Shown one piece after another: positions 1 to 64,000 of a stretch of DNA of 64,000 nucleotides. The notes below the pieces were generated by a model. That model did not search any database and was not told the origin of the DNA. It saw only the letters and a list, made by a program, of their open reading frames with translations. The DNA is from Thermococcus sp. (GTDB taxonomy: Archaea; Methanobacteriota_B; Thermococci; Thermococcales; Thermococcaceae), in contig NZ_JAMOQU010000098.1 in the NCBI RefSeq assembly GCF_027063845.1, positions 1 to 64,000 on the forward strand, written 5' to 3'. The translations under genes and the position numbers were made by a program. How positions within the stretch are numbered: position 1 is the stretch's first letter; every line of letters begins with the position of its first letter.

Positions 1-2
1 TT

Positions 3-71
3 CTCAAAGCGGAAGGATTTAACACCGTGAAGGTGTATAACGAACTTGGACTGCTTTTAGCGGAGGGATGA
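3..71 (+). CDS. C-terminal end of an unidentified protein (partial)
   Basis: An open frame enters from the left edge and stops with TGA at 69-71. Only 22 codons are visible, with a normal residue mix ending in LGLLLAEG. The stop overlaps an ATG at 68 (ATGA junction), which would suit translational coupling, or else a frameshift within one gene because the next frame continues with equally protein-like sequence. Too little is present to name the product. Confidence 0.45.
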   Translation, partial: LKAEGFNTVKVYNELGLLLAEG

Positions 72-188
72 TGTATGGTTCCGCCGAACTCGACGAGGGC
101 CACTACTACAACCTCAAGGCAGAGTACAAGCTCCTCCTCGACTGGGCGATGTACGACCAGCATGATACACGTTGGGCTATAAAAAGAA
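68..188 (+). pseudogene. Possible continuation of the partial upstream gene, frame-disrupted
   Basis: From the ATG at 68 the frame reads about 35 protein-like codons (for example YNLKAEYKLLLDWAMYD) and then runs without a stop into sequence antisense to the ferritin-like gene, where it is only a shadow. A natural gene end would be expected before the hairpin at 189-203. Stops lie there in the other two frames (TGA at 163, TAA at 180). This suggests a lost stop or a small indel near 160-180. It could also be a separate small gene coupled to the upstream one. Function unknown. Confidence 0.25.
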
Positions 189-203
189 GGAGCTCAAAGC
201 TCC
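189..203. terminator. Hairpin between converging genes
   Basis: A perfect 6-bp inverted repeat (GGAGCT, loop CAA, AGCTCC) overlaps the stop codon of the minus-strand ferritin-like gene and lies just after the plus-strand gene fragment. It is palindromic, so it could act on both transcripts. A role in termination is inferred from its position. Confidence 0.35.
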
Positions 204-454
204 ACCTTTATCCCCGTTTCTTCTTCAACCTCCTCGAAGCCCTCCTTCATGTACTTCGCGAGCTCCTCGTCAACGGCGAAGAGAACCGCCAGGAACTCCC
301 CGAAGTGCTCCTTCTCCTCGTTTGCTACATCAAGGAAGACGTGCCTTATCTTTTCATCCTCGATGTGCTCCGCCAGCTGCTCATAGAAACTTATCGCGTC
401 AAGCTCGGCCTCGATGGCCCAGCGTAGGGCCTGGGCGATTTCCCTTTTGCTCAA
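194..454 (-). CDS. Ferritin-like (encapsulin-cargo type) domain protein
   Basis: This 86-residue, all-helical protein carries the carboxylate/His pattern of a ferritin-like diiron protein: EAELDAISFYEQ early and an EEKEH motif (ExxH) near residue 47. The C-terminal stretch GFEEVEEETGIK closely resembles, from memory, the end of the ferritin-like domain fused to archaeal encapsulins of Pyrococcus, so an iron-oxidising role is likely. The frame opens with TTG and has no ribosome-binding site of its own. A convincing ATG with GAGGTGAT lies upstream in another frame (see 451-495), so the true protein is probably about 100 residues and the sequence carries a one-base frameshift. No encapsulin shell gene is visible in this window. 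Confidence 0.7.
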   Translation of the reverse strand: MSKREIAQALRWAIEAELDAISFYEQLAEHIEDEKIRHVFLDVANEEKEHFGEFLAVLFAVDEELAKYMKEGFEEVEEETGIKVEL

Positions 455-495
455 CGGCCTACCTTCGGCAGCTCAAACGGGTATTTGGCCAACAT
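451..495 (-). other. Probable frameshifted N-terminus of the ferritin-like gene
   Basis: An ATG at 495, preceded by GAGGTGATACC, opens a 14-codon frame (MLAKYPFELPKVGR) whose TGA overlaps the TTG of the ferritin-like frame. Insertion of one base at about 452-457 would join both into one protein of about 100 residues. It is either a real indel or a sequencing error; a programmed frameshift is less likely because no slippery run is visible. Confidence 0.45.
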
Positions 496-541
496 GGTAT
501 CACCTCACTTCAAATCCTTAAAATCTGCCAAAAAGAAAGCG

Positions 542-1018
542 TCAATCAACCTCAAGGCTGAAGTCCTGGTAGTCCATCCAGATGCCCGTCTTCATGACCG
601 CGTCGTACTGGGCTTTGAGTAGCTCGTAGTGGGCCTTCTCTATCCTCGCCAGCTCCTCGAAGAGCCTCCTAACGGAATCGTGCCTTGCTTCCTTCGCGGC
701 CCTCTCGTAGAACTCCCAGGTGAGCTTTTCCTGTTCCATTCCAATCCTCACGGCATCGACTTCGCTTTCAATCTCCTCAGCCTTGACGAGAAGCTTTTCG
801 AGGAGCTCTTCGCTCACGGCTGGCAACTTGCACTCCTCGGCAACACGCTCAAGGAACCTCTCCTCGAACTGTTCCCAGTGGTCGGCCTCCTCCCTGGCCA
901 GGAAAAGGAACATCTTCTTAGCTTTCTCGTCCTTCGTCTTCCTCGCGAGGTCGAGGTAAAAGCGCATTTCGGCCTTCTCAACCTCCAGGGCTAAAGCTAA
1001 AGCCTCAAGCTCGTCCAT
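542..1018 (-). CDS. Ferritin-like/rubrerythrin-family protein
   Basis: The 158-residue helical protein has two ferritin-type half repeats. The first has EVEKAEMRFY and REEADHWEQF (ExxH); the second has GMEQEKLTWEFYERAA and ARIEKAHYELL (ExxH). This Glu/ExxH spacing is typical of diiron four-helix bundles of the rubrerythrin superfamily. No C-terminal rubredoxin CxxC centre is present, so it is not a classical rubrerythrin. The ATG at 1018 follows GTGGTGG on the minus strand. It lies next to a second ferritin-like gene on the same strand, which suggests a small iron or peroxide-handling locus. The substrate is unknown. Confidence 0.75.
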   Translation of the reverse strand: MDELEALALALEVEKAEMRFYLDLARKTKDEKAKKMFLFLAREEADHWEQFEERFLERVAEECKLPAVSEELLEKLLVKAEEIESEVDAVRIGMEQEKLTWEFYERAAKEARHDSVRRLFEELARIEKAHYELLKAQYDAVMKTGIWMDYQDFSLEVD

Positions 1019-1071
1019 AAAACCACCACAGTTATTTTAACCCCGACCCTAATAACCTTTGGGGGACGGAG

Positions 1072-1602
1072 ATGGGTATCGAGATGGTCAAGGACCCGCT
1101 CGCCCTGAAGGAGGAGCTTTTGAGGTTCGTCTTCGATGTTTACCGCTCAACGAACGGCGCTTATCCAGCCTTGGAGTGGGTTGAGGAGAAGCCATCGCCA
1201 GACGACTTCGATGGTTTCAGGCAGGTTTACGAGCCGTTCCTCGAGTTCAGGCTCGGAGAGGAGTTCGACGAGCTCTACCTGCTGAGGGAAGGCGGAAAAA
1301 TCGCCGGAACCGTGGCGCTCGTCTACAACCTCAAGGGCAAGGAAATCCACTGGGTTCCAGATGAGCTGAAGAACGAGAGGACGAGCCTCATAGAGTTCTT
1401 CATGACCGGTCCGGAATACAGGGGGAGGGGATACGGAAAGGCCCTGCTCGATTTCGCGGTGAGGAGGCTCCTTGAGCTTGGAAAGGCACCCTACGTTGTA
1501 ACGTTTCCCTGGCTCGAGGCCTACGGTTACTACCTCCGGAATGGTTTCGGGAAGGTCATGGACCACGGGGAGTTCGTGGCCCTGAGATACGTCGTTCCGT
1601 GA
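1072..1602 (+). CDS. GNAT-family N-acetyltransferase
   Basis: The 176-residue protein has the GNAT fold pattern. The acetyl-CoA-binding motif A is visible as FFMTGPEYRGRGYGKALL (R/Q-x-x-G-x-G/A type) at about residue 115, followed by a helix with RRLLELGKAPYV and the typical C-terminal aromatic strand LEAYGYYLRNGFGKV. The substrate cannot be told. ATG 1072 follows GGGGGACGGAG; an in-frame ATG at 1084 is a weaker alternative. It reads away from the ferritin-like gene and is followed by the his promoter region, so it is probably a single-gene unit. Confidence 0.8.
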   Translation: MGIEMVKDPLALKEELLRFVFDVYRSTNGAYPALEWVEEKPSPDDFDGFRQVYEPFLEFRLGEEFDELYLLREGGKIAGTVALVYNLKGKEIHWVPDELKNERTSLIEFFMTGPEYRGRGYGKALLDFAVRRLLELGKAPYVVTFPWLEAYGYYLRNGFGKVMDHGEFVALRYVVP

Positions 1603-1683
1603 GATTTTCCACGCGCTCCATACCCATTTTTGAACCACTGACAATTTCGCTCGGATTATTCTTCAAACTGTCGAAAAGTCTTC

Positions 1684-1699
1684 GGATAAGTTTATAACT
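1684..1699 (+). promoter_or_regulatory. Promoter of the his leader/operon
   Basis: A BRE/TATA-like element (GATAAGTTTATAAC) ends about 40 bases before the leader ORF. A start point about 25 bases downstream, near 1718-1722, would leave a short leader carrying the GGTGGTG ribosome-binding site at 1726-1732. It is the only clear promoter before hisZ. Confidence 0.55.
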
Positions 1700-1737
1700 C
1701 TTTTTGAAACACACCAATGCCACAGGTGGTGTGAAAG

Positions 1738-1815
1738 ATGAGAGTGAAGAGCGTTACAACTCCAGGATTTGGGAGAAAATACACCGCTTTTCTAAGGGTT
1801 AGCCTTCATCATTGA
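1738..1815 (+). CDS. Candidate histidine-operon leader peptide, 25 codons
   Basis: An ATG with a good ribosome-binding site (GGTGGTG, 5-base spacer) opens a 25-codon ORF (begins MRVKSVTTPGFGRK, ends RVSLHH) that stops 50 bases before hisZ. The last two sense codons are tandem CAT (His). It lies between the only visible promoter and the his genes, so both are read from the same transcript. Downstream, the near-palindrome CGAAAAATTTTCG directly abuts the hisZ ribosome-binding site. Bacterial his operons use His-rich leader peptides for attenuation; that this acts likewise in an archaeon is inference. It could also be a chance short ORF or a small protein with another role. Confidence 0.5.
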   Translation: MRVKSVTTPGFGRKYTAFLRVSLHH

Positions 1816-1865
1816 CTATTCTGCTGGACTTGTAGTTAGTCGAAAAATTTTCGGAGGTGTTTTGA

Positions 1866-2747
1866 GTGGTCCTTAGGGGGATTAGGGAGTACTCTCAACT
1901 GGCGCTCGTTTCAAGCTACCTGAGGAGAACCTTCGAGCTCTGGGGCTACGGCGAGGTTGTTTTACCCACAATAGAGCCCTACGATGAAACCGTGAGGAAG
2001 GGAACGAAGTTCGCGTACAACAACGGCTTTTACCTGATAAAGCCTGACGTGACGAGCAGACTGCTCAGGAACTACGACATTGACTTTGGCAAGCTTTATT
2101 ACATAAGTGAAGTGCTCGACGGCGGTGTCGAGGGTAACTGGCAGGCCGGCGTTGAGTTCATCGGCGGTGAGCCGACCTTCATGACGGCCGAGGTTTTGAG
2201 CGTCCTCATAACCGCGCTTGAGAGCCTTGGCATTGATGAGTTCTACATAGACCTCGGAAGCCTCGAAGTCTGGAGGCGGGCAACCGAGGGAATCGAGGAT
2301 TTCCGGGAAACCATCTACAGGGCCCTCGAGAGGAGGAACTTCGGCCTGATTGACGGCCTTCCCATTGACAGAGAAAAGAAGGAGGAGCTCTGGCGCCTCT
2401 TCAACTTCCGCGGGAGGAAAACCGACTACGACAAGCTTGCCCAGATTCTCGAGCTGGTCGACGACGAAAGGGTCTTTGTGGACCTCGGCACGGTCAGACC
2501 GCTTCCCTACTACCGCGACGTTATCTTCGAGGTGTACTCTCCCGAATTTGGAAGGCCGATAGGTGGAGGCGGGGAGTACTCCTTCAGGGGCAGGCCGGCA
2601 GTAGGTTTCGCCCTCGACTTGAGGACCCTCGTCCAGCTGGCGAACGTTGAGGGTAAGAAGAGTAGAAGGTCCCTCAGGGGCATAGGCTCGTTCAGGGAAG
2701 CGAGAAAGCTCGTCTCGATGGGAATCCCCGTGGAGGTGAGGAGATGA
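1866..2747 (+). CDS. hisZ: ATP phosphoribosyltransferase regulatory subunit HisZ
   Basis: The 293-residue protein resembles a class II (histidyl-tRNA synthetase-like) catalytic core without the anticodon-binding domain: motif 1 region around [20 protein letters not shown], motif 2 region around [12 protein letters not shown], motif 3 region [20 protein letters not shown]. HisZ pairs with the short form of HisG for the first step of histidine synthesis, and the adjacent hisG is indeed the short form. GTG 1866 follows GGAGGTG at 1853-1859. Its end overlaps the hisG start by four bases. Confidence 0.9.
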
Positions 2748-3361
2748 GGTTCGTTCTGCCGAAGGGTCGCTTGCTCAGAGACTCACTGGAAATCCTCAGA
2801 AGGGCAGGCTATAAAATCGACGAGCCGGGGGAGAGGAGGCTCATCCAAAGGTTCAACGGCCACGAGGTTCTGCTCGCGAGGGCCTTCGACGTTCCGGTTT
2901 ATGTCGAGCACGGCGTTGACGTTGGCATAACAGGGAGCGACGTCGTTGAGGAGCGCGGAAGCGACGTTTTCGTGCCCCTTGACCTTCCCTTCGGGAAGTG
3001 CAGGCTGAGCCTTGCGATGCCGAGGGAAAGCGTTACCCCTCCAGAGGACATGGACGGCTACAGGATAGCGACCAAGTACGAGCGGATAACGAGGAACTAC
3101 TTCTCAAGCCTCGGCGTCGAGGTCGAGGTAATAAAGCTCAGCGGAAGCGTCGAGCTTGCTCCCAAGGTCGGGATAGCAGATGCGATAGTCGACATAGTCG
3201 AAACGGGAACGACCCTCAGGGCCAACGGCCTCGTCGAGGTTGATAAGGTGATGGACGTTTCAGCTCAACTGCTCGTCAACAGGATTTCTCAGAAGACCAA
3301 GTTCGATGAAATCAACTCCCTCGTTCTGGCAATAAAGGAGGTGGTTAAGGATGGAGCTTGA
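2744..3361 (+). CDS. hisG: ATP phosphoribosyltransferase, short form HisG
   Basis: At 205 residues this is HisG(S), lacking the C-terminal regulatory domain of the long form, which explains the need for HisZ. It begins with the family signature RFVLPKGRL and carries the PRPP-binding stretch [17 protein letters not shown] near residue 150. It couples ATP and PRPP to give phosphoribosyl-ATP. It overlaps hisZ by an ATGA junction and hisD by 11 bases. Confidence 0.95.
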
Positions 3362-4478
3362 GGAATACGTTGCGGGCATTTTGAGGGACATCCACGAGAG
3401 GGGGATTGAAGCCGTCCGAGAGTACTCGATGAAGTTCGACGGCTACGGTGGCCCCTTCCGCGTGACAGAGGAGGAGTTCGAAGAGGCCGAAAGGCTCGTC
3501 CCCGAAAAGGACAGGAAAATCATCGAGAGGGCCATCAAAAGAATCTGGGACTACCACGAGAGGCAAAAGCCGAGAGATGAGCTTTTCGTCAAGAACGGCT
3601 CGCTCTACGGCCTAATCTACCGCCCGATAGGGAGGATAGGAATCTACGTCCCCGGCGGGAAGCCACTGCCCTCGACGCTCATGATGGTGGCCGTTCCCGC
3701 GAGGATAGCGGGGGTCAAGGAGATAGCCGTGACGACCCCTCCAAAGGACGGCAAGGTGAACCCCTACGTGCTCTACGTGGCGAAACTGCTCGGCATAGAG
3801 GAGGTCTACAAGCTGGGTGGAGTTCAGGCGATAGGGGCGATGGCCTACGGCGTCGGCATGAAGAAGGTCGATAAGATATTCGGCCCGGGGAACCGGTTCG
3901 TCAACGAGGCCAAGAGGCAGGTGTTTGGTGTCGTCGGCATAGACAGCCTCGCCGGACCGTCCGAGATAGCAGTCATAGCGGACGAAACCGCTGACAAGGA
4001 ATACGTTTTGGCCGATTTGCTCAGCCAGCTGGAGCACGGAAAGGATAGCAAAGCGTGGCTCCTCACAACCTCGGAGGAGCTGGCAAACTACTGCTCCCGC
4101 GACGGGGTGGATGTAATTCTCTGCGAAAGCCTTGCGGAGTGCGCCAAAAAAGCGAACGAGATAGCCCCGGAGCACCTAGAGATAATCACGGAAAATCCGC
4201 TCGATTTGGTTGACCTCATCGAGAACGCCGGGGCGATATACCTCGGACCATACACGCCCGTTCCTTCGGCGGATTACTTCCTTGGAGTGAACCACGTCCT
4301 CCCTACCGGCGGAGCGGCGAAGTTCAGCGGGGTTTTAACGGTGATGGACTTCCTCAAGCCGATAACCCTCGCTATGGTCTCGCGGGAGGAATTCCTGAGG
4401 GAGAGGGAGCTCGGATTAAGGCTTGCCGAGATAGAGGGAATGGAACTCCACAGGAGGAGCATGGAGGTGAGGAAATGA
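3351..4478 (+). CDS. hisD: Histidinol dehydrogenase HisD
   Basis: The 375-residue protein contains the HisD signatures [22 protein letters not shown], the [17 protein letters not shown] stretch, [14 protein letters not shown] and [11 protein letters not shown], plus the metal- and substrate-binding region [16 protein letters not shown] near the C-terminus. It oxidises histidinol to histidine in two NAD+-dependent steps. ATG 3351 follows GGAGGTGG within the end of hisG. It is somewhat shorter than bacterial HisD (about 430), mainly at the N-terminus, which is usual for archaeal forms. Confidence 0.95.
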
Positions 4479-5011
4479 AGCGGGAAACAAGGGAAACCAG
4501 CGTTGAGGTAGAGCTCGACGCTCCGTTTGGCGTTGAGACCGGCGACAGAATACTCGACCACATGCTCACAGCTCTGTTCCACTACATGGGCAGGAGCGCG
4601 AGGGTTAAAGCGGACTATGACCTCAGGCACCACCTCTGGGAAGATATAGGCATAACCCTCGGCGAGGAGCTCCGCTCGAAGCTCCCCGAGAAGTTCAGGC
4701 GCTTTGGAAGCGCGATAACCCCGATGGACGACGCCTTGGTTCTAATCGCGGTGGACATCTCAGGGAGGCCCTACGTGAGCGCTGAGCTGAGCTTTGAGGA
4801 GAGCGAAGAAGGCTTTGAGAAGGCCTTGGTCAGGGAGTTCCTCTGGGGGCTGGCGCGCTCGCTGAAAGCTACTATCCACGTGAAAACTCTGAGCGGAACA
4901 AACGCGCACCACGTCATCGAGGCAACCTTCAAGGGGCTCGGCATCGCGCTGGCCCAGGCGACTCGGGAGAGCGAGAGGCTGGAGAGCACGAAGGGACTGC
5001 TGGAGGTGTGA
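4475..5011 (+). CDS. hisB: Imidazoleglycerol-phosphate dehydratase HisB
   Basis: The 178-residue monofunctional enzyme has the two pseudo-symmetric halves with the Mn-binding His motifs [10 protein letters not shown] and [14 protein letters not shown] in the first and [14 protein letters not shown] in the second. No HAD phosphatase domain is fused, unlike the bifunctional HisB of enterobacteria, so the phosphatase step must come from another protein (see 8683-9408). It starts in an ATGA overlap with hisD and ends in one with hisH. Confidence 0.95.
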
Positions 5012-5601
5012 GCGTGATAGCGGTGGTTGACCTGGGGGTTGGAAACCTCGCCAACGTGAGGAAGGCCCTTGGCGGAGTAATCACGAGCGACCCCTACGAG
5101 ATTGAAAGGGCCGAGAAACTCGTCCTTCCGGGCGTGGGTAACTTTGGAGCTGTGATGGAGAGGCTCGAACCGCTGAGGAGGGTCATACTCGACGCGATAA
5201 ACGAGGGGAAGCCCTTCCTCGGGATATGCCTTGGATTACAGCTCCTCTTCGAGGGGAGCGAGGAGAGTCCCGGAAAGCCCGGCCTCCGCGTGTTTAGGGG
5301 GCAGGTTGTAAGGTTTCAGGGAGTTCGAACGCCTCACATCGGCTGGAACCAGCTGTGGAAGCGGAAGGACTGTCCGCTCTTCGAGGGAATCAGGGATGGG
5401 GCGTACTTCTACTTCGTCCACTCCTACTACGCCGAGCCAGATGAGGACGTCACCGCTGGAGTTACCGACTACGAGTCAAAGGGCAGGAAGGTGGTATTCA
5501 CCTCGGCCGTTTGGAGGGACAACGTCTACGCCGTCCAGTTCCATCCGGAAAAGAGCGGACGGAACGGTTTAATCCTGATGAGAAACTTCAGGAGGCTCTG
5601 A
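5008..5601 (+). CDS. hisH: Imidazole glycerol phosphate synthase glutaminase subunit HisH
   Basis: This is a class I glutamine amidotransferase of 197 residues. The nucleophile Cys lies in GKPFLGICLGLQLLF at about residue 75, and the His-Glu of the triad are in VQFHPEKSG near residue 180. It supplies ammonia to HisF, encoded two genes downstream. The start is GTG 5008 overlapping the hisB stop; an ATG is not available nearby. Confidence 0.95.
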   Translation: MSVIAVVDLGVGNLANVRKALGGVITSDPYEIERAEKLVLPGVGNFGAVMERLEPLRRVILDAINEGKPFLGICLGLQLLFEGSEESPGKPGLRVFRGQVVRFQGVRTPHIGWNQLWKRKDCPLFEGIRDGAYFYFVHSYYAEPDEDVTAGVTDYESKGRKVVFTSAVWRDNVYAVQFHPEKSGRNGLILMRNFRRL

Positions 5602-5602
5602 A

Positions 5603-6283
5603 ATGGAAATCTACCCCGCCATAGACCTAATGGGAGGAAAGGCGGTGAGGCTCTACAAGGGAAAGAAAAACACCGTCAAGGTCTACGGTGACCCGGTCGA
5701 GATAGCGGGGCGCTTTGCCGAGTTAGTTGACAAAATCCACGTCGTTGACCTCGATGGTGCCTTCCAGGGCTTTCCGAGGAACTTGGACGTAGTTGAGAGG
5801 ATAATCCGCGAGACCGGTCTGAGGGTTCAGTTCGGCGGCGGTTTGAGGAGCTACGAGGCCATAGAGAGGGCCTATGAAATCGGCGTTGAGAACGCCATAA
5901 TCGGAACTAAAGCCTTCGATTTGGACTTCCTCAGGAAGGTGACCGAGGACTTCGAGGGGATAACCGTCAGCCTCGACTCGAAGGGCGGGAGAATAGCCGT
6001 AAAGGGCTGGCTCGAAAGCGGGATTCCTGTTAGAGATGCCTACGAGATGCTGAAAGCCTACGTGAACCGCTTCGTTTACACATCGGTCGAGAGGGACGGG
6101 ACTTTGACGGGAATCGAGGAAATCGAACGCTTTTGGAAAAACGAGGAGTTCATCTACGCCGGGGGAGTTTCGAGCGCTGAGGACGTCGTGAGGCTGAAAA
6201 GAATAGGCTTCTCGGGAGTCATCGTGGGGAAAGTCCTCTACGAGGAACTTGTTAAGCTCGAAGACCTCCTGGAGGTGGTTTAA
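5603..6283 (+). CDS. hisA: ProFAR isomerase HisA
   Basis: This is a (beta/alpha)8 barrel of 226 residues opening with [18 protein letters not shown], with the phosphate-binding repeats GGGLRS (first half) and [11 protein letters not shown] (second half) and catalytic Asp residues in AIDL and in the [10 protein letters not shown] loop. It isomerises ProFAR to PRFAR. It follows hisH after one base and its stop overlaps the hisF ATG. Confidence 0.95.
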
Positions 6284-7041
6284 TGCTTGCGAAGAGGATA
6301 ATAGCGGCCCTCGACATAAAGGAAGGCCGCGTCGTGAAGGGGATTAAGTTCAAAAACATCCGGGACGCGGGCGACCCGATAGAGCTGGCGAGACGCTACG
6401 AGAAGGAGGGGATAGACGAGATAGTCTTCCTCGACATTACGGCATCGTACGAGAAGAGGGGAATCCTGCTCGACCTCGTCAAGAGAATTGCTGAGGAGAT
6501 ATACGTCCCCTTCACGGTTGGTGGGGGCATAAGAACCGTTGAAGAAGCTAGGGAGATAATAAAGCGTGGCGCCGACAAGGTCTTCATAAACACGGCCGCC
6601 GTTGACAGGCCAGAACTCGTTAGGGAGATAGCCCAGGTGGTTGGGACGGCGAACCTCGTCGTTGCCATAGACGCCAAGTGGAACGGCTCCTTCTGGGAAG
6701 TCTACACCCACGGAGGGAGGAAGGCAAGGGGGATTGACGCCCTTGAGTGGGCGAGAACCGTCGAGAGGCTCGGAGCTGGGGAGATACTCCTCACGAGCAT
6801 GGACACTGACGGGACGAAGATGGGCTTTGACATACCACTAACCAATGCCGTTGCAGAGGCCGTTGATATTCCCGTCATAGCATCTGGTGGGGCAGGAAGG
6901 CCGGAGCACTTCTACGAGGCTTTCAAGGCGGGGGCCGAGGCGGCTCTGGCCGCTTCCATCTTCCACTACGGTGAGTACACGGTGGGGGAGCTGAAGGAGT
7001 TTCTGGCCGAGAGGGGAATTCCGGTCAGGCTGGACTACTGA
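6283..7041 (+). CDS. hisF: Imidazole glycerol phosphate synthase cyclase subunit HisF
   Basis: This is a 252-residue (beta/alpha)8 barrel, homologous to HisA next door. It has the two catalytic Asp residues in [14 protein letters not shown] and [15 protein letters not shown] and the phosphate-binding [10 protein letters not shown] and [10 protein letters not shown] loops. With HisH it makes imidazole glycerol phosphate and AICAR from PRFAR. ATG 6283 shares its A with the hisA stop (TAATG). Confidence 0.96.
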
Positions 7042-7050
7042 GGTGGTAGT

Positions 7051-7680
7051 ATGGGCACTGATGAGCTAATCGAGAAGGTCGACTGGGAGAAGAACGGCGG
7101 AATCGTTCCGGTCGTGGTTCAAGATACCAGGGGAGAGGTTTTAACGCTGGCCTACATGGACAGGGAAGCCCTGAGGAGAACCCTCGAGACCGGCTACGCC
7201 CACTACTACTCCCGCTCGCAGAAGAGGGTGAGAATGAAGGGTGAAGTCAGCGGGAACACGCAGAGGGTTGAGGAGATAAGAATCGACTGCGACAACGACG
7301 CGCTCCTCCTGATAGTCGAGCAGAAAGGAGTTGCGTGTCACACGGGCAACTACTCCTGCTTCTACCGGAAGCTGGGCGAGCCGGAGAGGGTTCTGCCGAT
7401 GGACTACTCGCTGACGATACTCAGGGAGCTGGAGGAGCTGATAAGGGAGCGGAAGAAGAAGCCCGTCGAGGGCTCCTACACCTCGGAGCTCTTCAAAGCC
7501 GGGAGGGAGAGAATTTACAAGAAGTTCGGCGAAGAAGCCGTTGAGGTTCTCGTCGCAGAAACCAGAGAAGGCCTCATCTACGAGACGGCCGACATGCTCT
7601 ACCACCTGCTCGTTCTCCTGGCTTACAACGACGTTTCCCTCGGCGAGGTGATGGCCGAGCTGAGGAGGCGGAGGAAATGA
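7051..7680 (+). CDS. hisI: Bifunctional PR-AMP cyclohydrolase / PR-ATP pyrophosphohydrolase HisI(E)
   Basis: The 209-residue fusion has a HisI domain at residues 1-115, with the Zn/Mg-binding elements [20 protein letters not shown] and SCFY, and a HisE domain at about 120-205 with [12 protein letters not shown] and [13 protein letters not shown]. It catalyses steps 2 and 3 of the pathway. ATG 7051 follows GAGGTGG with a short spacer after a 9-base gap from hisF. Confidence 0.95.
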
Positions 7681-8699
7681 TAAGCGAGCTCGTCAAGTCC
7701 TTCCAGCCCTACCGCGTCGTCGAGGGGAACTATCGGATAAGGCTCGACAAGAACGAGAGCCCCTACGACCTGCCAGGAGAGGTAAAGGAGAAAATCTTTG
7801 AGGAGCTGAGGGAGATTGCCTTCAACCGCTACCCCCACATAACCTCCATGCCAGCGAGGGAGGCGATAGCTGATTTCTACGGCGTCTCGCCGGACAACGT
7901 TGCAGTTGGCAATGGAAGCGACGAGCTTTTGAGCTACCTCGTGAGGCTCTTCGAGGGCAACCACATCGTGATTACCCCGCCGACCTTCGGGATGTACTCC
8001 TTCTACGCGAAGCTGAACAACGTTCCGGTTGTGGAAGTGCCCCTTCGGGAGGACTTCACGCTCGACGGAGAGGCCGTAGCGAAAAAGGCCAAAAACGCGA
8101 GGGTTGTCTTCATAGCGTCCCCCAACAACCCCACCGGGAACCTCCAGCCGGAGGAAGAGATAATCAGAGTCCTCGAAACCGGAAGGCCAGTGGTTCTCGA
8201 CGAGGCCTACGCGGAATTCGCGGGAAAAAGCCTCTGGAAGCTCATAGAAGAGTATCCAAACCTAGTAGTGTTGAGGACGTTCTCCAAGGCCTTTGGGATG
8301 GCCGGAATCAGGGTCGGCTACATGCTGGCGGGCGAGGAAATCGTCGACGCCCTCTACCGGATAAAATCCCCCTTCAGCGTCGGAATCATGACGATGACGG
8401 CCATAAGGGTCGCCCTGAGGCACGCCGACCTTATGGAGAAAACCGTTAGGAAAATCGTTGAAGAGCGCGAGAGGATGGGGAGAAAGCTCGGGGAGTTAGC
8501 CTACCCAAGCGACGCCAACTTCCTCCTCGTCAGACTCAATGCCTACGAAGAGCTTTTGAAGAGGGGCATAGTTGTTAGAAAGCTCTCCGGAAGGCTTGAG
8601 GGTCACATAAGGGTAACGGTCGGCAGGAGATGGGAGAACGACGCGTTTCTTGAGGCGGTGGAAGAGATAGCGGGTGATTCCGATGTGGGTGGTCTTTGA
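7677..8699 (+). CDS. hisC: Histidinol-phosphate aminotransferase HisC
   Basis: This is a class I/II PLP aminotransferase of 340 residues. The Schiff-base Lys lies in [16 protein letters not shown] (about residue 205), the PLP-contacting Asp in [11 protein letters not shown] and the Asn in SPNNPTGN; the N-terminal [12 protein letters not shown] is the usual HisC signature. It converts imidazole acetol phosphate to histidinol phosphate. It starts in an ATGA overlap with hisI and overlaps the following HAD gene by 17 bases. Confidence 0.95.
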
Positions 8700-9408
8700 C
8701 GTGGACGGGACGCTGATAGACGTGGGCGAGAGCTACGACTTGGCGGTTAAACTGACGGTGGAGTACTTCCTCCGGGCCTTTGGAGTGGAGCGGAAGGTTG
8801 AGCTCGAGTGGATACGAAAGTTGCGCTCTAAAGGTAGCTTTGGAGACGACTTCAAGGTGAGCGAGGCACTGATTCTCTTCTCGCTCGCCGGTGATGTTGA
8901 GACACTGGTGGAGGAGTTCCCGGCCGGAGAGGGCATAGAGTGGGTCCGGGAGCGGTTCGGGGTTGGAATGCACCGCGGGAGCATAGAAAGGGTCTTCAAC
9001 ACATTCTATCTCGGGGAAGCCTATCCCGGAAGACTCTTCGACTTTCCGGGCCTCTGGAGGAGGGAGAAACCGCTCATCGAGGCCGAGCTCTTAAGGAAAC
9101 TCTCAGAGGAGTTCAAGGTTGGGGTCGTCACAGGCAGGAGCGAGCTTGAGCTCAGGCTGGCTGAAAAAATCCTCGGCTTCCGCTTTGAAAGGGCCGTAAC
9201 GAGGGAGCTCGGTCTCAAGCCGAACCCCGACCTGCTCTGGGAGCTGGTGAATGGTGAAAGAGGGGTTTACGTCGGCGATACGCTTAACGACGAGCTCTTC
9301 GTCGAAAACTACAGGAGGAAATACGGCGACTTCGATTTCGTCATGGTCGGGCGGGACGTTGAGGACGTTTCGGAATTCGTTGAGAACCTGCTGGAGGGAG
9401 GAAAATGA
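8683..9408 (+). CDS. HAD-superfamily phosphatase, likely histidinol-phosphatase
   Basis: The protein of about 241 residues has the four HAD motifs: DVDGT (motif I, D nucleophile near residue 6), VVTGR (motif II Thr), a Lys in GLKPNPD (motif III) and VGDTLNDE (motif IV), with a helical cap between I and II. Every other his enzyme is present in this operon but no histidinol-phosphatase, and this gene overlaps hisC, so that reaction is the best guess. From memory, a HAD-type (DDDD) histidinol-phosphatase has been reported from a Thermococcus. ATG 8683 with GGGTGA upstream is preferred to GTG 8674. A general phosphoglycolate-type phosphatase cannot be excluded. Confidence 0.75.
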   Translation: MWVVFDVDGTLIDVGESYDLAVKLTVEYFLRAFGVERKVELEWIRKLRSKGSFGDDFKVSEALILFSLAGDVETLVEEFPAGEGIEWVRERFGVGMHRGSIERVFNTFYLGEAYPGRLFDFPGLWRREKPLIEAELLRKLSEEFKVGVVTGRSELELRLAEKILGFRFERAVTRELGLKPNPDLLWELVNGERGVYVGDTLNDELFVENYRRKYGDFDFVMVGRDVEDVSEFVENLLEGGK

Positions 9409-10181
9409 GGGTTGCCGTTCTGGGTGCCGGAACAATCGGCGGAGCAATCGCAAAAGCCCTGAAAAAGGCCGGCTACGACGTCGTTGCGACGAGGAGGAGG
9501 ATTGAGAAGGCCAAAGAGCTCCTCGAGCTTGGAATAGAGGTTATTCCAAACAATAGGAAAGCCGCTGAAAGCGCCGATGTTGTGTTCATAGCTGTGAAGC
9601 CCAGCAAGGTCGGCGACGTTCTTGAGGAGATAGCCGACCTAATCGAGGGGAAGCTCGTCATTTCGGTCGTCGCCGGAGTCTCACTGAAGGAGTTAAAGCG
9701 TTTCGCAAAGGCGAAATTCGTGAGGGCGATGCCCAACATAGCGGTTCTCGTCGGCGAGTCCTTCACGGCCTACGCGACCGAGCTTGAGGGGGAGGAAGTT
9801 GAGCTGGTGGAAAGACTCCTGAGAACCTTCGGGGATTGCGTCCGCGTCGAGGAGGAGCACATGGACGCGATAACCGGGCTGAGTGGCTCTGGACCTGCTT
9901 ACGTCACGGTCTTCCTTGAGGCGATGGTCTACGGCGGTCTGCGCGTCGGCCTGCCGAGGGATTTGGCAAAGAGGGCCTCCCTCCAGACGCTCCTCGGAAC
10001 GGCGAAGCTCCTCATGGAGACCGAGAGGCATCCAGCGGAGGTGAGAGAGTGGGTTATAACGCCGGGAGGGACTACGATAGACGGCATCTTTGAGCTTGAG
10101 GAGGGTAAGATAAGGACGGCAATCATGAAGGCCGTCGATGCCGCGACGAAGAAGTCGAGGATTCTGTCGAAGAGAGTTTAA
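9405..10181 (+). CDS. proC: Pyrroline-5-carboxylate reductase ProC
   Basis: This is a 258-residue NAD(P)-dependent reductase with an N-terminal Rossmann fold (VAVLGAGTIGGAIAKAL) and the ProC C-terminal signature around SGSGPAYVTVFLEAM, KLLMETERHPAEVREWVITPGGTTIDG. It makes proline from P5C. Its start overlaps the HAD gene (ATGA), making it the last gene of the his operon. A link of proline and histidine synthesis in one transcript is unusual, although ProC-like enzymes can act on other imino acids. Confidence 0.9.
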   Translation: MRVAVLGAGTIGGAIAKALKKAGYDVVATRRRIEKAKELLELGIEVIPNNRKAAESADVVFIAVKPSKVGDVLEEIADLIEGKLVISVVAGVSLKELKRFAKAKFVRAMPNIAVLVGESFTAYATELEGEEVELVERLLRTFGDCVRVEEEHMDAITGLSGSGPAYVTVFLEAMVYGGLRVGLPRDLAKRASLQTLLGTAKLLMETERHPAEVREWVITPGGTTIDGIFELEEGKIRTAIMKAVDAATKKSRILSKRV

Positions 10182-10222
10182 TCCCTCAAAACCCTTAAAA
10201 ACGGCCCCGAATAGTGGAGACC

Positions 10223-11218
10223 ATGCTCTACGTTGAGATACTCGGGAACCTTCCTGAGATGGCAAGGGATGAGGTAAAGGCGATGCTCGAACTCGGGGGA
10301 GGGGAGATAGTTGGCCAGGACTACCTCTTCCTGAAGGTTGATGCCTCCGAGAAAGCCTTCCCCTTCCTTGACCGCCTCGGCCTTACCCACGAGTACGGTG
10401 ACTTGCTGGTTGAAGCTGACTCCGTTGACGAGCTCCTCAGGAAGGCCAGGGAAGTGGAGTGGCCGATTGAAGGCACGTTTAAGGTTGACACCGAGACGAT
10501 GGCCAACTGCAGGCACGATGTCCCCGACCTGCCGAGGAAGCTCGGGGCGGTGATTCACGCCCAAGGTTTTCGCGTGAACCTCTCAAAGCCTGACACGCTC
10601 GTCCGCGTTTACTGCGGTGAGAGGCTCTACGCGGGGATAAGGTTACGCTTCTTTGACCCCAAGGACTTCGAGAGGCGAAAGGCCCATCACAGGCCGTTTT
10701 TCCGGCCGATTTCGCTCCACCCGAGGGTTTCTCGTGCGCTGGTAAACCTGACGAAGGCTCAAAGGGAACTCCTCGACCCCATGATGGGAGCGGGAGGGAT
10801 ACTCATCGAGGCGGGCCTGCTCGGGCTCAAGGTTTACGGCGTTGACATAAAGCCCGAGATGGTCGAAGGTGCCGAGATTAATCTCAGGCACTACGGAGTC
10901 AGGGACTTCGAGCTAAAGCTCGGCGATGCAACGAGGCTGGAGGAGCTCTTTCCTGGAAAGGAGTTCGAGGCAGTCGCCACCGACCCGCCCTACGGAACGG
11001 CAGCAACGCTCGCGGGAAGGAGGAGGGACGAGCTCTACAGGGCGGTTTTGAGGAGCATCTACAACGTCCTTAAACCAAGCGGAAGGCTCGCGATAGCTTT
11101 TCCGACGAGCTTCGACGGAAAGGGTGAGGCTGAAAAGCTCGGCTTCAATATGCTTGGACACTACTACCAGAGGGTTCACAAGAGCCTTGAGAGATACTTC
11201 TACGTCTTTGAGAAGTGA
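10223..11218 (+). CDS. tRNA (guanine(10)-N2)-methyltransferase, THUMP-Rossmann type
   Basis: The protein of about 331 residues has an N-terminal ferredoxin-like/THUMP region (residues 1-150) and a C-terminal class I methyltransferase domain. The SAM loop is [15 protein letters not shown], followed by the acidic [10 protein letters not shown], and the catalytic motif for N2-guanine is DPPYG. This is the architecture of archaeal Trm-G10, which makes m2G/m2,2G at position 10 of tRNA. ATG 10223 is preferred over GTG 10214 because GGAG lies between them. A TATA-like CTTAAAAAC upstream (about 10193) suggests its own promoter after proC. Confidence 0.88.
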
Positions 11219-11283
11219 AAGGGTGTCGTGAACTGATTACCAATCCAAAAAGTTTTTATTGTTCTTGACTACATGGGTAAATT

Positions 11284-12465
11284 ATGAGACGCGGTGTGTT
11301 GCTCCTGGCACTCCTGCTGTCCCTTCCATGGGTTTCAGCATGGAACGCCACATTTCAGTTTCACCCGTCACCTGGCCAGGAGCTCGACGACATTCTGATT
11401 AACTACACCTCAGAGTGCTCATCTTGGGTTTTCGGAACCTTTGATGATGGGCGTCTTATTCAGGATTTTGCGTTTCCCGTAAACGGCAGTGGAAGCGTTG
11501 ACCTCCAGGACTACCTGTATATGGGGGTCCCTTCCAACTCAACGCTCTACCTGGAATCAAACTGTGAGCTTAACGTCACCGTCCATCCACGCTATGGGAT
11601 TTACATGCACCCCCCGAAGTTAGAGCGCTCTCAACGGAGTTTCGTCTTGTTAAGATACCCTTCAAAAAGACTTGTGAAAGCAGGTTTGAGATTGAAACGC
11701 CCTGGGAACTTGTTGCGGTTTACTTGGAGAGCCACACTATCCACGACAACGGAACCTATGTTTCCAACATACCCCTCAGGGTCAAGGTCTCTTGGGAAAA
11801 CCAAAGCGTTCTAAAAACACCTGAAGGGAGGGGAACGTATTACTGGGTGGATGTAAGCGATTGGAAGCCCAGGGGGAGGGTTATCCTTAAGCTGTCGGGC
11901 AGGAGAGCGAAGTACATAGACAGTGCGTACGGATATGCCCTCGTTCCCCACAGAGAGAAAAGGCAGTGGTGGCTTATCTACAACTACAAGGAAGGTTATT
12001 ATTTCGGAGACGGCAGGCCGTGGAGAGAGATTCTAATCAAGCTGGAGTTTCTGTGGAAAGGCGAAGACATCACGCTGGCCAGCTTCGTTACACAGGATGG
12101 AGAAAAGCTAAGCCTCAAAGTGGAAGATGGAAGGGTGTGCCTCGAAGGGCCCCCATCTGAAAAAATGTGGTTCCAGAATACCCACAGGTGCCCTAAAGCT
12201 CACTGTGGGCTTTCAAAGCGGATACCTGTGAGTTCTTGGCGGGGGAAGTGTGTACTTCAACGAATACACCGGAACGGAGGCTGTCGCACTCATAAACCTC
12301 CTCTGGGGAGTACCAAAAGACGACAGATACAGCGTGGAGATTCATGCAAAGGATAGCTCCTACTGGAAGCCAACGAAAAGGATGAAAATCGAATTGGCCG
12401 AGATTCTCGGCGGAAGTGCACTGGTGATATCGTTGCTGACCCTTTATCTGTCGAGGAAGCATTAG
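11284..12465 (+). pseudogene. Secreted/membrane protein gene broken by several frameshifts
   Basis: The first frame opens with a clear signal peptide (hydrophobic core LLLALLLSLPWV, cleavage after WVSA) and many N-glycosylation sequons. Protein-like sequence then moves between frames: at the C6 run 11610-11615, at the A6 run 12160-12165, at a TGA at 12229 and near GTGTGT at 12248-12253. The last frame ends in a transmembrane helix and a basic tail (LYLSRKH). Reassembled, it would be one extracellular protein of about 390 residues anchored at its C-terminus. A promoter (AGTTTTTATTG, about 11250) is still present. The family is unknown to me. Two of the breaks fall in homopolymers, so sequencing error is possible, but four in one gene suggests decay. 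Confidence 0.7.
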
Positions 12466-13103
12466 TCCTCGAGCCAGATTTCGAGCCTCTGCTTCCCCTT
12501 TCCGAGGCTGGAGCGCTTGAATTTCTTCAGGTGGCCGATTTCCTTTATGTCCCTCACGTGGGTTCCCCCGCAGGGAATGACCTCGAAGTCCCTTATCTGG
12601 GTGTAGCGGGTGTCACCTTCCCACCATATCCTCATCTCGCCACCTTCGTCAACGAGCCTGTTAAAGGTCTCAATTATCTGCTCCTTCCATTTGTTCACGT
12701 TCTCCGGGTAAACGATGTCGAGCCTACCCTTCTCGGCGCTCATTCCGCTTCCGTAGGGCTCCCACTTCTCCGGCAGGACGACGTTGAGAACGTGCTCGAG
12801 GAGGTGCATGGCGCTGTGGATTCTCATTAGCTTGTAGCGGTAGTCCCAGTCTATCTTAAGCTCAACCTCGTCACCGGGCTTGAACTTCTCCGGCTCGACA
12901 ACGACGTGCCAGACGTTGCCTTCATCGTCCTTGTAGACGTCCAGAACCTCGACGCCGTTTATCGTTCCCCTGTCGTGAGGCTGGCCCCCGCCGGTCGGGT
13001 AGAAAATCGTCTGGTCGAGGAGCAGGGCGTTTTCCTTCACTTCGAGAACCTTCGCCTTGGCCTCTTTGAGGTAGGCGTCCTCGTAATAGAGTTTGCTGGT
13101 CAT
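12462..13103 (-). CDS. alaX: Alanyl-tRNA editing protein AlaX
   Basis: The 213-residue free-standing editing domain has the Zn-binding motifs HSAMH (HxxxH, about residue 96) and CGGTH (CxxxH, about 178) and the GGGQPHDRG loop typical of AlaX and AlaRS/ThrRS editing domains. It hydrolyses Ser- or Gly-mischarged tRNA-Ala. The length fits the medium AlaX-M form. ATG 13103 follows CGGTGGTTTGA. Its stop overlaps the end of the converging pseudogene. Confidence 0.93.
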   Translation of the reverse strand: MTSKLYYEDAYLKEAKAKVLEVKENALLLDQTIFYPTGGGQPHDRGTINGVEVLDVYKDDEGNVWHVVVEPEKFKPGDEVELKIDWDYRYKLMRIHSAMHLLEHVLNVVLPEKWEPYGSGMSAEKGRLDIVYPENVNKWKEQIIETFNRLVDEGGEMRIWWEGDTRYTQIRDFEVIPCGGTHVRDIKEIGHLKKFKRSSLGKGKQRLEIWLED

Positions 13104-13167
13104 TCAAACCACCGTAGAAAAGAGGGCACCGAGGTTTAAATGAATATCGAAAAAGGAAGGAAGAAAA

Positions 13168-15171
13168 TCACTTCCTCCTCCTGAGGAGGAGAGGAACAAC
13201 GGCCAGCCCGACCATCGCGGCCGGTCCGCAGATTCCGCCCTTCTCTTTGGCAGTTGAAGTCGGAGTAGTCGAGCTCGCGGGTGGCTTGCTCTCAGCTATG
13301 TTGAGCTCCTTGGTGACGACGGCCTTGTTTCCGTAGAAGTCCTCGGCCACTATCTCAAGCTTGTACTTGCCGGCCTTGAGTCCCGGAAGCTCGATGATGT
13401 AAAACACGTCGCCGGGCTTTCCGCTTGACGGCTCGGCCGGGAACTTATTAACCTTGCCGTACTTGACGGGATTACCGTTGGAGTCGTAGAGAACCGCGTA
13501 GAGGTCCCTAATGCCAAGGTTGTCCTGGGCCGTGAAGTAAACGGTGAACTGTGAGTCGGGCTTGGGGTGGCTGGGCTGGAGGTAGGCAATCTGAACGACC
13601 GGCTTCTCGGTGTCCTTTCCGGTGTCAATAACGAGCTGAGAGACGCCCTTTGGAATCGTCACGTTGAGGAGCATGTAGTACTGGCCGGCTATCTCCCTCG
13701 AGGCTATAACATTGTAGGTGACGTTGGTGACGCTCGGGTCCACCTTGGCGTTGGCCGGAACCGGGATGACAATCGGGCCAGTAACGCTGTGGTCGAGTCC
13801 GTTGATGAACTTGAGGGCAGTTCCGAGGTCACTCTCATGCTTGAATATCATGAACTTCTGGGGAACGGGGATGCTCATGAAGTCGCTCCTGACCTTGTCG
13901 TTTTCGAGCTTCACGCTCACGTAGGGCATCTCCACATTGCCGTTTTCATCTATGACAACAAGGTTGCTTCCATACCACGTTGGGCTATACCCTTCGTGGG
14001 CCGGTGGGTTGGGCTCCTTGTCGGGAGCGCCGGTCGAAGTAAGGGTGAGGAAGTAGTGCTTGTTTCCGTTCTTGTCGATGTAGAGCCAGTACATGTCGTG
14101 GTGGATGTGACCGCTCATCGTGAGTGGGATGTTGTACTTAACGACGTCCTCAAGGAAGCGCTTCGCGACCTCCTGGTCGGCACCCCAATAGCGACCGACG
14201 TACTCCTTAATCTGGTCCCAATCGGTGCTCGGGTCAAGGTCCTTGATGACACCGCCAAGGTAGTTCCAGCGCGGGTTGAAGAAGTACGGGTGGTGGTAGA
14301 GGACTATTGGAATGTAATCCTTGTGCTCGTCGAGGACCTTCTCCATCCACTCAATCTCGTCCATCGTCGGGTAACCGCGGTCTCCTCCGGTGTCGAGGCC
14401 GATTATGATGAACTTACCGATGGTGACGTAGAAGTACTTGGGACCGAGAACCTGGGTGTAAACGGTCGGCGGGTCGTCGTGGTTGCCCTTGATTCCAACG
14501 ACAGGAAGGCCTGAAGAGGAGGCGAGCTTGGTTATGTTGTAGAGTATCTGGTATCCTGTGACGTCACCGCTGGTGTCAACCTCGTCACCGGTGTTTATCA
14601 TGAGGGTCGCACCGTTCATGGCCCAGTACTGGTAGGCGCTGTAAGTTGCCACGACGCTGTGGAGCGGAATCGGATTGGAGCACATCTCCTCAAGCCTGTA
14701 AACGTTGCTCTGGAAGTACTGGTCGCAGACGAAACCGACCTTTGCGCCGGTTGTGACGTGGGTGTCGCTCGTCCAGGCAATCTTGAGGGTCTTCGGCCAC
14801 TCCTTGAAGACCTTCAGACCGTTGGGGAGAACGAGGGTTCCCTTGTCGGTCTTTATGAGGAGGAAGTAGTCATCCGGGACAATGTCATCCGGGGTCTGGA
14901 GGGTGATTGAATTGTCGTCCTTCGAGACTATCTGAAGGTCGTACGGGCCGTGAAGGATTGAAACGGCAGTCACTGACTCAACCTGGACCCCTTCCTTGGG
15001 GTAGAGCTTGAAAGTGTCCCCAGGAATGGCGAATGCCGGAACAACAGGCGCGGGAAGGTAAACGTAGTCGCTGTAGGTCGTTGAGTAGTCCTGAGCCAGC
15101 GCTGGAACCGCTCCAAGTGCAGAAAGTGCAGTCGCAAAAGCTATTAACAGAGCCAACAGCCGTCTGGCCAT
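13168..15171 (-). CDS. Secreted metallophosphoesterase with CGP-CTERM anchor
   Basis: The 667-residue extracellular protein starts with a signal peptide (cleavage near PALAQ, residue 27). A calcineurin-like phosphoesterase domain at about residues 130-430 has the metal motifs SDTHVTTG, NTGDEVDTSG, GIKGNHDDPP, LYHHPYF and MSGHIHHD. A beta-rich region (530-630) with an Ig-like repeat follows, then a Thr/Ser-rich linker and the CGP-CTERM tail: GICGPAAMVGLA and RRRK end. It is probably displayed on the cell surface and hydrolyses phosphoesters, perhaps to scavenge phosphate or nucleotides. ATG 15171 follows GGTGATACC. A promoter-like AAAGATTTTAAGA lies at about 15201-15213 on the same strand. Confidence 0.88.
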   Translation of the reverse strand: MARRLLALLIAFATALSALGAVPALAQDYSTTYSDYVYLPAPVVPAFAIPGDTFKLYPKEGVQVESVTAVSILHGPYDLQIVSKDDNSITLQTPDDIVPDDYFLLIKTDKGTLVLPNGLKVFKEWPKTLKIAWTSDTHVTTGAKVGFVCDQYFQSNVYRLEEMCSNPIPLHSVVATYSAYQYWAMNGATLMINTGDEVDTSGDVTGYQILYNITKLASSSGLPVVGIKGNHDDPPTVYTQVLGPKYFYVTIGKFIIIGLDTGGDRGYPTMDEIEWMEKVLDEHKDYIPIVLYHHPYFFNPRWNYLGGVIKDLDPSTDWDQIKEYVGRYWGADQEVAKRFLEDVVKYNIPLTMSGHIHHDMYWLYIDKNGNKHYFLTLTSTGAPDKEPNPPAHEGYSPTWYGSNLVVIDENGNVEMPYVSVKLENDKVRSDFMSIPVPQKFMIFKHESDLGTALKFINGLDHSVTGPIVIPVPANAKVDPSVTNVTYNVIASREIAGQYYMLLNVTIPKGVSQLVIDTGKDTEKPVVQIAYLQPSHPKPDSQFTVYFTAQDNLGIRDLYAVLYDSNGNPVKYGKVNKFPAEPSSGKPGDVFYIIELPGLKAGKYKLEIVAEDFYGNKAVVTKELNIAESKPPASSTTPTSTAKEKGGICGPAAMVGLAVVPLLLRRRK

Positions 15172-15244
15172 GGTATCACCGTTGAGAGGGGAGAAAACCC
15201 TCTTAAAATCTTTCCCGTTCGAAACCTGTCCAAAGGAACACCAT

Positions 15245-15823
15245 TTAATGTTCCTTTTGAGTCTTCCATGTCAAAAAAGATACCATGTGGTCGGCCGTTG
15301 CGGAGCGACCACCGAGGTGTCTATAGAGGGAGTGCATCTCCAGAATTCTGGCCCTTAGAGTCTCCTCCGGTTTCACGAGGTAGCGCGTGAAGAGAACCGC
15401 CATCTCAACGAGCAGGCAGTCGGCCCTGCTGAAGGGTCGGAGTGGCGGAGTTCCCTCGATTTCGCCCTCGGGAATCAGCTCGCAGAGCAGAACCTCGGTC
15501 TCGCCGAGTTCATCTTTCCAGCGCTCAACCTTCCACTCCACCCGTCCGTAGAGGCCGGGAAGGCCCTTAATCCAGCGGTGGCCGTTCATCTCAACGAATT
15601 CCAGCTCGACAGGAAGGTTCAATGCGGTTCTGACGAGCAGTTCGGGGTCGTTGGTGAGCTGGATTGACGCCCTGCCAGTTTCCAGAACCTCACGGAAGCT
15701 TTTTCCGGGGAAGAGCTTGAACCTCAGCCTTTCTCTCTCTCGGACGACGCCGACGGGCGTAACGTTCGAGCGCGTGACGAGAAGAACCTCGTAAACCTTC
15801 CCCTCCTCGAAAACGTCGAGCAT
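15245..15823 (-). CDS. DUF447-family protein
   Basis: This protein of about 192 residues begins with a strand-rich region (KVYEVLLVTRSNVTPVGVV) typical of the DUF447 family of archaeal proteins, which resemble FMN-binding split barrels, followed by helices near the C-terminus. The reaction is unknown. ATG 15823 with GGTGG five bases upstream is preferred to GTG 15832. It lies between the surface phosphoesterase and the ABC importer on the same strand, and the 22-base gap to the ATPase gene suggests it belongs to the importer operon. Confidence 0.65.
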   Translation of the reverse strand: MLDVFEEGKVYEVLLVTRSNVTPVGVVRERERLRFKLFPGKSFREVLETGRASIQLTNDPELLVRTALNLPVELEFVEMNGHRWIKGLPGLYGRVEWKVERWKDELGETEVLLCELIPEGEIEGTPPLRPFSRADCLLVEMAVLFTRYLVKPEETLRARILEMHSLYRHLGGRSATADHMVSFLTWKTQKEH

Positions 15824-15854
15824 TCCGACCACCGGGTCAAATGAAGAAGAAAAA

Positions 15855-16919
15855 TCAGAGGTTCTGCTTGGGGAGGACGATTATATCGTCCCTGTCGATG
15901 TAGAAGGTAACCGGCTGGGTCGGCCTGAGGTTGGCTATCTCCTTGTCGCTTATGGCCCTGGCTATGATTCTCGTCTCGCCGAAGAGGCCGACGACCTCGG
16001 TGAAGAAGCCGTAGTACTCGATGAGGTCAACGGTTCCCTCGAGCGAGACTGTGTTCTCGCCGGGCCTGAACTTTATGCGCTCCGGCCTTATGACGAGGAC
16101 GACGTTATCGCTCTTCTCGGTGTAGTGAAGCCCATCGAGGCGGAAGCTCTCGAACTCAACGGTGACCTTATCGCCGTTCCTCTCGACGACCTTAGCGGGG
16201 ATGACGTTGGTCTTGCCCATGAAGCTCGCCACGAACTCCGTTTTGGGCCTCTCGTAGATGTCCCTTGGGGTTCCGACCTGCTCAACGGTTCCGACGTTCA
16301 TGACGGCAATCCTGTCGCTTATGGCCATTGCCTCTTCCTGGTCGTGGGTAACGTAGATGACGGTTATTCCGAGCTCGCGCTGGATTCTCCTGATTTCCGA
16401 ACGCATCTCAAGCCTTAACTTGGCGTCAAGGTTGCTCAACGGCTCGTCAAGGAGGAGGACCTTCGGCTCGACGACGAGAGCCCTGGCTATGGCAACACGC
16501 TGCTGCTGTCCGCCGGAAAGCTGGGTAGGATAGCGGTTCTCGAAGCCCTTGAGCTTGACGAGCTCGAGCGCCCACTCGACCTTCCTCTTGATTTCCTCCT
16601 TGGGGACCTTCCTAATCTTGAGACCGTAGGCGACGTTGTCAAAGACTGTCATGTGGGGCCAGAGGGCGTAGTTCTGGAAGACGAGCACGGCACCGCGCTG
16701 GTAGGAGGGGAGGTAGGTGACCTCCTCGTCGCCGAAGTAAATGTGCCCGCTGTCGGGGTAGTCGAGGCCAGCTATAATCCTCAGCGTTGTGGACTTTCCA
16801 CACCCGCTCGGGCCGAGCAGGGTGAAGAGCTCCTTGTGCTTTATGTGAAGGCTTATCCCCTTTAACGCGGTCGTTCCATCGAAGGTTTTCACGATGTTCT
16901 CAAGCTTAACGTCAACCAT
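15855..16919 (-). CDS. ABC importer ATPase (Fe3+/polyamine/thiamine type)
   Basis: The protein of about 354 residues has Walker A GPSGCGKST, the Q-loop region, signature LSGGQQQRVAIARAL, Walker B VLLLDEPLSNLDAKL and the switch His in VTHDQEEA, followed by a C-terminal TOBE/OB regulatory domain (residues 235-350). This is the MalK/PotA/FbpC class that drives binding-protein-dependent uptake. ATG 16919 with GAGGTGGTGATT upstream is chosen; GTG 16931 is less likely. Immediately upstream (13 bases) is the permease gene. Confidence 0.9.
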   Translation of the reverse strand: MVDVKLENIVKTFDGTTALKGISLHIKHKELFTLLGPSGCGKSTTLRIIAGLDYPDSGHIYFGDEEVTYLPSYQRGAVLVFQNYALWPHMTVFDNVAYGLKIRKVPKEEIKRKVEWALELVKLKGFENRYPTQLSGGQQQRVAIARALVVEPKVLLLDEPLSNLDAKLRLEMRSEIRRIQRELGITVIYVTHDQEEAMAISDRIAVMNVGTVEQVGTPRDIYERPKTEFVASFMGKTNVIPAKVVERNGDKVTVEFESFRLDGLHYTEKSDNVVLVIRPERIKFRPGENTVSLEGTVDLIEYYGFFTEVVGLFGETRIIARAISDKEIANLRPTQPVTFYIDRDDIIVLPKQNL

Positions 16920-16932
16920 CTCAATCACCACC

Positions 16933-18777
16933 TCAGGTAAGACCGATGAACGAGTACCTCTGCTTGGTTATGATGTTGGCTATAACTATGGCCGTTATCT
17001 GCACGAGCATGAGGAAGACACCGAGGGCCGCGGCGAGGTTGGCGCTTCCAACGGCACCTATAATGAGCTCCCTCATCTTAGCGGTTATCGGGTACCAGGT
17101 TGAGTTGATTGAACCAAGGGTGATGCCGACGCTGGTTTCGCTCATACAGTAGACGAAGCTCAGCATCGCCCCGCCGAGCAGGTTGAGGGAAATCAGGGGC
17201 AGGAGTATGCTCGTGAGGGCCTTCCACCTGCCCGCTCCAAGGTTCATCGCGGCCTCTTCAAGCGAGACGTGAACCTGCTGAAGGCCGGCGGAAATCGAGC
17301 GCGCCGCGAATGGCAGACGTCTGATGGAGTACGCCAGTATGAGCGCCGCTCCCGGGAAGAAGTACAGCAGGTTGGTGGGGTCCAGTATGCTTCCCTTGAA
17401 CGGCGGGACCGTCGAGAAGAAGAAGAAATAGCTCATCGCTATGACGATTCCCGGGACGGCTATAGGTATGGTGGCAAGGCTGTCGAGTATCGGGGCGAGC
17501 TTGGCCTTCTTGAACCTGCTGGAGGCGTAGGAGGCGGTAAGCGAGAGGAGGATTATAATAACTATCGCCGCAGTGGAGTAAAGAACGCTGTTGAGTATAA
17601 CGTGCTCTATGTCGGGCTGGGTCACTATGGCCTTCATGTTCTCAAGGGTGAATCCGCTCGGCCAGGTGCCGTACCACGTCTTTGAGAAGGCAAGTAGGAC
17701 AACACCAATCTGGGGGAAGATTGTTATCAGCAGGAGAGGAACGGCAACGAACGCAATAATGAGTGCCTGCCACCACTTTGGCTTGGCAACCCTTGGCTTC
17801 CACCTGCCACCCTTGCTGAGCATCGCGTACTGCCTAAGGCCGACGTACCAGCGGACGGCGAGGAACATTATAAGGGCGATTGTGAGCATTATCAGAGCTA
17901 AGGCCGCCATCTGCGGGTTTCCGACGGCAAAGCCGGAGACGAAGGAGCTGTAAATCTGATAGGACATGAGCTTCTTGGCTATTGCGCTTCCCTGGAAGAC
18001 TATCGGCGCGGCGAGGTCCTCAAGGCTGAAGATGCCGACGAGTATTGCTCCTGAGGCTATTCCAGGGAGAGCGAGCGGAAGGGTTACCGTCCTGAAGAGG
18101 TGGAAGCCCCTGCTACCGAGGTTCTCGGCCTGCTCCTCAAGGCTGGGGTCGATGTTGATGAAGCTCGCGTAGGCGTTGAGGTAGACTATCGGGTAGTAGG
18201 TTATCGTCTGGGCGATGATGACACCAACGAGACCATCAATCCATATCGGCTTCGGGAAGAGGTGCAGGTGCTCGTAGAAAATCCAGTTGATGATTCCGTC
18301 CGGAAGGAACATCTTCTTGACAACGACGACGTTAACGAAGGGCGTAACGAGGAGCGGAATGAAGAGGAGAACGCGCATTATGTTCTTGCCCGGGAAGTCG
18401 TAGCGGGCCATTATGAAGGCGAAGAACGTTCCGAGGAGCGTCGTAAGAATCATGACGCTTATGGAGACGAGTATTGAGTTAAGGACGACACCGAAGTCCC
18501 AGCCGTAGAAGTGGTACACTTCCTTACCACCGTATTCAATCGTCTTGACGAGGTAGTCACTCGGATGGGGATTGAAGTAGTAGCTCGACCCAAAGATGCT
18601 TCTGAACCAGTAAAGCGATAGGTGGCCGTTGTACTCGAAGGCCGTTCCGAGCATCACTATTACCGGAATCACCAGAAACGCCACCAGGTAGAGCAACGGG
18701 AACAGGAATGAAGTTATGACGACCGGGTCAGGTAGGGGGGTGCCAAAGAGTCTTTCACTCCATTTGCTGACCTTCAT
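16933..18777 (-). CDS. ABC importer permease, fused two-domain type
   Basis: The protein of about 614 residues holds two copies of the binding-protein-dependent permease unit, each with about six transmembrane helices and an EAA-type coupling loop: EEQAENLGSRGFHLFRTVTLP (first, about residue 215) and EEAAMNLGAGRWKALTSILLP (second, about residue 525). Fused FbpB/ThiP-like permeases of this kind serve iron(III), thiamine and similar small solutes. ATG 18777 follows GGAGGTAACGCTA. A promoter-like CCTTTAAAACG lies upstream at about 18836-18846. Confidence 0.9.
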   Translation of the reverse strand: MKVSKWSERLFGTPLPDPVVITSFLFPLLYLVAFLVIPVIVMLGTAFEYNGHLSLYWFRSIFGSSYYFNPHPSDYLVKTIEYGGKEVYHFYGWDFGVVLNSILVSISVMILTTLLGTFFAFIMARYDFPGKNIMRVLLFIPLLVTPFVNVVVVKKMFLPDGIINWIFYEHLHLFPKPIWIDGLVGVIIAQTITYYPIVYLNAYASFINIDPSLEEQAENLGSRGFHLFRTVTLPLALPGIASGAILVGIFSLEDLAAPIVFQGSAIAKKLMSYQIYSSFVSGFAVGNPQMAALALIMLTIALIMFLAVRWYVGLRQYAMLSKGGRWKPRVAKPKWWQALIIAFVAVPLLLITIFPQIGVVLLAFSKTWYGTWPSGFTLENMKAIVTQPDIEHVILNSVLYSTAAIVIIILLSLTASYASSRFKKAKLAPILDSLATIPIAVPGIVIAMSYFFFFSTVPPFKGSILDPTNLLYFFPGAALILAYSIRRLPFAARSISAGLQQVHVSLEEAAMNLGAGRWKALTSILLPLISLNLLGGAMLSFVYCMSETSVGITLGSINSTWYPITAKMRELIIGAVGSANLAAALGVFLMLVQITAIVIANIITKQRYSFIGLT

Positions 18778-18926
18778 TAGCGTTACCTCCTCGCGGTTTT
18801 TAACCACTCGCAACTACCTTAGGATTTGCGGGTTCGTTTTAAAGGTTTCTGAAAAGAGTCTGGAAAGGTTGGGGAGAGAGAGTGGCTTTTCTTGACTCTG
18901 TCCTGTCAAAATGAAGAAAAGAAAGG

Positions 18927-20378
18927 TCAGCCGGTTATCTTCTTGAGGTCATCCATGACCTTCTGGTATTTGGCCTGGGCGGCGTTCCTCCACTCCTGGG
19001 TGAGCTGGCTCTGGAAGCCAGCATCGGTGGCAATCCTGTCGTTTATCTTGGCCGCGTACTCCTCTGTGAAGGTAACGGTCTTGCCGGTCTCGGGGTCCTT
19101 GAACTCTATCGGCGCGGTGAGCTCGTCCCTGAGCTGGTTAAACTGCTCCTCCGTTATCTTGCCATCCTTATAGGCCTTTACAATAGCCATCCAGGCCTGG
19201 TGAAGCGGGCCGTTGACGTCAATGAGGGTGGCCTTGAAGTAGTACTGGAGGGCGTTGACGGTCTTTAGGGCCTTGCTGTCATCGAACGGAATTCCCTTGC
19301 TTGAGATTGAGAGTTTGTAGGCCTTGAGGAGGGTCGGCCTAGCCTCCGCGAACGTCTTACCAACGTACTTGCCATCGAAGAGAATCTTAGCCTCTTTCTC
19401 GGTGATGGTCCTGTTGAATATCTCGGCGTTAATCGGAAGCCTGTTGATGTTGGGACTCATCCAGACGGCCTGGCCCTCGGTGAGAACCCAGTAGATGAAG
19501 GCCTGGGCCGCCTCGGGGTGCTTGGCGTTCTTGAGGAGGGCAATCGGGTCACCGTTGATGATGCTCTCCCCGGCGGGTATGACGTACTCACAGTTCGGGT
19601 TCTGCTTCATGGCAGTGTAGCCGTAGAAGTCAATGGTGTTTCCAGCAGCAATCTCACCGTTGATGACGGCATCTCTGACGGCATCGCTCGCCTCGTAAAC
19701 CTTGGAGTTGGCCGCTATAAGGGTCATAATCCTCCAGCCCTCGTCCCAGCCGAAGGCCTGGAGGATAATCTGGTAAATCCTCGTGTTAGAGGTGCTCCTG
19801 GTCGGGTCGGCTATACCGTACATCGGAGGGTCGCGGGCCCAGTCTGCGGTTGCTATGTCTTCCCACTTCTTGGGGAACGGGAGACCCTGCTTGTCGAGAA
19901 CCTGCTTGTTGACCGTGAAACCGAAGGACGAGAGCGCCGCCGCAATCCAGTAAACCTTGCCGTTTTCCTCCCTAATCATTGGCATTCCGGCAAGTTCCCT
20001 GGGTATCTGCTTGCCAATTAGGTCAAGAACCTTCTGGTCGGTTATTGGGGCGAGGTAGCCCATCTTGTACATGTCGTCGAAGAGGGTCGGACCTCCACCC
20101 CAGCCGACGTCGGCGCCCTTCTTAACGTAGCTCGGCCAGAGGGACTCGGGAACGCCAATGAACTTCAGGTCAACGATGTTGTACTGCTTGGCTATGTCGC
20201 TCTGGAGAAAGAGCTGCTTGACCTTGTATTGAATAGTGGCGTCGTGTCTGGTGATGATGACGAGGGTGATTCCGCTGGTTCCGCTGCTTCCACCACTGCC
20301 CCCGCCGCCAATACATCCACTGGCCACGACGCTGAGGCCCAAAACGAGTATGAGGAGCATACCAAGCACGCGCCTCAT
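18927..20378 (-). CDS. ABC importer substrate-binding lipoprotein
   Basis: The protein of about 483 residues starts with a lipoprotein signal (LSVVASGCIGGGG, lipidated Cys near residue 22) and a Gly/Ser linker, followed by a type II periplasmic-binding-protein fold related to the Fe3+ (AfuA) group (IITRHDATIQYKVK; KKGADVGWGGGPTLFDD). With the downstream permease and ATPase it makes a complete importer. The substrate is not shown by sequence; iron, thiamine or a phosphonate are options. ATG 20378 with GGGTGGGG is preferred to GTG 20390. A TATA-like CTTTTTAAAGG lies at about 20408-20418. Confidence 0.88.
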   Translation of the reverse strand: MRRVLGMLLILVLGLSVVASGCIGGGGSGGSSGTSGITLVIITRHDATIQYKVKQLFLQSDIAKQYNIVDLKFIGVPESLWPSYVKKGADVGWGGGPTLFDDMYKMGYLAPITDQKVLDLIGKQIPRELAGMPMIREENGKVYWIAAALSSFGFTVNKQVLDKQGLPFPKKWEDIATADWARDPPMYGIADPTRSTSNTRIYQIILQAFGWDEGWRIMTLIAANSKVYEASDAVRDAVINGEIAAGNTIDFYGYTAMKQNPNCEYVIPAGESIINGDPIALLKNAKHPEAAQAFIYWVLTEGQAVWMSPNINRLPINAEIFNRTITEKEAKILFDGKYVGKTFAEARPTLLKAYKLSISSKGIPFDDSKALKTVNALQYYFKATLIDVNGPLHQAWMAIVKAYKDGKITEEQFNQLRDELTAPIEFKDPETGKTVTFTEEYAAKINDRIATDAGFQSQLTQEWRNAAQAKYQKVMDDLKKITG

Positions 20379-20459
20379 GGCAATCCCCACCCCGTTTTCG
20401 AGCTTCCTTTAAAAAGCGTGTTGGTTCAAGGATATTAAAAAGAAGGGAAAAGGTCCCTT

Positions 20460-21557
20460 TCACTTCCTCCTCCTGAGGAGGAGTGGCACTATGGCAAGGC
20501 CAACGATGAAGGCTGGACCGCAGATACCGCCACCGCTTCCCTCGTTGCTCTCCTCGCTGGCCTTGGTCATCTCAAGGCTCCACTGGAGGATGTTGGAGAC
20601 AACCGTCGGCCCGTCGAGCTTGACCTTGTAGTACTCGCTGGCCCACATGGGCTCGTAGCCTCCAACGGGCGTCTCACCGCTGACTATGATGACGTCGTTC
20701 TTGTCGTTGACCTTCACAATCTGGGCGGCGACAATTGGGAACTCGCCCTGCTCGCCGGCCTGGTAGGCGTTTGCAGGCGGGTCGTTGTTCTCGGTGATGT
20801 CCGAGCTGGAGTTGGAGTGAACCAAGACGTACGCGTTGTCTGGCTTAACATCAGCCTTAAGCGGGTGCCAGTCACCGCTTCCGTCCTTGCCGTCAATCCA
20901 GGCAACGACACCGGGGCCGTGGGCAAGAACTTTTCCTCCGTTCTTGAAGTTCTGGACGAGGAGCTCCCTCTTAGGAGTGTTCTCCCAGGGGTCAGCGTAG
21001 GCAACGACACGGTACGGCTTTCCGCCGGCGTTGCTGATGGCGTCCTCAACTGAAGCGAGGTCGAGGCGGAGGTTGGTTATGTTGAGCTGGTCAAGGAGGC
21101 TGTTGACGAACTGCTGGGTCTTGGCGCCGTTTCCGTAGTCGGAATCGCCGGCGACCCAGAGAACCTTTCCGCCTTCCTGGAGCCACTGCCTTATGGCGTT
21201 AATCTCCTCCGGGAGGAGCGGGCTGGTTGGCTGGCCAAGGATGAGGATGGTAACGTTGTTGTTCTTGAGAGCCTCGTAAGTGATTTTGTCACCGAGCCTC
21301 TTGATTCCAAGGTCGCTCTCGTACTTGGGGTCACCAAAGTAGACGAAGGTGTAGTCCGTCAGGGTCTTGAGCATTCCCTCTGTTAGGGTCTCGTTCTTGT
21401 AGGTAACGTCGGTGAGGCCCTTGGGGTTCTCGCCGTGCGCCAAGTCGACGGCGATAACCACCTTGCCGGTGTCAGCGGCGCTGACCGCTGGGCTGGCAAC
21501 AACCCCAAAAACCGACAGCAGAACGACTGCCGCCAAGAACATTGCAACCTTCTTCAT
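20460..21557 (-). CDS. Secreted CGP-CTERM protein, same domain as a receptor kinase sensor
   Basis: The 365-residue protein has a signal peptide (cleavage near SAA, residue 25), one globular domain and a CGP-CTERM tail (GICGPAFIVGLA, ending RRRK). The domain (DLAHGENPKGL start; EGGKVLWVAGDSDYGNG; VSGETPVGGYEPMWASEYY) aligns along its whole length with the extracellular part of the kinase at 48871-51198. The hydrophobic strands and GGKVLWVAG element recall GIFT/DUF4350-type amidotransferase-like folds, but no catalytic Cys is evident, so it may bind rather than cleave a ligand. ATG 21557 follows GGTGATACC. Confidence 0.85.
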   Translation of the reverse strand: MKKVAMFLAAVVLLSVFGVVASPAVSAADTGKVVIAVDLAHGENPKGLTDVTYKNETLTEGMLKTLTDYTFVYFGDPKYESDLGIKRLGDKITYEALKNNNVTILILGQPTSPLLPEEINAIRQWLQEGGKVLWVAGDSDYGNGAKTQQFVNSLLDQLNITNLRLDLASVEDAISNAGGKPYRVVAYADPWENTPKRELLVQNFKNGGKVLAHGPGVVAWIDGKDGSGDWHPLKADVKPDNAYVLVHSNSSSDITENNDPPANAYQAGEQGEFPIVAAQIVKVNDKNDVIIVSGETPVGGYEPMWASEYYKVKLDGPTVVSNILQWSLEMTKASEESNEGSGGGICGPAFIVGLAIVPLLLRRRK

Positions 21558-21680
21558 GGTATCACCGTCCCCTTTAACGATGATTCGGTTATAAATCTTA
21601 TCGCCCGAAAGTTTAACAGGGCAGAAAAACTTCCGCAAAGCCCTTAAAGCCTTCTGCCGTTTCAGGCTCAGGTGGTAGTG

Positions 21681-22808
21681 ATGGACGTTGAGAAAAAGAT
21701 TGAGCTCATAAAGCGCAAGCCGACGGAGGAGCTCCTCACCGAGGAGAACCTGAGGCACCTCTTCGAGGTTGGAATCCCGATGCAGCACTACATCGGCTTC
21801 GAAATCAGCGGTTACATTCACCTTGGTACCGGACTCATGGCGGGAGCGAAGATAGCCGACCTCCAGAAGGCTGGGATAAAGACGAGAATCTTCCTCGCCG
21901 ACTGGCACAGCTGGATAAACGACAAGCTCGGCGGCGACCTTGAGACCATCCAGAAGGTCGCGCTCACCTACTTCAAGGAGGGCATGAAGCAGAGCATAAA
22001 GGTTATGGGCGGAGACCCCGACAAGGTTGAGTTTGTCCTCGCAAGCGAGATACTGGAGAAGGGCGACTACTGGCAGACGGTAATAGACATCTCCAAGAAC
22101 GTCACCCTCGCGAGAATGATGCGTTCGATAACGATAATGGGGCGCCAGATGGGTGAGTCAATAGACTTCGCCAAGCTCATCTACCCGGCCATGCAGGTTG
22201 CTGACATCTTCTACCAGGGCGTTACTATAGCCCACGCAGGAATGGACCAGAGGAAGGCCCACGTCATAGCGATTGAAGTTGCTCAGAAGCTGAAGTACCA
22301 CCCGCTTGAGTGGAAGGGCGAGAAGCTCAAGCCGGTCGCTTTACACCACCACCTACTCCTCGGCCTTCAGGAACCGCCCGTCTGGCCGATAGAGAGCGAG
22401 GAGCAGTTCAAAGAACTGAAGACCCAGATGAAGATGAGCAAGAGCAAGCCCTACTCCGCCGTATTCATCCACGACAGCCCAGAGGAGATAAGGCAGAAGC
22501 TCAGGAAGGCCTTCTGCCCCGCGAGGGAAGTCAGGTACAACCCCGTCCTCGACTGGGCTGAGTACATAATCTTCCGCGAGGAGCCGACTGAGTTCACAAT
22601 CCACCGCCCGGCCAAGTTCGGCGGCGACGTCACCTACACCACCTTCGAGGAGCTCAAGAGGGACTTCGCGGAAGGAAAGCTCCACCCGCTCGACCTCAAG
22701 AACGCGGTGGCAGAATACCTCATCGAGCTCCTCAAGCCGGTTCGCGAGTACTTCGAGAAGCACCCGGAGCCGCTTGAGCTCATGAGACAGGTCAAGATTA
22801 CCCGCTGA
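21681..22808 (+). CDS. tyrS: Tyrosyl-tRNA synthetase TyrS
   Basis: This is a class I synthetase of about 375 residues, the short archaeal/eukaryotic form. The HIGH-like motif is ISGYIHLGTGL (about residue 40) and the KMSKS motif is MKMSKSKPYS (about 250); AHAGMDQRKAH is the tyrosine/tRNA-site element of archaeal TyrRS. ATG 21681 follows GGTGG with a 5-base spacer; GTG 21672 is less likely. The C-terminus ends shortly after the catalytic core, as expected for archaeal TyrRS. Confidence 0.95.
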   Translation: MDVEKKIELIKRKPTEELLTEENLRHLFEVGIPMQHYIGFEISGYIHLGTGLMAGAKIADLQKAGIKTRIFLADWHSWINDKLGGDLETIQKVALTYFKEGMKQSIKVMGGDPDKVEFVLASEILEKGDYWQTVIDISKNVTLARMMRSITIMGRQMGESIDFAKLIYPAMQVADIFYQGVTIAHAGMDQRKAHVIAIEVAQKLKYHPLEWKGEKLKPVALHHHLLLGLQEPPVWPIESEEQFKELKTQMKMSKSKPYSAVFIHDSPEEIRQKLRKAFCPAREVRYNPVLDWAEYIIFREEPTEFTIHRPAKFGGDVTYTTFEELKRDFAEGKLHPLDLKNAVAEYLIELLKPVREYFEKHPEPLELMRQVKITR

Positions 22809-22835
22809 TTTTCCTTTCCCTTTGCCGGTGATAAG

Positions 22836-23309
22836 ATGCCCGGAATTGACGAGAAGGACAGGGAAATTCTGAGAATCCTCCGCTCAAACGGCAGGATTAC
22901 ACTGACCGAGCTCGGAAAAAAGGTCAACCTCTCCCCCGCGAGCGTGAAGAGCAGGCTTGAGAAGCTCGAAAGGCTTGGGGCGGTTAAGGGCTACTCGGCG
23001 GTAATTGACCCAGCTTTCCTCGGGAATCTCGTTACGGCCCTAATCTTCATCAGGCTCAAGGACGTTGACCCCTACACGAGGAGCATGCTCCGCGAGCTCG
23101 CCTCGCTCGACAACGTCGAGTTCCTCTACTTAAAAACCGGAGACCACAACGTACTGCTGAAGGGAGAATTCAGGGACATGGATGAGCTCAGGGAGTTCCT
23201 GAAGAGTCTGAAAAAGACCTTCGGCGTAAACGCGCTCTCAATCGAGGCGAACCTCGTCGTCGAGGAGCTTAAAAGGGGCTTCGCCGATGAGGACGCCTCC
23301 CGACTCTGA
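22836..23309 (+). CDS. Lrp/AsnC-family transcriptional regulator
   Basis: The 157-residue protein has an N-terminal winged helix-turn-helix (DEKDREILRILRSNGRITLTEL, recognition helix SPASVKSRLEKLERLG) and a C-terminal RAM ligand-binding domain. Members bind DNA as dimers or octamers and often sense amino acids. The target is unknown; it lies 28 bases after tyrS and three bases before the helicase, so the three may be cotranscribed. GGTGATAAG precedes ATG 22836. Confidence 0.9.
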   Translation: MPGIDEKDREILRILRSNGRITLTELGKKVNLSPASVKSRLEKLERLGAVKGYSAVIDPAFLGNLVTALIFIRLKDVDPYTRSMLRELASLDNVEFLYLKTGDHNVLLKGEFRDMDELREFLKSLKKTFGVNALSIEANLVVEELKRGFADEDASRL

Positions 23310-23315
23310 GGTGTG

Positions 23316-25949
23316 ATGAGTGGACGGCTGGCCGAGGCGGTGAAGATGCTCTTCGTTATCAGGCCCGGAAGGAAGAAGAACGAGCTTGAGGCCTTTTTCA
23401 TCGAGAACGAGCCGGAAAAGCTGAGCGAGATGAAGAACCTGAAGGCTGACAGGATATTCCGCCTCATAATGCGGGAGGGAAGGCTCTTCAAGGTTCTGGA
23501 AGGAAGCCAGTACCGCAACCCAAAGGAGATTGAAAAGCTCCTCCGCCAGGCGAGAATCGTTCTCGTCAACGCGGACGAGTGGGAGGACTACTTCAAGAGA
23601 AGGCTCCAGAACAAAAGGGTGGAAAAGGCCGAGCTGTGCCGTCTCTGCCTCCTTGAGGGTAGGATAACAGTCCTAACGCCAGGCAACAGGATAAAGTACC
23701 GCAACGAGTACATCTGCGAGCGCTGTGCGGAAGACGAGCTGAAGAGAGAGCTCCGCTTTAGGTTCAACAGCATAGCGATGTTCGAGCAGGCGAAGAAGCT
23801 CCTCGACAGGTTTAGGGACCTCGATAAGGTTTTGTATGCCTTCGACCCGCGCTTTGACCCGACCAAACATCCAGAAGTTACCAAGTGGGACGAGCTGAAG
23901 GCCAAGCACGTCAAGGTCGAGAGGGTCAAAGTTGATGAGCTCCCTGTCCCGGAGAAGTTCAAGGAAGTTCTGAAGGCTGAGGGGGTAAAGGAGCTCCTCC
24001 CCGTTCAGAGTTTGGCCGTTAAGAACGGCCTCCTTGAGGGTGAGAACTTACTCGTTGTTTCCGCAACGGCGAGCGGTAAAACGCTAATAGGCGAATTAGC
24101 TGGAGTTCCCAAGGCGATGGAGGGCAAAAAGCTCCTCTTTCTGGTTCCTCTCGTTGCCCTTGCCAACCAGAAGTACGAGGACTTCAAAAGGCGCTACTCC
24201 AAGCTCGGCCTCCGCGTGGCGATAAGGGTCGGCATGAGCAGGATTAAGACAAAAGATGAACTCGTCGTTGTTGACACCGGCATAGACGCGGACATCATAG
24301 TGGGAACCTACGAGGGAATAGACTACCTCCTGAGGGCCGGTCGGAAGATAGGCAACGTTGGAACCATCGTGATAGACGAGATACACACCCTCGACGACGA
24401 GGAGCGCGGGCCCCGCCTTGACGGCCTTATAGCGAGGCTGAGGAAGCTCTACCCGAAGGCTCAGTTCATAGGCCTGAGCGCGACCGTCGGGAACCCCGAG
24501 GAGCTCGCCAAAGAGCTCGGCCTCAAGCTGGTGCTCTACGACGAGAGGCCGGTTGACCTGGAGAGGCACATTATCATAGCGCGCAACGAGTCAGAAAAGT
24601 GGCGCCACATAGCAAACCTCTGCAGGGCGGAAGCGATGAGGAAGTCGAAGCAGGGCTACAAGGGGCAGACGATAGTGTTCACATTCTCGCGCAAGAGGAC
24701 ACACGAGCTTGCCGCTTATCTAACGAGCAAGGGCCTTCGAGCGAAACCCTACCACTCCGGTTTGCCATACAAGCAGAGAAAGTTCACCGAGATGGAGTTT
24801 TTAGCTCAAAGGCTGGACGTGGTAGTTACAACAGCTGCACTCGGAGCGGGCGTTGACTTCCCAGCGAGCCAGGTCATCTTTGAAAGCCTCGCCATGGGCA
24901 ACAAATGGCTAACCGTCCGCGAGTTCCACCAGATGCTCGGAAGGGCAGGGAGACCCCTCTACCATGAGAAGGGCAGGGTCTACCTCATAGTCGAGCCCGG
25001 GAGAAAGTATTCTGCCCAGATGGAAGGGACTGAGGAGGAAGTTGCCTTTAAGCTCCTGACTGCACCGATAGAGCCCGTCCAAGTCGAGTGGAGCGACGAA
25101 CTTGAGGAGGACAACGTCTTAGCGCACTCCTGCGTCTTCAAGGGGCTTGACGTCATTGAGGAAGTCCAGGCCAAATGCCTCGGCGCCAACCAGAGCGCCG
25201 AGAAAGTTCTTGAAAAGCTGGAGGAGTTTGACCTCGTGAGGCTCAAAAAGCCCATCGTCGAAGTCACTCCCTACGGAAGGGCCGTCAGCATGAGCTTCCT
25301 CCTGCCCAAGGAGGCGGAGTTCATAAGGAAGAACCTTCGGGAGAAGCCCGCTCGCTGGATTGCGCTCAAGCTTCATCCCTTCGAGAACCTATATCTAAGC
25401 GGAACGCTCCAGCGGGAGCTTGAGGGGGCTGTGAGGGGCAGGATAAGCGCCAACATCTTCTCGCCGAGCTTCGCCTCCATCTTGGAAGAGCTTGACAAGG
25501 TGATTCCCGAGCTCAGCCCCAACTCCGCGGAGAGGCTGTTCACGATTTACCAGGAGTTCTTCATGTGCGGTGAGGAAGACTGCACCGAGTACGCGATGGA
25601 GCGCGTTGGAAATCTCATAATAGAGCTCCGCAGGAGCGGGAAGCATCCGACCCAGATAGCGGAGCACTTCAGGAAGGTCTACGGCCTAATCGTTTACCCG
25701 GGCGACGTCTTCACGTGGTTAGATGGCATCGTCAGGAAGCTCGAAGCGATAGAGAGAATCGCGAGGGTCTTCCGCGTGAGGAAGGCCGAGGAAGAGGCAA
25801 AGCTCCTTAGAAGGGAAATAGAGGAGGGCAGAATCCTCACACCTGAAGGACCATCTGAGCGGGGTCGCGAATCGCGGGGCCAAGACCGAGGACGTAAATC
25901 GCCAGGTACCAGAAACGTCTCTCCTCCTCGTCGGGGACGAGGTATTTGA
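23316..25949 (+). CDS. ASH-Ski2-like superfamily 2 helicase
   Basis: This is a Ski2-like helicase of about 877 residues. Motifs: Q-like LLPVQSLAV, Walker A SATASGKT, DEIH box (VIDEIHTLDD), SAT, TTAALGAGVD and QMLGRAGRP. An N-terminal extension (about 220 residues) with a Zn-binding CRLC...CERC pair distinguishes it from DNA helicase Hel308 and fits the archaeal-specific ASH-Ski2 group, which is linked to RNA decay with aRNase J. A C-terminal Cys pair (MCGEEDC) lies near residue 750. ATG 23346 preceded by GGCGGTGAAG is an alternative start. The last 37 codons overlap the converging DUF63 gene, an unusually long overlap. Confidence 0.85.
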   Translation: MSGRLAEAVKMLFVIRPGRKKNELEAFFIENEPEKLSEMKNLKADRIFRLIMREGRLFKVLEGSQYRNPKEIEKLLRQARIVLVNADEWEDYFKRRLQNKRVEKAELCRLCLLEGRITVLTPGNRIKYRNEYICERCAEDELKRELRFRFNSIAMFEQAKKLLDRFRDLDKVLYAFDPRFDPTKHPEVTKWDELKAKHVKVERVKVDELPVPEKFKEVLKAEGVKELLPVQSLAVKNGLLEGENLLVVSATASGKTLIGELAGVPKAMEGKKLLFLVPLVALANQKYEDFKRRYSKLGLRVAIRVGMSRIKTKDELVVVDTGIDADIIVGTYEGIDYLLRAGRKIGNVGTIVIDEIHTLDDEERGPRLDGLIARLRKLYPKAQFIGLSATVGNPEELAKELGLKLVLYDERPVDLERHIIIARNESEKWRHIANLCRAEAMRKSKQGYKGQTIVFTFSRKRTHELAAYLTSKGLRAKPYHSGLPYKQRKFTEMEFLAQRLDVVVTTAALGAGVDFPASQVIFESLAMGNKWLTVREFHQMLGRAGRPLYHEKGRVYLIVEPGRKYSAQMEGTEEEVAFKLLTAPIEPVQVEWSDELEEDNVLAHSCVFKGLDVIEEVQAKCLGANQSAEKVLEKLEEFDLVRLKKPIVEVTPYGRAVSMSFLLPKEAEFIRKNLREKPARWIALKLHPFENLYLSGTLQRELEGAVRGRISANIFSPSFASILEELDKVIPELSPNSAERLFTIYQEFFMCGEEDCTEYAMERVGNLIIELRRSGKHPTQIAEHFRKVYGLIVYPGDVFTWLDGIVRKLEAIERIARVFRVRKAEEEAKLLRREIEEGRILTPEGPSERGRESRGQDRGRKSPGTRNVSPPRRGRGI

Positions 25950-26631
25950 GGGCGTAGTAGACAGCTATGAGGATTACCGTTATCCAGGGGTAGTAGATGT
26001 AGGCCCCGAACCAGCTTACGAGATGACTTTCAATCCAGTGGACCTCCCTGTAGCCGTAGAAGTGGATTCCAACAACGGTCGAGGCTATGTCAAAGTAGTG
26101 GGCCAGGACAGGATAGAGGTAGAGCCTGTCGAAGGGCTTCCACCTGTAGAAGGCGAGAACCACCGCCCAGCTGACGGCGGTGTGGATTAAAGTCAGCTCG
26201 TAGGGGCGCCAGTCCCTGGCGTGGGTAACGAGCACGTAGTTCGCCCAGAGAGCTAAAACCGTTCCCCAGGCTATCGTTATCTTTGGATAAGTCTTAAGCT
26301 TTGCATCGACCACTATCGCCGGAACTATGAGGACGAACGCCGTGAAGAAGATTCCGGGGGTTAAGATTAGCGGGTTCTTCGGCAGAATCCCACCGTCCAC
26401 GAGCGCCCTGACCGTTGCCCCAAAGACCACCATCGGCGTTACCGCCCAGAACAGCCTCTCGTCAACCTTGATTTTCAGGGGCTTGATTATGTAGCGGTAG
26501 GAGTAGATGACGCCGAGACCGAAGAGCAGTGCGTAGACAAAGGTGTTGACGGCGTTATAGCCGCTCCTCGTGAACATGGGCTCCCAGAAGTACCGGTTGA
26601 AGAAGTCCCACAGAGACTGCTCGATGCCCAT
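25837..26631 (-). CDS. DUF63-family membrane protein
   Basis: The protein of about 264 residues has seven or so transmembrane helices and fits the archaeal DUF63 family (N-terminal FFNRYFWEPMFTRSGYNAVNT; NPLILTPGIFFTAF; HYFDIASTVVGIHFYG). The function of the family is unknown. ATG 26631 with GGTGGTTAAA upstream is chosen over an upstream ATG at 26682. Its end overlaps the helicase gene by 113 bases. Confidence 0.8.
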   Translation of the reverse strand: MGIEQSLWDFFNRYFWEPMFTRSGYNAVNTFVYALLFGLGVIYSYRYIIKPLKIKVDERLFWAVTPMVVFGATVRALVDGGILPKNPLILTPGIFFTAFVLIVPAIVVDAKLKTYPKITIAWGTVLALWANYVLVTHARDWRPYELTLIHTAVSWAVVLAFYRWKPFDRLYLYPVLAHYFDIASTVVGIHFYGYREVHWIESHLVSWFGAYIYYPWITVILIAVYYALKYLVPDEEERRFWYLAIYVLGLGPAIRDPAQMVLQV

Positions 26632-26725
26632 TTTAACCACCGGCTCCCGTTGGAGTCGAACCTTATAGGCCTTTTGGGACACAACTTATTAAAGCAAACC
26701 ACCGTAGGTTAACCGAGGTGGTAGC

Positions 26726-27136
26726 ATGTACGGTCATCCCGTTGAGCCCGCGCTTACCGGGCTTGGAACCCTTGCCCTCTTCGGATTTCTCTTCGCGCTC
26801 TTCGTCGCCGGACTAATCCTGGCCTTCAGCGCGAAGCTCGTCGGCATAAAGGACGCGTCCATAGTGGGTGCAATGGTGGCCATCGTCGGCGGTGGAATCC
26901 TCGGCGCGATAGTGGGCGGAATAGTTGCGCTGGTCTTTTCAATCGCGGGCCCGATGGGAATAGCGCTCGGCTGGCTCGCCTTCGTGGTGACGTACGTCTG
27001 GGTCATCAAGGTGGTGTTCCACACCGACTGGCTCAGGGCGTTCCTGGCGTGGCTGATAGCGATAGTGGTTGAGCTCATCATGGCCGGACTCCTTAGCGTT
27101 GCTGGGGTTGCATCACCGGGGATGCTCCACCCCTGA
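26726..27136 (+). CDS. Small polytopic membrane protein, unknown function
   Basis: The 136-residue protein is almost wholly hydrophobic, with four predicted transmembrane helices. The second and third are Gly-rich (VAIVGGGILGAIVGGIVAL), suggesting tight helix packing. ATG 26726 follows GAGGTGGTAGC. It is divergent from the DUF63 gene and 39 bases from the next gene. I do not recognise a family. Confidence 0.65.
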   Translation: MYGHPVEPALTGLGTLALFGFLFALFVAGLILAFSAKLVGIKDASIVGAMVAIVGGGILGAIVGGIVALVFSIAGPMGIALGWLAFVVTYVWVIKVVFHTDWLRAFLAWLIAIVVELIMAGLLSVAGVASPGMLHP

Positions 27137-27175
27137 GTGGAAAAAGATAAATAGAACCTCCGCGAAGGATGAACG

Positions 27176-27814
27176 ATGCCGGGCTTTTTCCAGCCAGTTG
27201 AAGAAATCAGCGGGATAAAACCCTTTGAAGGATTCCCGGTTGAATTCAGCCGGGGCTCGCTGTCAGCCCTCGTTTCGACGGACGAGTTAGCGGGTTCTAT
27301 ACTCGTTCACACCTTCCTCAGCGAGGCGCTCAAAGCTGGAAAGGCCTACCACGTCGGGCCCAAGAGGGCATTTTCTCCCTCAATCCTGAGGGCCCTTGAA
27401 GTCGAGCCGTCCACCCTATTATCGGCCAGCGTTTACAGCGCCGATGAACTCCTTCAGGCCCTTGATTACGTTGAAGACGGCTCAACGGTCCTCGTTTCCC
27501 AGTTTTCTGCACTAAGGGGCGTCTCCGGGGAAACCATTCTTGAGCTGAGGAGAAAAGCTGATGAGGGCTCGCTTACACTTGTCCTCCACCACGAAACCCT
27601 GACCTTCAACGAGCTCGACCTTCCAGGAGAGTTCGCCCGGCTCTTCCTCCTGCCGGAGCTCTTTGATTCCCTCCTCGTCCTGAGAACCAGCTCCTACCGC
27701 GGGCACTACAAGCTGAACACCACCGTTCTCAAGACCCCGCCCGAGCAGATAGCGAGCCTTGGAGACCACTCAATTCCCGTTGACTCGCTCGTCAAGGTTA
27801 TCACCGGTAGATGA
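27176..27814 (+). CDS. Uncharacterised protein, possible RecA-fold without P-loop
   Basis: The 212-residue protein has alternating strands and helices. The order (a strand with SALVSTDELAGSILVHTFL, then KAYHVGP, DGSTVLVSQFSAL, GSLTLVLHHETL) resembles the core of RadB/KaiC-like RecA-fold proteins, but no Walker A GxxxxGK[ST] is present, so ATP binding is doubtful. This fold assignment is a guess. AGATAAATAG at about 27145 may be its TATA box. It converges on ecfT with a 14-base overlap. Confidence 0.6.
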   Translation: MPGFFQPVEEISGIKPFEGFPVEFSRGSLSALVSTDELAGSILVHTFLSEALKAGKAYHVGPKRAFSPSILRALEVEPSTLLSASVYSADELLQALDYVEDGSTVLVSQFSALRGVSGETILELRRKADEGSLTLVLHHETLTFNELDLPGEFARLFLLPELFDSLLVLRTSSYRGHYKLNTTVLKTPPEQIASLGDHSIPVDSLVKVITGR

Positions 27815-28562
27815 CGACATGCCCGAAGCCGAGGACAAAGCGAAGGTAGAAGAGGGAGGCGAAGCAGGTCAGCAGGATTCCAAGGGCCAGGTAGTCCCTT
27901 CTCTTCATTGAGATGTCCCGGTAGAAGGTTCTCCTCCTGCTCGCCCCAAAGGCCCTGCTCTCAAGGGCTATGCTGAGCTCATGGGCAGTTTTGAGCGAGG
28001 CCACGATGAGGGGAATCAGGATTGGAACAGTCTTCCGGATTCTCTCCAAAAGGTTTCCCCTGTCAAGCTCAAGCCCCCTGCTCCTCTGGGCGTCCATTAT
28101 CGTGCTCGCAATGCCGTAGAGCGTCGGAATGTAGCGGAGCGCTATCGTCAAAGTCAGTCCGAGCTCATAGGGGAGGCCGAGCCTGACGAAGCCGAGTATC
28201 AGCTCCCTCTGTCTCGTCGTCATCAGGAGCTGGAAGGTTATCAGTCCAAAGCCGAGCAGGCGGAGCGAAAACGAGACGCCAAGCAGAAGGCCGATGAGCC
28301 TCGGCTTGTAGACGAGTGGCCAGATTAGGACAGTTAGGAGGACGATGAAGAGGAGTGGCTTTAGGAGCCTCAACTGTTCCCCTATTCCAAGCTTTCCAAG
28401 CACTCTGCCCGAGAGCAGGATGAACAGGAACAGAGGGATGAGAGCCTTCGGGTCGTTGAAAAGCATCAGCGAGGTTATCCCGATGAGCATCCCGATTATC
28501 TTGACGCGGGGGTCGAGCGAGTGCAGGAGCGAGTCCCTTTCGACGTAGAACTGGTAAATCAC
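27801..28562 (-). CDS. ecfT: ECF transporter transmembrane subunit EcfT
   Basis: The 253-residue protein has about five transmembrane helices and the two EcfT coupling motifs of the A-R-x family, visible as AQRSRGLE (about residue 160) and ESRAFGASRRRTFY (about 215). It couples ATP hydrolysis by EcfA to movement of a substrate-binding S component. It overlaps ecfA by four bases. The S component encoded next door is BioY, so biotin is the likely cargo. Confidence 0.9.
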   Translation of the reverse strand: MIYQFYVERDSLLHSLDPRVKIIGMLIGITSLMLFNDPKALIPLFLFILLSGRVLGKLGIGEQLRLLKPLLFIVLLTVLIWPLVYKPRLIGLLLGVSFSLRLLGFGLITFQLLMTTRQRELILGFVRLGLPYELGLTLTIALRYIPTLYGIASTIMDAQRSRGLELDRGNLLERIRKTVPILIPLIVASLKTAHELSIALESRAFGASRRRTFYRDISMKRRDYLALGILLTCFASLFYLRFVLGFGHVVIYR

Positions 28563-29338
28563 TGCTTAACCCTCCCCGCAAGCTCCTCAACGCTTCTCAC
28601 GAAGCCGGCGCCAAGTTTTTCCGCAAGGACGAGCAGTTCGGGCCTCTCAAGCCCGTAGCTCTCAAGGTCGAGGCTGAAGAACTCCTCAACCGGGCCGTCG
28701 AAGGCCTTCTTCCCGTCTTCAAGGAGAACCACGCGCTCGGCTAACTCAAGCACCAAATCCATATCGTGGGTTATGAGCAGAATCCCGTGGCCATCCTCGC
28801 GGAGCGATTTAATCGTCTCAACAACGCTTCTCTCAGCCTTCCAGTCAAGTCCCGTCGTCGGCTCGTCAAGGATTAGGTACTTCGGCCTCATCGCCAGAAC
28901 GCAGGCTATAGCCAACCTCTGCTTCTCCCCACCGCTCAGGGAGTAGGGCGTTCTCTCCTCAAATCCCCCAAGGCCGACCGCCCCGAGAGCCCAGCGAACC
29001 CGCTCCTCGACTTCCGACTCGTCCAGCCCGAGGTTCTTCGGCCCAAAGGCGACCTCCTTGAAGACCGTCTCCTCAAAGAACATGTGCTCGGGGTTCTGAA
29101 AGACGTAGCCGACCTTTCTGCTCAGCTCCGCTACCGTGTGTTCCCTCGTGTCCATCCCGTCAACGAGAACCCTTCCCCGGGTTGGCTTGAGGAGCCCGTT
29201 TAGGTGCTTGGCCAGCGTCGTCTTCCCGCTCCCGTTTGGGCCGACTAGGGCGAGGATTTCTTCCCCAAAGACAAGGTCTATTCCCCTGAGGACTTCTCGC
29301 CCGTCGTAGGCGAAGTGAAGGCTCTCTACCCGTATCAT
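28559..29338 (-). CDS. ecfA: ECF transporter ATPase EcfA
   Basis: This is an ABC ATPase of 259 residues: Walker A GPNGSGKTTLAKH (about residue 32), Q loop FQNPEHMFF (the ECF-type Q-helix FQNPExQ/MFF), signature LSGGEKQRLAIA, Walker B YLILDEPTTGLD and switch ITHDMDLV. Only one ATPase gene is present, so it must act as a homodimer. ATG 29338 follows AGGTGTGGG. It is divergent from bioY, whose promoter shares the 53-base spacer. Confidence 0.92.
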   Translation of the reverse strand: MIRVESLHFAYDGREVLRGIDLVFGEEILALVGPNGSGKTTLAKHLNGLLKPTRGRVLVDGMDTREHTVAELSRKVGYVFQNPEHMFFEETVFKEVAFGPKNLGLDESEVEERVRWALGAVGLGGFEERTPYSLSGGEKQRLAIACVLAMRPKYLILDEPTTGLDWKAERSVVETIKSLREDGHGILLITHDMDLVLELAERVVLLEDGKKAFDGPVEEFFSLDLESYGLERPELLVLAEKLGAGFVRSVEELAGRVKQ

Positions 29339-29362
29339 CCCACACCTACGGGAGCGCTAAGG

Positions 29363-29371
29363 CTTTTAAAG
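29363..29371 (+). promoter_or_regulatory. TATA box of bioY in the divergent spacer
   Basis: CTTTTAAAG lies 21 bases before the bioY ATG, leaving little or no 5' leader and no ribosome-binding site, so bioY may be translated from a leaderless mRNA. The element is palindromic and may also serve ecfA on the other strand. Confidence 0.45.
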
Positions 29372-29391
29372 ATAAGCCCCATCCCGTCAAC

Positions 29392-29910
29392 ATGAACGCG
29401 AGAGAAGTCGCTCTGGCAGGACTGTTCGTGGCCTTAACGGCGGTAAGCGCCCAGGTTCAAATCCCCCTTGGGCCCGTTCCCTTCACGCTCCAGGTCTTCG
29501 GGGTCATACTCTCGGGCCTCTTACTCGGTTCGAGGCTCGGCTTCATAAGCCAGGCCCTCTACATCCTGGCCGGCGCCATCGGGCTCCCTGTCTTCGCGGG
29601 CTTTACCGGCGGTTTCGCGCACCTCTACGGACCAACCGGCGGTTACCTGCTCGCCTTCCCCATCGCTTCCCTCCTGGCTGGACTCTTCGCCGAGCGCTCA
29701 GAGAGGGTGGAGGCGTGGCTCCTCGGGTCAATCCTCGGAATCGGCGTGATTTACCTCCTTGGCTGGCTCAGGCTGGGCCTCTACCTAAACGGTGACTTTG
29801 GAAAGGCCCTCACCGTTGGAGTGCTTCCATTCGTTCCCTTCGACATAGCGAAGGCGGTCCTGGCCGTTGGGGTTGCAAAGGCCGTTAAAAGGGCTCTCCC
29901 CTGGCTTTGA
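29392..29910 (+). CDS. bioY: Biotin transporter substrate-binding component BioY
   Basis: The 172-residue membrane protein has six helices and the BioY signatures VQIPLGPVPFTLQVFGV, LLLGSRLGFISQALYI and the glycine-rich GGFAHLYGPTGGYLLAFP. It binds biotin with high affinity and works with EcfT/EcfA encoded divergently. No biotin protein ligase/repressor or biotin synthesis gene is visible here, consistent with biotin uptake. Its 3' end overlaps the converging MobA-like gene by 26 bases. Confidence 0.94.
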   Translation: MNAREVALAGLFVALTAVSAQVQIPLGPVPFTLQVFGVILSGLLLGSRLGFISQALYILAGAIGLPVFAGFTGGFAHLYGPTGGYLLAFPIASLLAGLFAERSERVEAWLLGSILGIGVIYLLGWLRLGLYLNGDFGKALTVGVLPFVPFDIAKAVLAVGVAKAVKRALPWL

Positions 29911-30493
29911 GCTCTTCAATCGTTTTCTCCGCGAAGGCCACGTCGAGGGAGTTCCTGACGCGGAAGAAGCTGAGGGTAACTTTGGGGTTCCTCTTCGCCA
30001 GCTCTTCTATCGAGACCGGCTCGTAGTCAAGGAACTCGGTAACCCTTGAAAAGCTCCCGTAACCCTCCGCGAGGGCCGATTCTATCGCATCCCTCAGCGC
30101 GTCCGGCTCGTAGACCGCGTGAAATACCTCGGCGCTCCCGTCGTTCCAGACGGGGATTAGCGCCTCAGGCTCGCTCTCGTAGAAGAGACCGACGAGATAG
30201 TTCACGAGGAAGGGCATTATCAGTGGCATGTTGCCCTCGACCAGGAAGAATGGTTCGTCGGGGAGGGCTTTAAGGAGCGCCTCCATCTTGCTCCTTGCCG
30301 TTATGGGGACGGGGTTTGAAACGTGGAGCGAGTAAGTCTTCAGCTTGTCCTTTCTAACGATTGTAAGCGTTTTGTTTATTCTTTTGGCGGTTAAGAGCCT
30401 CCTCTCCGTGAGCCTGACGACGGGCTCTCCGTTCACGGGCAGGGTGTAGTTTTCCCACCTCTTCTCCGGAAACGCCAGTATAACGCCGAGCAT
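29885..30493 (-). CDS. MobA-like nucleotidyltransferase-fold protein
   Basis: The 202-residue protein resembles MobA-type molybdenum cofactor guanylyltransferases: N-terminal strand GVILAFPEKRWENY, a central FFLVEGNMPLIMP in place of the canonical V-[A/G]-x-DMP, and a late IPVWNDGSAEVFHAVYEP, equivalent to the typical [W/R]-x-DG..PLHA segment. The GGxSxRMG loop of active MobA is degenerate, so activity is uncertain. ATG 30493 has little room for a ribosome-binding site. Confidence 0.6.
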   Translation of the reverse strand: MLGVILAFPEKRWENYTLPVNGEPVVRLTERRLLTAKRINKTLTIVRKDKLKTYSLHVSNPVPITARSKMEALLKALPDEPFFLVEGNMPLIMPFLVNYLVGLFYESEPEALIPVWNDGSAEVFHAVYEPDALRDAIESALAEGYGSFSRVTEFLDYEPVSIEELAKRNPKVTLSFFRVRNSLDVAFAEKTIEELKARGEPF

Positions 30494-30532
30494 GGTGCGA
30501 ACTAAAGGGCCCGCTTTAAAAATCTCCCGCCC

Positions 30533-30548
30533 CGAAAGTTTTATATAC
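30533..30548 (+). promoter_or_regulatory. Strong BRE/TATA promoter of the DUF1931 gene
   Basis: CGAAAGTTTTATATA is close to the consensus for highly expressed Thermococcales genes. It lies about 50 bases before the ATG, with GGAGGTGATGAGA as ribosome-binding region. Confidence 0.75.
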
Positions 30549-30594
30549 CCTGGGTTACTAAAAAATCACGGCAAGAACACGGAGGTGATGAGAA

Positions 30595-31056
30595 ATGGCC
30601 GAGATGATAATACCCTATCCACAGCTCCAGAAGATTCTGGAGAGGACTTGCGAGCTCGCGGTCATCAAGCCGAGAGCGGAGGAGATGATGGACATCGTTG
30701 AGAAGAAACTGGCCGACCTCTTCGAGGTCGCCTACGAGAACGCCAAGGCCGAGCGCTCCAGCACGATAAAGATGCGTCACATACCGATTACCAAGGGCTT
30801 CAAGAACAGCCTGAACCTCTTTAGAGCGGTCATCGAGGACGAGAAGGTCCAGATTGAGCCCATCAGAAAGTACGTCCTCAAGAAGATACCGGGCGACATT
30901 CCGCTCGAGGAGGACGTCGTCAACGAGCTCCCGATTATCGCGGGAACCCTCTTCGTGCTCGTTGGAAGGGTCATCAAAGCTCTCCACCCCGAGATTAAGA
31001 ACGTCTACCCCGAGCACATCGAGGAGGCCAAGAAGGTTCTGGATTATACGCTCTGA
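30595..31056 (+). CDS. DUF1931 histone-fold family protein
   Basis: The 153-residue, highly charged helical protein fits the DUF1931 family, which contains two tandem histone-like folds in one chain (first half [14 protein letters not shown] to [10 protein letters not shown]; second half [21 protein letters not shown] to [13 protein letters not shown]). DNA binding is possible but not established by what is seen here. Its strong promoter suggests high expression. Confidence 0.82.
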
Positions 31057-31145
31057 TGCCTCTATTCTACTTTAAAGTTACTTTTCTTTACGCTTCCAAG
31101 AGGAAACACTTATAAGCGCTGGGCCGTATTCTGAGCGGTGGTTGG

Positions 31146-31482
31146 GTGAAGAGGGGCATCGTTGCGGTCATCGTTTCACTCCTCCTGCTCCTTCCGCTCG
31201 TTGCGGGTGCAACTCTGAACTGTCCCTCCAAAGCCCCGGCCGATAAGGTAGTCTGCAGGTTAGAGGGCAACGGGACGGGAAAGCTCTACCTAAAGGGCGT
31301 TGATGGTATTCCTCGCGCTCAAATACCGCCCCGATTTCGCGTTCATGGCCTTCCTCCTCATCCTCCTCTTTGTGGTGTACATTATCCAGAAAAAGTGCTT
31401 CAAGCGCTTCACGGCGGAAAAAGAACGCCTGATTGCGGAGATTGAGAAGAGGGTTGCAAAAATCGAGGGGGCAGGAAGATGA
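31146..31482 (+). pseudogene. Decayed secreted/membrane protein gene with internal deletion
   Basis: GTG 31146 after GGTGG opens a signal peptide and about 50 residues with the pattern of the downstream paralogue (LNCPSKAPADKVVCRLEG), reaching LKGVDGI. The reading then changes frame near 31300 and goes straight to a transmembrane helix and basic coiled tail that end in the ATGA start of the next gene. The middle of the protein is missing. This looks like a paralogue of the 31479 gene shortened by deletion plus frameshift. The promoter ACACTTATAAG (about 31108-31118) remains and probably drives the operon. Confidence 0.65.
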
Positions 31483-32624
31483 AGAAGCTCGCCGTCCTGC
31501 TCATTGTCCTGGCCCTGGTTATACCCCACGTTTCGGCCATCGAGCTGACCTGCCAGAAAACCCTTCCACCTGAACCGAGCCGGATGTACTGCAACCTGAC
31601 TGGACAGGGGAACATAAGTGTGAGGGTTGTCGCCTTCGACGGCGTGCCCGTTAGAGACTACAACAACTACGGCTACTGGAGGAGGGTTGATGGTAGGAGT
31701 ATGGATTTAACCAAACTAACCAAAACCGTGCTCCTAAAGCAGAACTCAACTGCCGTGATGGAAGTTAATATTTGGAACGTTATGGTCGATGCAGTCCACG
31801 GGATAGGCCTCGATGGCTCGGACACTTGGATTTTCAACGGAAAACGAAACTACATCACCTTTGAAATCGTCCATGCGAACGGGACAGTTGAGAGGAAGAC
31901 TATCGAGGTCTTCATAGGGGGAGGACCCTACGTTCCGGTTAAGCTCGATGAGAAAACTAAGGGACTCTTTGCGTTTTTCTTTCTGACCCTTGTAGCGGGT
32001 TTCATAACGTGGCTCAGAAGGCGTTCCAGAGAGACAGCGAACGAAAGGAAAAAGCTTCCCAAGTACAAGCCATCAAGATGGAATTACATCTCAGTACTAT
32101 TCACAGCATTCTGGCTGGCGTTATTGGTGGCTCCCTGGGTGCTCTATTATCTGGGAACACCCACGAACTACTACGGCGATTTAAGACTCTATCTATCGGC
32201 CATACCAATCGCCGTGTTCACGTTCTGGTTTCTGGTGGACTGGAGCGAGCTGAAACTCAGGGACACACTTTATCTCTTAAAAAATCCGCCCGTGACTGGC
32301 ATGGAGTGGATACCGTTTTCAGCGTTTGTCATTGACATTGACAGATTTTACCTATGGTGGGCTATGGGCTTGATGGCGTTCTACCTGAACCGCCACGAAA
32401 AACTCAACAGATTAATGCGCCTTGCCGGCCTTGCATCGCCCCTCTGGGCACTCTACCTCGCTGAGACGTTCGGCGGAGACGCGGTTTTCTGGTACTCACT
32501 CATTGCCCTGGCCGTCCTTCACGTCGTGCTGATTAACTTCGTCGTCATAAACGCTCCAGAAAAGACAGAGAGAAGCCCAGAGGTCGAAGAGATTCTCAGA
32601 AAGCTGGAGGGTGTGGCAAGATGA
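31479..32624 (+). CDS. Secreted-domain/polytopic membrane protein, family A
   Basis: The 381-residue protein has a signal peptide (VIPHVSA, about residue 20), an extracellular beta-rich domain of about 130 residues with a Cys pair (TCQK...MYCN) and several N-x-S/T sequons, a transmembrane helix near 165, and four to five more helices to residue 355. PPVTGMEWIPF lies between helices. The cytosolic tail is SPEVEEILRKLEG. It is paralogous to the protein at 34396. The function is not known to me. ATGA overlaps on both sides place it in one operon. Confidence 0.75.
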   Translation: MKKLAVLLIVLALVIPHVSAIELTCQKTLPPEPSRMYCNLTGQGNISVRVVAFDGVPVRDYNNYGYWRRVDGRSMDLTKLTKTVLLKQNSTAVMEVNIWNVMVDAVHGIGLDGSDTWIFNGKRNYITFEIVHANGTVERKTIEVFIGGGPYVPVKLDEKTKGLFAFFFLTLVAGFITWLRRRSRETANERKKLPKYKPSRWNYISVLFTAFWLALLVAPWVLYYLGTPTNYYGDLRLYLSAIPIAVFTFWFLVDWSELKLRDTLYLLKNPPVTGMEWIPFSAFVIDIDRFYLWWAMGLMAFYLNRHEKLNRLMRLAGLASPLWALYLAETFGGDAVFWYSLIALAVLHVVLINFVVINAPEKTERSPEVEEILRKLEGVAR

Positions 32625-33712
32625 GGGCAAAAGCAGGTGTGTTAATAGGACTTATGCTCGCGTTCTCGCTGTTTGCCCATGGAGCTTTTGCAGTCACCGT
32701 TTCGTGCGATGATACCGCGAAATATAACGCTGGTAGTGGTTTTTGGACTGTGGAATGTAGCGTCAACGGTTCTGAGCCCCGTTTATACTACAAAACCGTT
32801 GTTGGATTGAGGGGCTCCTCGATGCTTGCCCCTGTGGGAGGACATAAAATAAGGGTGGCAATCTATCAGGAGGAAATAACAAATTTCTCCACTGATGTTC
32901 TCTTCGATGGTGCCCTTGCGGGAATTAAGGTCCCCGTGACAGTAACCCTTTACAAGTTGAACACAAGCTCGGGAGACTTCCAGGAAATTGGGGAGAAGCA
33001 CGTAGTAGTCAGACTTGGAATGTCCCTTTGGGGATACTTGTACTCGTTCATATGGGGCCTTTTAGGATTGTTTCTTCTGTTCCTGGCGGGCTATGCCGAG
33101 TGGGACAGCAGAAAGGGCCTCGTGGGTGAACTAATGTTTATATACCTTGTTTTCAGAGGAATCCACGTGCCTTCCCTCTCAGCTCTTCTGATGATGCCCT
33201 TCACGACGTTTTCGATGATGTCGAACGGGAGAAGCGAGATGTCTGCCCTCGTTCTTTCTGGGATCTCGGCGCTTTTGCTGTTTGAGAGTGCGTACGCCCT
33301 TGGAGTCGCGAAGTCAGGGTACCCGAAGATATCCTTTTACACCGGCCTCGGCTGGCTTGCGGGCCTTCCGCTCGCGTTCAGCTTCCGTTGGAGCGACTAC
33401 GTTTACCCGTTTATGCTTCCCATTCTCTTGGCCGTCCCCCTTATGATAATCCTCTGGAAATATGCCGAACTGCCGTATTCAAAGTGTCACAAAGCCCTCT
33501 CACTCTTCAAAACTTACTCCGTACCCCTGAGTGCTGGCGTTGCGCTCGTTCTCGCGCTCCAGTACACGACCAAGGAAACGATTTCACTGTTCGCGGTGTT
33601 CCTCGTTTCCCTGGTTATCTATGTATTCACCTCAAGGCTCGCCTTCGAGAAGTTGGAGTGGGCAAAGAGAAAGTTCGACGAGGACATTGGAAGAATCGGA
33701 AAGAGGTGTTAG
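32621..33712 (+). CDS. Secreted-domain/polytopic membrane protein, related type
   Basis: The 363-residue protein has a signal peptide (HGAFA, about residue 24), an extracellular domain of about 110 residues with two Cys (SCDD, VECS) and several transmembrane helices from residue 135 to 335, ending in a basic cytosolic tail. The plan is the same as that of its neighbours but the PPVTG-x-EWIP motif is absent. It starts in an ATGA overlap with the preceding gene. Function unknown. Confidence 0.72.
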   Translation: MRAKAGVLIGLMLAFSLFAHGAFAVTVSCDDTAKYNAGSGFWTVECSVNGSEPRLYYKTVVGLRGSSMLAPVGGHKIRVAIYQEEITNFSTDVLFDGALAGIKVPVTVTLYKLNTSSGDFQEIGEKHVVVRLGMSLWGYLYSFIWGLLGLFLLFLAGYAEWDSRKGLVGELMFIYLVFRGIHVPSLSALLMMPFTTFSMMSNGRSEMSALVLSGISALLLFESAYALGVAKSGYPKISFYTGLGWLAGLPLAFSFRWSDYVYPFMLPILLAVPLMIILWKYAELPYSKCHKALSLFKTYSVPLSAGVALVLALQYTTKETISLFAVFLVSLVIYVFTSRLAFEKLEWAKRKFDEDIGRIGKRC

Positions 33713-33715
33713 AGC

Positions 33716-34399
33716 ATGGGCACTCCTGAAATTATTAAAACTTTAGAACACGTTGCAGTTGCATTTTTCACAGGACTTCTTAAGACAACAATCGAAAACC
33801 TGACGTGGATAATTGCAATCATCTTCTTTTTGATTGCAAGCTGGACCCTCGAAACGTCGAGGCTTGTGATGGGTAAAGCGCCGAAGCCAAAGAATAACAG
33901 AGAGAATAACAAAGGGACGATGGGAACGCTCGATTTGGTACTGGTAATGTTATTCCTGCCGGGTCTCATATCTTCCTTAATCGGATATCCTCTTTTGTGG
34001 GTTGCTGGCTCCAGTGTCATTGATAGGTACACTCCAGCAATTCTCACGTTCTCGGTTATTACTGTCCTGATAATTTTTGAGCTGGCGGAGGCAAAAGATG
34101 GGAAGTACGTCTCAACTGGACTGGAGTGGATTCTACTCTCGGCCATGGGATACCCTGACGAACTGAAATACCTTATTCTGGGGTTTCCCCTCGTTGTGCT
34201 CTTAGGACGATTTGACCGACCGAGAAATGCCCTGAGAAAAGTTTCGCCTGTTGTATCAGCTCTATGGTTGGGCCTCGGCTTCGTGATGGGGGTGTTCCCG
34301 CCAATGGCCATTCTCTGGCTCGGGTCGGCATGTTTGCTCCTGTGTGCAACGGTTGCTGGCAGGGACTTCTTAGGAAGGGATAAGGGGTGGGAGGCATGA
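33716..34399 (+). CDS. Polytopic membrane protein without secreted domain
   Basis: The 227-residue protein has about five transmembrane helices and no signal peptide or extracellular domain; a long amphipathic N-terminus precedes the first helix. ATG 33716 with GAGGTG lies three bases after the previous stop, and the end overlaps the next start (ATGA). It probably forms a complex with the flanking membrane proteins. Function unknown. Confidence 0.68.
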   Translation: MGTPEIIKTLEHVAVAFFTGLLKTTIENLTWIIAIIFFLIASWTLETSRLVMGKAPKPKNNRENNKGTMGTLDLVLVMLFLPGLISSLIGYPLLWVAGSSVIDRYTPAILTFSVITVLIIFELAEAKDGKYVSTGLEWILLSAMGYPDELKYLILGFPLVVLLGRFDRPRNALRKVSPVVSALWLGLGFVMGVFPPMAILWLGSACLLLCATVAGRDFLGRDKGWEA

Positions 34400-35616
34400 A
34401 GAAAGGAAACTGGTGGAAGCTTGTCGTAACGCTAATCGTCATAATGGTAGCAGTCCCATCTGCTAAACCTGTGTTTGGAGCGGATATTGTGTGCTCTCAA
34501 ATGATAAACGCAACCTACCCCGTCTTAGAATGCGCAATCCCGGGAAGTCCAATAGAGAATGTTAAGGTTAAATTAAAGTCCTTCAACGGTGTTCCAGTTC
34601 ACGTCAAACTCTCAGGAACAAAACTTGTAAATGGCCAGGAAGTTCAAGTTAACCCCGAAAAAGAATTCGTAGAAGTGCCCTTTAGTATCTCGCTGGGTTT
34701 AAACTCCCCCATAGAGCAGTTCATGGACTATCTCTATCTTAATTCAAGCAATAAGTGGATTCTCTACAACAAGGTTAGCACGCTGACCTTTGAGCTCAGC
34801 TATCCGAACGGAACGGCCAAAGAAACACAGGTTGGAGTTTATATTTCCGGGAAGGTGCCCTCTCCCCTCAGCGACAGGGAAACAAGAGATTTTTTCTCTC
34901 ATTTAGCTTTTCCATACATTCTGCTGTTGCTCATAGTTCTTGCATATCAGGTCTACAGGTTTATTCGATGGAATCCCCTTGAAAGCGGGGAGCGTGAGGA
35001 AAAGGAAGACGAGGAAATACCGAAGCTTAGGAATTTGAGAAAGTCCTTTGCGTTTTCTGGTCTTATAGGGATTGGTTTCGGACTTTCCCTGCTCCCATGG
35101 GTACTGTACCTTTTTGCAACCCCACCAAAGATGGTGAGCGATGTCGTTCTTTACATCCCAATCACGGCTATGCTTGGTCTTGTCATTGAATGGGAGGCAT
35201 TTACAAGCGTAGTCGAGAATAGTGGCAAGGATTATCTGCTCAGGACTCCACCTGTTACGGGAATTGAATGGATACCTCTTGTGCTCCTTTCATTTAGGGG
35301 CTGGGTTGTCCTCGCTGGATTTTTTGGGTATCTCGCCACCTTTGCACTCAGCATGAACAGAAAGCTCAGCAGGCAACTCATTAAGATAGCCGTAATAATA
35401 TCCCCGATTGCTGCCCTGCTGATTATCGTCTGCTTTACAGGGGATTTCACGTTCATCGCTGGAATTCTCCTGCTCTCTTACCTCTATCCATACCTGATTA
35501 AGTCGAAAGCAGAAACTGCTCCCAGTTTAGAAGAGGTTCAGCCCGTCTTCAGAAGTCCTGAAGTCCAAGAAATACTTGAGACCTTTGATAAGGTGCTGAG
35601 GGAAAGAGAAGATTAA
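34396..35616 (+). CDS. Secreted-domain/polytopic membrane protein, family A paralogue
   Basis: The protein of about 406 residues shares its layout with the 31479 product: signal peptide (FGA, about residue 28), extracellular domain with Cys pair (VCSQ...LECA), first inner helix near 175, a charged cytosolic loop (EREEKEDEE), four to five helices, the motif PPVTGIEWIPL and a cytosolic end SPEVQEILETFDK. ATG 34396 with GGGGTGGG is preferred to GTG 34387. Its stop overlaps the converging peptidase gene. Function unknown; duplication within the operon is clear. Confidence 0.75.
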   Translation: MKKGNWWKLVVTLIVIMVAVPSAKPVFGADIVCSQMINATYPVLECAIPGSPIENVKVKLKSFNGVPVHVKLSGTKLVNGQEVQVNPEKEFVEVPFSISLGLNSPIEQFMDYLYLNSSNKWILYNKVSTLTFELSYPNGTAKETQVGVYISGKVPSPLSDRETRDFFSHLAFPYILLLLIVLAYQVYRFIRWNPLESGEREEKEDEEIPKLRNLRKSFAFSGLIGIGFGLSLLPWVLYLFATPPKMVSDVVLYIPITAMLGLVIEWEAFTSVVENSGKDYLLRTPPVTGIEWIPLVLLSFRGWVVLAGFFGYLATFALSMNRKLSRQLIKIAVIISPIAALLIIVCFTGDFTFIAGILLLSYLYPYLIKSKAETAPSLEEVQPVFRSPEVQEILETFDKVLRERED

Positions 35617-37508
35617 TCCCTCAGCCACCTCTCCATCCACCCAACAATCAGCTCAAGCCTCTTAACCCTGTGCTTCGGCTTGCCACTCCTGCTCAGGTCG
35701 TGGTTCTCGCCCGGGAAGAGCGCCAGCTCAACAGTCTTACCAAGGTATTTCAGAGCGGTGAAGAACTGCAACGCCTCCGGAAGCCAGCAACGGTAGTCTT
35801 CCATCGAGTGGATTATGAGGAGTGGCGTTTCAACGTTCGGCGCATATTTAAGCGGGCTCTTCTCCCAGTAGCCGTCGGTGTTGCTCCAGGGGTCGCCTCC
35901 TATCTGGTCCGGCGCGAAGAAGTAGCCGATGTCAGTCGTGCCGAAGAAGCTCACCCAGTTGGAGATTGAGCGCTGAGTAACTGCAGCCTTGAAGCGCTTG
36001 GTGTGGCCAACTATCCAGTTGGTCATGAAGCCGCCGTAGGAACCGCCCGTAACACCGAGCCTCTCCCCGTCGATGAAGTCAAAGCGCTTCAGAGCTTCGT
36101 CAACGACCTCCATGAGGTCCTGGTAGTCCCTCTCCCCGTAGTGCTCCCTTACGTCGGCGAACTCCTCACCGTAGCCGTCGCTGCCGCGCGGGTTGGAGAA
36201 TATTACCACGAAGCCCTTGGCCGTCAAAACGTGAAACTCGTGCATGAAGGCGTAGCCGTAGGCCGTCTTCGGCCCGCCGTGGATTTCGAGAACTGCTGGA
36301 TATTTCTTTCCAGGCTCGAAGTCAACGGGCTTCATAATCCAGGCGTCTATTTCAACGCCGTCGCTGGCCTCGACCTTGAAGTGCTCCGGCCTGGAGAGCC
36401 TGTAATCCTTAATCCAGCCGTTGAAGTCCGTGATTTTCTTCTCATTGCCGTCGCGGAGGACGTAAAGCTCCAGTGGAGTGACCGCGTCCTGGGCGGTGAA
36501 GGCTATGTAGTCACCGATTGCGAAACTCTCAACGCTTCTATCTCCTCCGATGACGCGCTCTATCTTCCCCTCAAGGTTCACCCTGAAGAGGTTCGCCCTC
36601 GGGCCGTCGGTTGCGACGTAGTAGACCCAGCCGTCCCTGAAGACCAGCTCGGCCCTCTGTGCCCCACGAACGTCACTGTTGAGGGAGTTGTAGGCTGAGC
36701 GGTCAAGCTTAGCTGTGAGATTCCTCAGCTCGCCCGTCTCAGGGTTGTAGTGGTAGATGTGCGTATTTGTCGGAATCCCGCGCTCGCGCGTGTTGGCCTT
36801 GAGGATAAACGTCCCGTCGTCGAGCGGAATGAAGTCGCTCACGCTCCATTTTCCGGGAGTCAAACGCTTCGCCTTCCTGCCTTCAAGGAGGTAGAGGTCG
36901 CTCACCATCGGCTTCCGCTCGCGGTCTTCTTGAGCTATAAAGTAGAGCTTCCCGTTGTGGAAGCGGACCCCCAAGACGTCGAGGTTCTTAGGCGTTACAC
37001 GCTTTTTCCTGCCGGTTTCAACGTCCACCAGATAGACAACGCTCCTCTTCCCGTAGACCCAGCCCACGCCGTTGAACCAGAAGGGGATCTCCTTGATGAG
37101 GTGAACGTCATCTTTGGGCTTCTTCTCGATGTCTATCGGCGTTATAACAGCTATGCCCTTACCGTCCTCGGTGAAGCGGAGGTTCTTAATCCCATACTTG
37201 AACTTCGCTAAGAGTCTCGCCTCACCGCCGTCGGTTGGGATAACGTAGAGCTCGGACTCTTTGCTCTCCTTATCGCGCTTGGAGGTGAAGGCTATCAGCT
37301 TCCCGTCCGGGGAGAAGCGCGGGTTTGAGTCCTTCTTTCCGGAGGTGAAGGGCTTAACCCTTCTGCCGTCGTAGAGGTAGAGCCTTGAGAAGTAATCGTC
37401 CTTCTCGACGCTTATCTCGGTAACCTGGAAGACGACCTTCCGCCTGAAGGCGTCGAGGTTGCCGACGAGCTTGAACTTTCCGAGGTCCTTCTCGGTCAGA
37501 CCCTTCAT
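35613..37508 (-). CDS. S9-family prolyl oligopeptidase (acylaminoacyl-peptidase type)
   Basis: The protein of about 631 residues has an N-terminal beta-propeller built from repeats such as NPRFSPDGKLIAFTSKRD (residues 1-350) and a C-terminal alpha/beta-hydrolase domain. The catalytic Ser is in GGSYGGFMTN, the Asp in HSMEDYRC and the His in GENHDLSR. Such enzymes cleave short peptides or remove N-acylated residues in the cytosol; no signal peptide is present. ATG 37508 with GGTGG upstream is preferred to GTG 37517. Confidence 0.93.
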   Translation of the reverse strand: MKGLTEKDLGKFKLVGNLDAFRRKVVFQVTEISVEKDDYFSRLYLYDGRRVKPFTSGKKDSNPRFSPDGKLIAFTSKRDKESKESELYVIPTDGGEARLLAKFKYGIKNLRFTEDGKGIAVITPIDIEKKPKDDVHLIKEIPFWFNGVGWVYGKRSVVYLVDVETGRKKRVTPKNLDVLGVRFHNGKLYFIAQEDRERKPMVSDLYLLEGRKAKRLTPGKWSVSDFIPLDDGTFILKANTRERGIPTNTHIYHYNPETGELRNLTAKLDRSAYNSLNSDVRGAQRAELVFRDGWVYYVATDGPRANLFRVNLEGKIERVIGGDRSVESFAIGDYIAFTAQDAVTPLELYVLRDGNEKKITDFNGWIKDYRLSRPEHFKVEASDGVEIDAWIMKPVDFEPGKKYPAVLEIHGGPKTAYGYAFMHEFHVLTAKGFVVIFSNPRGSDGYGEEFADVREHYGERDYQDLMEVVDEALKRFDFIDGERLGVTGGSYGGFMTNWIVGHTKRFKAAVTQRSISNWVSFFGTTDIGYFFAPDQIGGDPWSNTDGYWEKSPLKYAPNVETPLLIIHSMEDYRCWLPEALQFFTALKYLGKTVELALFPGENHDLSRSGKPKHRVKRLELIVGWMERWLRD

Positions 37509-37585
37509 AGAAACCACCGGGATAAGTGGGTGTTTTTCGTATAAAAGCTTAGCGTTTCGATGGATATCGAGACATCTCGAAAGCT

Positions 37586-37601
37586 CCGAAGGTTTTTAAA
37601 T
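37586..37601 (+). promoter_or_regulatory. BRE/TATA promoter of tmcA
   Basis: CCGAAGGTTTTTAAAT fits the Thermococcales promoter consensus and ends 31 bases before the tmcA ATG, which has GGGGGAGGAGAG as ribosome-binding region. Confidence 0.7.
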
Positions 37602-37632
37602 TCCCCTTCTCCCCTTTAGCGGGGGAGGAGAG

Positions 37633-40062
37633 ATGACCGTGAAGGTCCGCTTTGACAAGGAAGTGAGAGACTACGCGAAGGGCGAGAAGGTTAAGGACTC
37701 GGTTCTCAAGCTCACCGAGACGGCTTTAGCCCAGGCCCTTGAGAACTTTCACAGGAGAATGATTGTAATCGAGGGCGACACGCTGAGGAAGGCCGAATTA
37801 GCGGGAATACTCGCGGGGGCCTCCGCGAGGGTTCTGAGCGGAGTTCTCGACGAACTGATGAAGAAGCGCCTCCGCGACGAGAGCGAGGACAAAATAGAGG
37901 TTCTCTACGCCACCGACGCGCTCGGCGAGGAGACCTTTGGAAGGAAGCGCTACGAGGCCTTCAGGAAGCACTTCGACGTCTTAGCTGGCTCAAACGTCGA
38001 GGTAAAGGCCGTTACCTTCAAGCACACCCGTGACATCCTCGGAAGGACCTACGACTTGCTCGTCCTCGACATGAGCTACGACTACTCGCCGAACGACCTC
38101 GGAAGGATTATCGAGACCGTCCGCGGTGGAGGGCTGATTTTCATCCTCGCTCACCCCTTCGAGAAGTGGAAGGACATGTGGACGGGCTTCCACAAGAGCC
38201 TCGTAACGCCACCCTACACCATAGACGACGTCAAGAAGCGCTTCAATCGACGCCTTATCAGGAAGTTCACTAAGCACGAGGGAATTTACATCATCACCGA
38301 GGGCGGAAAGGCCAGGAAGAAGCCGAAGAGGAGCAAGAGTCAGGCGAGGATTAAAGCGAGAAAGGGCGTTCCCATACCAGAGGGGACACTCTTCCCGAGG
38401 GAGCTCTACGAGATGGCCTTAACCGAGGGCCAGGTTGAGGTTTTAAAGGCCTTTGAAGAGCTCGTCGAGGGTGGAATGCTCGTTTTAACGGCAGATAGGG
38501 GAAGGGGTAAGAGTGTTTCCGTCGGAATCGGCGCGATAGGCCTGGCCTTAGCTCTAAAGAAAAGGACGAGGATTGTTGTCACAGCCCCCGAGCTTGAGAA
38601 CGTTCAGGCCCTCTTCCGCTTCGCAAAGAGGGCCCTTGAAAGGCTCGGCTTCAAGCCCTACGTCGTTGAAGAGCGCGGGCTGATAAAGGAGCTCTACGCG
38701 AGGAAAATCGGCCTCCGCTATTATCCACCCGCCGAGGGTTACAAGAAGAGCGCGGACCTCTACATCCTTGACGAAGCGGCAGGAATTCATGTCCCGATAC
38801 TCCACAAGTACCTCAACAAGGAGCGCGTCGTTTACTCATCAACGATTCACGGCTACGAGGGAGCGGGAAGGGGCTTCTCCGTCAAGTTCCTGAAGAGGGC
38901 GAGGGAGAAGAGGGAGTTTAAGGAGCTCCACATGGACGAGCCGATTAGGTATGCGGAAAACGACCCGATTGAGAGGTGGCTATTCGACGTTCTCCTGCTC
39001 GACGCCGAGCCAGTAGAGCTCACCGATGAGGACTTCGAGCTGATTGAGAAGAAGGAGGTCTATCTGGAAGAGCCTGACCTCGACGACTGGTTCGAGAACG
39101 ACAGGCCCGATTTGAGGCACTTCGTCGGAATCTATATCTTGGCGCACTACCGCAACAGGCCGAGCGACGTGGCGCTCTTAGCCGACGCGCCCCACCACGA
39201 GGCTCGCGTGCTCAGGCTCAAGAACGGCAAGATAGTGACGGCGATACAGATTGCCAAGGAGGGCGGAATTCCAAAGAAGGTAATAGACAAGATGGCCAAG
39301 GGCTACAAGCCGCGCGGGAACATAATCCCCGACATGATGGTCAAGCACCATTATTTGAAGGAGTTCGCGAAGCTGAAGGGCTACCGCATAGTGAGGATTG
39401 CAACCCACCCTGACGCGATGGACAGAGGTCTCGGAAGCAAGGCACTGGAGCTCCTCGAAAAGGAGGCTCGTGAAAAGGGCCTCGACTGGATTGGTTCGGG
39501 CTTTGGAGCCAGTGAGGAACTCGTCCGCTTCTGGGTCAGGAACGGCTTCGCGGTGGTTCACCTCAGCCCCGCGAGGAACCCGGTCAGCGGTGAGTTTACG
39601 GCAATAGTCCTCAAGCCGATAAGCGAGAGGGCGAAGAAGCTCATCAAGAAGGCCAACGACGAGTTCAGGATAAGGTTTACGGAGTGGCTCGGCGACACCC
39701 ACAGGGAGCTTGAGCCAGAAATAGCCCGCTGGCTCTTCGAGACGCCCTTCGGCGAGGCCGTCGATTACCCGGTTCACCTCACGGAGATTCAGAAGAAGCG
39801 CCTCGATGCATTCACGGGCAAGGTCCTGACCTACGATACCGTGGTTGACGCAGTGAAGCCGATAGTGAAGCTCTACTTCCTCGACGGCTGGATGAAGCCG
39901 TATCTCGACGAGAGACAGATAAAGCTCCTCATCTATCGCGTCCTGCAGGCCCACAGCTGGGAGGAGACGGCGAAGCTCATAGACAGAACGGAGACTTTCA
40001 CGATGATCGAGGTAAGGGATATCATAAGGGGCCTCTGGTACTACTACAAGAGGCTCCTCTGA
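37633..40062 (+). CDS. tmcA: RNA cytidine N4-acetyltransferase TmcA/Nat10
   Basis: The 809-residue protein has the TmcA domain order: N-terminal DUF1726-like domain (1-170), RecD-like ATPase with Walker [14 protein letters not shown] (about residue 285) and DEAAG Walker B (about 380), GNAT acetyltransferase (about 500-640, with [17 protein letters not shown] as the acetyl-CoA loop) and a C-terminal tRNA-binding region. It makes ac4C at the expense of ATP and acetyl-CoA. In Thermococcus the homologous enzyme modifies many sites in rRNA and other RNAs, a heat-adaptation trait. Confidence 0.95.
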
Positions 40063-40078
40063 CGAAGGTTTTTATATT
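40062..40078 (+). promoter_or_regulatory. BRE/TATA promoter of the tandem NYN genes
   Basis: ACGAAGGTTTTTATATT starts at the last base of tmcA and lies about 53 bases before the first NYN start codon. Confidence 0.65.
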
Positions 40079-40130
40079 ATTGGCCCGTAAAAGGCCGTGT
40101 TGGGTTTCAGTGATTTCAACGGTGACACCG

Positions 40131-40652
40131 ATGCCAGGCGGAAGCTGGGAAAAGATAATCTCAATGACGAAGGATGGAATCAAGAGTATAGGCATGATTA
40201 AGCGAAAAGCCAAGCGCGGGAAAAAGATAGCCCTTCTCATTGATGGACCGAACATCCTGAGGAAGGAGTTTGGCATAAAGCTCGAGGACATCGTTGACGT
40301 TCTCGAAAGCATCGGGGACATCCGCGTTGCGAAGGTCATCCTCAACCAGTACGCCCCCCAGGGGCTCATAGAGGCGGTCTCGAACCAGGGGTTCGAGGCG
40401 GTTGTCGTTTCCGGCGAGACCGGGGTAAAGCTTGCCGTTGAGGCCATGCGCGAGATTTACAACCCCAACATAGATGTAATCGCCATCGCGACGCGGAACG
40501 CGGAGTTTCTGCCGGTTATCCTTAAGGCCAAGGAGAAGGGGAAGGAAACGGTAGTCATCGGCGTCGAGCCCGGCTTTTCGGTTGCCCTCAAGCACGCGGC
40601 CGATTACACAATAGTTCTTGAGCCCAAGAGGGAGGGGAGGGAAGAGGAGTGA
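40131..40652 (+). CDS. NYN-domain (TIGR00288-like) protein 1
   Basis: The protein of about 173 residues has the NYN/PIN-like fold of the LabA/TIGR00288 group: the first acidic motif is [14 protein letters not shown], then NQYAPQG, and the second acidic cluster is [16 protein letters not shown]. The usual catalytic-site Asp there (A-T-R-D-x-D/E) is Asn in this copy (TRNAEF). ATG 40131 follows GGTGACACC; upstream ATGs lack such a site. The neighbouring copy has the intact TRDADF. RNase activity is possible for the family, unproven here. Confidence 0.85.
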
Positions 40653-41152
40653 AAGAGAGCTTAATCAGGGTTTTCAGGCGTGAAAAGGAGCACCATGAAA
40701 AGGAACATCCTGGGCCAGAGGAGATAAGCGGTAAGAGCATCGGGCTCATAATAGACGGGCCGAACATCCTGAGGAAGGAGTTCGGAATAAAGCTCGAAGA
40801 CATAGTCGAGGCCCTTGAAAGGCTCGGTCGGATAAGGGTCGCGAAGGTCGTCCTGAACCAGTACGCTCCCCAGGGACTCATTGAGGCGGTCGTCAACCAA
40901 GGGCTTGAGCCGGTTATAGTAGCCGGTGACACCGACGTGAGGATAGCGATAGAGGCCATGGAGCTCATCTACAACTCCGATGTTGACGTTATAGCTCTGG
41001 CCACAAGGGACGCGGATTTTCTGCCCATAATCCAGGAGGCGAAGCGGAAGGGGAAGGAAACAATAGTCATAGGCACCCAACCCGGCTTTTCTGTGGCCCT
41101 TCAAAACGCGGCAGACTACGTCATCAAAATGGTTAGCAAGGTAGAGGAGTGA
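40649..41152 (+). CDS. NYN-domain (TIGR00288-like) protein 2
   Basis: This 167-residue tandem paralogue of the preceding gene overlaps it by four bases (GTGA). It carries the full acidic set [12 protein letters not shown] and [13 protein letters not shown], so unlike copy 1 it keeps the Asp expected at the metal site. The N-terminal 35 residues are charged (His/Glu/Lys rich) and differ from copy 1. A heterodimer of an active and an altered subunit is an attractive inference. Confidence 0.86.
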
Positions 41153-41177
41153 ACTCACCACTAACCAGAACTGGGAA

Positions 41178-41194
41178 GCAAACCTTTTTTAATC
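41178..41194 (+). promoter_or_regulatory. Probable promoter of the ThiB-like gene
   Basis: GCAAACCTTTTTTAATC lies about 55 bases before the start codon and is the most TATA-like element in the 94-base intergenic stretch. The leader ends in GGGGGTGG, a strong ribosome-binding site. Confidence 0.4.
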
Positions 41195-41246
41195 TCCCAA
41201 TTATCGGGTTATGAAATAGAACAACCTGCTAATTGGGGGTGGTTCA

Positions 41247-42413
41247 ATGAGGAAGGTTCTGGCATTGCTCGTGGCGACCCTTTTCGTCGCCTCGCTCCTG
41301 TGGGTGAAGCCTGCAAAGGCCGAGGAGACACTGACCGTGTACTCTTACGAGAGCATCGAGCCCTGGATGAAGGAAATCATTCCGATATTCGAGAAGGAGT
41401 ACGGCGTCAAGGTCCGTCTCGTGACGTTCGGCGACGCCGGAGAAGTGCTCAGCAAGCTGATAATCGAAAAGAACAACCCGCAGGCCGATGTCGTCGTCGG
41501 AATCGACAACAGTTACCTTCAGAAGGCACTTCAAGCAGACATTCTAATCCCCTACAAGCCGGAGAACGCGAAGTACATTCCGGAGTGGATTATAAAGGAC
41601 TTCGACCCAACCTTCCATCTCACGCCCTACGACTATGGTGCTATAGCGATAGTCTACAAGAAGGACGTCGTGAAGAACCCGCCGAAGACCTTTGAGGACC
41701 TGACGAAGCCCGAGTGGAAGGGCAAGCTTATCGTCGAGAACCCGCTGACGAGTTCAACTGGGATGGCCTTTTTCCTCTGGACGATTGGCGTTTACGGCGA
41801 CAAGTGGCCCTACTACTGGGAGAAGCTCAAGCAGAACGACGTGATAATTGTCAAGGGTTGGGGCGCCGGCTGGGAGATGTGGGACAAGAACCAGGCCCCG
41901 CTGTTCGTCAGCTACGCCACCGACCCGGCTTACTCGGCCTGCAACTACAACGACACGAGCATAGGGGCAATCTTCCTTAACAACACTGCCTACGTCCAGA
42001 TTGAGGGAGCGGGAATCGTCAAGGGCACCAAGAACCTTGAACTCGCCAAGAAGTTCATAAACTTCCTGATAAGCAAAACCGCCCAGGAGAAGCTCCCGCT
42101 CAACCAGTGGATGTACCCGGTGAACAAGGAGGTCAAGCTCCCGGCCTGCTTCAGCTACGCCCTCAACGTCAGCTCGGCGAAGGTCATCACAATCCCCTCC
42201 GAAGAGCTCGCTAAGAACACAGACAAATGGCTCAAAGAGTGGAGAGCTCTGATGGTTGAGGGCAAGAAGCCCGAGGAAATCTCACCAACGCTGACTTCCA
42301 CCGCCAACGCGAACAAAACCGAGAGCTCAAGCAGTACAGGTTCGAGTATCTGCGGTCCTGGTTTGATAGTCGGACTTGCCATAGTGCCTCTCCTTCTCAG
42401 GAGAAGACTCTGA
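41247..42413 (+). CDS. ThiB-like substrate-binding protein with CGP-CTERM tail
   Basis: The 388-residue surface protein has a signal peptide (VKPAKA, about residue 27), a type II binding-protein fold of the thiamine/iron family (LTVYSYESIEPWMKEIIPIFEKEYG; DVVVGIDNSYLQKA; GWGAGWEMWD; a Cys pair), a Ser/Thr-rich linker and the CGP-CTERM tail (SICGPGLIVGLA, ending RRRL). Thiamine is a good candidate ligand from its similarity to ThiB. No permease or ATPase is adjacent; the fused permease at 16933 could serve it, or the partner genes lie elsewhere. It stops before a T-rich stretch at 42424-42480. Confidence 0.82.
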   Translation: MRKVLALLVATLFVASLLWVKPAKAEETLTVYSYESIEPWMKEIIPIFEKEYGVKVRLVTFGDAGEVLSKLIIEKNNPQADVVVGIDNSYLQKALQADILIPYKPENAKYIPEWIIKDFDPTFHLTPYDYGAIAIVYKKDVVKNPPKTFEDLTKPEWKGKLIVENPLTSSTGMAFFLWTIGVYGDKWPYYWEKLKQNDVIIVKGWGAGWEMWDKNQAPLFVSYATDPAYSACNYNDTSIGAIFLNNTAYVQIEGAGIVKGTKNLELAKKFINFLISKTAQEKLPLNQWMYPVNKEVKLPACFSYALNVSSAKVITIPSEELAKNTDKWLKEWRALMVEGKKPEEISPTLTSTANANKTESSSSTGSSICGPGLIVGLAIVPLLLRRRL

Positions 42414-42483
42414 TTCTCCATTCCCTTTTTACTCAGCCCCAGTTTCACCAAAGTCGCCCATTCCTCTTTTTCTCCAAAATGGA

Positions 42484-42497
42484 GAAAACTTTAAATA
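42484..42497 (+). promoter_or_regulatory. Promoter of the kinase/ESCRT-like operon
   Basis: GAAAACTTTAAATA lies about 52 bases before the first ATG. No other promoter or gap larger than 15 bases is seen until 56842, so this single element probably drives all ten genes over 14 kb. Confidence 0.6.
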
Positions 42498-42548
42498 GGC
42501 AACGACGCCAAATCTTAACGTTTGAGAGAACCCAGGTAGTGATGACGT

Positions 42549-43073
42549 ATGAAGTACTTCGTCGTTGTTTCATACGATGACGATGCCGAGCGAAAGCGCG
42601 TTGATTACCTGCTCTCCAAGTGGGCGGAAAGGGCGGACGTTGAGAAGCCCAGGGGAATGACTTTCATAATCGAAACAGAACAGGAGAAAGAGTTCTTCGA
42701 GGAGCTGTTCTCCAGGATAGAGGGCAACCCTTCAGAGAAAGTCAGGATTTACCGCGTAACCGAGGAATGGCCCGAACTCAGGGAGCGGAGCGCGACGAGG
42801 GAATACCTGCTCGCGGAGGAAGAGGGCTTCGTTCGAAGGTTTCTAGCGTACCTGTGCTCCAAGCTCGGAGGAACGTTCAGTCCAGGAGAAGAAACTTGCG
42901 AGGTCTACACAAGGAAAGGAAGGGGTGTAATCCAGTTTTCCCTTAGAGGAACACCGAGGGGAACCGTTGTCAGGGTCACGGTCTCGGGCTACGGCGAGGT
43001 CGTTGAGTACCTCCTTTCGCGTGTGGATGAAGAGCTAAAACCTCTGGCGGGTGATTCCTATGGGACTCTTTGA
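42549..43073 (+). CDS. Uncharacterised protein, first gene of the kinase/ESCRT-like operon
   Basis: The 174-residue soluble alpha/beta protein starts with a strand pattern (KYFVVVSYDDDAERKRVDYLL) and later has a beta-rich segment (RGVIQFSLRGTPRGTVVRVTVSGYGEVVEYLL). It has no transmembrane helix and no family that I recognise. It overlaps the next gene by 14 bases, so it is translationally linked to the coiled-coil protein. It may be a cytosolic accessory or scaffold of the module; this is only positional inference. Confidence 0.65.
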   Translation: MKYFVVVSYDDDAERKRVDYLLSKWAERADVEKPRGMTFIIETEQEKEFFEELFSRIEGNPSEKVRIYRVTEEWPELRERSATREYLLAEEEGFVRRFLAYLCSKLGGTFSPGEETCEVYTRKGRGVIQFSLRGTPRGTVVRVTVSGYGEVVEYLLSRVDEELKPLAGDSYGTL

Positions 43074-44907
43074 GGAGGGAGACGCGAACTGCGTTAAGAC
43101 ACTCCTCCGCCCCGCTGAGCGCGTTCTGAGGCTCGGAACCGACGTTTGGCGGGAGAGCTACGGAACCCGGGCAGACCTCTGGGGAAGAATCGTCGAAGCC
43201 TACAACCGTTACCAGGAAGGCGAGTGCGGGGACTTTCTGCGCGACCTCGACAGACGCTTCAGGGCCAAGTTTGAGGGAGCCCTTGCGTTGCTCGCCTGGT
43301 CCTTTGAGAGGAACGGAGAAGACTTCGAACCAGCTAAAAAGAGGTTCACCCCCGAGGAGCTGACCGCAATAGAGAGGCTCTTCCGCTACAACGTCTTCGA
43401 GATTTACTCTAAGGACGACGTCATGAAGCTGATAATGCACAGGGACAACGAAGTTCTCTCACTCCTAAGGGAGTACTACTCCTTTGACAGATGGCTCCAG
43501 GAGTTCCTTCAGAGCCCAAGGCACGGCCTTGCCCTCAGGGACTTCCTGAAATCGACGTGGGACTCGTACAAGGAGAAGATAAACCTCGCGATAGCCGAAG
43601 CCACCGCACGTTTCGACTGGTTCAGAGACTTCCTCGAAGAGGCCAAAAAGGAAACAGAAGCCGTTGAGAGGATTTACAGGAAGAAGCTCGACGAGAAGGA
43701 GAAGGAAGTTGAGAAACTCAAGAAAGCGATGGAGCTCATCCGCGAGCGCTGGTACGAGGAGATAGAGAAGGCAAAAGCAGAAATCGAGTCCGCCAAGAAA
43801 GAGGAAATAGAGGCCCTCCGGAGGAAAAACGAAGAGCTCAGAAGGCGCTTTGAGGAGGAAAAGGCCAAGCTCATCGAGGAAATCGCCAGAATGAAGGACG
43901 AGGAGATGAAAGCCAGACTCGAAGAGGAGCTCAGGAAGGCCGAGGAAAGAATGAAGGCAGAGGTCAGGGCCCTTGAGGAGAGGCTGAGGAGACGGGAGCT
44001 TGAGTTAAGGCAGAGGGAAATGGAGCTCAGGAGGAGAGAGCTTGAGCTGTCCAAGGCAGAAGAGGAAGTCCGGAAACAAATAGAGGAAGCCATGAAGATT
44101 GTCGAGAAAGCGGAGAAGGGCTCACGCTTTATCAGGAGCGATGAAGCGAGGATAATGGAGATGAACTTCGCCGGCAGGATTAGGAGCAAGCTGAGCGGCG
44201 AGCTGAAACTCCTCGGAAAGACCTTCAAGGTCGAGTCCGTTGAGGAGAGGGAAACCTTTGACCGCTCCAAGTACGCTGGAAAGCTCGACGAGGTAGCTCT
44301 CAAGAACGTTCCAACCAACGTCGTTATCGAAGCAACGCTGAAGGAGAAGAAGCTCCTCGGAAAGAAGGAGAACATAATCCTGAGGGCAGTTTACCTCTCA
44401 AGGCCAGAGCGCTACGCGGAGTACGGCTTTGATACCGACCCTGTCGAGCTTGCCGAGCTGAACGCGCTCCTCGACGACGCGAGGAGAGAAGAAAGGAGAA
44501 CCGTCCTGCTCGTTGCATCACCAACCGGTTTCGAGAAGAGGATTCTCAGCTACGTTGCCTCCGATGACTTCCACAGGAACTTCGTGGCCGATAGGGTCTC
44601 TCTGCTCCTCCTCGACCTCGGTTCGGGTGAGATGATTCACAACCCCAACGACCCCTACGCGAAGGCCTTTGCCCCGCTCCTCAGGCTGGAGTTCGACGAA
44701 GAACTGCTTGAGAAGGCCAGGAGGTTCCTTCTCAACAGGCTAACCTATAAGCACTACGTCCGCTTTGACGAGGCCATCAGCGAACTCGACCTGCCGGTTG
44801 AAATCGTGAGAAAAGCCTTCCTGTCCCTCGGGAAGGAGGGCTACGTTGCCAAGTATGTGGAGGGCGTTGGATACGTCCTCGTTTCGAAGGAGTTTGGAGG
44901 TGAATGA
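43060..44907 (+). CDS. Large coiled-coil protein with C-terminal winged-helix-like end
   Basis: This protein of about 615 residues has three parts. Residues 1-190 form a helical domain (FLRDLDRRFRAKFEGALALLAWSF and following). Residues about 190-355 form a continuous charged coiled coil rich in E, K and R (RRRELELRQREMELRRRE). Residues 360-615 are globular, with strands such as RTVLLVASPTGF and a final segment (YKHYVRFDEAISELDLPVEIVRKAFLSL) that looks like a winged helix. ESCRT systems also use winged-helix and coiled-coil adaptors, so an adaptor role is conceivable. ATG 43060 is preferred to GTG 43051. It could equally be a kinase substrate or scaffold. Confidence 0.7.
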   Translation: MGLFEEGDANCVKTLLRPAERVLRLGTDVWRESYGTRADLWGRIVEAYNRYQEGECGDFLRDLDRRFRAKFEGALALLAWSFERNGEDFEPAKKRFTPEELTAIERLFRYNVFEIYSKDDVMKLIMHRDNEVLSLLREYYSFDRWLQEFLQSPRHGLALRDFLKSTWDSYKEKINLAIAEATARFDWFRDFLEEAKKETEAVERIYRKKLDEKEKEVEKLKKAMELIRERWYEEIEKAKAEIESAKKEEIEALRRKNEELRRRFEEEKAKLIEEIARMKDEEMKARLEEELRKAEERMKAEVRALEERLRRRELELRQREMELRRRELELSKAEEEVRKQIEEAMKIVEKAEKGSRFIRSDEARIMEMNFAGRIRSKLSGELKLLGKTFKVESVEERETFDRSKYAGKLDEVALKNVPTNVVIEATLKEKKLLGKKENIILRAVYLSRPERYAEYGFDTDPVELAELNALLDDARREERRTVLLVASPTGFEKRILSYVASDDFHRNFVADRVSLLLLDLGSGEMIHNPNDPYAKAFAPLLRLEFDEELLEKARRFLLNRLTYKHYVRFDEAISELDLPVEIVRKAFLSLGKEGYVAKYVEGVGYVLVSKEFGGE

Positions 44908-44908
44908 G

Positions 44909-45493
44909 ATGGGAATACGCGACGTTTTTGGAAGGAAGAGCACCGTCGAGAAGCTCTCACTTAGAGAGCTCCAAGAGGAGGAAATTAGGCTCAGGAACAG
45001 GCTTGAGAGGCTGAAGAAGGACATAAACGCCATAGAGAAGAAGAAAAAGGAGCTCTTCCAGCAGGGCATAGGCGCGGACAAGCTCAAGAAGAAGATGCTC
45101 GCTCAAGAAATCAAAAGCCTCGACATGGAGGAGAAGCTCAAGCTCAAGGAGTTCACGACGGCCCAGAAGCAGTACACCCTCATAAAGAACCTAATCGTCG
45201 TCAAGAAGTACGAGAAGGAGCTCCGCGAGGTGGGGGTCTGGGACAAGCTCAAGAAAGTCGAGCCCGGGGAGCTTGAGAAGGCCCTCATACGAATAAACCT
45301 CGACGGCAAGGAGTTCAACGAGATGGTGGAGAGCCTCAACAGGGTCTTTGAGATGGAGATAGCCGAGTTCGAGGAGGGCGAAGACGAGACCGAGAGGGAG
45401 CTCTTTGAGGCCTGGGCCCAGGTCGAGAGCGGTGAAGCGGAGCCGGACGAGGTTGTGGAGAAAGTTCTGAAGGCTGAGACGGAGGAGGAGTGA
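44909..45493 (+). CDS. ESCRT-III/CdvB-like helical protein, copy 1
   Basis: This 194-residue, almost purely helical protein has the charge layout of ESCRT-III subunits: a short N-terminal segment MGIRDVFGRK, a long basic helical hairpin (about 15-75; KKDINAIEKKKKELF, then LKKKMLAQEIKSL), a second helix pair, and an acidic C-terminal region (from about 145; EFEEGEDETERELFEAW). It is paralogous to the next gene. Its ATG has GGAGGTG upstream and lies one base after the previous stop. The adjacent MIT-bearing Vps4-type ATPase supports the assignment. Alternatively it is an unrelated coiled-coil protein. Confidence 0.7.
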   Translation: MGIRDVFGRKSTVEKLSLRELQEEEIRLRNRLERLKKDINAIEKKKKELFQQGIGADKLKKKMLAQEIKSLDMEEKLKLKEFTTAQKQYTLIKNLIVVKKYEKELREVGVWDKLKKVEPGELEKALIRINLDGKEFNEMVESLNRVFEMEIAEFEEGEDETERELFEAWAQVESGEAEPDEVVEKVLKAETEEE

Positions 45494-45494
45494 C

Positions 45495-46076
45495 ATGGGG
45501 CTCCTCTCAAAGTTTTTTGGACCGAAGAACCCGCTCGACGTTCCCCTCAAGGACCTGCTTGAGAACCAGATGAAGCTCGAAGCCCAGATTGAGAAAATCG
45601 AGCGCGAGCTCAGAGCGATAGAGGCCGAGATAGCGGAGCTCTTTGAGAGGGCAAAGAGAGCCAAGAGCAGGAGCGAGGAGCTCACGATAGCGACAAAGAT
45701 AAAGACCCTCAACAAGCGCAAGAAGAACCTCCAGGCGACGCACGCCCAGCTGAACAAGCAACTGATGCTCGTCAGCAACCTGCTCATAATCAAGGAGAAC
45801 GAGGAGCTCCTGAAGGGAACGCCAACCTGGGAGATGCTCAGGAAAATGTCTCCGAAGGAGCTTGAGGAGAAACTAATCGAGATGGAGCTCGACGCCAGGA
45901 ACTTCAACGAGAGCCTTGAGAAAATGCTCGGCATGACCGACAGAACGATAGGGGTTGAGGACTTTGAGGCCGACGAGGAGCTTGAGGAGATACTGAGCAC
46001 AATAAGGGCGGTCAAAGAGGGCGAGCTTGAACCGGAAGAGGCCACGAAGAAGGTCGTCGAGGAGGAGAAGGAGTGA
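45495..46076 (+). CDS. ESCRT-III/CdvB-like helical protein, copy 2
   Basis: The 193-residue protein starts MGLLSKFFGPKN, close to the amphipathic N-termini of eukaryotic CHMP/Snf7 proteins (MGLFxxxFG type). A basic helical hairpin follows (IEKIERELRAIEAEIAELF; IATKIKTLNKRKKNLQA, about residues 25-85), then LVSNLLIIKENEELL, and an acidic tail with EELEEILSTIRAVK, which resembles a type 1 MIT-interacting helix (leucines/isoleucines every 3-4 residues plus a terminal basic residue). It is paralogous to copy 1. I regard it as the best ESCRT-III candidate of the operon. Confidence 0.72.
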   Translation: MGLLSKFFGPKNPLDVPLKDLLENQMKLEAQIEKIERELRAIEAEIAELFERAKRAKSRSEELTIATKIKTLNKRKKNLQATHAQLNKQLMLVSNLLIIKENEELLKGTPTWEMLRKMSPKELEEKLIEMELDARNFNESLEKMLGMTDRTIGVEDFEADEELEEILSTIRAVKEGELEPEEATKKVVEEEKE

Positions 46077-47696
46077 ATGCCGAGAAGGAGCCTTGAAGAG
46101 GACTTCGTTCGGAGGCTCATCATCTCGATTTTCCTGATTGCCCTCCTTCACGGCTTCGGGTTACTCATATCGCTCTTCATATTCCTTCCGTGGATTGAGA
46201 GGTTCCTGAGAGAGACGGGCTCCTCGAAGCCCTATCCCGGGCCCAAACCTGTTCCGAGGCCGGTGCCTGAAAAACCGCACAGAAGGGAGCTGAATACTGG
46301 AAAATCCCTCAGTGAGGGGCTAATCTTTGAAGCGCCGAAAAAGCTAATCCAGGGAGCTGAGGCGCTGATAAAGGTCGGTTTCAGGAACAGGACAGGGAAA
46401 AGCCTTCGCGTCTCAATAGACCTGTCGGAGCTGGCCCTCTACGGAAAGCTGGAGAGGAGGACCCTCGACCTGTACCTCCTCCCTGGCGAGGAGAGGAGCG
46501 AGTACGTGCGCTTCGTGCCCTCGAAGGTTGGGAAGCACGCGCTTACCGTCCGCGTCCGCTCCGGGCCGTTTATGGGGAAGAAGGCCATTGAAATCGAGAT
46601 TGCCGGGGAAAAAGCCGAGGGCAACGGGTTGGAGGCCCTTCTGTCGAGATACGAGAGGGTCGAGCTAATTGGAGAGGGCGGCTTTGGCAGGGTCTACCGC
46701 GCCCTGAGGGACGGCCGGTGGGTCGCGCTCAAGGTCCCCCACGTCCTCAACGAGAGAACCGGAAAGCTCTTCCTGCGCGAGGTTTCCATATGGCGCGAGC
46801 TGAGGCACGGCAACATAGTGAAGCTCCACGACGCAAATCTGACGCCTTACCCCTACATAGAGATGGAGCTCTGCGACCGGTCGCTCGAAGACCTCGAGAA
46901 GCCCCTCCCGGCGGAGCGCGTGGCCGAGATAGCTTTTGAGGTAGCGGAAGGCCTGAAGTACGCCCATTCGAAGGGTATAATCCACCGCGACCTGAAGCCG
47001 AGCAACGTCCTCCTCAAGGGCTCCAAGCCGAAGATAAGCGACTGGGGGCTTGCGAAGGTTCTGTTCGAGAGCGGAACCACGACGGTAACGGCGATGACGC
47101 CCTACTACGCCTCGCCCGAGCAGATAAGTCCGTCGCGCTTCGGAGGGGTTGACGAGAGAACCGACGTATGGCAACTGGGCGTTCTCATGTACGAGCTCGC
47201 GACGGGGAAGAGGCCCTTCGAGGGAAGCGACTTCGTCGAGGTTGCCGGGAGGATAATCATGGAGGAGCCGCAGAGGCCGAGCGAGCTCAATCCGGAGGCG
47301 GAGCCCCTCGACGGGATAATCCTCCGCTGTCTGAGCAAGGAGAAGGAGAGGCGCTACGGAAGCGTTGAAGAGCTCCAGCGGGATTTGTCGGGAATCCTCG
47401 GCGGGAAGTACCGGGAAGAGCTCAAGAAGAGCGTCGAGCCATCGCGCTCGGCCTACTATGCGGGCCAGCTGTTCCTCCTCCACCTGAGGCTCGGGGACGC
47501 GAAGGAGGCCCTGAAGTACGCGAGGGACCTGCTGAGGTACGCGAGGGGGAGGGAGAGGGAAGAGCTGGAGAAGCTCATCGAACAGATTGAGCTGAGGGTT
47601 GAGGAGGGGCTCCCCGTTCCGAGGGAGCTCGTTGAGAAGGGTGAGGTTGTTGTTCACGGGGTTGGAGGCAATCCGTCCAATTATTCTCATTCTTGA
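46077..47696 (+). CDS. Membrane-anchored Ser/Thr protein kinase 1 (Ig-like domain, TPR-like tail)
   Basis: The 539-residue protein has one transmembrane helix (about 13-41), a Pro-rich linker, a beta-sandwich domain (80-180), a Hanks-type kinase domain (about 190-440) and a helical TPR-like tail (450-525). Kinase elements: GEGGFGRVY loop (199-207), Lys219 in VALKV, Glu235, HRDLKPSN (303-310) and SPEQ. The DFG motif is DWG (322-324). With a single helix, both sandwich and kinase should be cytosolic. ATG 46077 directly follows the previous stop, coupling it to the ESCRT-III-like pair. Confidence 0.9.
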   Translation: MPRRSLEEDFVRRLIISIFLIALLHGFGLLISLFIFLPWIERFLRETGSSKPYPGPKPVPRPVPEKPHRRELNTGKSLSEGLIFEAPKKLIQGAEALIKVGFRNRTGKSLRVSIDLSELALYGKLERRTLDLYLLPGEERSEYVRFVPSKVGKHALTVRVRSGPFMGKKAIEIEIAGEKAEGNGLEALLSRYERVELIGEGGFGRVYRALRDGRWVALKVPHVLNERTGKLFLREVSIWRELRHGNIVKLHDANLTPYPYIEMELCDRSLEDLEKPLPAERVAEIAFEVAEGLKYAHSKGIIHRDLKPSNVLLKGSKPKISDWGLAKVLFESGTTTVTAMTPYYASPEQISPSRFGGVDERTDVWQLGVLMYELATGKRPFEGSDFVEVAGRIIMEEPQRPSELNPEAEPLDGIILRCLSKEKERRYGSVEELQRDLSGILGGKYREELKKSVEPSRSAYYAGQLFLLHLRLGDAKEALKYARDLLRYARGREREELEKLIEQIELRVEEGLPVPRELVEKGEVVVHGVGGNPSNYSHS

Positions 47697-47710
47697 AGGA
47701 GGTGTATCGA

Positions 47711-48874
47711 ATGCCCGTTGATTTGACAGGTCCGCTTATGGCGTCCTTCAGAAGGGCCAAGAAGGCCTATGAAAAGGCCCTGGCCGAGGGCGATTACGAG
47801 ACCGCCAGGAGAAAGGCCCTTGAGTGCGCGAGGATTCTCAAACAGCTCGCCAAGCACGACCCCTACGGTAGGAGTTCCTACCTGGCAAAGGCAAGAAAGT
47901 GGGAAGACCTTGCCAAGGGTCTCGAAGAAGGAAGGATTCCGAAGAGGGAGGTCAAGGTAACCTCAGAGGGAAGCGACGAGGATGAGCTAAGAACCTACGT
48001 CATGGGACTCATGGCAAGGTCAAACGTCAAATGGAGCGACATTGGAGGCCTTGAGGACGTTAAACGACTCCTCATGGAAACGGTGGTCGTCTCGGCACTC
48101 CAGAGGCCGGAAGCGGTTCAGCCCTGGAAGGGTATTCTCCTCTTCGGCCCCCCGGGAACCGGAAAGACCCTGCTCGCTTCTGCTGCCGCCGGAAGTTTAA
48201 ACGCAACCTTCTTCTCGGTCAAAGCCAGCAACGTCCTGAGCAAGTACTTCGGCGAGTCCGCGAAGATAATCTCGGCCCTCTACGAGGTTGCCCGCGAGAA
48301 GGCCCCGAGCATAGTCTTCGTGGATGAGGTAGATGCCCTCACAACCCGGCGCTCCGGCGAGACGAGCGAGGCCAGCAGGAGGATGCTCTCGACGTTTCTA
48401 GCGGAGCTTGACGGCTTTCAGGATAAAGGTAGCGACGTGCTCGTTCTAACCCTCGCGGCAACCAACACCCCCTGGGATTTGGACGAGGCGGTTCTCTCGC
48501 GCTTCCCGAGGAGGATTTACGTCCCTCTACCGGACGAGAAGGCCACGAAGGAGATAATCAAAATCAACACGCGCGGGCTCGACATAAGCAGGCTCGACTT
48601 GGATGCAATAGCTGAGGAGAGCGTCAGGCGCCTGTACTCGGGAAGGGACATCAAGAACCTCTGCCAGGAGGCGGTATGGAACATGATTCGCGAGGAGAAC
48701 AGAGACCTCCACAAGCTCGCCGAGCTCCCATACGAGGAGCTCAAAAAGAGGTCGCTCAGGACAAGACCGCTTGAGATGAGGGACTTCGAGGAGGCCTTCA
48801 AGAAAATTAGGAGCCCGCTGACGAGGCGAGATGTCGAGAGGTACGAGAAGTGGGCGGAGGAGTTTGGGGGATGA
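47711..48874 (+). CDS. Vps4/CdvC-like AAA ATPase with MIT-like N-terminus
   Basis: The 387-residue single-ring AAA ATPase has Walker A GPPGTGKT (146-153), Walker B IVFVDE (201-206), sensor-1 TN (251-252), the arginine finger region SRFPRRIYVPLPD (Vps4 has RRFxxRIYIPLP) and a C-terminal helix DVERYEKWAEEFGG, very like the last helix of Vps4. Residues 8-75 form a three-helix segment (AKKAYEKALAEGDYETARR; YLAKARKWEDLAKGL) with the pattern of MIT domains. No Vps4 beta-domain insert is seen. ATG 47711 follows GGAGGTG; TTG 47693 is unlikely. It should remodel the ESCRT-III-like proteins of the operon. Confidence 0.85.
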   Translation: MPVDLTGPLMASFRRAKKAYEKALAEGDYETARRKALECARILKQLAKHDPYGRSSYLAKARKWEDLAKGLEEGRIPKREVKVTSEGSDEDELRTYVMGLMARSNVKWSDIGGLEDVKRLLMETVVVSALQRPEAVQPWKGILLFGPPGTGKTLLASAAAGSLNATFFSVKASNVLSKYFGESAKIISALYEVAREKAPSIVFVDEVDALTTRRSGETSEASRRMLSTFLAELDGFQDKGSDVLVLTLAATNTPWDLDEAVLSRFPRRIYVPLPDEKATKEIIKINTRGLDISRLDLDAIAEESVRRLYSGRDIKNLCQEAVWNMIREENRDLHKLAELPYEELKKRSLRTRPLEMRDFEEAFKKIRSPLTRRDVERYEKWAEEFGG

Positions 48875-51198
48875 GACGACTTACGGTCGTGATGGTCTTT
48901 CTTCTCCTCTTAAAGCCTGCCCTGGCCGTTACAATCGGGATAGACCTCTCCCACGGCGAGAACCCAAACGGCCTCACACCAGTGACCTATGAGAATCAGA
49001 CGCTCGCCCCGGGAATCCTCGAAACGCTCAGCCAGTACACCTTCGTCTACTTTGGAAACGAGAGCTATCAGGAAGAGCTGGGAATCCGCTGGCTGGGCAG
49101 GTCAATAACTCCGGGCCTGCTGGAAAACGTTGACGTCCTTATAATCGGCCAGCCGACTGCCAACTTCTCAAACACCGAAATCTTGGCCATAAGGGAGTGG
49201 TTCTACTCCGGAGGAAAAGTTCTCTGGGTCGCCGGCGATTCCGACTATGGAAACGGCGTAAAGACTCAGAGGATAGTGAACGGCCTGCTTGAAGCCCTCG
49301 GGGCACCCCTGCGCCTTGACCTCTGCTCCGTTGAAGACCCGGTGAGCAACGCGGGAAGGTCCTACCGTATCATAGCCTACAACAGGCCAAGCAACGATAC
49401 CCCTTACAGGTTGCTCTTAATTCAAGGGGTAACCCATGGTGTCCTCGCGCACGGGCCCGGGCCGGTGGCACTCTTCGTGAACGGCACTTGGAAGCCCCTG
49501 AGGGATGGAAACAAGCCTTCGGGGGTTTACATAATCCTCCGGACGAGCAAAGATGCCCAAATCGTTGAGAACAATGACCCCCTTGGGAAAGCGTACAGGG
49601 CGGGAGAAACCGGGGAATTCCCAATAGCCGCGGCATGGGTGTGGAGTTCAGGCAACAAACGGAGTGTTCTGATAGTCAGCGGTGAGACGCCCGTTGGAGG
49701 CTACACCCCCATGTGGGTCAGCCAGTACTACGGTATCAAGCTCGACGGGCCAACCTTTGTCTCGAACGTAATCCACTGGGGCGTTACCGTTGCCTCACGT
49801 TCCCCGGAAAACCGGAGCTCACCATCAACAACGTTCACGACGACCGCATCTCCAAAGAACAGCCAGATTGTCCAGCCGTCGAGTTCCCGGCCTAAATCAA
49901 CAACGGGTTTAGACGACGTAGAAAAGAGCTCGAAGGTACCAGTCCTCCCTCTCGCGCTCGGAGGCATTCTGGTGCTCCTTGTCATTGGGCTTGCCCTCCT
50001 GAAGGGCAGGAGCGGGGGTGAAAAAAGGGCCAACCTCAACGTCCCCGGATTTCCGCCGGAGCTCTTGGACAGGTACGAGCCTCTTGAGTTCCTCGGGGAG
50101 GGCGGTTTTGCCAAGGTCTTCAAGGTCAAACGCAAAAAGGACGGCAAAACAGTCGCCCTAAAAATCCCGCACCTAACTGAGAAGTCCAGGAAATCCTTCA
50201 CCAGAGAAGTTCGGGCCTGGAGCCTGCTGGAGCATCCGAACATAGTAAAGCTCTACCGTGCGGAGGAGAAGCCGATACCATACCTCGAGATGGAGTTCGT
50301 TGAGGGTGCTGAGGTTGATGGAAAGCTCGTTAGAACGCTCGAGGAACTACCAAAGCCCGTTGATGAGGAAACTGCCCTAGAACTCATCAGAGGCATCGCA
50401 GAGGGATTGAAGCACGCGCACTCGAAGGGCATAATCCACAGGGACTTAAAGCCCGGAAACATCCTCCTGAAGGCCAACTTAACGCCAAAGATAACCGATT
50501 GGGGATTAGCCAAAATCGGAACACATTCAACGACCACCACCTCGGGGGTAACGGTTCTCTACGCCGCGCCGGAGCAACTTGACCCTGAAACCTACGGGCG
50601 CACCGACCACAGGACGGACGTCTACCAGCTCGGCCTAATCTTCTATGAACTCCTGACAGGAAAACTGCCCTACGGGGGGAACAGCCCCGCAAGTGTAATC
50701 GCAAAGATTCTCAACCCAGAAACCAAGCCAAAACCGCCGAGTGCCGTTAGGCCAGAGCTTGCGAAGTACGACGGGCTCTTCGAGAAGTTGCTGGCGAAGA
50801 GGAAGGAAGACCGCTACGGAAGCGTTGAGGAGTTCCTGGAGGACCTCAAGCTCTTGAGGAGGCTTGAAGGAGAAAGGACGGACCTCAAGGGCCAGATTGA
50901 GGAGCTCAAGAAAACCATCCAAGTAACGACGGACCGGTCGGAGGTTCAAAGGCTCGTCAGGAAACTCGTTGAAGGACTCGGAAGGAACGCGGTCCTTTCG
51001 GCGAGGCTCAACGACAAGGCAGGCCTGATTAGTGCGCTTGAGGAGCTCAAGGAGTTCACACGGGAAGAAAGGGGAGAGGTTGAGCGGGCGATTGAAACCG
51101 TCGAGCTCCTCCTAAGGGAGGGTCTGCCGATTTCCCCGGAACTCGTTGAGAGGGTGGAGGTTCTCGTTGACAGGATTAAACGGGAGGTGGAGAGATGA
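48871..51198 (+). CDS. Receptor Ser/Thr kinase 2 with GIFT-like extracellular sensor
   Basis: The 775-residue protein has a signal peptide (cleaved after PALA, about residue 19), an extracellular domain (20-310) homologous to the secreted protein at 20460-21557, a Ser/Thr-rich stalk, a transmembrane helix (about 356-379) and a cytosolic kinase with GEGGFAKVF (409-417), Lys431, HRDLKPGN (523-530) and DWG (543-545), then a helical tail. It is the membrane-tethered, signalling version of a surface protein. Its start overlaps the ATPase stop (ATGA). Kinase-coding DNA is nearly identical in blocks to that of kinase 3. Confidence 0.92.
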   Translation: MRRLTVVMVFLLLLKPALAVTIGIDLSHGENPNGLTPVTYENQTLAPGILETLSQYTFVYFGNESYQEELGIRWLGRSITPGLLENVDVLIIGQPTANFSNTEILAIREWFYSGGKVLWVAGDSDYGNGVKTQRIVNGLLEALGAPLRLDLCSVEDPVSNAGRSYRIIAYNRPSNDTPYRLLLIQGVTHGVLAHGPGPVALFVNGTWKPLRDGNKPSGVYIILRTSKDAQIVENNDPLGKAYRAGETGEFPIAAAWVWSSGNKRSVLIVSGETPVGGYTPMWVSQYYGIKLDGPTFVSNVIHWGVTVASRSPENRSSPSTTFTTTASPKNSQIVQPSSSRPKSTTGLDDVEKSSKVPVLPLALGGILVLLVIGLALLKGRSGGEKRANLNVPGFPPELLDRYEPLEFLGEGGFAKVFKVKRKKDGKTVALKIPHLTEKSRKSFTREVRAWSLLEHPNIVKLYRAEEKPIPYLEMEFVEGAEVDGKLVRTLEELPKPVDEETALELIRGIAEGLKHAHSKGIIHRDLKPGNILLKANLTPKITDWGLAKIGTHSTTTTSGVTVLYAAPEQLDPETYGRTDHRTDVYQLGLIFYELLTGKLPYGGNSPASVIAKILNPETKPKPPSAVRPELAKYDGLFEKLLAKRKEDRYGSVEEFLEDLKLLRRLEGERTDLKGQIEELKKTIQVTTDRSEVQRLVRKLVEGLGRNAVLSARLNDKAGLISALEELKEFTREERGEVERAIETVELLLREGLPISPELVERVEVLVDRIKREVER
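50059..50522 (+). repeat. Kinase-domain DNA shared with 55127-55590 (copy 1)
   Basis: Three blocks, 50059-50169, 50284-50367 and 50443-50522, are identical or nearly so (one mismatch noted in the first) to the co-linear blocks in the next kinase gene, including third codon positions, while the sequence between them diverges. Both regions are 464 bases long. This points to recent gene conversion between the kinase genes. Confidence 0.85.
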
Positions 51199-51959
51199 GG
51201 CTAATACTGCCCGAAAGCCCACACATGGAGTCCAGCGGGGCCGGAACTGACTTCGTTTACGGGATAACCCACGTTGGGGGACGGAAACACAACGAGGACG
51301 GCCTGCTCATCATGAAGCTCCCCGACGGCTACCTGCTCGCAGTCGCGGACGGACTGGGCGGTCACAACGCCGGGGAAGTCGCTTCTAGGCTGGCCCTGGA
51401 AACCCTTGCGGGGGTCTTTGAAAGGGAGTACGTTGAAGGCCTTGAAGAAGACCTTCTCGCGATTCTCCTGAAGAAGGCCCACGAGGTTGCCCACTCCATT
51501 GTTAGAGAACGGGCAAGGGGACCACTTGAGGGAATGGGGACGACCCTCGTCTCGGCTGTAGTTAGGAGAAGGACCGTTATCGTTGCCAACACCGGCGACA
51601 GCAGGGCGTACCTGGTTTCCGGGGGGAAACTCGTCGCGAGGACGCTCGACCACTCACCACTTCAGGAGCTCGTTCTCATAGGGCAGGTCAGCGAGGAGGA
51701 GGTCATGTACCACCCGCTCAGGAACAGGGTGAGCTCAGCCATTGGAAGGCACCTAATGGTTGACCTCTACCGCTGGGAAGCCGGACCCGGCCACATCCTC
51801 CTTCTCAGCACGGACGGTCTTCACGACTATGTCTCAAAGGAAGAAATCCTGCGGGCGCTCATCCCTGGGAAAACGGCACGTGACCTCGCCAAAACCCTCA
51901 TGGAAAGGGCCCTGACTGTCACTGAAGACAACGTAACGGTGGTGGTGTGGAGATGGTGA
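51195..51959 (+). CDS. PP2C-family Ser/Thr protein phosphatase
   Basis: The 254-residue protein has all PP2C metal-site motifs: KHNEDG (31-36), VADGLGGH (50-57), GMGTTLVSAVV, ANTGDSRAYL, LLLSTDGLHD and EDNVTVVV near the end. It is cytosolic (no signal or membrane helix) and removes phosphate from Ser/Thr, so it is the natural antagonist of the three kinases in this operon. It overlaps the kinase genes on both sides by four and seven bases. An in-frame ATG at 51225 is an alternative start. Confidence 0.94.
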   Translation: MRLILPESPHMESSGAGTDFVYGITHVGGRKHNEDGLLIMKLPDGYLLAVADGLGGHNAGEVASRLALETLAGVFEREYVEGLEEDLLAILLKKAHEVAHSIVRERARGPLEGMGTTLVSAVVRRRTVIVANTGDSRAYLVSGGKLVARTLDHSPLQELVLIGQVSEEEVMYHPLRNRVSSAIGRHLMVDLYRWEAGPGHILLLSTDGLHDYVSKEEILRALIPGKTARDLAKTLMERALTVTEDNVTVVVWRW

Positions 51960-54900
51960 ATGCAAAGGCTATGCTCGTTATCGTATTGCTATTATCTTCC
52001 CTCTTTCCGCTAAGTCCAACCCTTGCTCAACCTATCCAGGGGGATGAGCTTAAAATCGTGTACCTTGCTGCCCAGGGTAGTCTCTTTATGGGTGTCTTCA
52101 ACCCGTCCCCGAGCGGAATGACCGACGTTTACACCCACCGCATCTGGTACTTCCTCAACGACCCGCCCTACGTGATGGGACCCGACGGAAGCTATCACAG
52201 CTACCGCTGTCAGCTTGTCAGTGTCAATTACAACGTTCAGGTTCCGGACGATGCCGTAATCTGGAACGACACCCTCGGCGAGTGGACCTCCCCATACGCC
52301 GGCAGAACAGCCAAGAGTGCCGTCACCTGGAAGTGCGGTCTCGGAACCTGGGTTGACGGTCAGAAGATAACCCTCGCCGACTACTTATTCGCCTACGCAA
52401 TGGACTGGGAATGGAGCCATGAAGGGGGAGCGTACTACGACCAGAGCTGGAGCGCCAGCGTGGCCGGCAAGCTCCAAGGAATCTACGGTCTCGAGGTGAA
52501 AGCCGTCACATCTGATTACGTTGAATTCACGGTCTACCAGGATTATGCAGTTCCATACAGCAGGTGGGCCACCGCCGTTAACTACGTTCCATACCCTGGG
52601 TTCCCCTGGCAACTCTATTATGCAACCTCCGAGCTCGTGGCAAGGGGATACGGCGGCAAGATGTTCTCGTGGAGCTCGAATCCCACCAATGGGTACCAGC
52701 TCAACCTGATAGACGAGGAACAGATGGAGTACATTTCGGGCATGCTCTCAAGGCTAAAGGATGAAGCTCCTATTCCGGGCCCCCTGTCGGAGCTTTCAAG
52801 CGTTCTCGGAAAATGGGGTCTGGACTACTACCACTCCGGCCTTCAGGATGCAGAAAGCGGGTACTCGGCCCTGATAGGCTGGATTTCAAACCACAAAAAT
52901 GCCCTCGTGACCAATGGACCGTACTACGTTGATGACTACGACGCTGAGGATATGAAGCTCGTCCTCAAGCTCGCGAACAACAGAAGGGTCGGGTTCCCGG
53001 ACACCGTTAACGGTAAGACCCTTCCCTGGGAGCCGTACTGGAGAGAGATTGACGTTTACGGCGTTCTCAACGACTATACGGCTATTCTCTCCGTTGCTAA
53101 AGGCGAGTACGACCTGTACTGGTTCACCAGGCCGTATAGTACTTTGTCCAGTGTGGTTCAGGAATACGGCAAGAACATCAACCTGATTAAGGCTATCTTC
53201 ACCTGGTGGAGCATCAACCTCAACCTTGCAGGAGACTCCACGACAGGCCTCGTGGAAACCTCCAACGGAACCTGCTTTAACCCGTTCGCGCTCCGTGAGG
53301 TCAGGTTCGCCCTTAACTGGCTCATCAACAGGCAGTACATCGTCAGCCAGGTCCTCCAGGGAAGCGGTGCTCCAATCTACGGCCCAAATCCAACGGGCCA
53401 AGTTAACGCACACGAGAATTACGTAACCGTTGCGAAGGCTATGGGAATAACCTCTCAGGGTGACGAGGCCTACGCCATCAAGATGATTGACGAGGCCATG
53501 ACTAGGGCATCCTCGGAACTCTCAGACTTAGGACACACCCTTGAGAAAAGGGACGGTGTCTGGTACTTCGACGGTCAGCCGGTTACCGTGAAGATTATTG
53601 CTCGTATCGAGGACGAGAGACTTGATGAGGGCAAGTACGTTGCTCAGGTACTCCAGAAGGCCGGCTTTAAGGTTGACCTCCTCCAGTGGCAGAGGAGCCA
53701 GGCCAGCAGGATGGTTTACAGTAGCGACCCCAAGGAGCTTCAGTGGCACGTTTATACAGAGGGTTGGGTCGTCAGCGGAATTCAAGACATCACGGACCTC
53801 GCCTGGGACTTCTGGTACTACGGCAGTTACGTCGCTCCAAATTGGGGTTCCAACTACCACAACCCAGTAACGGTCAGAGACGTTCTCAACGTTATCGCCA
53901 GCGGTGACGTTGCCAGGTTCATCAGCGAACTAAACCTCAAGTACTACAACACTCCGAATAAGCTCAAGCCTCTCCTCGACTGGACAGGCTACGACCTTGC
54001 TAACTTACTCGCCTACGCTAAGTGGACAAAAAACGGATGGACAGTGAGCGTATGGAGCCTTGACCAGTTCTGGGACCTCTACAAGCTCGCCTACGCACTC
54101 CACCTCTACAACGCCCCCAGAATCTACACGGCCGAGGTGTGGAACTTCTACATCACCAACAAAAGGGTGAAAGTTGGAATCCCCGACCCAGTTACAGGAC
54201 TTGGAAGCTTCCTTGCCGTCCGTTCGCTTGAGCCCGCTGAAACATCGGTGTCAGGGGGAACAACAGGAACAGAAACAACGACTTCAGCATCTCCACAGGT
54301 GCAGAATGATAGGGGAACAATCGAAGTAGTCTCCACACCTGCAGGCGCTGAGGTTTACGTTGACGGAGGCTACCAGGGAATAGCACCAATAAACGTCAGT
54401 GTATCCCCCGGAACTCACAGGGTTCAAGTGAAGATGCCTGGCTATGAGGAGTACTCGACGACGGTCACGGTAGATGCCGGAAAAACCGTTGTTCTAAACG
54501 TAAACCTGGAACCCAAATCCGGAACCCTCGTAGTTGACTCAACACCCTCGGGAGCCAGCGTTTATGTGGACGGTACCTACCGCGGGACTACTCCCCTGAC
54601 CGTTGAGCTACACCCGGGCCAGCACACGATAAACGTGACTCTCGAAGGCTACAAGCCATACTTGGCAACGGTCAATGTTCCTCCAGGTGAAACCGTAAAG
54701 ATAACGGCGAAGCTTGAGAAGAAAATCGCGACGGGGACGGTTTGGATAAATTCTCAGCCCACAGGAGCGGACGTCTACGTTGACGGCACGTGGCGTGGGA
54801 CAACACCGCTGACGCTCACCCTTCCACCGGGTACCCACACGATAGAAATCCGGAAGGAGGGCTATCAACCGACCAGAAAAACGGTTGAGGTTGCCCCAGG

Positions 54901-56290
54901 AGAAGAAAAGAAAATAACCCTAACCCTCGCGGTGGTGACCTCTCAGGATACCCAACCGAAAACAACCAGCGAATCCACGCCGGCCAACGCAGTTCCAAGG
55001 AAGGCCATCGCAGTGGTTCTGGCCGTGTTCATCCTTGTTGGGGCAGTGCTCCTCCTCAAGCGCTCGCGCTCTGGAGGAAAGACCCAAAATGAGCCCTCCA
55101 AGGGTTCAATTGAGGGCTTCCCGGCCGAGCTCTTGGACAGGTACGAGCCCCTTGAGTTCCTCGGGGAGGGCGGTTTTGCCAAGGTCTTCAAGGTCAAACG
55201 CAAAAAGGACGGCAAAACAGTCGCCCTAAAAATCCCGAGGATTGACGAGAAAACCAGCAAGACCTTCCTCCGTGAGGTTTCAACGTGGTTCCAGCTCAAC
55301 CACCCCAACGTCGTCAAGCTCTACGACGCGGACATTTTACCCGTTCCCCACCTCGAGATGGAGTTCGTTGAGGGTGCTGAGGTTGATGGAAAGCTCGTTA
55401 GAACGCTCGAGGAACTACCAAAGCCCGTTGATGAGAAAACCGCACTGGGACTCATAAAGGGCATTGCGGAAGGCCTAAAACATGCCCACTCAAAAGGCAT
55501 TGTTCACCGCGACTTAAAGCCCGGAAACATCCTCCTGAAGGCCAACTTAACGCCAAAGATAACCGATTGGGGATTAGCCAAAATCGGAACGATGAGCTCG
55601 GGAAGGAGCGTGATGGGCTACACCCCCCTCTACGCCGCGCCGGAGCACCTGATGCCGAGCAAGTTCGGAAACACCGACCACCGGACAGACGTATGGCAGT
55701 TGGGGACGATTTTCTACGAGCTACTGACCGGCAGGGTTCCGTTTGAGGGCTACACATACGAGGAGGTCTTTGGCAAGATAACCGACGAGAACTACCGCCA
55801 TAAGCCGCCCTCCGATTTCAACCCGGCACTGGCAAAGTACGATGGGCTCTTCGAGAAGTTGCTGGCGAAGAGGAAGGAGGACCGCTACAGAAGCGTTGAG
55901 GAGTTTCTGGAAGACCTCGAGAAGCTCAGGGAGAGCGAGATAAGGAAGCGGGAGCTCGAGTTTCGGGTTGAGGAGCTGAAGAAAACCCTCGCAAGAAGCG
56001 TAGAGGCTCTGAAGAGGAGCAAGACCGCCGAGGAAATCAGGGAGAACAGCAGGCTCGTAGTCCAAACTCTCTCGAAGCTCGCTTTAGCCTACGCGGAGCT
56101 CAACAGGAAGGCAGAGCTTCTCAACACCCTGAGCGACCTGAAATTCTATACAACCCAGCACAGAGAGGAGCTTGGGAGGGCAATTGAAGCCCTTGAGCTC
56201 ATGATTAAAGAAAACCTGCCCGTAAGAGAGGACTTCGTTGAAAGGCTCAAGGTGCTCCTTCACGAAATAGAGCGTGAAAACGGGGTGTGA
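51953..56290 (+). CDS. Receptor Ser/Thr kinase 3: oligopeptide-binding domain, three PEGA repeats, kinase
   Basis: The protein of about 1445 residues has a signal peptide (SPTLAQ, about residue 24), a complete SBP_bac_5-type oligopeptide-binding domain (25-760; DAVIWNDTLGEWTSP, TLADYLFAYAMDWEW, ALNWLINRQYIVSQVLQGSG), a Thr-rich linker, three PEGA repeats (about 789-995; PAGAEVYVDG, PSGASVYVDG, PTGADVYVDG), a transmembrane helix (about 1019-1039) and a kinase with GEGGFAKVF (from 1071), HRDLKPGN (Asp 1187) and DWG, plus a helical tail. An importer-type ligand-binding protein is thus wired to a kinase, with no transporter genes nearby. ATG 51953 with GGTGGTG is preferred to GTG 51947. Confidence 0.93.
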   Translation: MVNAKAMLVIVLLLSSLFPLSPTLAQPIQGDELKIVYLAAQGSLFMGVFNPSPSGMTDVYTHRIWYFLNDPPYVMGPDGSYHSYRCQLVSVNYNVQVPDDAVIWNDTLGEWTSPYAGRTAKSAVTWKCGLGTWVDGQKITLADYLFAYAMDWEWSHEGGAYYDQSWSASVAGKLQGIYGLEVKAVTSDYVEFTVYQDYAVPYSRWATAVNYVPYPGFPWQLYYATSELVARGYGGKMFSWSSNPTNGYQLNLIDEEQMEYISGMLSRLKDEAPIPGPLSELSSVLGKWGLDYYHSGLQDAESGYSALIGWISNHKNALVTNGPYYVDDYDAEDMKLVLKLANNRRVGFPDTVNGKTLPWEPYWREIDVYGVLNDYTAILSVAKGEYDLYWFTRPYSTLSSVVQEYGKNINLIKAIFTWWSINLNLAGDSTTGLVETSNGTCFNPFALREVRFALNWLINRQYIVSQVLQGSGAPIYGPNPTGQVNAHENYVTVAKAMGITSQGDEAYAIKMIDEAMTRASSELSDLGHTLEKRDGVWYFDGQPVTVKIIARIEDERLDEGKYVAQVLQKAGFKVDLLQWQRSQASRMVYSSDPKELQWHVYTEGWVVSGIQDITDLAWDFWYYGSYVAPNWGSNYHNPVTVRDVLNVIASGDVARFISELNLKYYNTPNKLKPLLDWTGYDLANLLAYAKWTKNGWTVSVWSLDQFWDLYKLAYALHLYNAPRIYTAEVWNFYITNKRVKVGIPDPVTGLGSFLAVRSLEPAETSVSGGTTGTETTTSASPQVQNDRGTIEVVSTPAGAEVYVDGGYQGIAPINVSVSPGTHRVQVKMPGYEEYSTTVTVDAGKTVVLNVNLEPKSGTLVVDSTPSGASVYVDGTYRGTTPLTVELHPGQHTINVTLEGYKPYLATVNVPPGETVKITAKLEKKIATGTVWINSQPTGADVYVDGTWRGTTPLTLTLPPGTHTIEIRKEGYQPTRKTVEVAPGEEKKITLTLAVVTSQDTQPKTTSESTPANAVPRKAIAVVLAVFILVGAVLLLKRSRSGGKTQNEPSKGSIEGFPAELLDRYEPLEFLGEGGFAKVFKVKRKKDGKTVALKIPRIDEKTSKTFLREVSTWFQLNHPNVVKLYDADILPVPHLEMEFVEGAEVDGKLVRTLEELPKPVDEKTALGLIKGIAEGLKHAHSKGIVHRDLKPGNILLKANLTPKITDWGLAKIGTMSSGRSVMGYTPLYAAPEHLMPSKFGNTDHRTDVWQLGTIFYELLTGRVPFEGYTYEEVFGKITDENYRHKPPSDFNPALAKYDGLFEKLLAKRKEDRYRSVEEFLEDLEKLRESEIRKRELEFRVEELKKTLARSVEALKRSKTAEEIRENSRLVVQTLSKLALAYAELNRKAELLNTLSDLKFYTTQHREELGRAIEALELMIKENLPVREDFVERLKVLLHEIERENGV
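55127..55590 (+). repeat. Kinase-domain DNA shared with 50059-50522 (copy 2)
   Basis: The co-linear blocks 55127-55237, 55352-55435 and 55511-55590 match kinase 2 almost base for base. The first block covers the P-loop to the catalytic Lys, the third the HRD-to-DWG catalytic segment. Substrate-facing stretches between them differ. Confidence 0.85.
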
Positions 56291-56293
56291 ACC

Positions 56294-56842
56294 ATGAAGT
56301 TCTGGAAATCCAAAGAGGAGAAAGAGATAGAAAGGAGGATACGGGCCAAAAAGGCCAAGATGGCCCTGAAACAGTACATAAACAACCTCGAAGCCTTAAA
56401 GCGCAGGGTCTTCCTCCAGGGGAAGGAAGCGGCGAAGCTCGGCGACGAGGAACTGCTGAGGAGAAGCGCCGTAAAGTACCTTGTCCTTGAGAATCGAATT
56501 AAGGAGGCAAAGCGCCTTCTCCTCCTCATGGAGGAAGCAGAAATCCAGAGGGAACTCGTTAAGGTCTCGGCCGAGTTCCTCCGCTTCAGCAGGGACATCG
56601 TTGAGAGCATTGCAGAGGGGCCTGGAGCAGAGGACGTTGCCAAGATGCAGGTCGAGTTCGAGAAGGCGATGGCGAAGGTTGAAACCCTCGGCGAGGCTCT
56701 GAGTTCCATGCTCGACGTAACGAGCGAAAGCATCCTGAGCGGAAACTTTGACGAAAAAACGATAAAAGAAGCAGAGGCGTTCTTCGACGTGGAACCCTCT
56801 GGAGAAAGGCTCAAGGAGATTGAGAAGGCTATGAGGGCTTAG
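56294..56842 (+). CDS. ESCRT-III/CdvB-like helical protein, divergent third member
   Basis: The 182-residue all-helical protein has a strongly basic N-terminal half (MKFWKSKEEKEIERRIRAKK; YINNLEALKRRVFLQG; RIKEAKRLLLL) and an acidic second half (EDVAKMQVEFEKAM; EKTIKEAEAFFDVE). It ends in ERLKEIEKAMRA, an amphipathic helix at the extreme C-terminus where ESCRT-III proteins carry MIT-interacting motifs. It has the length and charge asymmetry of the two ESCRT-III-like proteins but little direct identity. ATG 56294 lies three bases after the kinase stop, so it is the last gene of the operon. Confidence 0.65.
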   Translation: MKFWKSKEEKEIERRIRAKKAKMALKQYINNLEALKRRVFLQGKEAAKLGDEELLRRSAVKYLVLENRIKEAKRLLLLMEEAEIQRELVKVSAEFLRFSRDIVESIAEGPGAEDVAKMQVEFEKAMAKVETLGEALSSMLDVTSESILSGNFDEKTIKEAEAFFDVEPSGERLKEIEKAMRA

Positions 56843-58028
56843 CCCAAGCCACTTTTCCATTTACCACAACCTTTTCCACGTCACTTCCCCTCGCAGAGTA
56901 AATGAGGAGCGAGTAAACGTTTTCCAACGGCCTGAACCACGGTTTATCTGCTTTTATGAGAACCAAATCCGCGAGATAGCCGGGCTCGATGAGTCCGGCC
57001 TTTAATCCAAGGGCCCTTGCGCCTCCAACTGTCGCCATCCCAAAGAGCTCCCTCGCGGGAATCGCGTGCGCCCTTCCAGCTGTGAGGTTCGCAACGATTC
57101 CAGCAGTCCTCATCTCGAGGAAGGGGTCAAGGATTCCGGTTGGATTCGGCGAGTCGTTGCCCAAAGCCACGTTGAGGCCGAGGTCAAGGAGTTTTCTCAG
57201 GTTCACCGTCCGTGCCTCAAGCTTGACGTTGCTCGTCGGGCAGTGGACGAGGGTTGAGCCGGCTTTGGCCAACCTCTCGAAGTTAGAATCGTTCAGATAA
57301 ACACCGTGGACGCCGATTAGCCTCTCGTTCAAAAGCCCGGCCCTTTCGAGGAGGCCAACGGGCGAGAGCCCATAGCGCCTTCTAACCTCAGAAACCTCCG
57401 CCCTGCTCTGGGCCAGATGGATGTGAACCCTCGCTCCGGTTTCCGTGGAGAGCTCGGTGATTTCCCCGAGGAGGTCTAGCGAAACGGTATTTGTTGCGTG
57501 CGGTGCCAGAGTAGGCGTTACAAGCTCGCTCCGGTTCTGCCAGCGTCTAAAGAACCTAAAGCCTTCCTCAGGACCTGCAAGAGGAAAATCAACCTCGTCC
57601 ACAACCGTCTGCCCGATGAAGGCCCTTACGCCGAGCTTCTCGGCAACCTTTGCTATCTCGTCCGCGAAGAAGTAGTGGTCGTTTACCGTCGTCGAGCCGT
57701 TCATCAGGGCTTCCCTAAGACTGATTTCGGCCCACTCGCGGATTTCCTTCCGCGTCCATTCCAACTCCATCGGCCAGATGATTTTCTCAAGCCACTCCTC
57801 TGTCGGCAGGTCCTCACCTAAACCCCGAAACTTCGCCATCGCCACGTGGGTGTGGGCGTTGATTAGGCCGGGAATTACGAGGTAGTTCTCCCCGCCGTAA
57901 ACTTCATCAACGCCCCACTCCCCCAGTTCCCCCACCGAAACGACGGCCCGAATGACGTTATCCTCAACAATGACGGCTCCGGTTCTAACGGAGCGATAAT
58001 CGACGAGCTTTCCGACCAGCGCGAACAT
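56829..58028 (-). CDS. Amidohydrolase, SAH/MTA deaminase-like
   Basis: The protein of about 399 residues is a metal-dependent amidohydrolase: the first metal motif is NAHTHVAM (HxH), then HIHLAQSRAEV, HGVYLNDS and the Asp of GNDSPNPTG. The TRZ/ATZ and S-adenosylhomocysteine/methylthioadenosine deaminase group fits best by motif pattern and length, but guanine or other aminohydrolase activity is possible. ATG 58028 with GGTGGGAGG immediately upstream is preferred to ATG 58046. Its end overlaps the converging ESCRT-III-like gene by 14 bases. Confidence 0.85.
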   Translation of the reverse strand: MFALVGKLVDYRSVRTGAVIVEDNVIRAVVSVGELGEWGVDEVYGGENYLVIPGLINAHTHVAMAKFRGLGEDLPTEEWLEKIIWPMELEWTRKEIREWAEISLREALMNGSTTVNDHYFFADEIAKVAEKLGVRAFIGQTVVDEVDFPLAGPEEGFRFFRRWQNRSELVTPTLAPHATNTVSLDLLGEITELSTETGARVHIHLAQSRAEVSEVRRRYGLSPVGLLERAGLLNERLIGVHGVYLNDSNFERLAKAGSTLVHCPTSNVKLEARTVNLRKLLDLGLNVALGNDSPNPTGILDPFLEMRTAGIVANLTAGRAHAIPARELFGMATVGGARALGLKAGLIEPGYLADLVLIKADKPWFRPLENVYSLLIYSARGSDVEKVVVNGKVAWAKPS

Positions 58029-58130
58029 CCTCCCACCGTTGAACATACGGCAGGGGAGAACTTAAACCTTTTGACGTTGTGACATTTAAATGCCCAAATG
58101 ATTTAAATCCTAAAACGAAAAATTCCGACC

Positions 58131-58199
58131 ATGCCCCGGCTCGTTCGGATTGAGTCAAGGCTAAGGGTCCTGTCACTCTGGTTGAATAGCCTCTTCTGA
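58131..58199 (+). CDS. Possible 22-codon upstream ORF before asnS
   Basis: The ORF starts at ATG 58131 and ends with TGA at 58197-58199 (MPRLVRIESRLRV... ending WLNSLF). It lacks a ribosome-binding site, but an ATTTAAAT element at about 58100-58107 could give a leaderless transcript starting near it. It contains one Asn codon four residues before the stop. A structured RNA or chance ORF is equally possible. Confidence 0.2.
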   Translation: MPRLVRIESRLRVLSLWLNSLF

Positions 58200-58203
58200 T
58201 TGG

Positions 58204-58218
58204 GTTAGCGTTATAAAC
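58204..58218 (+). promoter_or_regulatory. Promoter of asnS
   Basis: TTAGCGTTATAAACC is a TATA-type element about 31-45 bases before the GTG start of asnS. The transcript would begin just before the GGAGGTGG ribosome-binding site at 58236-58243. Confidence 0.55.
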
Positions 58219-58248
58219 CCCGCTGAAAAGCTTTTGGAGGTGGTAAAG

Positions 58249-59541
58249 GTGATTGATAAGGTTTACTGCGCCGACGTTAAGCCCGAAATGGAGGGAAAGA
58301 GGGTTAAGCTCGCTGGATGGGTTTACAGGAAGAGGGAAGTCGGAAAGAAGGTCTTCATAGTGCTCAGGGACTCGAGCGGAATCGTCCAGGTGGTCTTTTC
58401 AAAGGAGCTCAACGAGGAAGCCTACAGGGAGGCCAAGAAGCTCGGCATCGAGTCGAGCGTCATCATCGAGGGAACCGTTAAAGCTGACCCGCGCGCTCCA
58501 ACCGGCGCCGAGGTTCAGGCCGACAAGCTCCAGGTAATCCAGAACGTTGACTTCTTCCCGATAACGAAGGACGCGAGCCCGGAGTTCCTGCTCGACGTCA
58601 GGCATCTGCACCTCCGCTCACCCAAGGTCGCGAGCATAATGAAGGTGAAGGCAACGCTCGTTCAGGCGGCGCGGGAGTGGCTCCTCCAGGACGGCTGGTA
58701 CGAGGTCTTCCCGCCAATACTCGTCACCGGGGCGGTGGAAGGTGGCTCGACGCTCTTCAAGCTCAAGTACTTTGACCGGTACGCCTATCTCAGCCAGTCG
58801 GCCCAGCTTTACCTTGAGGCCGCTATATTTGGCCTTGAGAAGGTCTGGTCGCTCACTCCGAGCTTCAGGGCCGAAAAGAGCAGGACGAGGAGACATTTGA
58901 CAGAGTTCTGGCACCTCGAGCTCGAGGCCGCGTGGATGGACCTCTGGGACATCATGAAGGTCGAGGAGGAACTGGTAAGCTACATGGTTCAGCGCGCGCT
59001 TGAGCTCAGGAGGAGCGAGATTGAGAACTTCAGGAAGGACCTGACCACGCTCAAGAATGCGGTTCCGCCGTTCCCGAGGATAAGCTACGACGAGGCTATA
59101 GACATACTCCAGAGCAAGGGCGTCGAGATAGAATGGGGCGAGGATATGGGCGCCGATGAGGAGAGGGTTCTTACCGAGGAGTTCGAGAGTCCGTTCTTTG
59201 TATACGGCTATCCGAAGCACATCAAGGCCTTCTACATGAAGGAGGACCCCGAGGACCCGAGGAAAGTTCTCGCGGCTGACATGCTCGCGCCCGAAGGCTA
59301 CGGCGAGATAATTGGGGGCAGTCAGCGTGAGGACGACTACGACAAGCTCGTGCAGAGAATCCTTGAGGAGGGAATGAACCCCGAGGACTACCAGTGGTAT
59401 CTCGACCTCAGGAAGTACGGTAGCGTTCCGCACAGCGGTTTCGGCCTCGGCCTTGAGAGGCTCGTCGCGTGGGTCCTCAAGCTCGACCACGTCCGCTGGG
59501 CCACTCTCTTCCCGAGGACGCCGAGCAGGCTCTACCCGTGA
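58249..59541 (+). CDS. asnS: Asparaginyl-tRNA synthetase AsnS
   Basis: This is a class IIb synthetase of about 430 residues with an N-terminal OB-fold anticodon-binding domain (VKLAGWVYRKREVGKKVFIV) and a catalytic core with SQSAQLYLEAAIFGLEKV, motif 2 FRAEKSRTRRHLTEFWHLE and motif 3 GFGLGLERLVAW. The end RWATLFPRTPSRLYP is of AsnRS rather than AspRS type (FPRDxxRxxP). GTG 58249 with GGAGGTGG five bases upstream is chosen; TTG 58234 is not credible. Confidence 0.92.
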   Translation: MIDKVYCADVKPEMEGKRVKLAGWVYRKREVGKKVFIVLRDSSGIVQVVFSKELNEEAYREAKKLGIESSVIIEGTVKADPRAPTGAEVQADKLQVIQNVDFFPITKDASPEFLLDVRHLHLRSPKVASIMKVKATLVQAAREWLLQDGWYEVFPPILVTGAVEGGSTLFKLKYFDRYAYLSQSAQLYLEAAIFGLEKVWSLTPSFRAEKSRTRRHLTEFWHLELEAAWMDLWDIMKVEEELVSYMVQRALELRRSEIENFRKDLTTLKNAVPPFPRISYDEAIDILQSKGVEIEWGEDMGADEERVLTEEFESPFFVYGYPKHIKAFYMKEDPEDPRKVLAADMLAPEGYGEIIGGSQREDDYDKLVQRILEEGMNPEDYQWYLDLRKYGSVPHSGFGLGLERLVAWVLKLDHVRWATLFPRTPSRLYP

Positions 59542-60055
59542 GCCCCGATTTTCTTTTAATATTTTCCTTTGAGCCTTCCAACAGGGGACTCTCTCTCAAA
59601 CAGCCCTTACAAAAGGGTTTACTCTCTTTTAACGCCCTTCAGGGGTCGGTTTAAAGTTAAACCATTCGTCCCTAAGAAACAACATCGGAGAGTTCTCACA
59701 CTCAAAACGACCAACTGAAGAGAAAAATCCCTCGAAACTTAGCTTTTTAGAAGGAGCTACCAACTTTGATGAAACTTTGCCCACAGCCTTTGGGAAAGGC
59801 TGGCGAAAAGAACGCCCTTCTCTCCAAAGAGCGGAAAAACAGTCGTGCACTAACAAAGAGCAAGTTCATAGAGGGTTTAACACTACAACAAAACCCCTTG
59901 AGATAGTTTCAACTTCATATCGGCGCCCTTCGGGCGCCTTCAAAGAGGGAAACCCAGCACAGAAGGAGCAAATCCAACAGAAACCACTTCTGAAACCCGC
60001 AATCACTAAAAGGCACATCATCTTCCGCCAGCGCTTTCGTCAGAAAGGGCTGTTG
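59542..60055. other. Gene-free stretch between asnS and the attachment site
   Basis: No convincing gene is seen on either strand in these 514 bases. It begins with T-rich sequence suitable for asnS termination and holds small hairpins (CCCTTACAAAAGGG near 59604) and a perfect 7-bp stem at 59922-59938. It is the sequence downstream of the tRNA-Val 3' end, so it should be chromosomal. Reading frame of the integrase fragment is open from 59994 by chance. Confidence 0.5.
59922..59938. terminator. GC-rich hairpin
   Basis: GGCGCCC TTC GGGCGCC forms a perfect 7-bp stem with a 3-base loop. No T run follows on the plus strand. It lies downstream of the tRNA-Val 3' end (minus strand) and may end that transcript or be part of a small structured RNA. 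Confidence 0.35.
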
Positions 60056-60101
60056 TGGTGGGCCCGCGGGGATTCGAACCCCGGACCTCCACCTTGTAAG
60101 G
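60056..60101 (-). other. Attachment site: 3' half of tRNA-Val(UAC)
   Basis: Read on the minus strand, this is an anticodon loop CUUACAA (anticodon UAC), a 5-base variable loop, a perfect T arm (CGGGG UUCGAAU CCCCG), the 3' acceptor strand CGGGCCC, discriminator A and encoded CCA. The 5' half is absent: beyond the loop the expected CCACC stem strand is replaced by CUUGC and integrase sequence. This is the classical footprint of SSV-type integration into a tRNA gene. The intact tRNA should lie at the other end of the element, outside the window. Confidence 0.88.
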
Positions 60102-60119
60102 CAAGGAAAACTCAACGAT

Positions 60120-60920
60120 TTGTGGGCCATTTACAAAAAGCAGTTCGCAGAATGGCTCTCTGACCAAATAACGCCAGTAGTGAAGAAAGACTACCTTAAA
60201 GCGCTCGAAGTTTTCTTTGGTCGGCACTCATTAAAGACGTACGAGGACCTAGAAAAGGCCCTCAAGGCGGAGAACTACAACGACAGAGTAGTGAAAGGCC
60301 TCCGCAAGTTCACAACGTTCCTCGAAGAAAAGCACGTGATTGACTACCACCTCGCAGACGACTGGAGAAGAATCATGAAAATCAAGCGGAAGTCAGGAGT
60401 CCGGGCCATTTTCGTGACTGACGAGGAAATCAGAGAAGCATACAAAGCCATTAAAGAGCGCGGTGAAGAAAAGCTCACGCTCTTTAAGCTTTTGGTGTTC
60501 TCAGGAATAAGACTGACTCACGCGGTCCAGCTGGTGAACACCTTCAACTGGCAGAACGTTTACATCGTGAACGAGAAGGTCGCCAGATACCCACTGTTCG
60601 CATTCTCCCGCGGCAAAAAGAGGGGCTTTTGGGCCTATGCCCCAAAGGAGTTCTACGAGCTCCTTGAGCCGATGAATGTCAACTATGTGAGCGCCAAGGA
60701 TTGGGTGAGTCATGGAAAGGTTTCTGCGAACACAATCCGGAAGTGGCATTACACTTTTCTCATTCGTCAGGGCGTTCCTGCCGACATCGCTGACTTCATC
60801 CAGGGACGTGCAAGCCAGCGCGTTGGGGCGACTCACTACCTGAACAAGACCCTCCTCGCCGACGAGGCGTATTCTCGGATTGTGGATGAGCTAAAGAAGG
60901 TTCTGGAGGGTTCAAAATGA
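60120..60920 (+). CDS. SSV-type tyrosine integrase, C-terminal part int(C)
   Basis: The 266-residue fragment contains a SAM-like/core-binding region and the catalytic domain with the active-site Arg in SGIRLTHAVQL, a later Arg/Lys/His cluster RKWHYTFLIRQG and the nucleophile region GRASQRVGATHYL. The reading frame is open back through the tRNA sequence to 59994 without an ATG, as expected when integration within the integrase gene separates int(N) from int(C). The TTG at 60120 is only a nominal start. The fragment is probably not expressed as an active enzyme until excision restores the gene. Confidence 0.88.
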   Translation: MWAIYKKQFAEWLSDQITPVVKKDYLKALEVFFGRHSLKTYEDLEKALKAENYNDRVVKGLRKFTTFLEEKHVIDYHLADDWRRIMKIKRKSGVRAIFVTDEEIREAYKAIKERGEEKLTLFKLLVFSGIRLTHAVQLVNTFNWQNVYIVNEKVARYPLFAFSRGKKRGFWAYAPKEFYELLEPMNVNYVSAKDWVSHGKVSANTIRKWHYTFLIRQGVPADIADFIQGRASQRVGATHYLNKTLLADEAYSRIVDELKKVLEGSK

Positions 60921-61186
60921 TGAAGTGGAAGGAGCTCCCGCGCTTTCTCACTTTAGTCGTTGCAGTGCTCGCAGGATTGGGAGTTCAGGCTCGCTTGGTA
61001 CAGGTAGGTCATCAGGAGTTCATTTATGGCTATGTGCTTGGTGCTCTTGTTTACCAGACTCTCAGCGACCCGCAATGGCTCAGAAAAATTACTGAACCAG
61101 ACGAATTCGTTAGCTTGATGATGTGGGTGTTCTTTCCTTTCGTGGCCACGCTTGCTACAATGTGGAGGATTATGATGGAAGAATGA
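60917..61186 (+). CDS. Small membrane protein of the integrated element
   Basis: The 89-residue protein has three hydrophobic segments (LTLVVAVLAGLGV; YGYVLGALVYQTL; MWVFFPFVATLATMW). ATG 60917 overlaps the integrase stop (ATGA). The function is unknown; small membrane proteins are common in archaeal spindle-shaped viruses. Confidence 0.65.
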   Translation: MMKWKELPRFLTLVVAVLAGLGVQARLVQVGHQEFIYGYVLGALVYQTLSDPQWLRKITEPDEFVSLMMWVFFPFVATLATMWRIMMEE

Positions 61187-61203
61187 AGGGAGGTGAGCGG
61201 AGG

Positions 61204-61371
61204 ATGGCCCGGGAAAAGTTGAATGGTACTGGTGCTTTTGTGTGGGCTTTTAGCATTGATAGGGAAACACATCGCATGATTAAAGAGCTCTCTAAGAGCC
61301 TTGGTCTTAACAATGACTCGGCTGTTGTCAGGATGGCAGTAAGAAGGCTCTACAAGGAGATAAAGGCTTGA
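61204..61371 (+). CDS. Ribbon-helix-helix DNA-binding protein
   Basis: The 55-residue protein has an N-terminal strand (AFVWAFSID) and two helices (RETHRMIKELSKSLG and NDSAVVRMAVRRLYKEI), the RHH/CopG-type fold. It probably represses element genes, perhaps from the promoter-rich gap that follows. ATG 61204 follows GGAGGTG with an 8-base spacer; an in-frame ATG at 61183 overlapping the previous stop is an alternative. Confidence 0.75.
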   Translation: MAREKLNGTGAFVWAFSIDRETHRMIKELSKSLGLNNDSAVVRMAVRRLYKEIKA

Positions 61372-61528
61372 GTTCCTTCAATCTTTTATAATTGCTATAA
61401 ACTCGCTATAAAGCCCCTTTCTAATATTCTTAAATATCTTTGCCGTACTCTCTATTTTAGGGCATCTTGGGCCTTCCTCCGCTCAAATCAGTTCTCTCAA
61501 ATCATCATTGCCTGCAAGAGGTGGTAGT
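61372..61528 (+). promoter_or_regulatory. Promoter/operator region inside the element
   Basis: This AT-rich gap of 157 bases holds several TATA-like stretches (CTTTTATAATTGC, CTATAAACTCGCTATAAAGC, TTCTTAAATATC). The tandem GCTATAAA half sites, 14 bases apart, may be operators for the RHH protein. The gap ends with the strong ribosome-binding site GAGGTGGTAGT. Confidence 0.45.
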
Positions 61529-61720
61529 ATGGACTCGCTCGAAGTGCTTGAGCGTAGGATAGAGTATCTGGATAGGCAGATTGCACTTCTCAGAGACTTC
61601 ATTGAGGAAGGGCAGAAAGAGCTCGCTCGACTCACGCGCGTGAAACAGCAGACTATTCACGAAATTGGCCGGCTGAAGAAGGCCCGAAGTGCAAAAACCC
61701 ACAAGGTGATGGCAGTATGA
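61529..61720 (+). CDS. Small coiled-coil protein of the element
   Basis: The 63-residue helical protein (LEVLERRIEYLDRQIALLRD) has heptad-spaced hydrophobics over about 45 residues and a basic tail. ATG 61529 with GAGGTGG is preferred to an upstream ATG at 61508. It is followed by an ATGA overlap. No function is assigned. Confidence 0.6.
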   Translation: MDSLEVLERRIEYLDRQIALLRDFIEEGQKELARLTRVKQQTIHEIGRLKKARSAKTHKVMAV

Positions 61721-61896
61721 AGCCCAAAAGCCTCGCTCAACTGCTTCTTTTCGTGCTAATAGTGGCCTTTTGGTACAAGATATCTTGGCCCCTGATGACA
61801 GATGACAAAGGAGGCTTTAGCGGTCGGCGCTCTTGGCGGGCTGACTCTACATTGGGCGCTGACGAACAAGGGGAACAGGAACATCGTGCTCATTGA
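61717..61896 (+). CDS. Small single-span membrane protein of the element
   Basis: The 59-codon ORF starts in an ATGA overlap. Its first 28 residues form a convincing membrane helix with a short polar end (LLLFVLIVAFWYKISWPL). The remaining half overlaps the next gene in another frame and looks less protein-like, so the real end is uncertain. Confidence 0.4.
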   Translation: MKPKSLAQLLLFVLIVAFWYKISWPLMTDDKGGFSGRRSWRADSTLGADEQGEQEHRAH

Positions 61897-62077
61897 GCCA
61901 TTCACGAGCGGTTGGCGCGTGCTCATTTATGACATGATGTTTGTCAGCTTCATCTACGCGCTCTGGCAGGCGAACGGCACGGCTCTTCTCGACGCGCTTA
62001 AGACCTCGGTGCAGAACCTCGCGCTTCTGCTGGCATTGCTTGGTGGCATTGGCATTGACTACAGCATAGGTGGTTGA
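61802..62077 (+). CDS. Membrane protein of the element
   Basis: The 91-residue protein has three hydrophobic segments (LAVGALGGLTLHWAL; RVLIYDMMFVSFIYALW; LALLLALLGGIGI). ATG 61802 has no clear ribosome-binding site and lies inside the preceding ORF, suggesting coupled translation. Function unknown. Confidence 0.6.
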   Translation: MTKEALAVGALGGLTLHWALTNKGNRNIVLIEPFTSGWRVLIYDMMFVSFIYALWQANGTALLDALKTSVQNLALLLALLGGIGIDYSIGG

Positions 62078-62078
62078 G

Positions 62079-62186
62079 ATGGGCGTTCTCGGACTGATTC
62101 TCGCGTTTGGATTGATGTCAATCGGCATCGTCCTCGTCGGGCTTGGCATTGACACGTGGGCGCTCTCAAGGAGGTGGTCTAAGTGA
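62079..62186 (+). CDS. 35-residue single-span membrane peptide
   Basis: ATG 62079, just after the previous stop and preceded by GGTGGTTGAG, opens a 35-codon ORF that is one long membrane helix (LILAFGLMSIGIVLVGLGI) with a basic end (SRRWSK). Its TGA overlaps the GTG of the next gene, and GGAGGTGG for that gene lies within it. It could be a small viral membrane protein. Confidence 0.55.
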   Translation: MGVLGLILAFGLMSIGIVLVGLGIDTWALSRRWSK

Positions 62187-64000
62187 GGAAACTCGGGGTA
62201 GTGCTCGCTTTATTGGTGCTCGGCTCGCTCTTGACGGTGGGAACGGGCACGGTTAGAGAAGTTGAGGCTTCAACGTCGTATTATATAGTTGTGGACGGTT
62301 ACACGGAGCAGATGATTTTAGACGCTCTGAACGGCATTACCTGGTGGTATTACACGCCACAATACAATGTTACCGGGAATGTTATAACTTTCCCGACGCT
62401 GAAGGATATGCTTAGGTTTTTGGCGTTCCCTGATTTCCGTCCGAGTTCAGCGCCGTTACCGGTAAGTAAGATAAAAACGTCTATTCCTATAAAACAAGTA
62501 GTTCTGGTGACTGAGGACGGGCACGGAACGGGCGACGTTTACGAGAAAGCAACTTTCACGGCTGATAACGTTTACATTTGGGCTAAGGTTTCGTGGGAGG
62601 GCTCGGGAGCTTATCCAATAAAAGCTTGGCTGACTTATGAAGGGACAACTTTGTTGGCGGCTGATAGTGGTTCGGCGGATAAATACGCTTATTATGAGAA
62701 TTACACGATAAACGGGACGATAACACTACATCAAAATGACCCCTACGGTCCATCGGTTGGGCGTTGGAGCGGTGTTAGTATCTTTTTACTTTATGATAGT
62801 TCCAGGGTTCCGGTTGATTTGTCGGAAAGTGGTGTTACTGATGCAGGATATTACAAGGAAATAACGTATCAGTCTGCGGTAGCTTATGTAACTTTCAGTC
62901 TGAAAGATGGCTTAACTGGCCAGCCTTTGAGTGGCGTAACGGTGAAAGAAGGCTCTACGGTTCTCGGCACGATTGACGACGGCGGAAGCTTAGAACTGAC
63001 AAAGGGACAGCATACGCTAACTTTCGAGAAAAGCGGGTACTGGAGCGTTACAAAGACGATTGACGTCCAGAGCGACATGACGGTTTCAGTCGAAATGTAT
63101 CCCGACAGCGCGGCTTTCAAACTCGAGAACTTCCCCGCGAACATCAGTATTCCCGAGAACACGATTTACGAGCTCACGTTCACTCTGAGCCCAATCCAGA
63201 CCAGCGCGACCTACAACACTTACTTGGCCATTTCCGGCCTCTCTGACGTTCTCGAAGTCAGAAAAGACAGCTCTGTCATCTCGCCCGAGAACGGGAAGTA
63301 TTACCTCGGCGATATTTCGGGCCCGACGCAGGTTTCTATCAAGTTCAAGGCTGGCGCGGTTGGCACTCACGGCTTCACCATCACCCTCACGAGCAACGAC
63401 GCGATAATGAGCAAGACCTACACGACGACAAAGCAGGTAACCTACAAGGTCGAGCCTCTCCCCTTCAGCGTCCAGATGCCGAGCGAGTGGCAGGTGGGCA
63501 TGAACGAGCTCCGCATCTCGGAAAGTAGCGGTCAGAGCTATCTAATCACCGCGGTTCTCAAGGATGGCCAGGGTAACGAGGTGTGGAGTGACTCCCACGC
63601 CTTCAGCCCGTATGAGGCGCACACTTTCACCGTCAACGTGCCTTCTGAGGGCCAGTACACGCTTGAGTTGCAGTGGAACGGCCAGACGGCCGTCTATGAC
63701 ATCACCGTGAACCCGGCCATTACCCTCAAGACAAAGACCCTCACAGTCAGTAAGGGCGGCGAAGGAACGATTGTCCTCCACTTCAAGAACCCGAGCTCCA
63801 GCGTGCAGTACTACACTATCAAAGTTTCTGGAGGCTTCCTGCCGAAGGAAATCAACCAGAGCATCAGTGTTGCTCCCTTGACTGAAAAGGACGTTTCAAT
63901 AGCCTTTGCCGTACCTGACAATCTCCAGTATGACGCGTATGAGCTGAATGTTCAGGTTCTCCAGGGCAACGCGACTGTTTTCAGCGACAAAGTAGCCGTC
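62183..64000 (+). CDS. Large secreted surface protein of the element (partial, runs off window)
   Basis: GTG 62183 with GGAGGTGG opens a frame that stays open for 606 codons to the window end. A signal peptide (core VLALLVLGSLLTVG) is followed by a domain with N-glycosylation sites and a Carboxypeptidase-regulatory/PEGA-like repeat at about residues 232-305 (LTGQPLSGVTVKEGSTVLG; GQHTLTFEKSGY), then repeated beta-sandwich domains of the kind that have C-terminal membrane anchors. It is probably a virion spike or cell-surface adhesin. Codon use changes inside the gene: before about 62890 A/T-ending codons are frequent, after it C/G-ending ones dominate. Confidence 0.8.
   Translation, partial: MRKLGVVLALLVLGSLLTVGTGTVREVEASTSYYIVVDGYTEQMILDALNGITWWYYTPQYNVTGNVITFPTLKDMLRFLAFPDFRPSSAPLPVSKIKTSIPIKQVVLVTEDGHGTGDVYEKATFTADNVYIWAKVSWEGSGAYPIKAWLTYEGTTLLAADSGSADKYAYYENYTINGTITLHQNDPYGPSVGRWSGVSIFLLYDSSRVPVDLSESGVTDAGYYKEITYQSAVAYVTFSLKDGLTGQPLSGVTVKEGSTVLGTIDDGGSLELTKGQHTLTFEKSGYWSVTKTIDVQSDMTVSVEMYPDSAAFKLENFPANISIPENTIYELTFTLSPIQTSATYNTYLAISGLSDVLEVRKDSSVISPENGKYYLGDISGPTQVSIKFKAGAVGTHGFTITLTSNDAIMSKTYTTTKQVTYKVEPLPFSVQMPSEWQVGMNELRISESSGQSYLITAVLKDGQGNEVWSDSHAFSPYEAHTFTVNVPSEGQYTLELQWNGQTAVYDITVNPAITLKTKTLTVSKGGEGTIVLHFKNPSSSVQYYTIKVSGGFLPKEINQSISVAPLTEKDVSIAFAVPDNLQYDAYELNVQVLQGNATVFSDKVAV

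Follow-up and report, generated by a model that had tools for sequence, protein, structure and literature searches.

A Vps4-type ATPase within a probable 'Main'-type euryarchaeal ESCRT operon of Thermococcus

The locus described here raises the question of what a Vps4-type ATPase, a homologue of the archaeal division protein CdvC, does in a euryarchaeon that carries FtsZ. The window, i.e., the whole stretch of DNA that was analysed (64,000 nucleotides from Thermococcus sp., contig NZ_JAMOQU010000098.1), contains the gene as the sixth of ten that share the + strand between 42549 and 56842 and are spaced by −25 to +14 bases. The operon consists of the following genes.

42549..43073, + strand: 174-aa protein, probably of arCOG08177 type (position and description match PMC10936438)
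43051..44907, + strand: 618-aa coiled-coil protein, probably of arCOG09748 type (coiled-coil matches only)
44909..45493, + strand: E3a, ESCRT-III-like protein of 194 aa, start taken at the ATG at 44909 (hhalign to E3b)
45495..46076, + strand: E3b, ESCRT-III-like protein of 193 aa (profile versus CdvB)
46077..47696, + strand: Ser/Thr protein kinase 1, STK1 (Pfam Pkinase, 162 bits)
47711..48874, + strand: Vps4-type AAA ATPase of 387 aa, with the ATG at 47711 and the stop codon ending at 48874
48850..51198, + strand: Ser/Thr protein kinase 2 (Pfam Pkinase, 164 bits)
51195..51959, + strand: PP2C-type Ser/Thr phosphatase (Pfam PP2C_2, 61 bits; NCBIfam Stp1, 180 bits, below cut-off)
51947..56290, + strand: 1447-aa kinase with an SBP_bac_5 solute-binding domain, three PEGA repeats and a Ser/Thr kinase domain (Pfam)
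56294..56842, + strand: E3c, third ESCRT-III-like protein, 182 aa (hhalign to E3b)

The ATPase gene is real and conserved. Relatives of its product, ranging from 99 to 50% identity, are found in Thermococcales, Archaeoglobi, Methanococcales, Methanosarcinales, and Methanomicrobiales. The alignment of 32 relatives has a mean column identity of 69%, with Walker A and B, sensor 1, the arginine finger, and the aromatic pore loop being invariant or nearly so. The protein can be divided as follows.

Residues 1-75: MIT-like domain, followed by a linker and the AAA core
Residues 146-153: Walker A of the AAA core
Residues 177-183: pore loop SKYFGES
Residue 206: catalytic E206
Residue 252: sensor N252
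Residues 263-268: arginine fingers SRFPRR
Residues 341-386: Vps4_C

According to Pfam, the protein contains AAA (133.8 bits) and Vps4_C (34.0 bits versus a cut-off of 21.3). The NCBIfam model of CdvC, the TACK cell-division equivalog (NF041006), covers residues 25-385 with 216 bits and thus stays below its equivalog cut-off of 650 bits. The Vps4_C match is not exclusive to Vps4, since two Cdc48 proteins of the same genome also pass the cut-off (27.9 and 27.4 bits). The earlier note had regarded the element RIYVPLP (residues 268-274) and the C-terminal helix (C-terminus DVERYEKWAEEFGG) as hallmarks of Vps4. Both are indeed present, but neither is specific to Vps4, as the whole Vps4/katanin/spastin clade has them: human katanin p60, for example, reads RIYIPLP and ends with DIERYEKWIFEFGS. 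These strings therefore support the clade and not Vps4 itself. As for the AlphaFold2 model, residues 140-262 of the AAA core have pLDDT <50, which makes most of the core unreliable, and no conclusion is drawn from the modelled core or hexamer geometry.

To place the protein, a maximum-likelihood tree of 50 AAA domains was used, comprising 18 Main-type sequences (including the window Vps4), 2 solo Vps4, 15 CdvC, 2 eukaryotic Vps4, 3 katanin/spastin, Cdc48 D1/D2, and PAN; yeast Vps4, VPS4B, katanin, spastin, and one Sulfolobus CdvC were represented by PDB-chain sequences. The 40 Vps4/CdvC/katanin/spastin rows, the window protein among them, are split from Cdc48 and PAN at 100/99, and a tree constrained to unite the window clade with Cdc48 D2 is rejected (p-AU 0.003). 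A two-residue PG-type insert at the arginine finger is absent from the window protein and its clade and present in Cdc48 and PAN. The assignment to the Vps4/CdvC type made by the earlier note is thus borne out at the level of the "meiotic" clade; a firm position outside this clade, which that note had regarded as the refuting outcome, is not observed in this tree of 50 AAA domains. Within the clade, the free tree weakly joins the window Vps4 to the eukaryotic rows (92/83). Unions of the window clade with CdvC, eukaryotic Vps4, and katanin/spastin are not rejected (p-AU 0.13, 0.18, and 0.205, respectively).

In every Main-type and solo sequence compared, SRF replaces the form with two arginines before F or L (RRF or RRL) that is found in CdvC, eukaryotic Vps4, katanin, and spastin. 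Of this pair, the window protein retains a single arginine (S263-R264); S263 and R264 are invariant in the 32 relatives, and the codons for S263-R268 are located at 48497-48514 (+) of the window. No earlier description of this Arg-to-Ser change was found in a non-exhaustive literature search.

The N-terminal part, in which a three-helix MIT pattern had been recognised at residues 8-75, was modelled by AlphaFold2 with the 32-relative alignment. Helices are predicted at 6-25, 29-49, and 51-72 with pLDDT of about 82-91. According to VIA-align, residues 3-75 of the model match the MIT domain of Sulfolobus solfataricus Vps4 (2w2u_A) with Z 11.6, rmsd 2.2 Å, and 19% identity over 73 of 75 residues; a second MIT structure, 2v6y_A, has Z 11.4. 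Z values below approximately 13 are unspecific for helical bundles, and an IFT-A segment reaches 11.2. The end-to-end match of the predicted structure to the same-position domain of a homologous protein is, in our judgement, more than a chance arrangement. Pfam reports no MIT match for the full and N-terminal sequences of Vps4 and related proteins, and when the profile of the N-terminal domain was initially aligned with that of TACK MIT, the score did not exceed those of shuffled controls. Once divergent paralogues are included, the global score versus TACK CdvC MIT exceeds 60 of 60 column shuffles, and the local score is weak, being above all but one of the 60. Fold and position in the model identify the N-terminus as an MIT-type domain; sequence alone would not. 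MIT-like domains are also carried by katanin and spastin, so this fold alone cannot separate a Vps4 from a katanin/spastin reading.

The earlier note had also placed the gene among ESCRT-III-like genes, which the profile comparison, synteny in other orders, and co-occurrence all support; it had overlooked E3c. E3a and E3b are paralogues (hhalign 99.7%), and their joint profile aligns with TACK CdvB, i.e., proteins encoded beside TACK CdvC genes, over 163 columns with a score of 40.5 (best shuffle 17.6). E3c aligns with E3b over 141 columns (hhalign score 34.2, shuffled maximum 20.9) and gives no signal against CdvB directly. The Pfam Snf7 scores of E3b (17 bits versus a cut-off of 27.3) and E3c (12.7 bits) are both below cut-off. 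Searching PDB with the ESCRT-III-like profile yields no convincing sequence relative (CdvB 9s9j at E 1.8). The model of E3b (pLDDT 82) has a long helical hairpin followed by short helices, and its fold matches include Asgard ESCRT-IIIB (Z 9.1), the CHMP4B hairpin (8.8), and Snf7 (8.7), with unrelated helical hairpins tying. The predicted fold is hence compatible with ESCRT-III without being diagnostic. The tandem E3a-E3b pair occurs near Main-type Vps4 in Thermococcales, Archaeoglobi, Methanococcales, Methanosarcinales, and Methanomicrobiales.

No clear MIT-interacting motif (MIM) is seen in the C-terminal tails of the ESCRT-III-like proteins of the window. In Methanothermococcus, ESCRT-III-like C-termini (L049, L051, L052, L053, L054, and L059) carry MIM1-like strings such as DxELFKRLEKE and DEDFERKLKKL, which may represent a lineage-specific MIT-binding tail. 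As a set, these C-termini are limited to Methanothermococcus and not significant (6 matches versus a shuffled maximum of 6).

Among the remaining genes of the operon, the 174-aa protein has no Pfam match, and its homologues lie near Vps4/ESCRT-III in Methanothermococcus, Methanosarcina, and Archaeoglobi; the 618-aa gene adjoins it in other orders too. The family arCOG08177 is described as an inactivated Cas2-like domain with a DUF3568/TBP-fold domain, and arCOG09748 as having a C-terminal winged helix (PMC10936438). Kinase 2 and the 1447-aa kinase each have an apparent membrane segment, as read from sequence. The N-terminal region of kinase 2 weakly resembles ABC_transp_aux (Pfam, 25 bits, below cut-off), and the 1447-aa protein, which combines a family-5 solute-binding domain, PEGA, and a kinase, may be a kinase that senses nutrients or peptides. 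In one relative, the equivalent cluster (L127, G034:C1:1553000-1572000) has approximately five kinase genes; the number of kinases thus differs between species. Just upstream of the operon (window 40080-41152, +) lie two adjacent similar genes of NYN-domain type, the first scoring 77.5 bits, which are probably a tandem duplication. Approximately 3 kb downstream (window 60120-60920, +) there is a Phage_integr_3 integrase of archaeal virus/plasmid type (180 bits), possibly part of an integrated element.

The distribution was considered in 37 genomes of the genus, including the source genome. Main-type Vps4 is present in 21 of the 37. E3a/E3b occur in 20 of these 21 and in 0 of the other 16 (Fisher p 1e-9, shared ancestry uncorrected), and E3c is found in 18 of the 37, in every case together with Main-type Vps4. 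FtsZ is detected in all 37, and the source genome contains two FtsZ above the family cut-off along with a third, more distant homologue. The description of the source as an FtsZ-type euryarchaeon was therefore correct, and the archaeon almost certainly divides with FtsZ. Main-type Vps4 is missing from 12 genomes that are at least 95% complete, two of which keep only the solo Vps4. The genus can thus do without the system, which, with FtsZ present throughout, is not required for division.

In several relatives a second Vps4, approximately 60% identical, directly follows E3c; the window operon has no such gene next to E3c. The source genome carries, on another contig, a solo Vps4 that is approximately 50% identical to the window Vps4 over the aligned part and has no ESCRT-III neighbour. 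The coordinates are as follows.

Relative G005: E3c at 250777-251331, second Vps4 at 249630-250775
Relative G015: E3c at 898571-899125, second Vps4 at 897421-898569
Source genome, L076 (G000:C9:26000-44000): solo Vps4 at 7961-9046, − strand, between moeA-like and serS genes

In the 50-domain tree, solo and second Vps4 are joined at 100/99 on a long branch. Based on the tree and gene order, we infer that the solo Vps4 is linked to the E3c-associated second Vps4. A solo, long-branch Vps4 of Thermococcales was noted in the 2024 survey (PMC10936438).

The patchy presence within one genus could also be read as the mark of a phosphorylation-gated module for anti-virus defence or stress-related membrane repair rather than for vesicle or cargo sorting. 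Such a module would fit the presence of several Ser/Thr kinases, whose number differs among relatives, of the accompanying phosphatase, and of the archaeal-virus-type integrase about 3 kb downstream (60120-60920). PADLOC, however, yields only generic AAA and kinase matches, no defence genes are recognised in the operon, and patchiness by itself is weak evidence; we thus consider this reading unlikely.

It is also rather improbable that the protein is a meiotic-clade unfoldase acting in the mode of katanin or spastin, i.e., severing or unfolding another polymer or a membrane protein, with a regulatory or incidental operon link to the hairpin proteins. Among single-AAA entries of PDB, katanin matches the whole core and tail best (226 bits over residues 85-386), it has the pore loop SKY-GES and the C-terminal helix in common with the window protein, and the union with katanin/spastin is among those that the tree test leaves standing (p-AU 0.205), although in the best tree the window clade is not sister to these two alone. 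Arguing against this mode, tandem ESCRT-III-like genes constantly accompany the ATPase gene in five archaeal groups, and E3a/E3b are perfectly nested in Vps4-bearing genomes. A second division machine beside or instead of FtsZ, like CdvC in Sulfolobus, is highly improbable: the CdvC homology (NCBIfam, 216 bits) and the presence of ESCRT-III-like partners would suit it, but FtsZ is kept in 37/37 genomes, at least 12 near-complete ones have no Main-type Vps4, and the 650-bit CdvC equivalog cut-off is unmet.

Thus, the gene product is quite likely the Vps4 ATPase in a complete ESCRT system of the euryarchaeal 'Main' type, one that remodels membranes and does not serve cell division. This reading builds on computed Vps4-clade membership, the MIT fold, the neighbours' ESCRT-III homology, operon structure, co-occurrence, and dispensability in an FtsZ-bearing genus; the Vps4 identity follows from the ESCRT-III-like neighbours together with the MIT fold, as the hallmark strings give the clade only. 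From these results we infer that the MIT domain binds the tails, that polymers are disassembled, that phosphorylation exerts control, and what kind of membrane event is involved. By homology, the MIT domain would dock on the tails of E3a, E3b, and E3c and recruit Vps4, whose AAA hexamer would thread subunits of ESCRT-III through its pore, past the aromatic loop SKYFGES. Subunits would be pulled in this way from membrane-bound ESCRT-III polymers, so that a membrane remodelling other than division is driven or recycled. The kinases and the PP2C phosphatase of the operon would probably act as an on-off phosphorylation switch for the system. Such control is suggested because the kinases, two of them with probable extracytoplasmic parts, and the phosphatase are co-transcribed with the ATPase, and it was also proposed by Makarova et al. 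2024 (PMC10936438).

Regarding the membrane event, the 2024 survey takes the presence of FtsZ to mean that the system acts in vesicle formation or sorting rather than in division (PMC10936438). In T. kodakarensis, disrupting any of three Vps4-like genes left vesicle production unaffected, according to unpublished work cited in a review (PMC10117752). Tentatively, Thermococcales might have a two-module, signal-gated ESCRT, in which Vps4-1 would act with E3a-E3b and the second Vps4 with E3c, while surface-sensing kinases and the phosphatase would regulate remodelling in cells dividing by FtsZ; the solo Vps4 would then be a relocated, fast-evolving second ATPase.

Archaeal ESCRT work mostly concerns division in Sulfolobales or the Asgard ancestry of eukaryotes. 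Thermococcales are an order with genetic tools, where the role of ESCRT can be asked in cells whose division does not need it, and the kinases and phosphatase of the operon make phospho-control of ESCRT directly testable. A 2021 review described Thermococcales as having no ESCRT-III homologues (PMC10117752), which the window operon corrects, in line with the 2024 survey. Since Vps4-ESCRT in Thermococcales was published in 2024 (PMC10936438), the finding is less surprising than the earlier note held.

In comparison with known systems, katanin p60 and spastin belong to the same AAA clade as the window protein, katanin being almost identical in its C-terminal helix and pore loop, but they sever microtubules, whereas the partners of the window Vps4 are ESCRT-III-like. 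Eukaryotic Vps4 (yeast Vps4 and human VPS4B) shares the clade, Vps4_C, and the MIT-AAA order; the window protein differs by the pore-loop Tyr in place of Trp, by SRF in place of RRF, and by substrates and regulators that are archaeal and partly kinases. Sulfolobales CdvC, or archaeal Vps4 (4lcb, 4d80, 2w2u, and 2v6y), has the same MIT-AAA-Vps4_C layout, an MIT fold matching over 73 residues, and no arginine-finger insert. It differs from the window protein in sequence (216 bits for the latter versus the 650-bit cut-off, SKYFGES versus SKWLGEA, SRF versus RRF) and itself serves both division and vesicle budding.

The closest system was described by Makarova et al. 2024 as the 'Main' euryarchaeal ESCRT (PMC10936438), with Thermococcales named among its carriers, and the window system is most probably this already known one. 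It has Vps4, ESCRT-III-like genes, membrane-associated Ser/Thr kinases, a phosphatase, and a retained FtsZ, and its 174-aa and 618-aa genes probably correspond to arCOG08177 and arCOG09748, judging by position, description, and neighbourhood. Apparent differences from the 'Main' system of the survey are that the window operon has three ESCRT-III-like genes, that one of its kinases joins PEGA repeats to a solute-binding domain, and that the solo Vps4 of the genome groups with the E3c-adjoining second Vps4 of relatives. The apparent additions to the survey are E3c and its pairing with the second Vps4, the co-occurrence and dispensability seen across the genus, and the arginine-finger Ser.

Follow-up and report, generated by a model that had tools for sequence, protein, structure and literature searches.

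A window of 64,000 nucleotides of Thermococcus sp. DNA encodes one extracellular domain in two settings, as the ectodomain of a transmembrane Ser/Thr kinase within a predicted ESCRT locus and as a free surface protein carrying a CGP-CTERM signal, which raises the question of where the kinase acquired this domain and what it senses. The best reading of the evidence is that ESCRT-locus receptor kinases have repeatedly acquired their sensors from ABC importers, in the form of ligand-binding surface proteins, and that these kinases probably sense nutrients offered to the cell. Specifically, kinase 2 is read as a single-pass ESCRT-locus receptor kinase with a GIFT sensor captured once from an importer locus, importer binding proteins serving ESCRT-locus kinases as interchangeable sensors; the probability of this reading is put at about 60%.

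Receptor kinase 2 (775 aa; 48871..51198, plus strand) begins with a signal peptide followed by a GIFT ectodomain at residues 19-316 (48925..49818, plus), which is delimited by BLASTP to the free protein and takes its fold from the aligned family. A transmembrane helix at about residues 355-378 (49933..50004, plus; VPVLPLALGGILVLLVIGLALLKG), also found in the orthologue from genome G022, connects the ectodomain to the kinase domain at residues 402-652 (50074..50826, plus; PF00069, 6.4e-48), which is followed by a C-terminal helical tail. The VALK, HRDLKPGN, DWG and APE motifs can be read directly, and the Pkinase domain with its catalytic Lys, HRD and D(F/W)G identifies kinase 2 as a Hanks-type Ser/Thr kinase that is apparently active. 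The free surface protein, P0001 (365 aa; 20460..21557, minus strand), combines a signal peptide, recognized by inspection as a signal-like N-terminus, with a GIFT domain at residues 29-338 (20544..21473, minus) and a C-terminal CGP-CTERM surface-anchoring signal at residues 345-364 (20466..20525, minus; TIGR04288, 5.8e-8, 32.7 bits against a cut-off of 21).

Alignment of the two proteins pairs P0001 residues 8-338 with kinase 2 residues 1-315, with 170 of 331 positions identical (51%, E 1e-108, BLASTP), and covers the ectodomain from end to end, signal region included. A match limited to a short motif is thereby ruled out, and the sequence-only reading is upheld in its proposal that the kinase ectodomain corresponds to the free protein over its full length, as it is in describing two real open reading frames at these coordinates and two different endings, CGP-CTERM on one form and a transmembrane helix plus kinase on the other; both motifs that it quoted occur in both proteins. 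A search of the whole genome yields no full-length copy of the domain beyond these two, which lie 27 kb apart. Recent gene conversion between them is ruled out by the tree, because each window copy groups with its own orthologues.

The AlphaFold (AF2) model of the shared domain is of high confidence (pLDDT 93.3, pTM 0.93), and its best structural match is the N-terminus of IFT52 (Z 19.3, rmsd 2.7, 214 aligned residues, target 228; Foldseek E 1.7e-7). OST48 follows at Z 17.4 and Wbp1 at about 15, the OST48/Wbp1 matches ranging from 14 to 17, with site-1 protease, GATase1-like and ThuA-like proteins ranked below. At the sequence level, a PDB search with a profile built from 60 relatives also retrieves IFT52 (E 7e-5). 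Pfam matches on P0001 are weak and partial, IFT52_GIFT, DUF4350 and ABC_transp_aux all scoring under their gathering thresholds (18.6/27.2, 28/30.4 and 29.5/34.7 bits, respectively), so the GIFT assignment rests on fold and not on membership of a curated Pfam family; ABC_transp_aux is matched by 59 of the 60 family members at E<=0.01. The domain as modelled thus has a GIFT-type fold, a GATase-like Rossmann fold close to the IFT52 N-terminus and OST48, and the earlier guess of a GIFT/DUF4350 fold is borne out by Foldseek and VIA-align, which place it with both proteins. GIFT domains have been suggested to bind sugars (PMC7226087), and a second GIFT protein in the same genome carries a joined CBM96 carbohydrate-binding module; by analogy, these clues hint at a carbohydrate ligand without proving one.

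The free GIFT gene stands first in an importer locus whose order recurs across Thermococcaceae. In the window it is directly followed, all on the minus strand, by the genes for a solute-binding protein (SBP_bac_8/1/6; 18927..20390), a fused PhnU2/ModB-like permease (16933..18813), an ATPase (15855..16931), a DUF447 protein (PF04289; 15245..15832) and, at the end of the locus, a calcineurin-like phosphoesterase with CGP-CTERM (PF00149; 13168..15171), the permease, DUF447 protein and phosphoesterase being conserved neighbours; in many genomes an aminoacyl-tRNA synthetase-like gene adjoins the locus. An ABC importer adjoins the free gene in 49 of the 49 free CGP-CTERM copies used below for the count of invariant columns. 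Across 94 genomes, the GIFT domain and the importer permease are both present in 79, both missing from 11, among them all nine genomes of genus g3, and found one without the other in 4 (Fisher p 8e-11, for related genomes that are not independent samples). The name of a 2-aminoethylphosphonate importer was dropped, every NCBIfam equivalog score for PhnS2, PhnT2 and PhnU2 lying under its cut-off (50/392.75, 388.7/457.7 and 131.7/593.25 bits, respectively). Among binding proteins of solved structure, the nearest bind pyridoxal phosphate or iron.

Fusion of the GIFT domain to a kinase, by comparison, occurs in only three of the 94 genomes (G000, G022 and G025). Long GIFT reading frames elsewhere (600-930 aa) were considered as further kinase fusions and proved to consist of GIFT, an extension and CGP-CTERM, one of them being a tandem GIFT protein. 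The phylogeny called for by the sequence-only reading places the three kinase ectodomains, in a tree of 72 domains, in a single clade (100/100) nested among free importer-locus copies (21 rows, 98/97; 41 rows, 100/98), and this position of the kinase ectodomain within the free importer-locus proteins indicates a single capture from them, in a subgroup of Thermococcus. A tree constrained to keep the kinase ectodomains apart from all 38 free copies of the clade fits significantly worse (delta lnL 26, p-AU 0.032); exclusion from the nearest 21 rows alone is tolerated (p-AU 0.26), and nesting within that smaller clade is thus not significant. Sequence comparison thus supports capture in the direction from free protein to kinase and gives less support to any exact donor. 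In 8 of the 14 genomes measured, which are related and hence not independent, the importer locus lies 27-63 kb from the ESCRT locus, making local duplication plausible. The stem of the kinase clade is long, at 0.68 changes per site, which allows room for altered specificity.

The captured ectodomain is under purifying selection, its pN/pS being 0.17-0.23 and that of the adjacent linker 0.44-0.68. The 49 free copies share 84 invariant columns, of which the kinases retain 93-95% and the third paralogue 69-76%, although the overall identity of the kinase ectodomains to the free copies is only about half. Invariant or nearly invariant residues, comprising D13, H16 and E18, G83, Q84 and P85, D113-D115, H188 and S268-E270 (model numbering), follow the C-terminal ends of the central strands, which in the model would correspond to the usual ligand side of such folds. 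Because almost every residue that does not vary among the free proteins is kept in the kinase, the two forms may plausibly share a ligand or bind similar ones, and from the sequences kinase 2 and the free protein likely do so; the conserved residues may instead serve folding and not binding. A purely structural role, in which the GIFT domain provides dimerisation or attachment to the cell envelope and binds no small ligand, would agree with the IFT52 GIFT domain working as part of an assembly (PMC10191852) and with the free protein sequence, in which no class I amidotransferase nucleophile-cysteine motif was seen; set against the position of the invariant polar residues and the linkage to an importer, it appears distinctly unlikely. 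The common set of invariant residues, together with the predicted location of both forms on the outer face, is also what would be expected if the free CGP-CTERM protein were a decoy that titrates ligand away from kinase 2. Since GIFT and importer occur together in far more genomes than the fusion does, a decoy function cannot be how the free form originated, and competition of this kind, which the sequence-only reading had raised, is judged very unlikely.

On the favoured reading of a captured importer-locus sensor, the surroundings of kinase 2 indicate where its signal might go. All on the plus strand, the operon includes a protein that by position and size is probably arCOG08177-like (42549..43073; family from PMC10936438; no Pfam match) and a coiled-coil protein that is probably arCOG09748-like (43051..44907; PMC10936438), both conserved in ESCRT loci. 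These are followed by two mutually homologous ESCRT-III-like coiled-coil proteins (44888..45493 and 45495..46076), Ser/Thr kinase 1 with an N-terminal transmembrane helix (46077..47696; PF00069, 2e-47) and a Vps4-type AAA ATPase (47693..48874; PF00004 and PF09336 Vps4_C, both above cut-off), which is matched in 49 of the 94 genomes within a conserved locus. Downstream of kinase 2 lie a PP2C phosphatase (51195..51959; PF13672, 1.2e-16) and receptor kinase 3 (1447 aa; 51947..56290), which carries an OppA-like (SBP_bac_5) ectodomain, three PEGA repeats, a transmembrane helix and a kinase domain. The second coiled-coil protein matches Snf7 weakly and below cut-off, over residues 23-174 and thus its full length (E 0.0048), and a fold search with an ESCRT-III-like coiled-coil protein returned CHMP3 and CdvB2 among its matches, none of them significant; a sequence profile likewise gave no confirmation, and both proteins are consistent with a putative ESCRT-III identity. 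With Vps4, two ESCRT-III-like and two other conserved ESCRT-locus proteins, three kinases and a PP2C, the kinase 2 locus is, by its predicted gene content, a 'Main'-type archaeal ESCRT locus matching the published description (PMC10936438).

Kinase 3 extends the pattern seen for kinase 2. A free CGP-CTERM OppA-like paralogue of its ectodomain (66% identity) heads an Opp importer operon on contig C19 of the same genome, and kinase 3 ectodomains branch among free CGP-CTERM OppA-like proteins. Additionally, a kinase in genome G067 took up an OppA-like domain in an independent capture, and two ESCRT-locus kinases of genome G043 carry, respectively, a Bmp/PnrA-like ectodomain, matched by a free homologue in first position of an ABC operon, and a permuted OppA-like ectodomain. 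Many other receptor kinases of ESCRT loci, and phosphatases as well, bear PEGA repeats, beta-propellers or ectodomains without identification and not importer proteins, so importer capture is recurrent and not universal. That kinase 3 bears the ligand-binding protein itself favours direct binding over a reading in which the kinase 2 ectodomain, replacing the free GIFT protein, docks on the solute-binding protein or permease of the importer and reports transport instead of free ligand. Such importer sensing would exploit the conserved partnership between the free GIFT protein and one ABC importer, and signalling from solute-binding protein to kinase is known in bacteria from GlnH-GlnX-PknG (PMC6069109); it nevertheless seems unlikely here. 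The ectodomains might also act as cargo receptors, choosing surface proteins or extracellular cargo that are to enter ESCRT-driven vesicles, with the kinase marking them. Cargo picking has been proposed for a ProX-like binding protein encoded in ESCRT loci of Methanobacteriales (PMC10936438), and OppA ranks among the major proteins in both the cell membranes and the vesicles of Thermococcus (PMC10117752); the fused kinase domain and the adjacent PP2C suggest signalling instead, and vesicles were unaffected by disruption of Vps4 homologues in T. kodakarensis (unpublished, reported in PMC10117752); cargo selection is judged highly improbable.

If the ectodomains are captured ligand sensors, as we favour, the kinase 2 ectodomain would bind what the free protein binds or a closely related ligand, carbohydrate-like by analogy with other GIFT domains, and binding outside would alter kinase activity across the membrane. 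The activity of the kinase, its targets and its connection to ESCRT are read from gene order, by which the targets would be proteins of the ESCRT locus and the neighbouring PP2C would reverse the action of the kinase; kinase 3 would do likewise for oligopeptides through its OppA-like ectodomain. A broader and more tentative proposal, somewhat less probable than not, is that of a modular receptor-kinase platform that captured GIFT once, OppA-like domains at least twice and a Bmp-like domain once, and through which extracellular nutrients would set ESCRT membrane remodelling via Ser/Thr phosphorylation. These proposals bear on what archaeal Ser/Thr kinases sense and on how the kinase-associated ESCRT systems of Euryarchaeota are controlled. 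Since each sensor domain has a free twin heading an importer operon, candidate ligands can be found through the importer's binding protein, namely oligopeptides for kinase 3 and, for kinase 2, the substrate of the conserved importer. Genetic tools work in some Thermococcus species, which makes the link from nutrient to kinase to ESCRT directly testable.

Kinases in archaeal ESCRT loci and kinases controlled by binding proteins are each of a known kind. In the open-access literature, no archaeal receptor kinases with binding-protein ectodomains were found, nor any description of ESCRT-locus receptor kinases built from importer surface proteins with a free twin in the same genome. Recruitment of a binding-protein ectodomain to a transmembrane signalling protein is familiar from the Venus-flytrap receptors, which include BvgS-type histidine kinases and the natriuretic peptide and metabotropic receptors; these differ in using other signalling domains and in having no link to ESCRT, and GIFT is not a flytrap fold. 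The Thermococcus domain shares its fold with the GIFT domains of the IFT52 N-terminus, OST48/Wbp1 and GldG, from which it differs in being an archaeal surface domain, either anchored by CGP-CTERM or fused to a receptor kinase. The locus resembles the 'Main'-clade ESCRT loci, in which STK and STP genes have been noted and membrane Ser/Thr kinases and PP2C stand beside Vps4, ESCRT-III-like and coiled-coil proteins (PMC10936438). Ig-like repeats and a C-terminal PCI-type domain are features described there, and the PEGA repeats of its domain key recur in kinase 3; its main text contains neither GIFT, 'solute' nor 'sensor' and does not describe importer ectodomains captured by kinases. The likeness to GlnH-GlnX-PknG of Actinobacteria (PMC6069109, PMC9769921) lies in the control of a Ser/Thr kinase by an importer-type solute-binding protein; in that system the binding protein, the membrane protein and the kinase are separate, whereas in Thermococcus a single protein joins binding domain and kinase.

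Kinase 3 (51947–56290, forward strand), a receptor Ser/Thr kinase encoded in the same operon as kinase 2, carries an OppA-like ectodomain that matches a free CGP-CTERM paralogue at 66%. This paralogue (L128:5860–8361) is the first gene of an Opp operon located on another contig of the same genome, C19. A third OppA-like copy persists as a 137-aa remnant at L129:7912–8325.

In the comparison genome G043, an ESCRT-locus kinase (L085:13340–16468) displays a Bmp/PnrA-like ectodomain, whose free, lipoprotein-like homologue (L127:7901–9187) occupies the first position of an ABC operon and is circularly permuted relative to the kinase ectodomain. Another ESCRT-locus kinase of G043 (L085:8294–12100) bears an OppA-like ectodomain with an order permuted relative to that of kinase 3; in genus g5, permuted OppA-like proteins of ~930 aa also exist in free form. 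Across the Thermococcales ESCRT loci (L081–L100), kinase and PP2C numbers and ectodomains differ strongly, the ectodomain types including PEGA repeats, beta-propellers, and a macro domain.

Additional GIFT-domain architectures are observed. The importer-locus surface protein of genome G002 (L055:7477–10269) combines two tandem GIFT domains with CGP-CTERM. In a 699-aa protein of the window's genome (L131:5628–7727), a GIFT/OST48-like domain scoring above the Pfam IFT52_GIFT cut-off is fused to a CBM96 carbohydrate-binding module.

Immediately ahead of the ESCRT operon lies a solitary CGP-CTERM solute-binding protein (41247–42413), and the comparison genome G025 shows the same placement. The right end of the window holds an integrated element (60120–64000), in which pT26-2-like genes come after a gene for an archaeal phage integrase (PF16795); the element runs beyond the window (L130).

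Follow-up and report, generated by a model that had tools for sequence, protein, structure and literature searches.

An oligopeptide-binding protein joined to a membrane Ser/Thr kinase in an ESCRT operon of Thermococcus

Why should a complete ABC-importer binding protein be encoded in a single frame with a Ser/Thr protein kinase? The question is raised by an open reading frame at 51947-56290 of the window (the whole 64,000-nucleotide stretch of a Thermococcus sp. contig, NZ_JAMOQU010000098.1, that was analysed). A sequence-only reading had proposed that its product is a direct sensor that signals by phosphorylation: the core of this proposal, that a receptor kinase bears an ectodomain of solute-binding type, has good support, and the signalling itself belongs to the mechanism proposed below.

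Architecture and integrity of the fusion

The frame encodes 1447 aa and begins at GTG 51947 or ATG 51953 (it and its operon lie on the + strand). A putative signal peptide (51947..52027; signal-like hydropathy at aa 8-26) precedes an OppA-type SBP_bac_5 ectodomain (aa 28-780; 52028..54286) recognised by Pfam with E=1.4e-17 and 64.3 bits against a cut-off of 32.4. In a sequence search PDB 7fi3, a 732-aa component of an ABC-type dipeptide/oligopeptide system, aligned to this domain over its whole length (E=1.9e-131). The domain is thus complete, as first read, but measures about 750 aa rather than the 735 residues then estimated. It is followed by three PEGA repeats (aa 796-1010; 54332..54976; Pfam 5.5e-62, in three stretches) that would form an extracellular stalk, a single internal transmembrane helix (aa 1019-1037; 55001..55057; hydropathy 2.88), a Ser/Thr protein kinase domain (aa 1066-1315; 55142..55891; Pkinase 2.1e-45) and a helical C-tail (55895..56287). 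Repeats, membrane helix and kinase had all been anticipated, and each lies where it was expected. The kinase has recognisable GEGGF, ALK, HRDLKP and APE motifs, with DWG replacing DFG, and its nearest solved relative in sequence is PknB. AlphaFold2 models the C-tail as five helices (mean pLDDT 94.8), and an alignment of 28 tails indicates that it is common to kinases of these loci; a fold search with the tail, including the PCI-type fold, gave no significant match.

The sequence-only reading had feared an assembly error. That assembly or annotation fused two separate genes is rejected, with a probability close to nil: the same gene is present in other Thermococcaceae genomes, as an intact, continuous frame in G018 (1455 aa; 97% identity over the binding domain) and G025 (1454 aa; 89%), a continuous OppA-kinase frame with a binding domain 57% identical to the receptor's occurs in G067, and nothing was found in favour of an artefact. 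Two of the genomes with the same fusion are assembled in one or two contigs. A further piece, at a contig edge in G042, carries OppA, four PEGA repeats and the kinase.

These fusions do not share a single history. In a tree of 30 binding domains those of this genome (G000), G018 and G025 form one clade (100/100); the G067 domain groups with the free OppAs L024 and L027 (100/100; 76% identity), so that OppA was captured at least twice. One common origin for all OppA-kinase fusions is rejected for G067, where the receptor's PEGA repeats are replaced by a stalk rich in Ser/Thr and by a DUF7662 domain. In the ESCRT locus of G043 a kinase (L112:9294-13100) has a circularly permuted OppA ectodomain, in which the part matching 331-735 of the query comes first (aa 40-451) and the part matching 8-312 follows (aa 457-747); on the next kinase in that locus sits an ABC binding protein of the Bmp/PnrA type (E=5.5e-54). 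ABC-importer binding proteins were thus recruited repeatedly by this kinase family. When 21 genomes of the phylum from outside Thermococcaceae were searched with the binding domain (E<=1e-30), a single weak match was returned, and so no fusion was found in them. Searches with PF00496 across the order did not single out the fusions, and in open-access papers no fusion of such a binding protein to a Ser/Thr kinase was found.

The operon around the receptor

The receptor gene is the ninth of ten (42549-56842) on one strand, with overlaps or few-base gaps between all of them. The series opens with a 174-aa protein lacking Pfam and NCBIfam matches (42549..43073; candidate arCOG08177 by position) and a coiled-coil protein lacking a Pfam match (43051..44907; candidate arCOG09748 by position and size according to PMC10936438), the gene for which is kept at the locus in other genomes. 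Next are two ESCRT-III-like paralogues, about 30% identical to each other (44909..45493 and 45495..46076; Snf7 E=0.0048 for the latter), and a third kinase (46077..47696; Pkinase 2e-47) with an N-terminal membrane segment at aa 18-36 by hydropathy. A Vps4/CdvC-like AAA ATPase follows (47693..48874; AAA 6.8e-39, Vps4_C 3e-8), whose full-length match to NCBIfam CdvC, at 7.1e-64, falls below the curated cut-off. Domain search assigns an ABC_transp_aux / GIFT-like ectodomain to a second membrane receptor kinase (48850..51198), the kinase domain of which is 64-66% identical to that of the OppA receptor. A PP2C phosphatase (51195..51959; Pfam 1.2e-16; 180 bits against NCBIfam Stp1, below the cut-off of 230) overlaps the start of the receptor gene, and downstream of the receptor lies a divergent helical protein, the third of ESCRT-III-like type (56294..56842).

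AlphaFold2 models this last protein (pLDDT 85) as a long helical hairpin with three shorter helices. Among the matches listed by a fold search CdvB (9s9k) had the highest probability, 0.93, with a non-significant E of 0.19, which is suggestive only of an ESCRT-III fold. Snf7 was matched by 10 of the 19 ESCRT-III-like proteins of these loci (best 2.3e-4), the matches of the window's own protein falling below the Pfam gathering score, and a profile of the 19-member alignment gave CdvB and CdvB2 as top PDB matches at E about 0.02. These weak matches, below the Pfam cut-off, point tentatively to ESCRT-III.

With its Vps4-family ATPase, ESCRT-III-like genes and Ser/Thr phosphatase, the operon is of the euryarchaeal 'Main' ESCRT locus type of PMC10936438. 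It argues against the absence of ESCRT-III from Thermococcales stated in an earlier review (PMC10117752). Of 94 Thermococcaceae genomes, 38 have a Vps4 of this type (identity 74% or above). No ABC permease or ATPase genes lie in the receptor's neighbourhood, so that the earlier remark that importer genes are not adjacent holds: around the receptor gene lie those for kinases, for PP2C and for Vps4-like and ESCRT-III-like proteins. This operon setting was missed by the sequence-only reading, as were the membership of a large kinase family whose ectodomains are exchangeable and the likely ESCRT target.

Elsewhere in the window, an integrase-like frame near the operon (60120-60920) resembles a tyrosine recombinase by eye; a tRNA search of the window found none. 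A tandemly duplicated small protein (40080-40652 and 40649-41152) resembles, again by eye, NYN/PIN-type nucleases.

Origin of the binding domain and exchange of sensors

A free OppA 65% identical to the receptor's domain is encoded in the same genome (contig C19, L093:8860-11361). Directly after it come the genes for OppB, C, D and F: two for permeases (BPD_transp_1) and two for ABC ATPases of the oligopeptide type. Because so close a paralogue sits among importer genes, the receptor's binding domain is shown to descend from a transporter OppA. The free OppA has a C-terminal membrane anchor too. In G018 the best free OppA is 39% identical, hence none is close, and the sensor is therefore independent of an orthologous importer.

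Purifying selection acts on both halves of the receptor: among the fused orthologues dN/dS reaches 0.05 in the kinase, 0.13-0.22 in PEGA and about 0.16-0.29 in the binding domain. Where 14 free OppAs are invariant, the fused form keeps 275 of 317 columns (86.8%; range 86-87%), and in a leave-one-out control the most distant free OppA, as far from the rest as the fused form is, keeps 85.9%. Nothing in these comparisons suggests that either half has decayed or that constraint on the binding domain is relaxed; a degenerate domain is rejected, dN/dS and conservation being like those of a functional OppA.

The kinase itself has many partners. About 100 distinct frames of the family were gathered, with N-terminal regions from fewer than 100 to more than 1300 residues; the Pfam domains joined to the same kinase include PQQ, WD40, Kelch and DUF5122 beta-propellers, PEGA, DUF2341, TPR, macro and Bmp. 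In G018, three legume-lectin-type domains are joined to a 1691-aa receptor kinase of the family that is encoded outside the main cluster (L096:3238-8313).

At the receptor's own locus, homology between this genome and G022 ends at 51959, the end of the PP2C gene, and returns at 55112, shortly ahead of the kinase domain. In G022 a kinase 94% identical to the receptor's carries a short ectodomain of PEGA type, with 90% identity continuing through the downstream genes. The G050 allele (L127:5943-7904; kinase 87% identical) has a soluble N-terminal domain without a Pfam match, and neither signal nor membrane segment. The alignments show a kinase kept in place and a sensor that has been exchanged.

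Exchange has also been horizontal. Over 5249 bp (50903..56151) the window is 96.8% identical to G018, compared with 68-81% in the homologous flanks; synonymous divergence is 0.03-0.11 within this tract and 1.4 over the C-tail, the site of the break. At its left end the tract holds what deletions have left of the upstream kinase, and it includes PP2C, identical at 247 of 255 positions, stop included. A block of about 5.2 kb has thus passed recently between this lineage and that of G018; since the tract includes both phosphatase and receptor, the two moved together.

A proposed receptor for the ESCRT machinery and its alternatives

We propose that the protein is a type-I receptor Ser/Thr kinase, the OppA-derived clam-shell domain of which binds a solute, most likely an oligopeptide, outside the cell. 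Closure of the clam-shell would be relayed through the PEGA stalk and the single membrane helix to the cytosolic kinase, which would be activated probably by a changed dimer state, as PknB-type kinases are. Products of its own operon may then be phosphorylated (the ESCRT-III-like proteins, Vps4, the coiled-coil protein or the kinase's own tail), and PP2C from the same operon would reverse this. In this way membrane remodelling, for example vesicle budding, would be gated by the solute. We give a probability of roughly 0.6 to this reading as a whole: a receptor kinase, its ectodomain swappable, links an extracellular solute to ESCRT machinery. The sensing part, a solute-binding receptor kinase, is likely; the ESCRT target, to which operon, co-transfer and published association point, is somewhat better than an even bet. 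We infer, rather than observe, the ligand, the role of PEGA as a stalk, activation by closure or dimer change, the substrates and the membrane outcome. The last may differ from budding, because disruption of the Vps4 homologues in T. kodakarensis is reported to have left vesicle production unchanged (an unpublished result cited in PMC10117752).

More broadly, Thermococcales may possess an exchangeable receptor repertoire wired to ESCRT, in which chassis and operon stay constant, ectodomains are recombined within and between genomes, and external solutes or contacts gate remodelling; we put this forward tentatively, at slightly less than even odds. If solute gating is true, extracellular chemicals may govern ESCRT-driven membrane reshaping in a prokaryote. 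An operon receptor kinase with a recognisable ligand-binding domain is a handle on the control of euryarchaeal ESCRT, and it illustrates how repeated capture of import proteins on one kinase chassis can build signalling receptors.

The same domains could serve capture rather than the sensing of a concentration. A cargo receptor would bring extracellular peptides or partner proteins to the site of ESCRT assembly, which the kinase would mark; many ectodomains at these loci are propeller- or lectin-like, and OppA is the major Thermococcus vesicle protein (PMC10117752). This we think unlikely, as every variant keeps a phosphatase paired with a kinase whose motifs are intact, which points to signalling, and the same-locus form in G050 is without signal peptide or membrane segment. 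Less probable still is a conflict system in which the fused copy of OppA, an abundant surface protein, is a decoy, a bait for viruses, vesicles or toxins whose binding triggers a kinase and ESCRT response. That sensors are exchanged at one locus, that the module is transferred horizontally, that ectodomains vary greatly and that the Vps4 type is patchily present would all fit. However, the binding domain is under purifying selection and diversifying selection was not seen, no OppA-using virus was found in this analysis, and nutrient sensing accounts for the exchange equally well.

Least credible of these functional alternatives is an accessory to transport, a tethered domain that still supplies an OppBCDF importer while the kinase tunes uptake. 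Its 65% identity to the genome's importer-linked OppA, and the C-terminal anchor that this OppA likewise has, speak for such a role; against it, importer genes are absent nearby, G018 has the fusion yet no close OppA, and permuted OppA, lectins and propellers occupy the same kinase position at these loci. The receptor kinase for an extracellular solute remains the reading that we prefer.

How does such a receptor compare with known systems? As described in the main text and figure legends of PMC10936438 (mBio 2024), euryarchaeal 'Main' ESCRT loci encode membrane kinases and, in many cases, phosphatases. The receptor shares with these kinases the setting of Vps4, ESCRT-III, kinase and phosphatase, the membrane anchor and a helical C-terminal domain, which in the published kinases is of PCI/winged-helix type. 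Those kinases mostly have an N-terminal membrane segment and Ig-like repeats, an arrangement given there for most of them only and hence not defining, with PEGA and PQQ among the domains of a figure legend; the receptor differs in its binding protein, three PEGA repeats and one internal membrane helix. In the main text of that paper the terms sensor, lectin, oligopeptide and solute-binding never occur, nor is a binding-protein ectodomain mentioned. To these known membrane kinases the present case would add binding-protein ectodomains and exchangeable sensors.

With archaeal OppA (7fi3) and the Thermococcus OppA-OppBCDF system the receptor has in common a complete homologous binding domain, but its fusion to a kinase, its PEGA stalk and the absence of importer genes nearby set it apart from importers. 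PknB/PASTA kinases provide the closest kinase domains and share the Hanks-type catalytic motifs, type-I topology, membrane-proximal extracellular repeats and a partner PP2C; here, PEGA and OppA replace PASTA, and the match is 191 bits against a cut-off of 450. Binding proteins are also extracellular sensors for kinases in BvgS and EvgS, which are sensor histidine kinases with binding-protein ectodomains, and in the mycobacterial GlnH-GlnX-PknG system. Unlike the receptor, BvgS and EvgS use another binding-protein family and are histidine kinases, GlnH-GlnX-PknG consists of separate proteins, and none of them is known to be linked to ESCRT.

Some further arrangements were seen in the course of these comparisons. 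Circularly permuted OppA-like proteins, with the second domain part before the first, are widespread in Thermococcaceae (G086 C1:1478466-1480556, G091 C195:1524-3614, L115:725-4390 and others), and related parts belong to long proteins that also have a subtilase (L118) or NosD/beta-helix (L113) domain. A macro domain (ADP-ribose type) lies between ectodomain and kinase in two proteins (L005:1115-3745 and L124:13510-16293). At the same loci, some PP2C proteins have 500-650 aa on their N-terminal side (L095:10529-12736, L101:9356-12040 and L107:9093-11684) and are possible receptor phosphatases.
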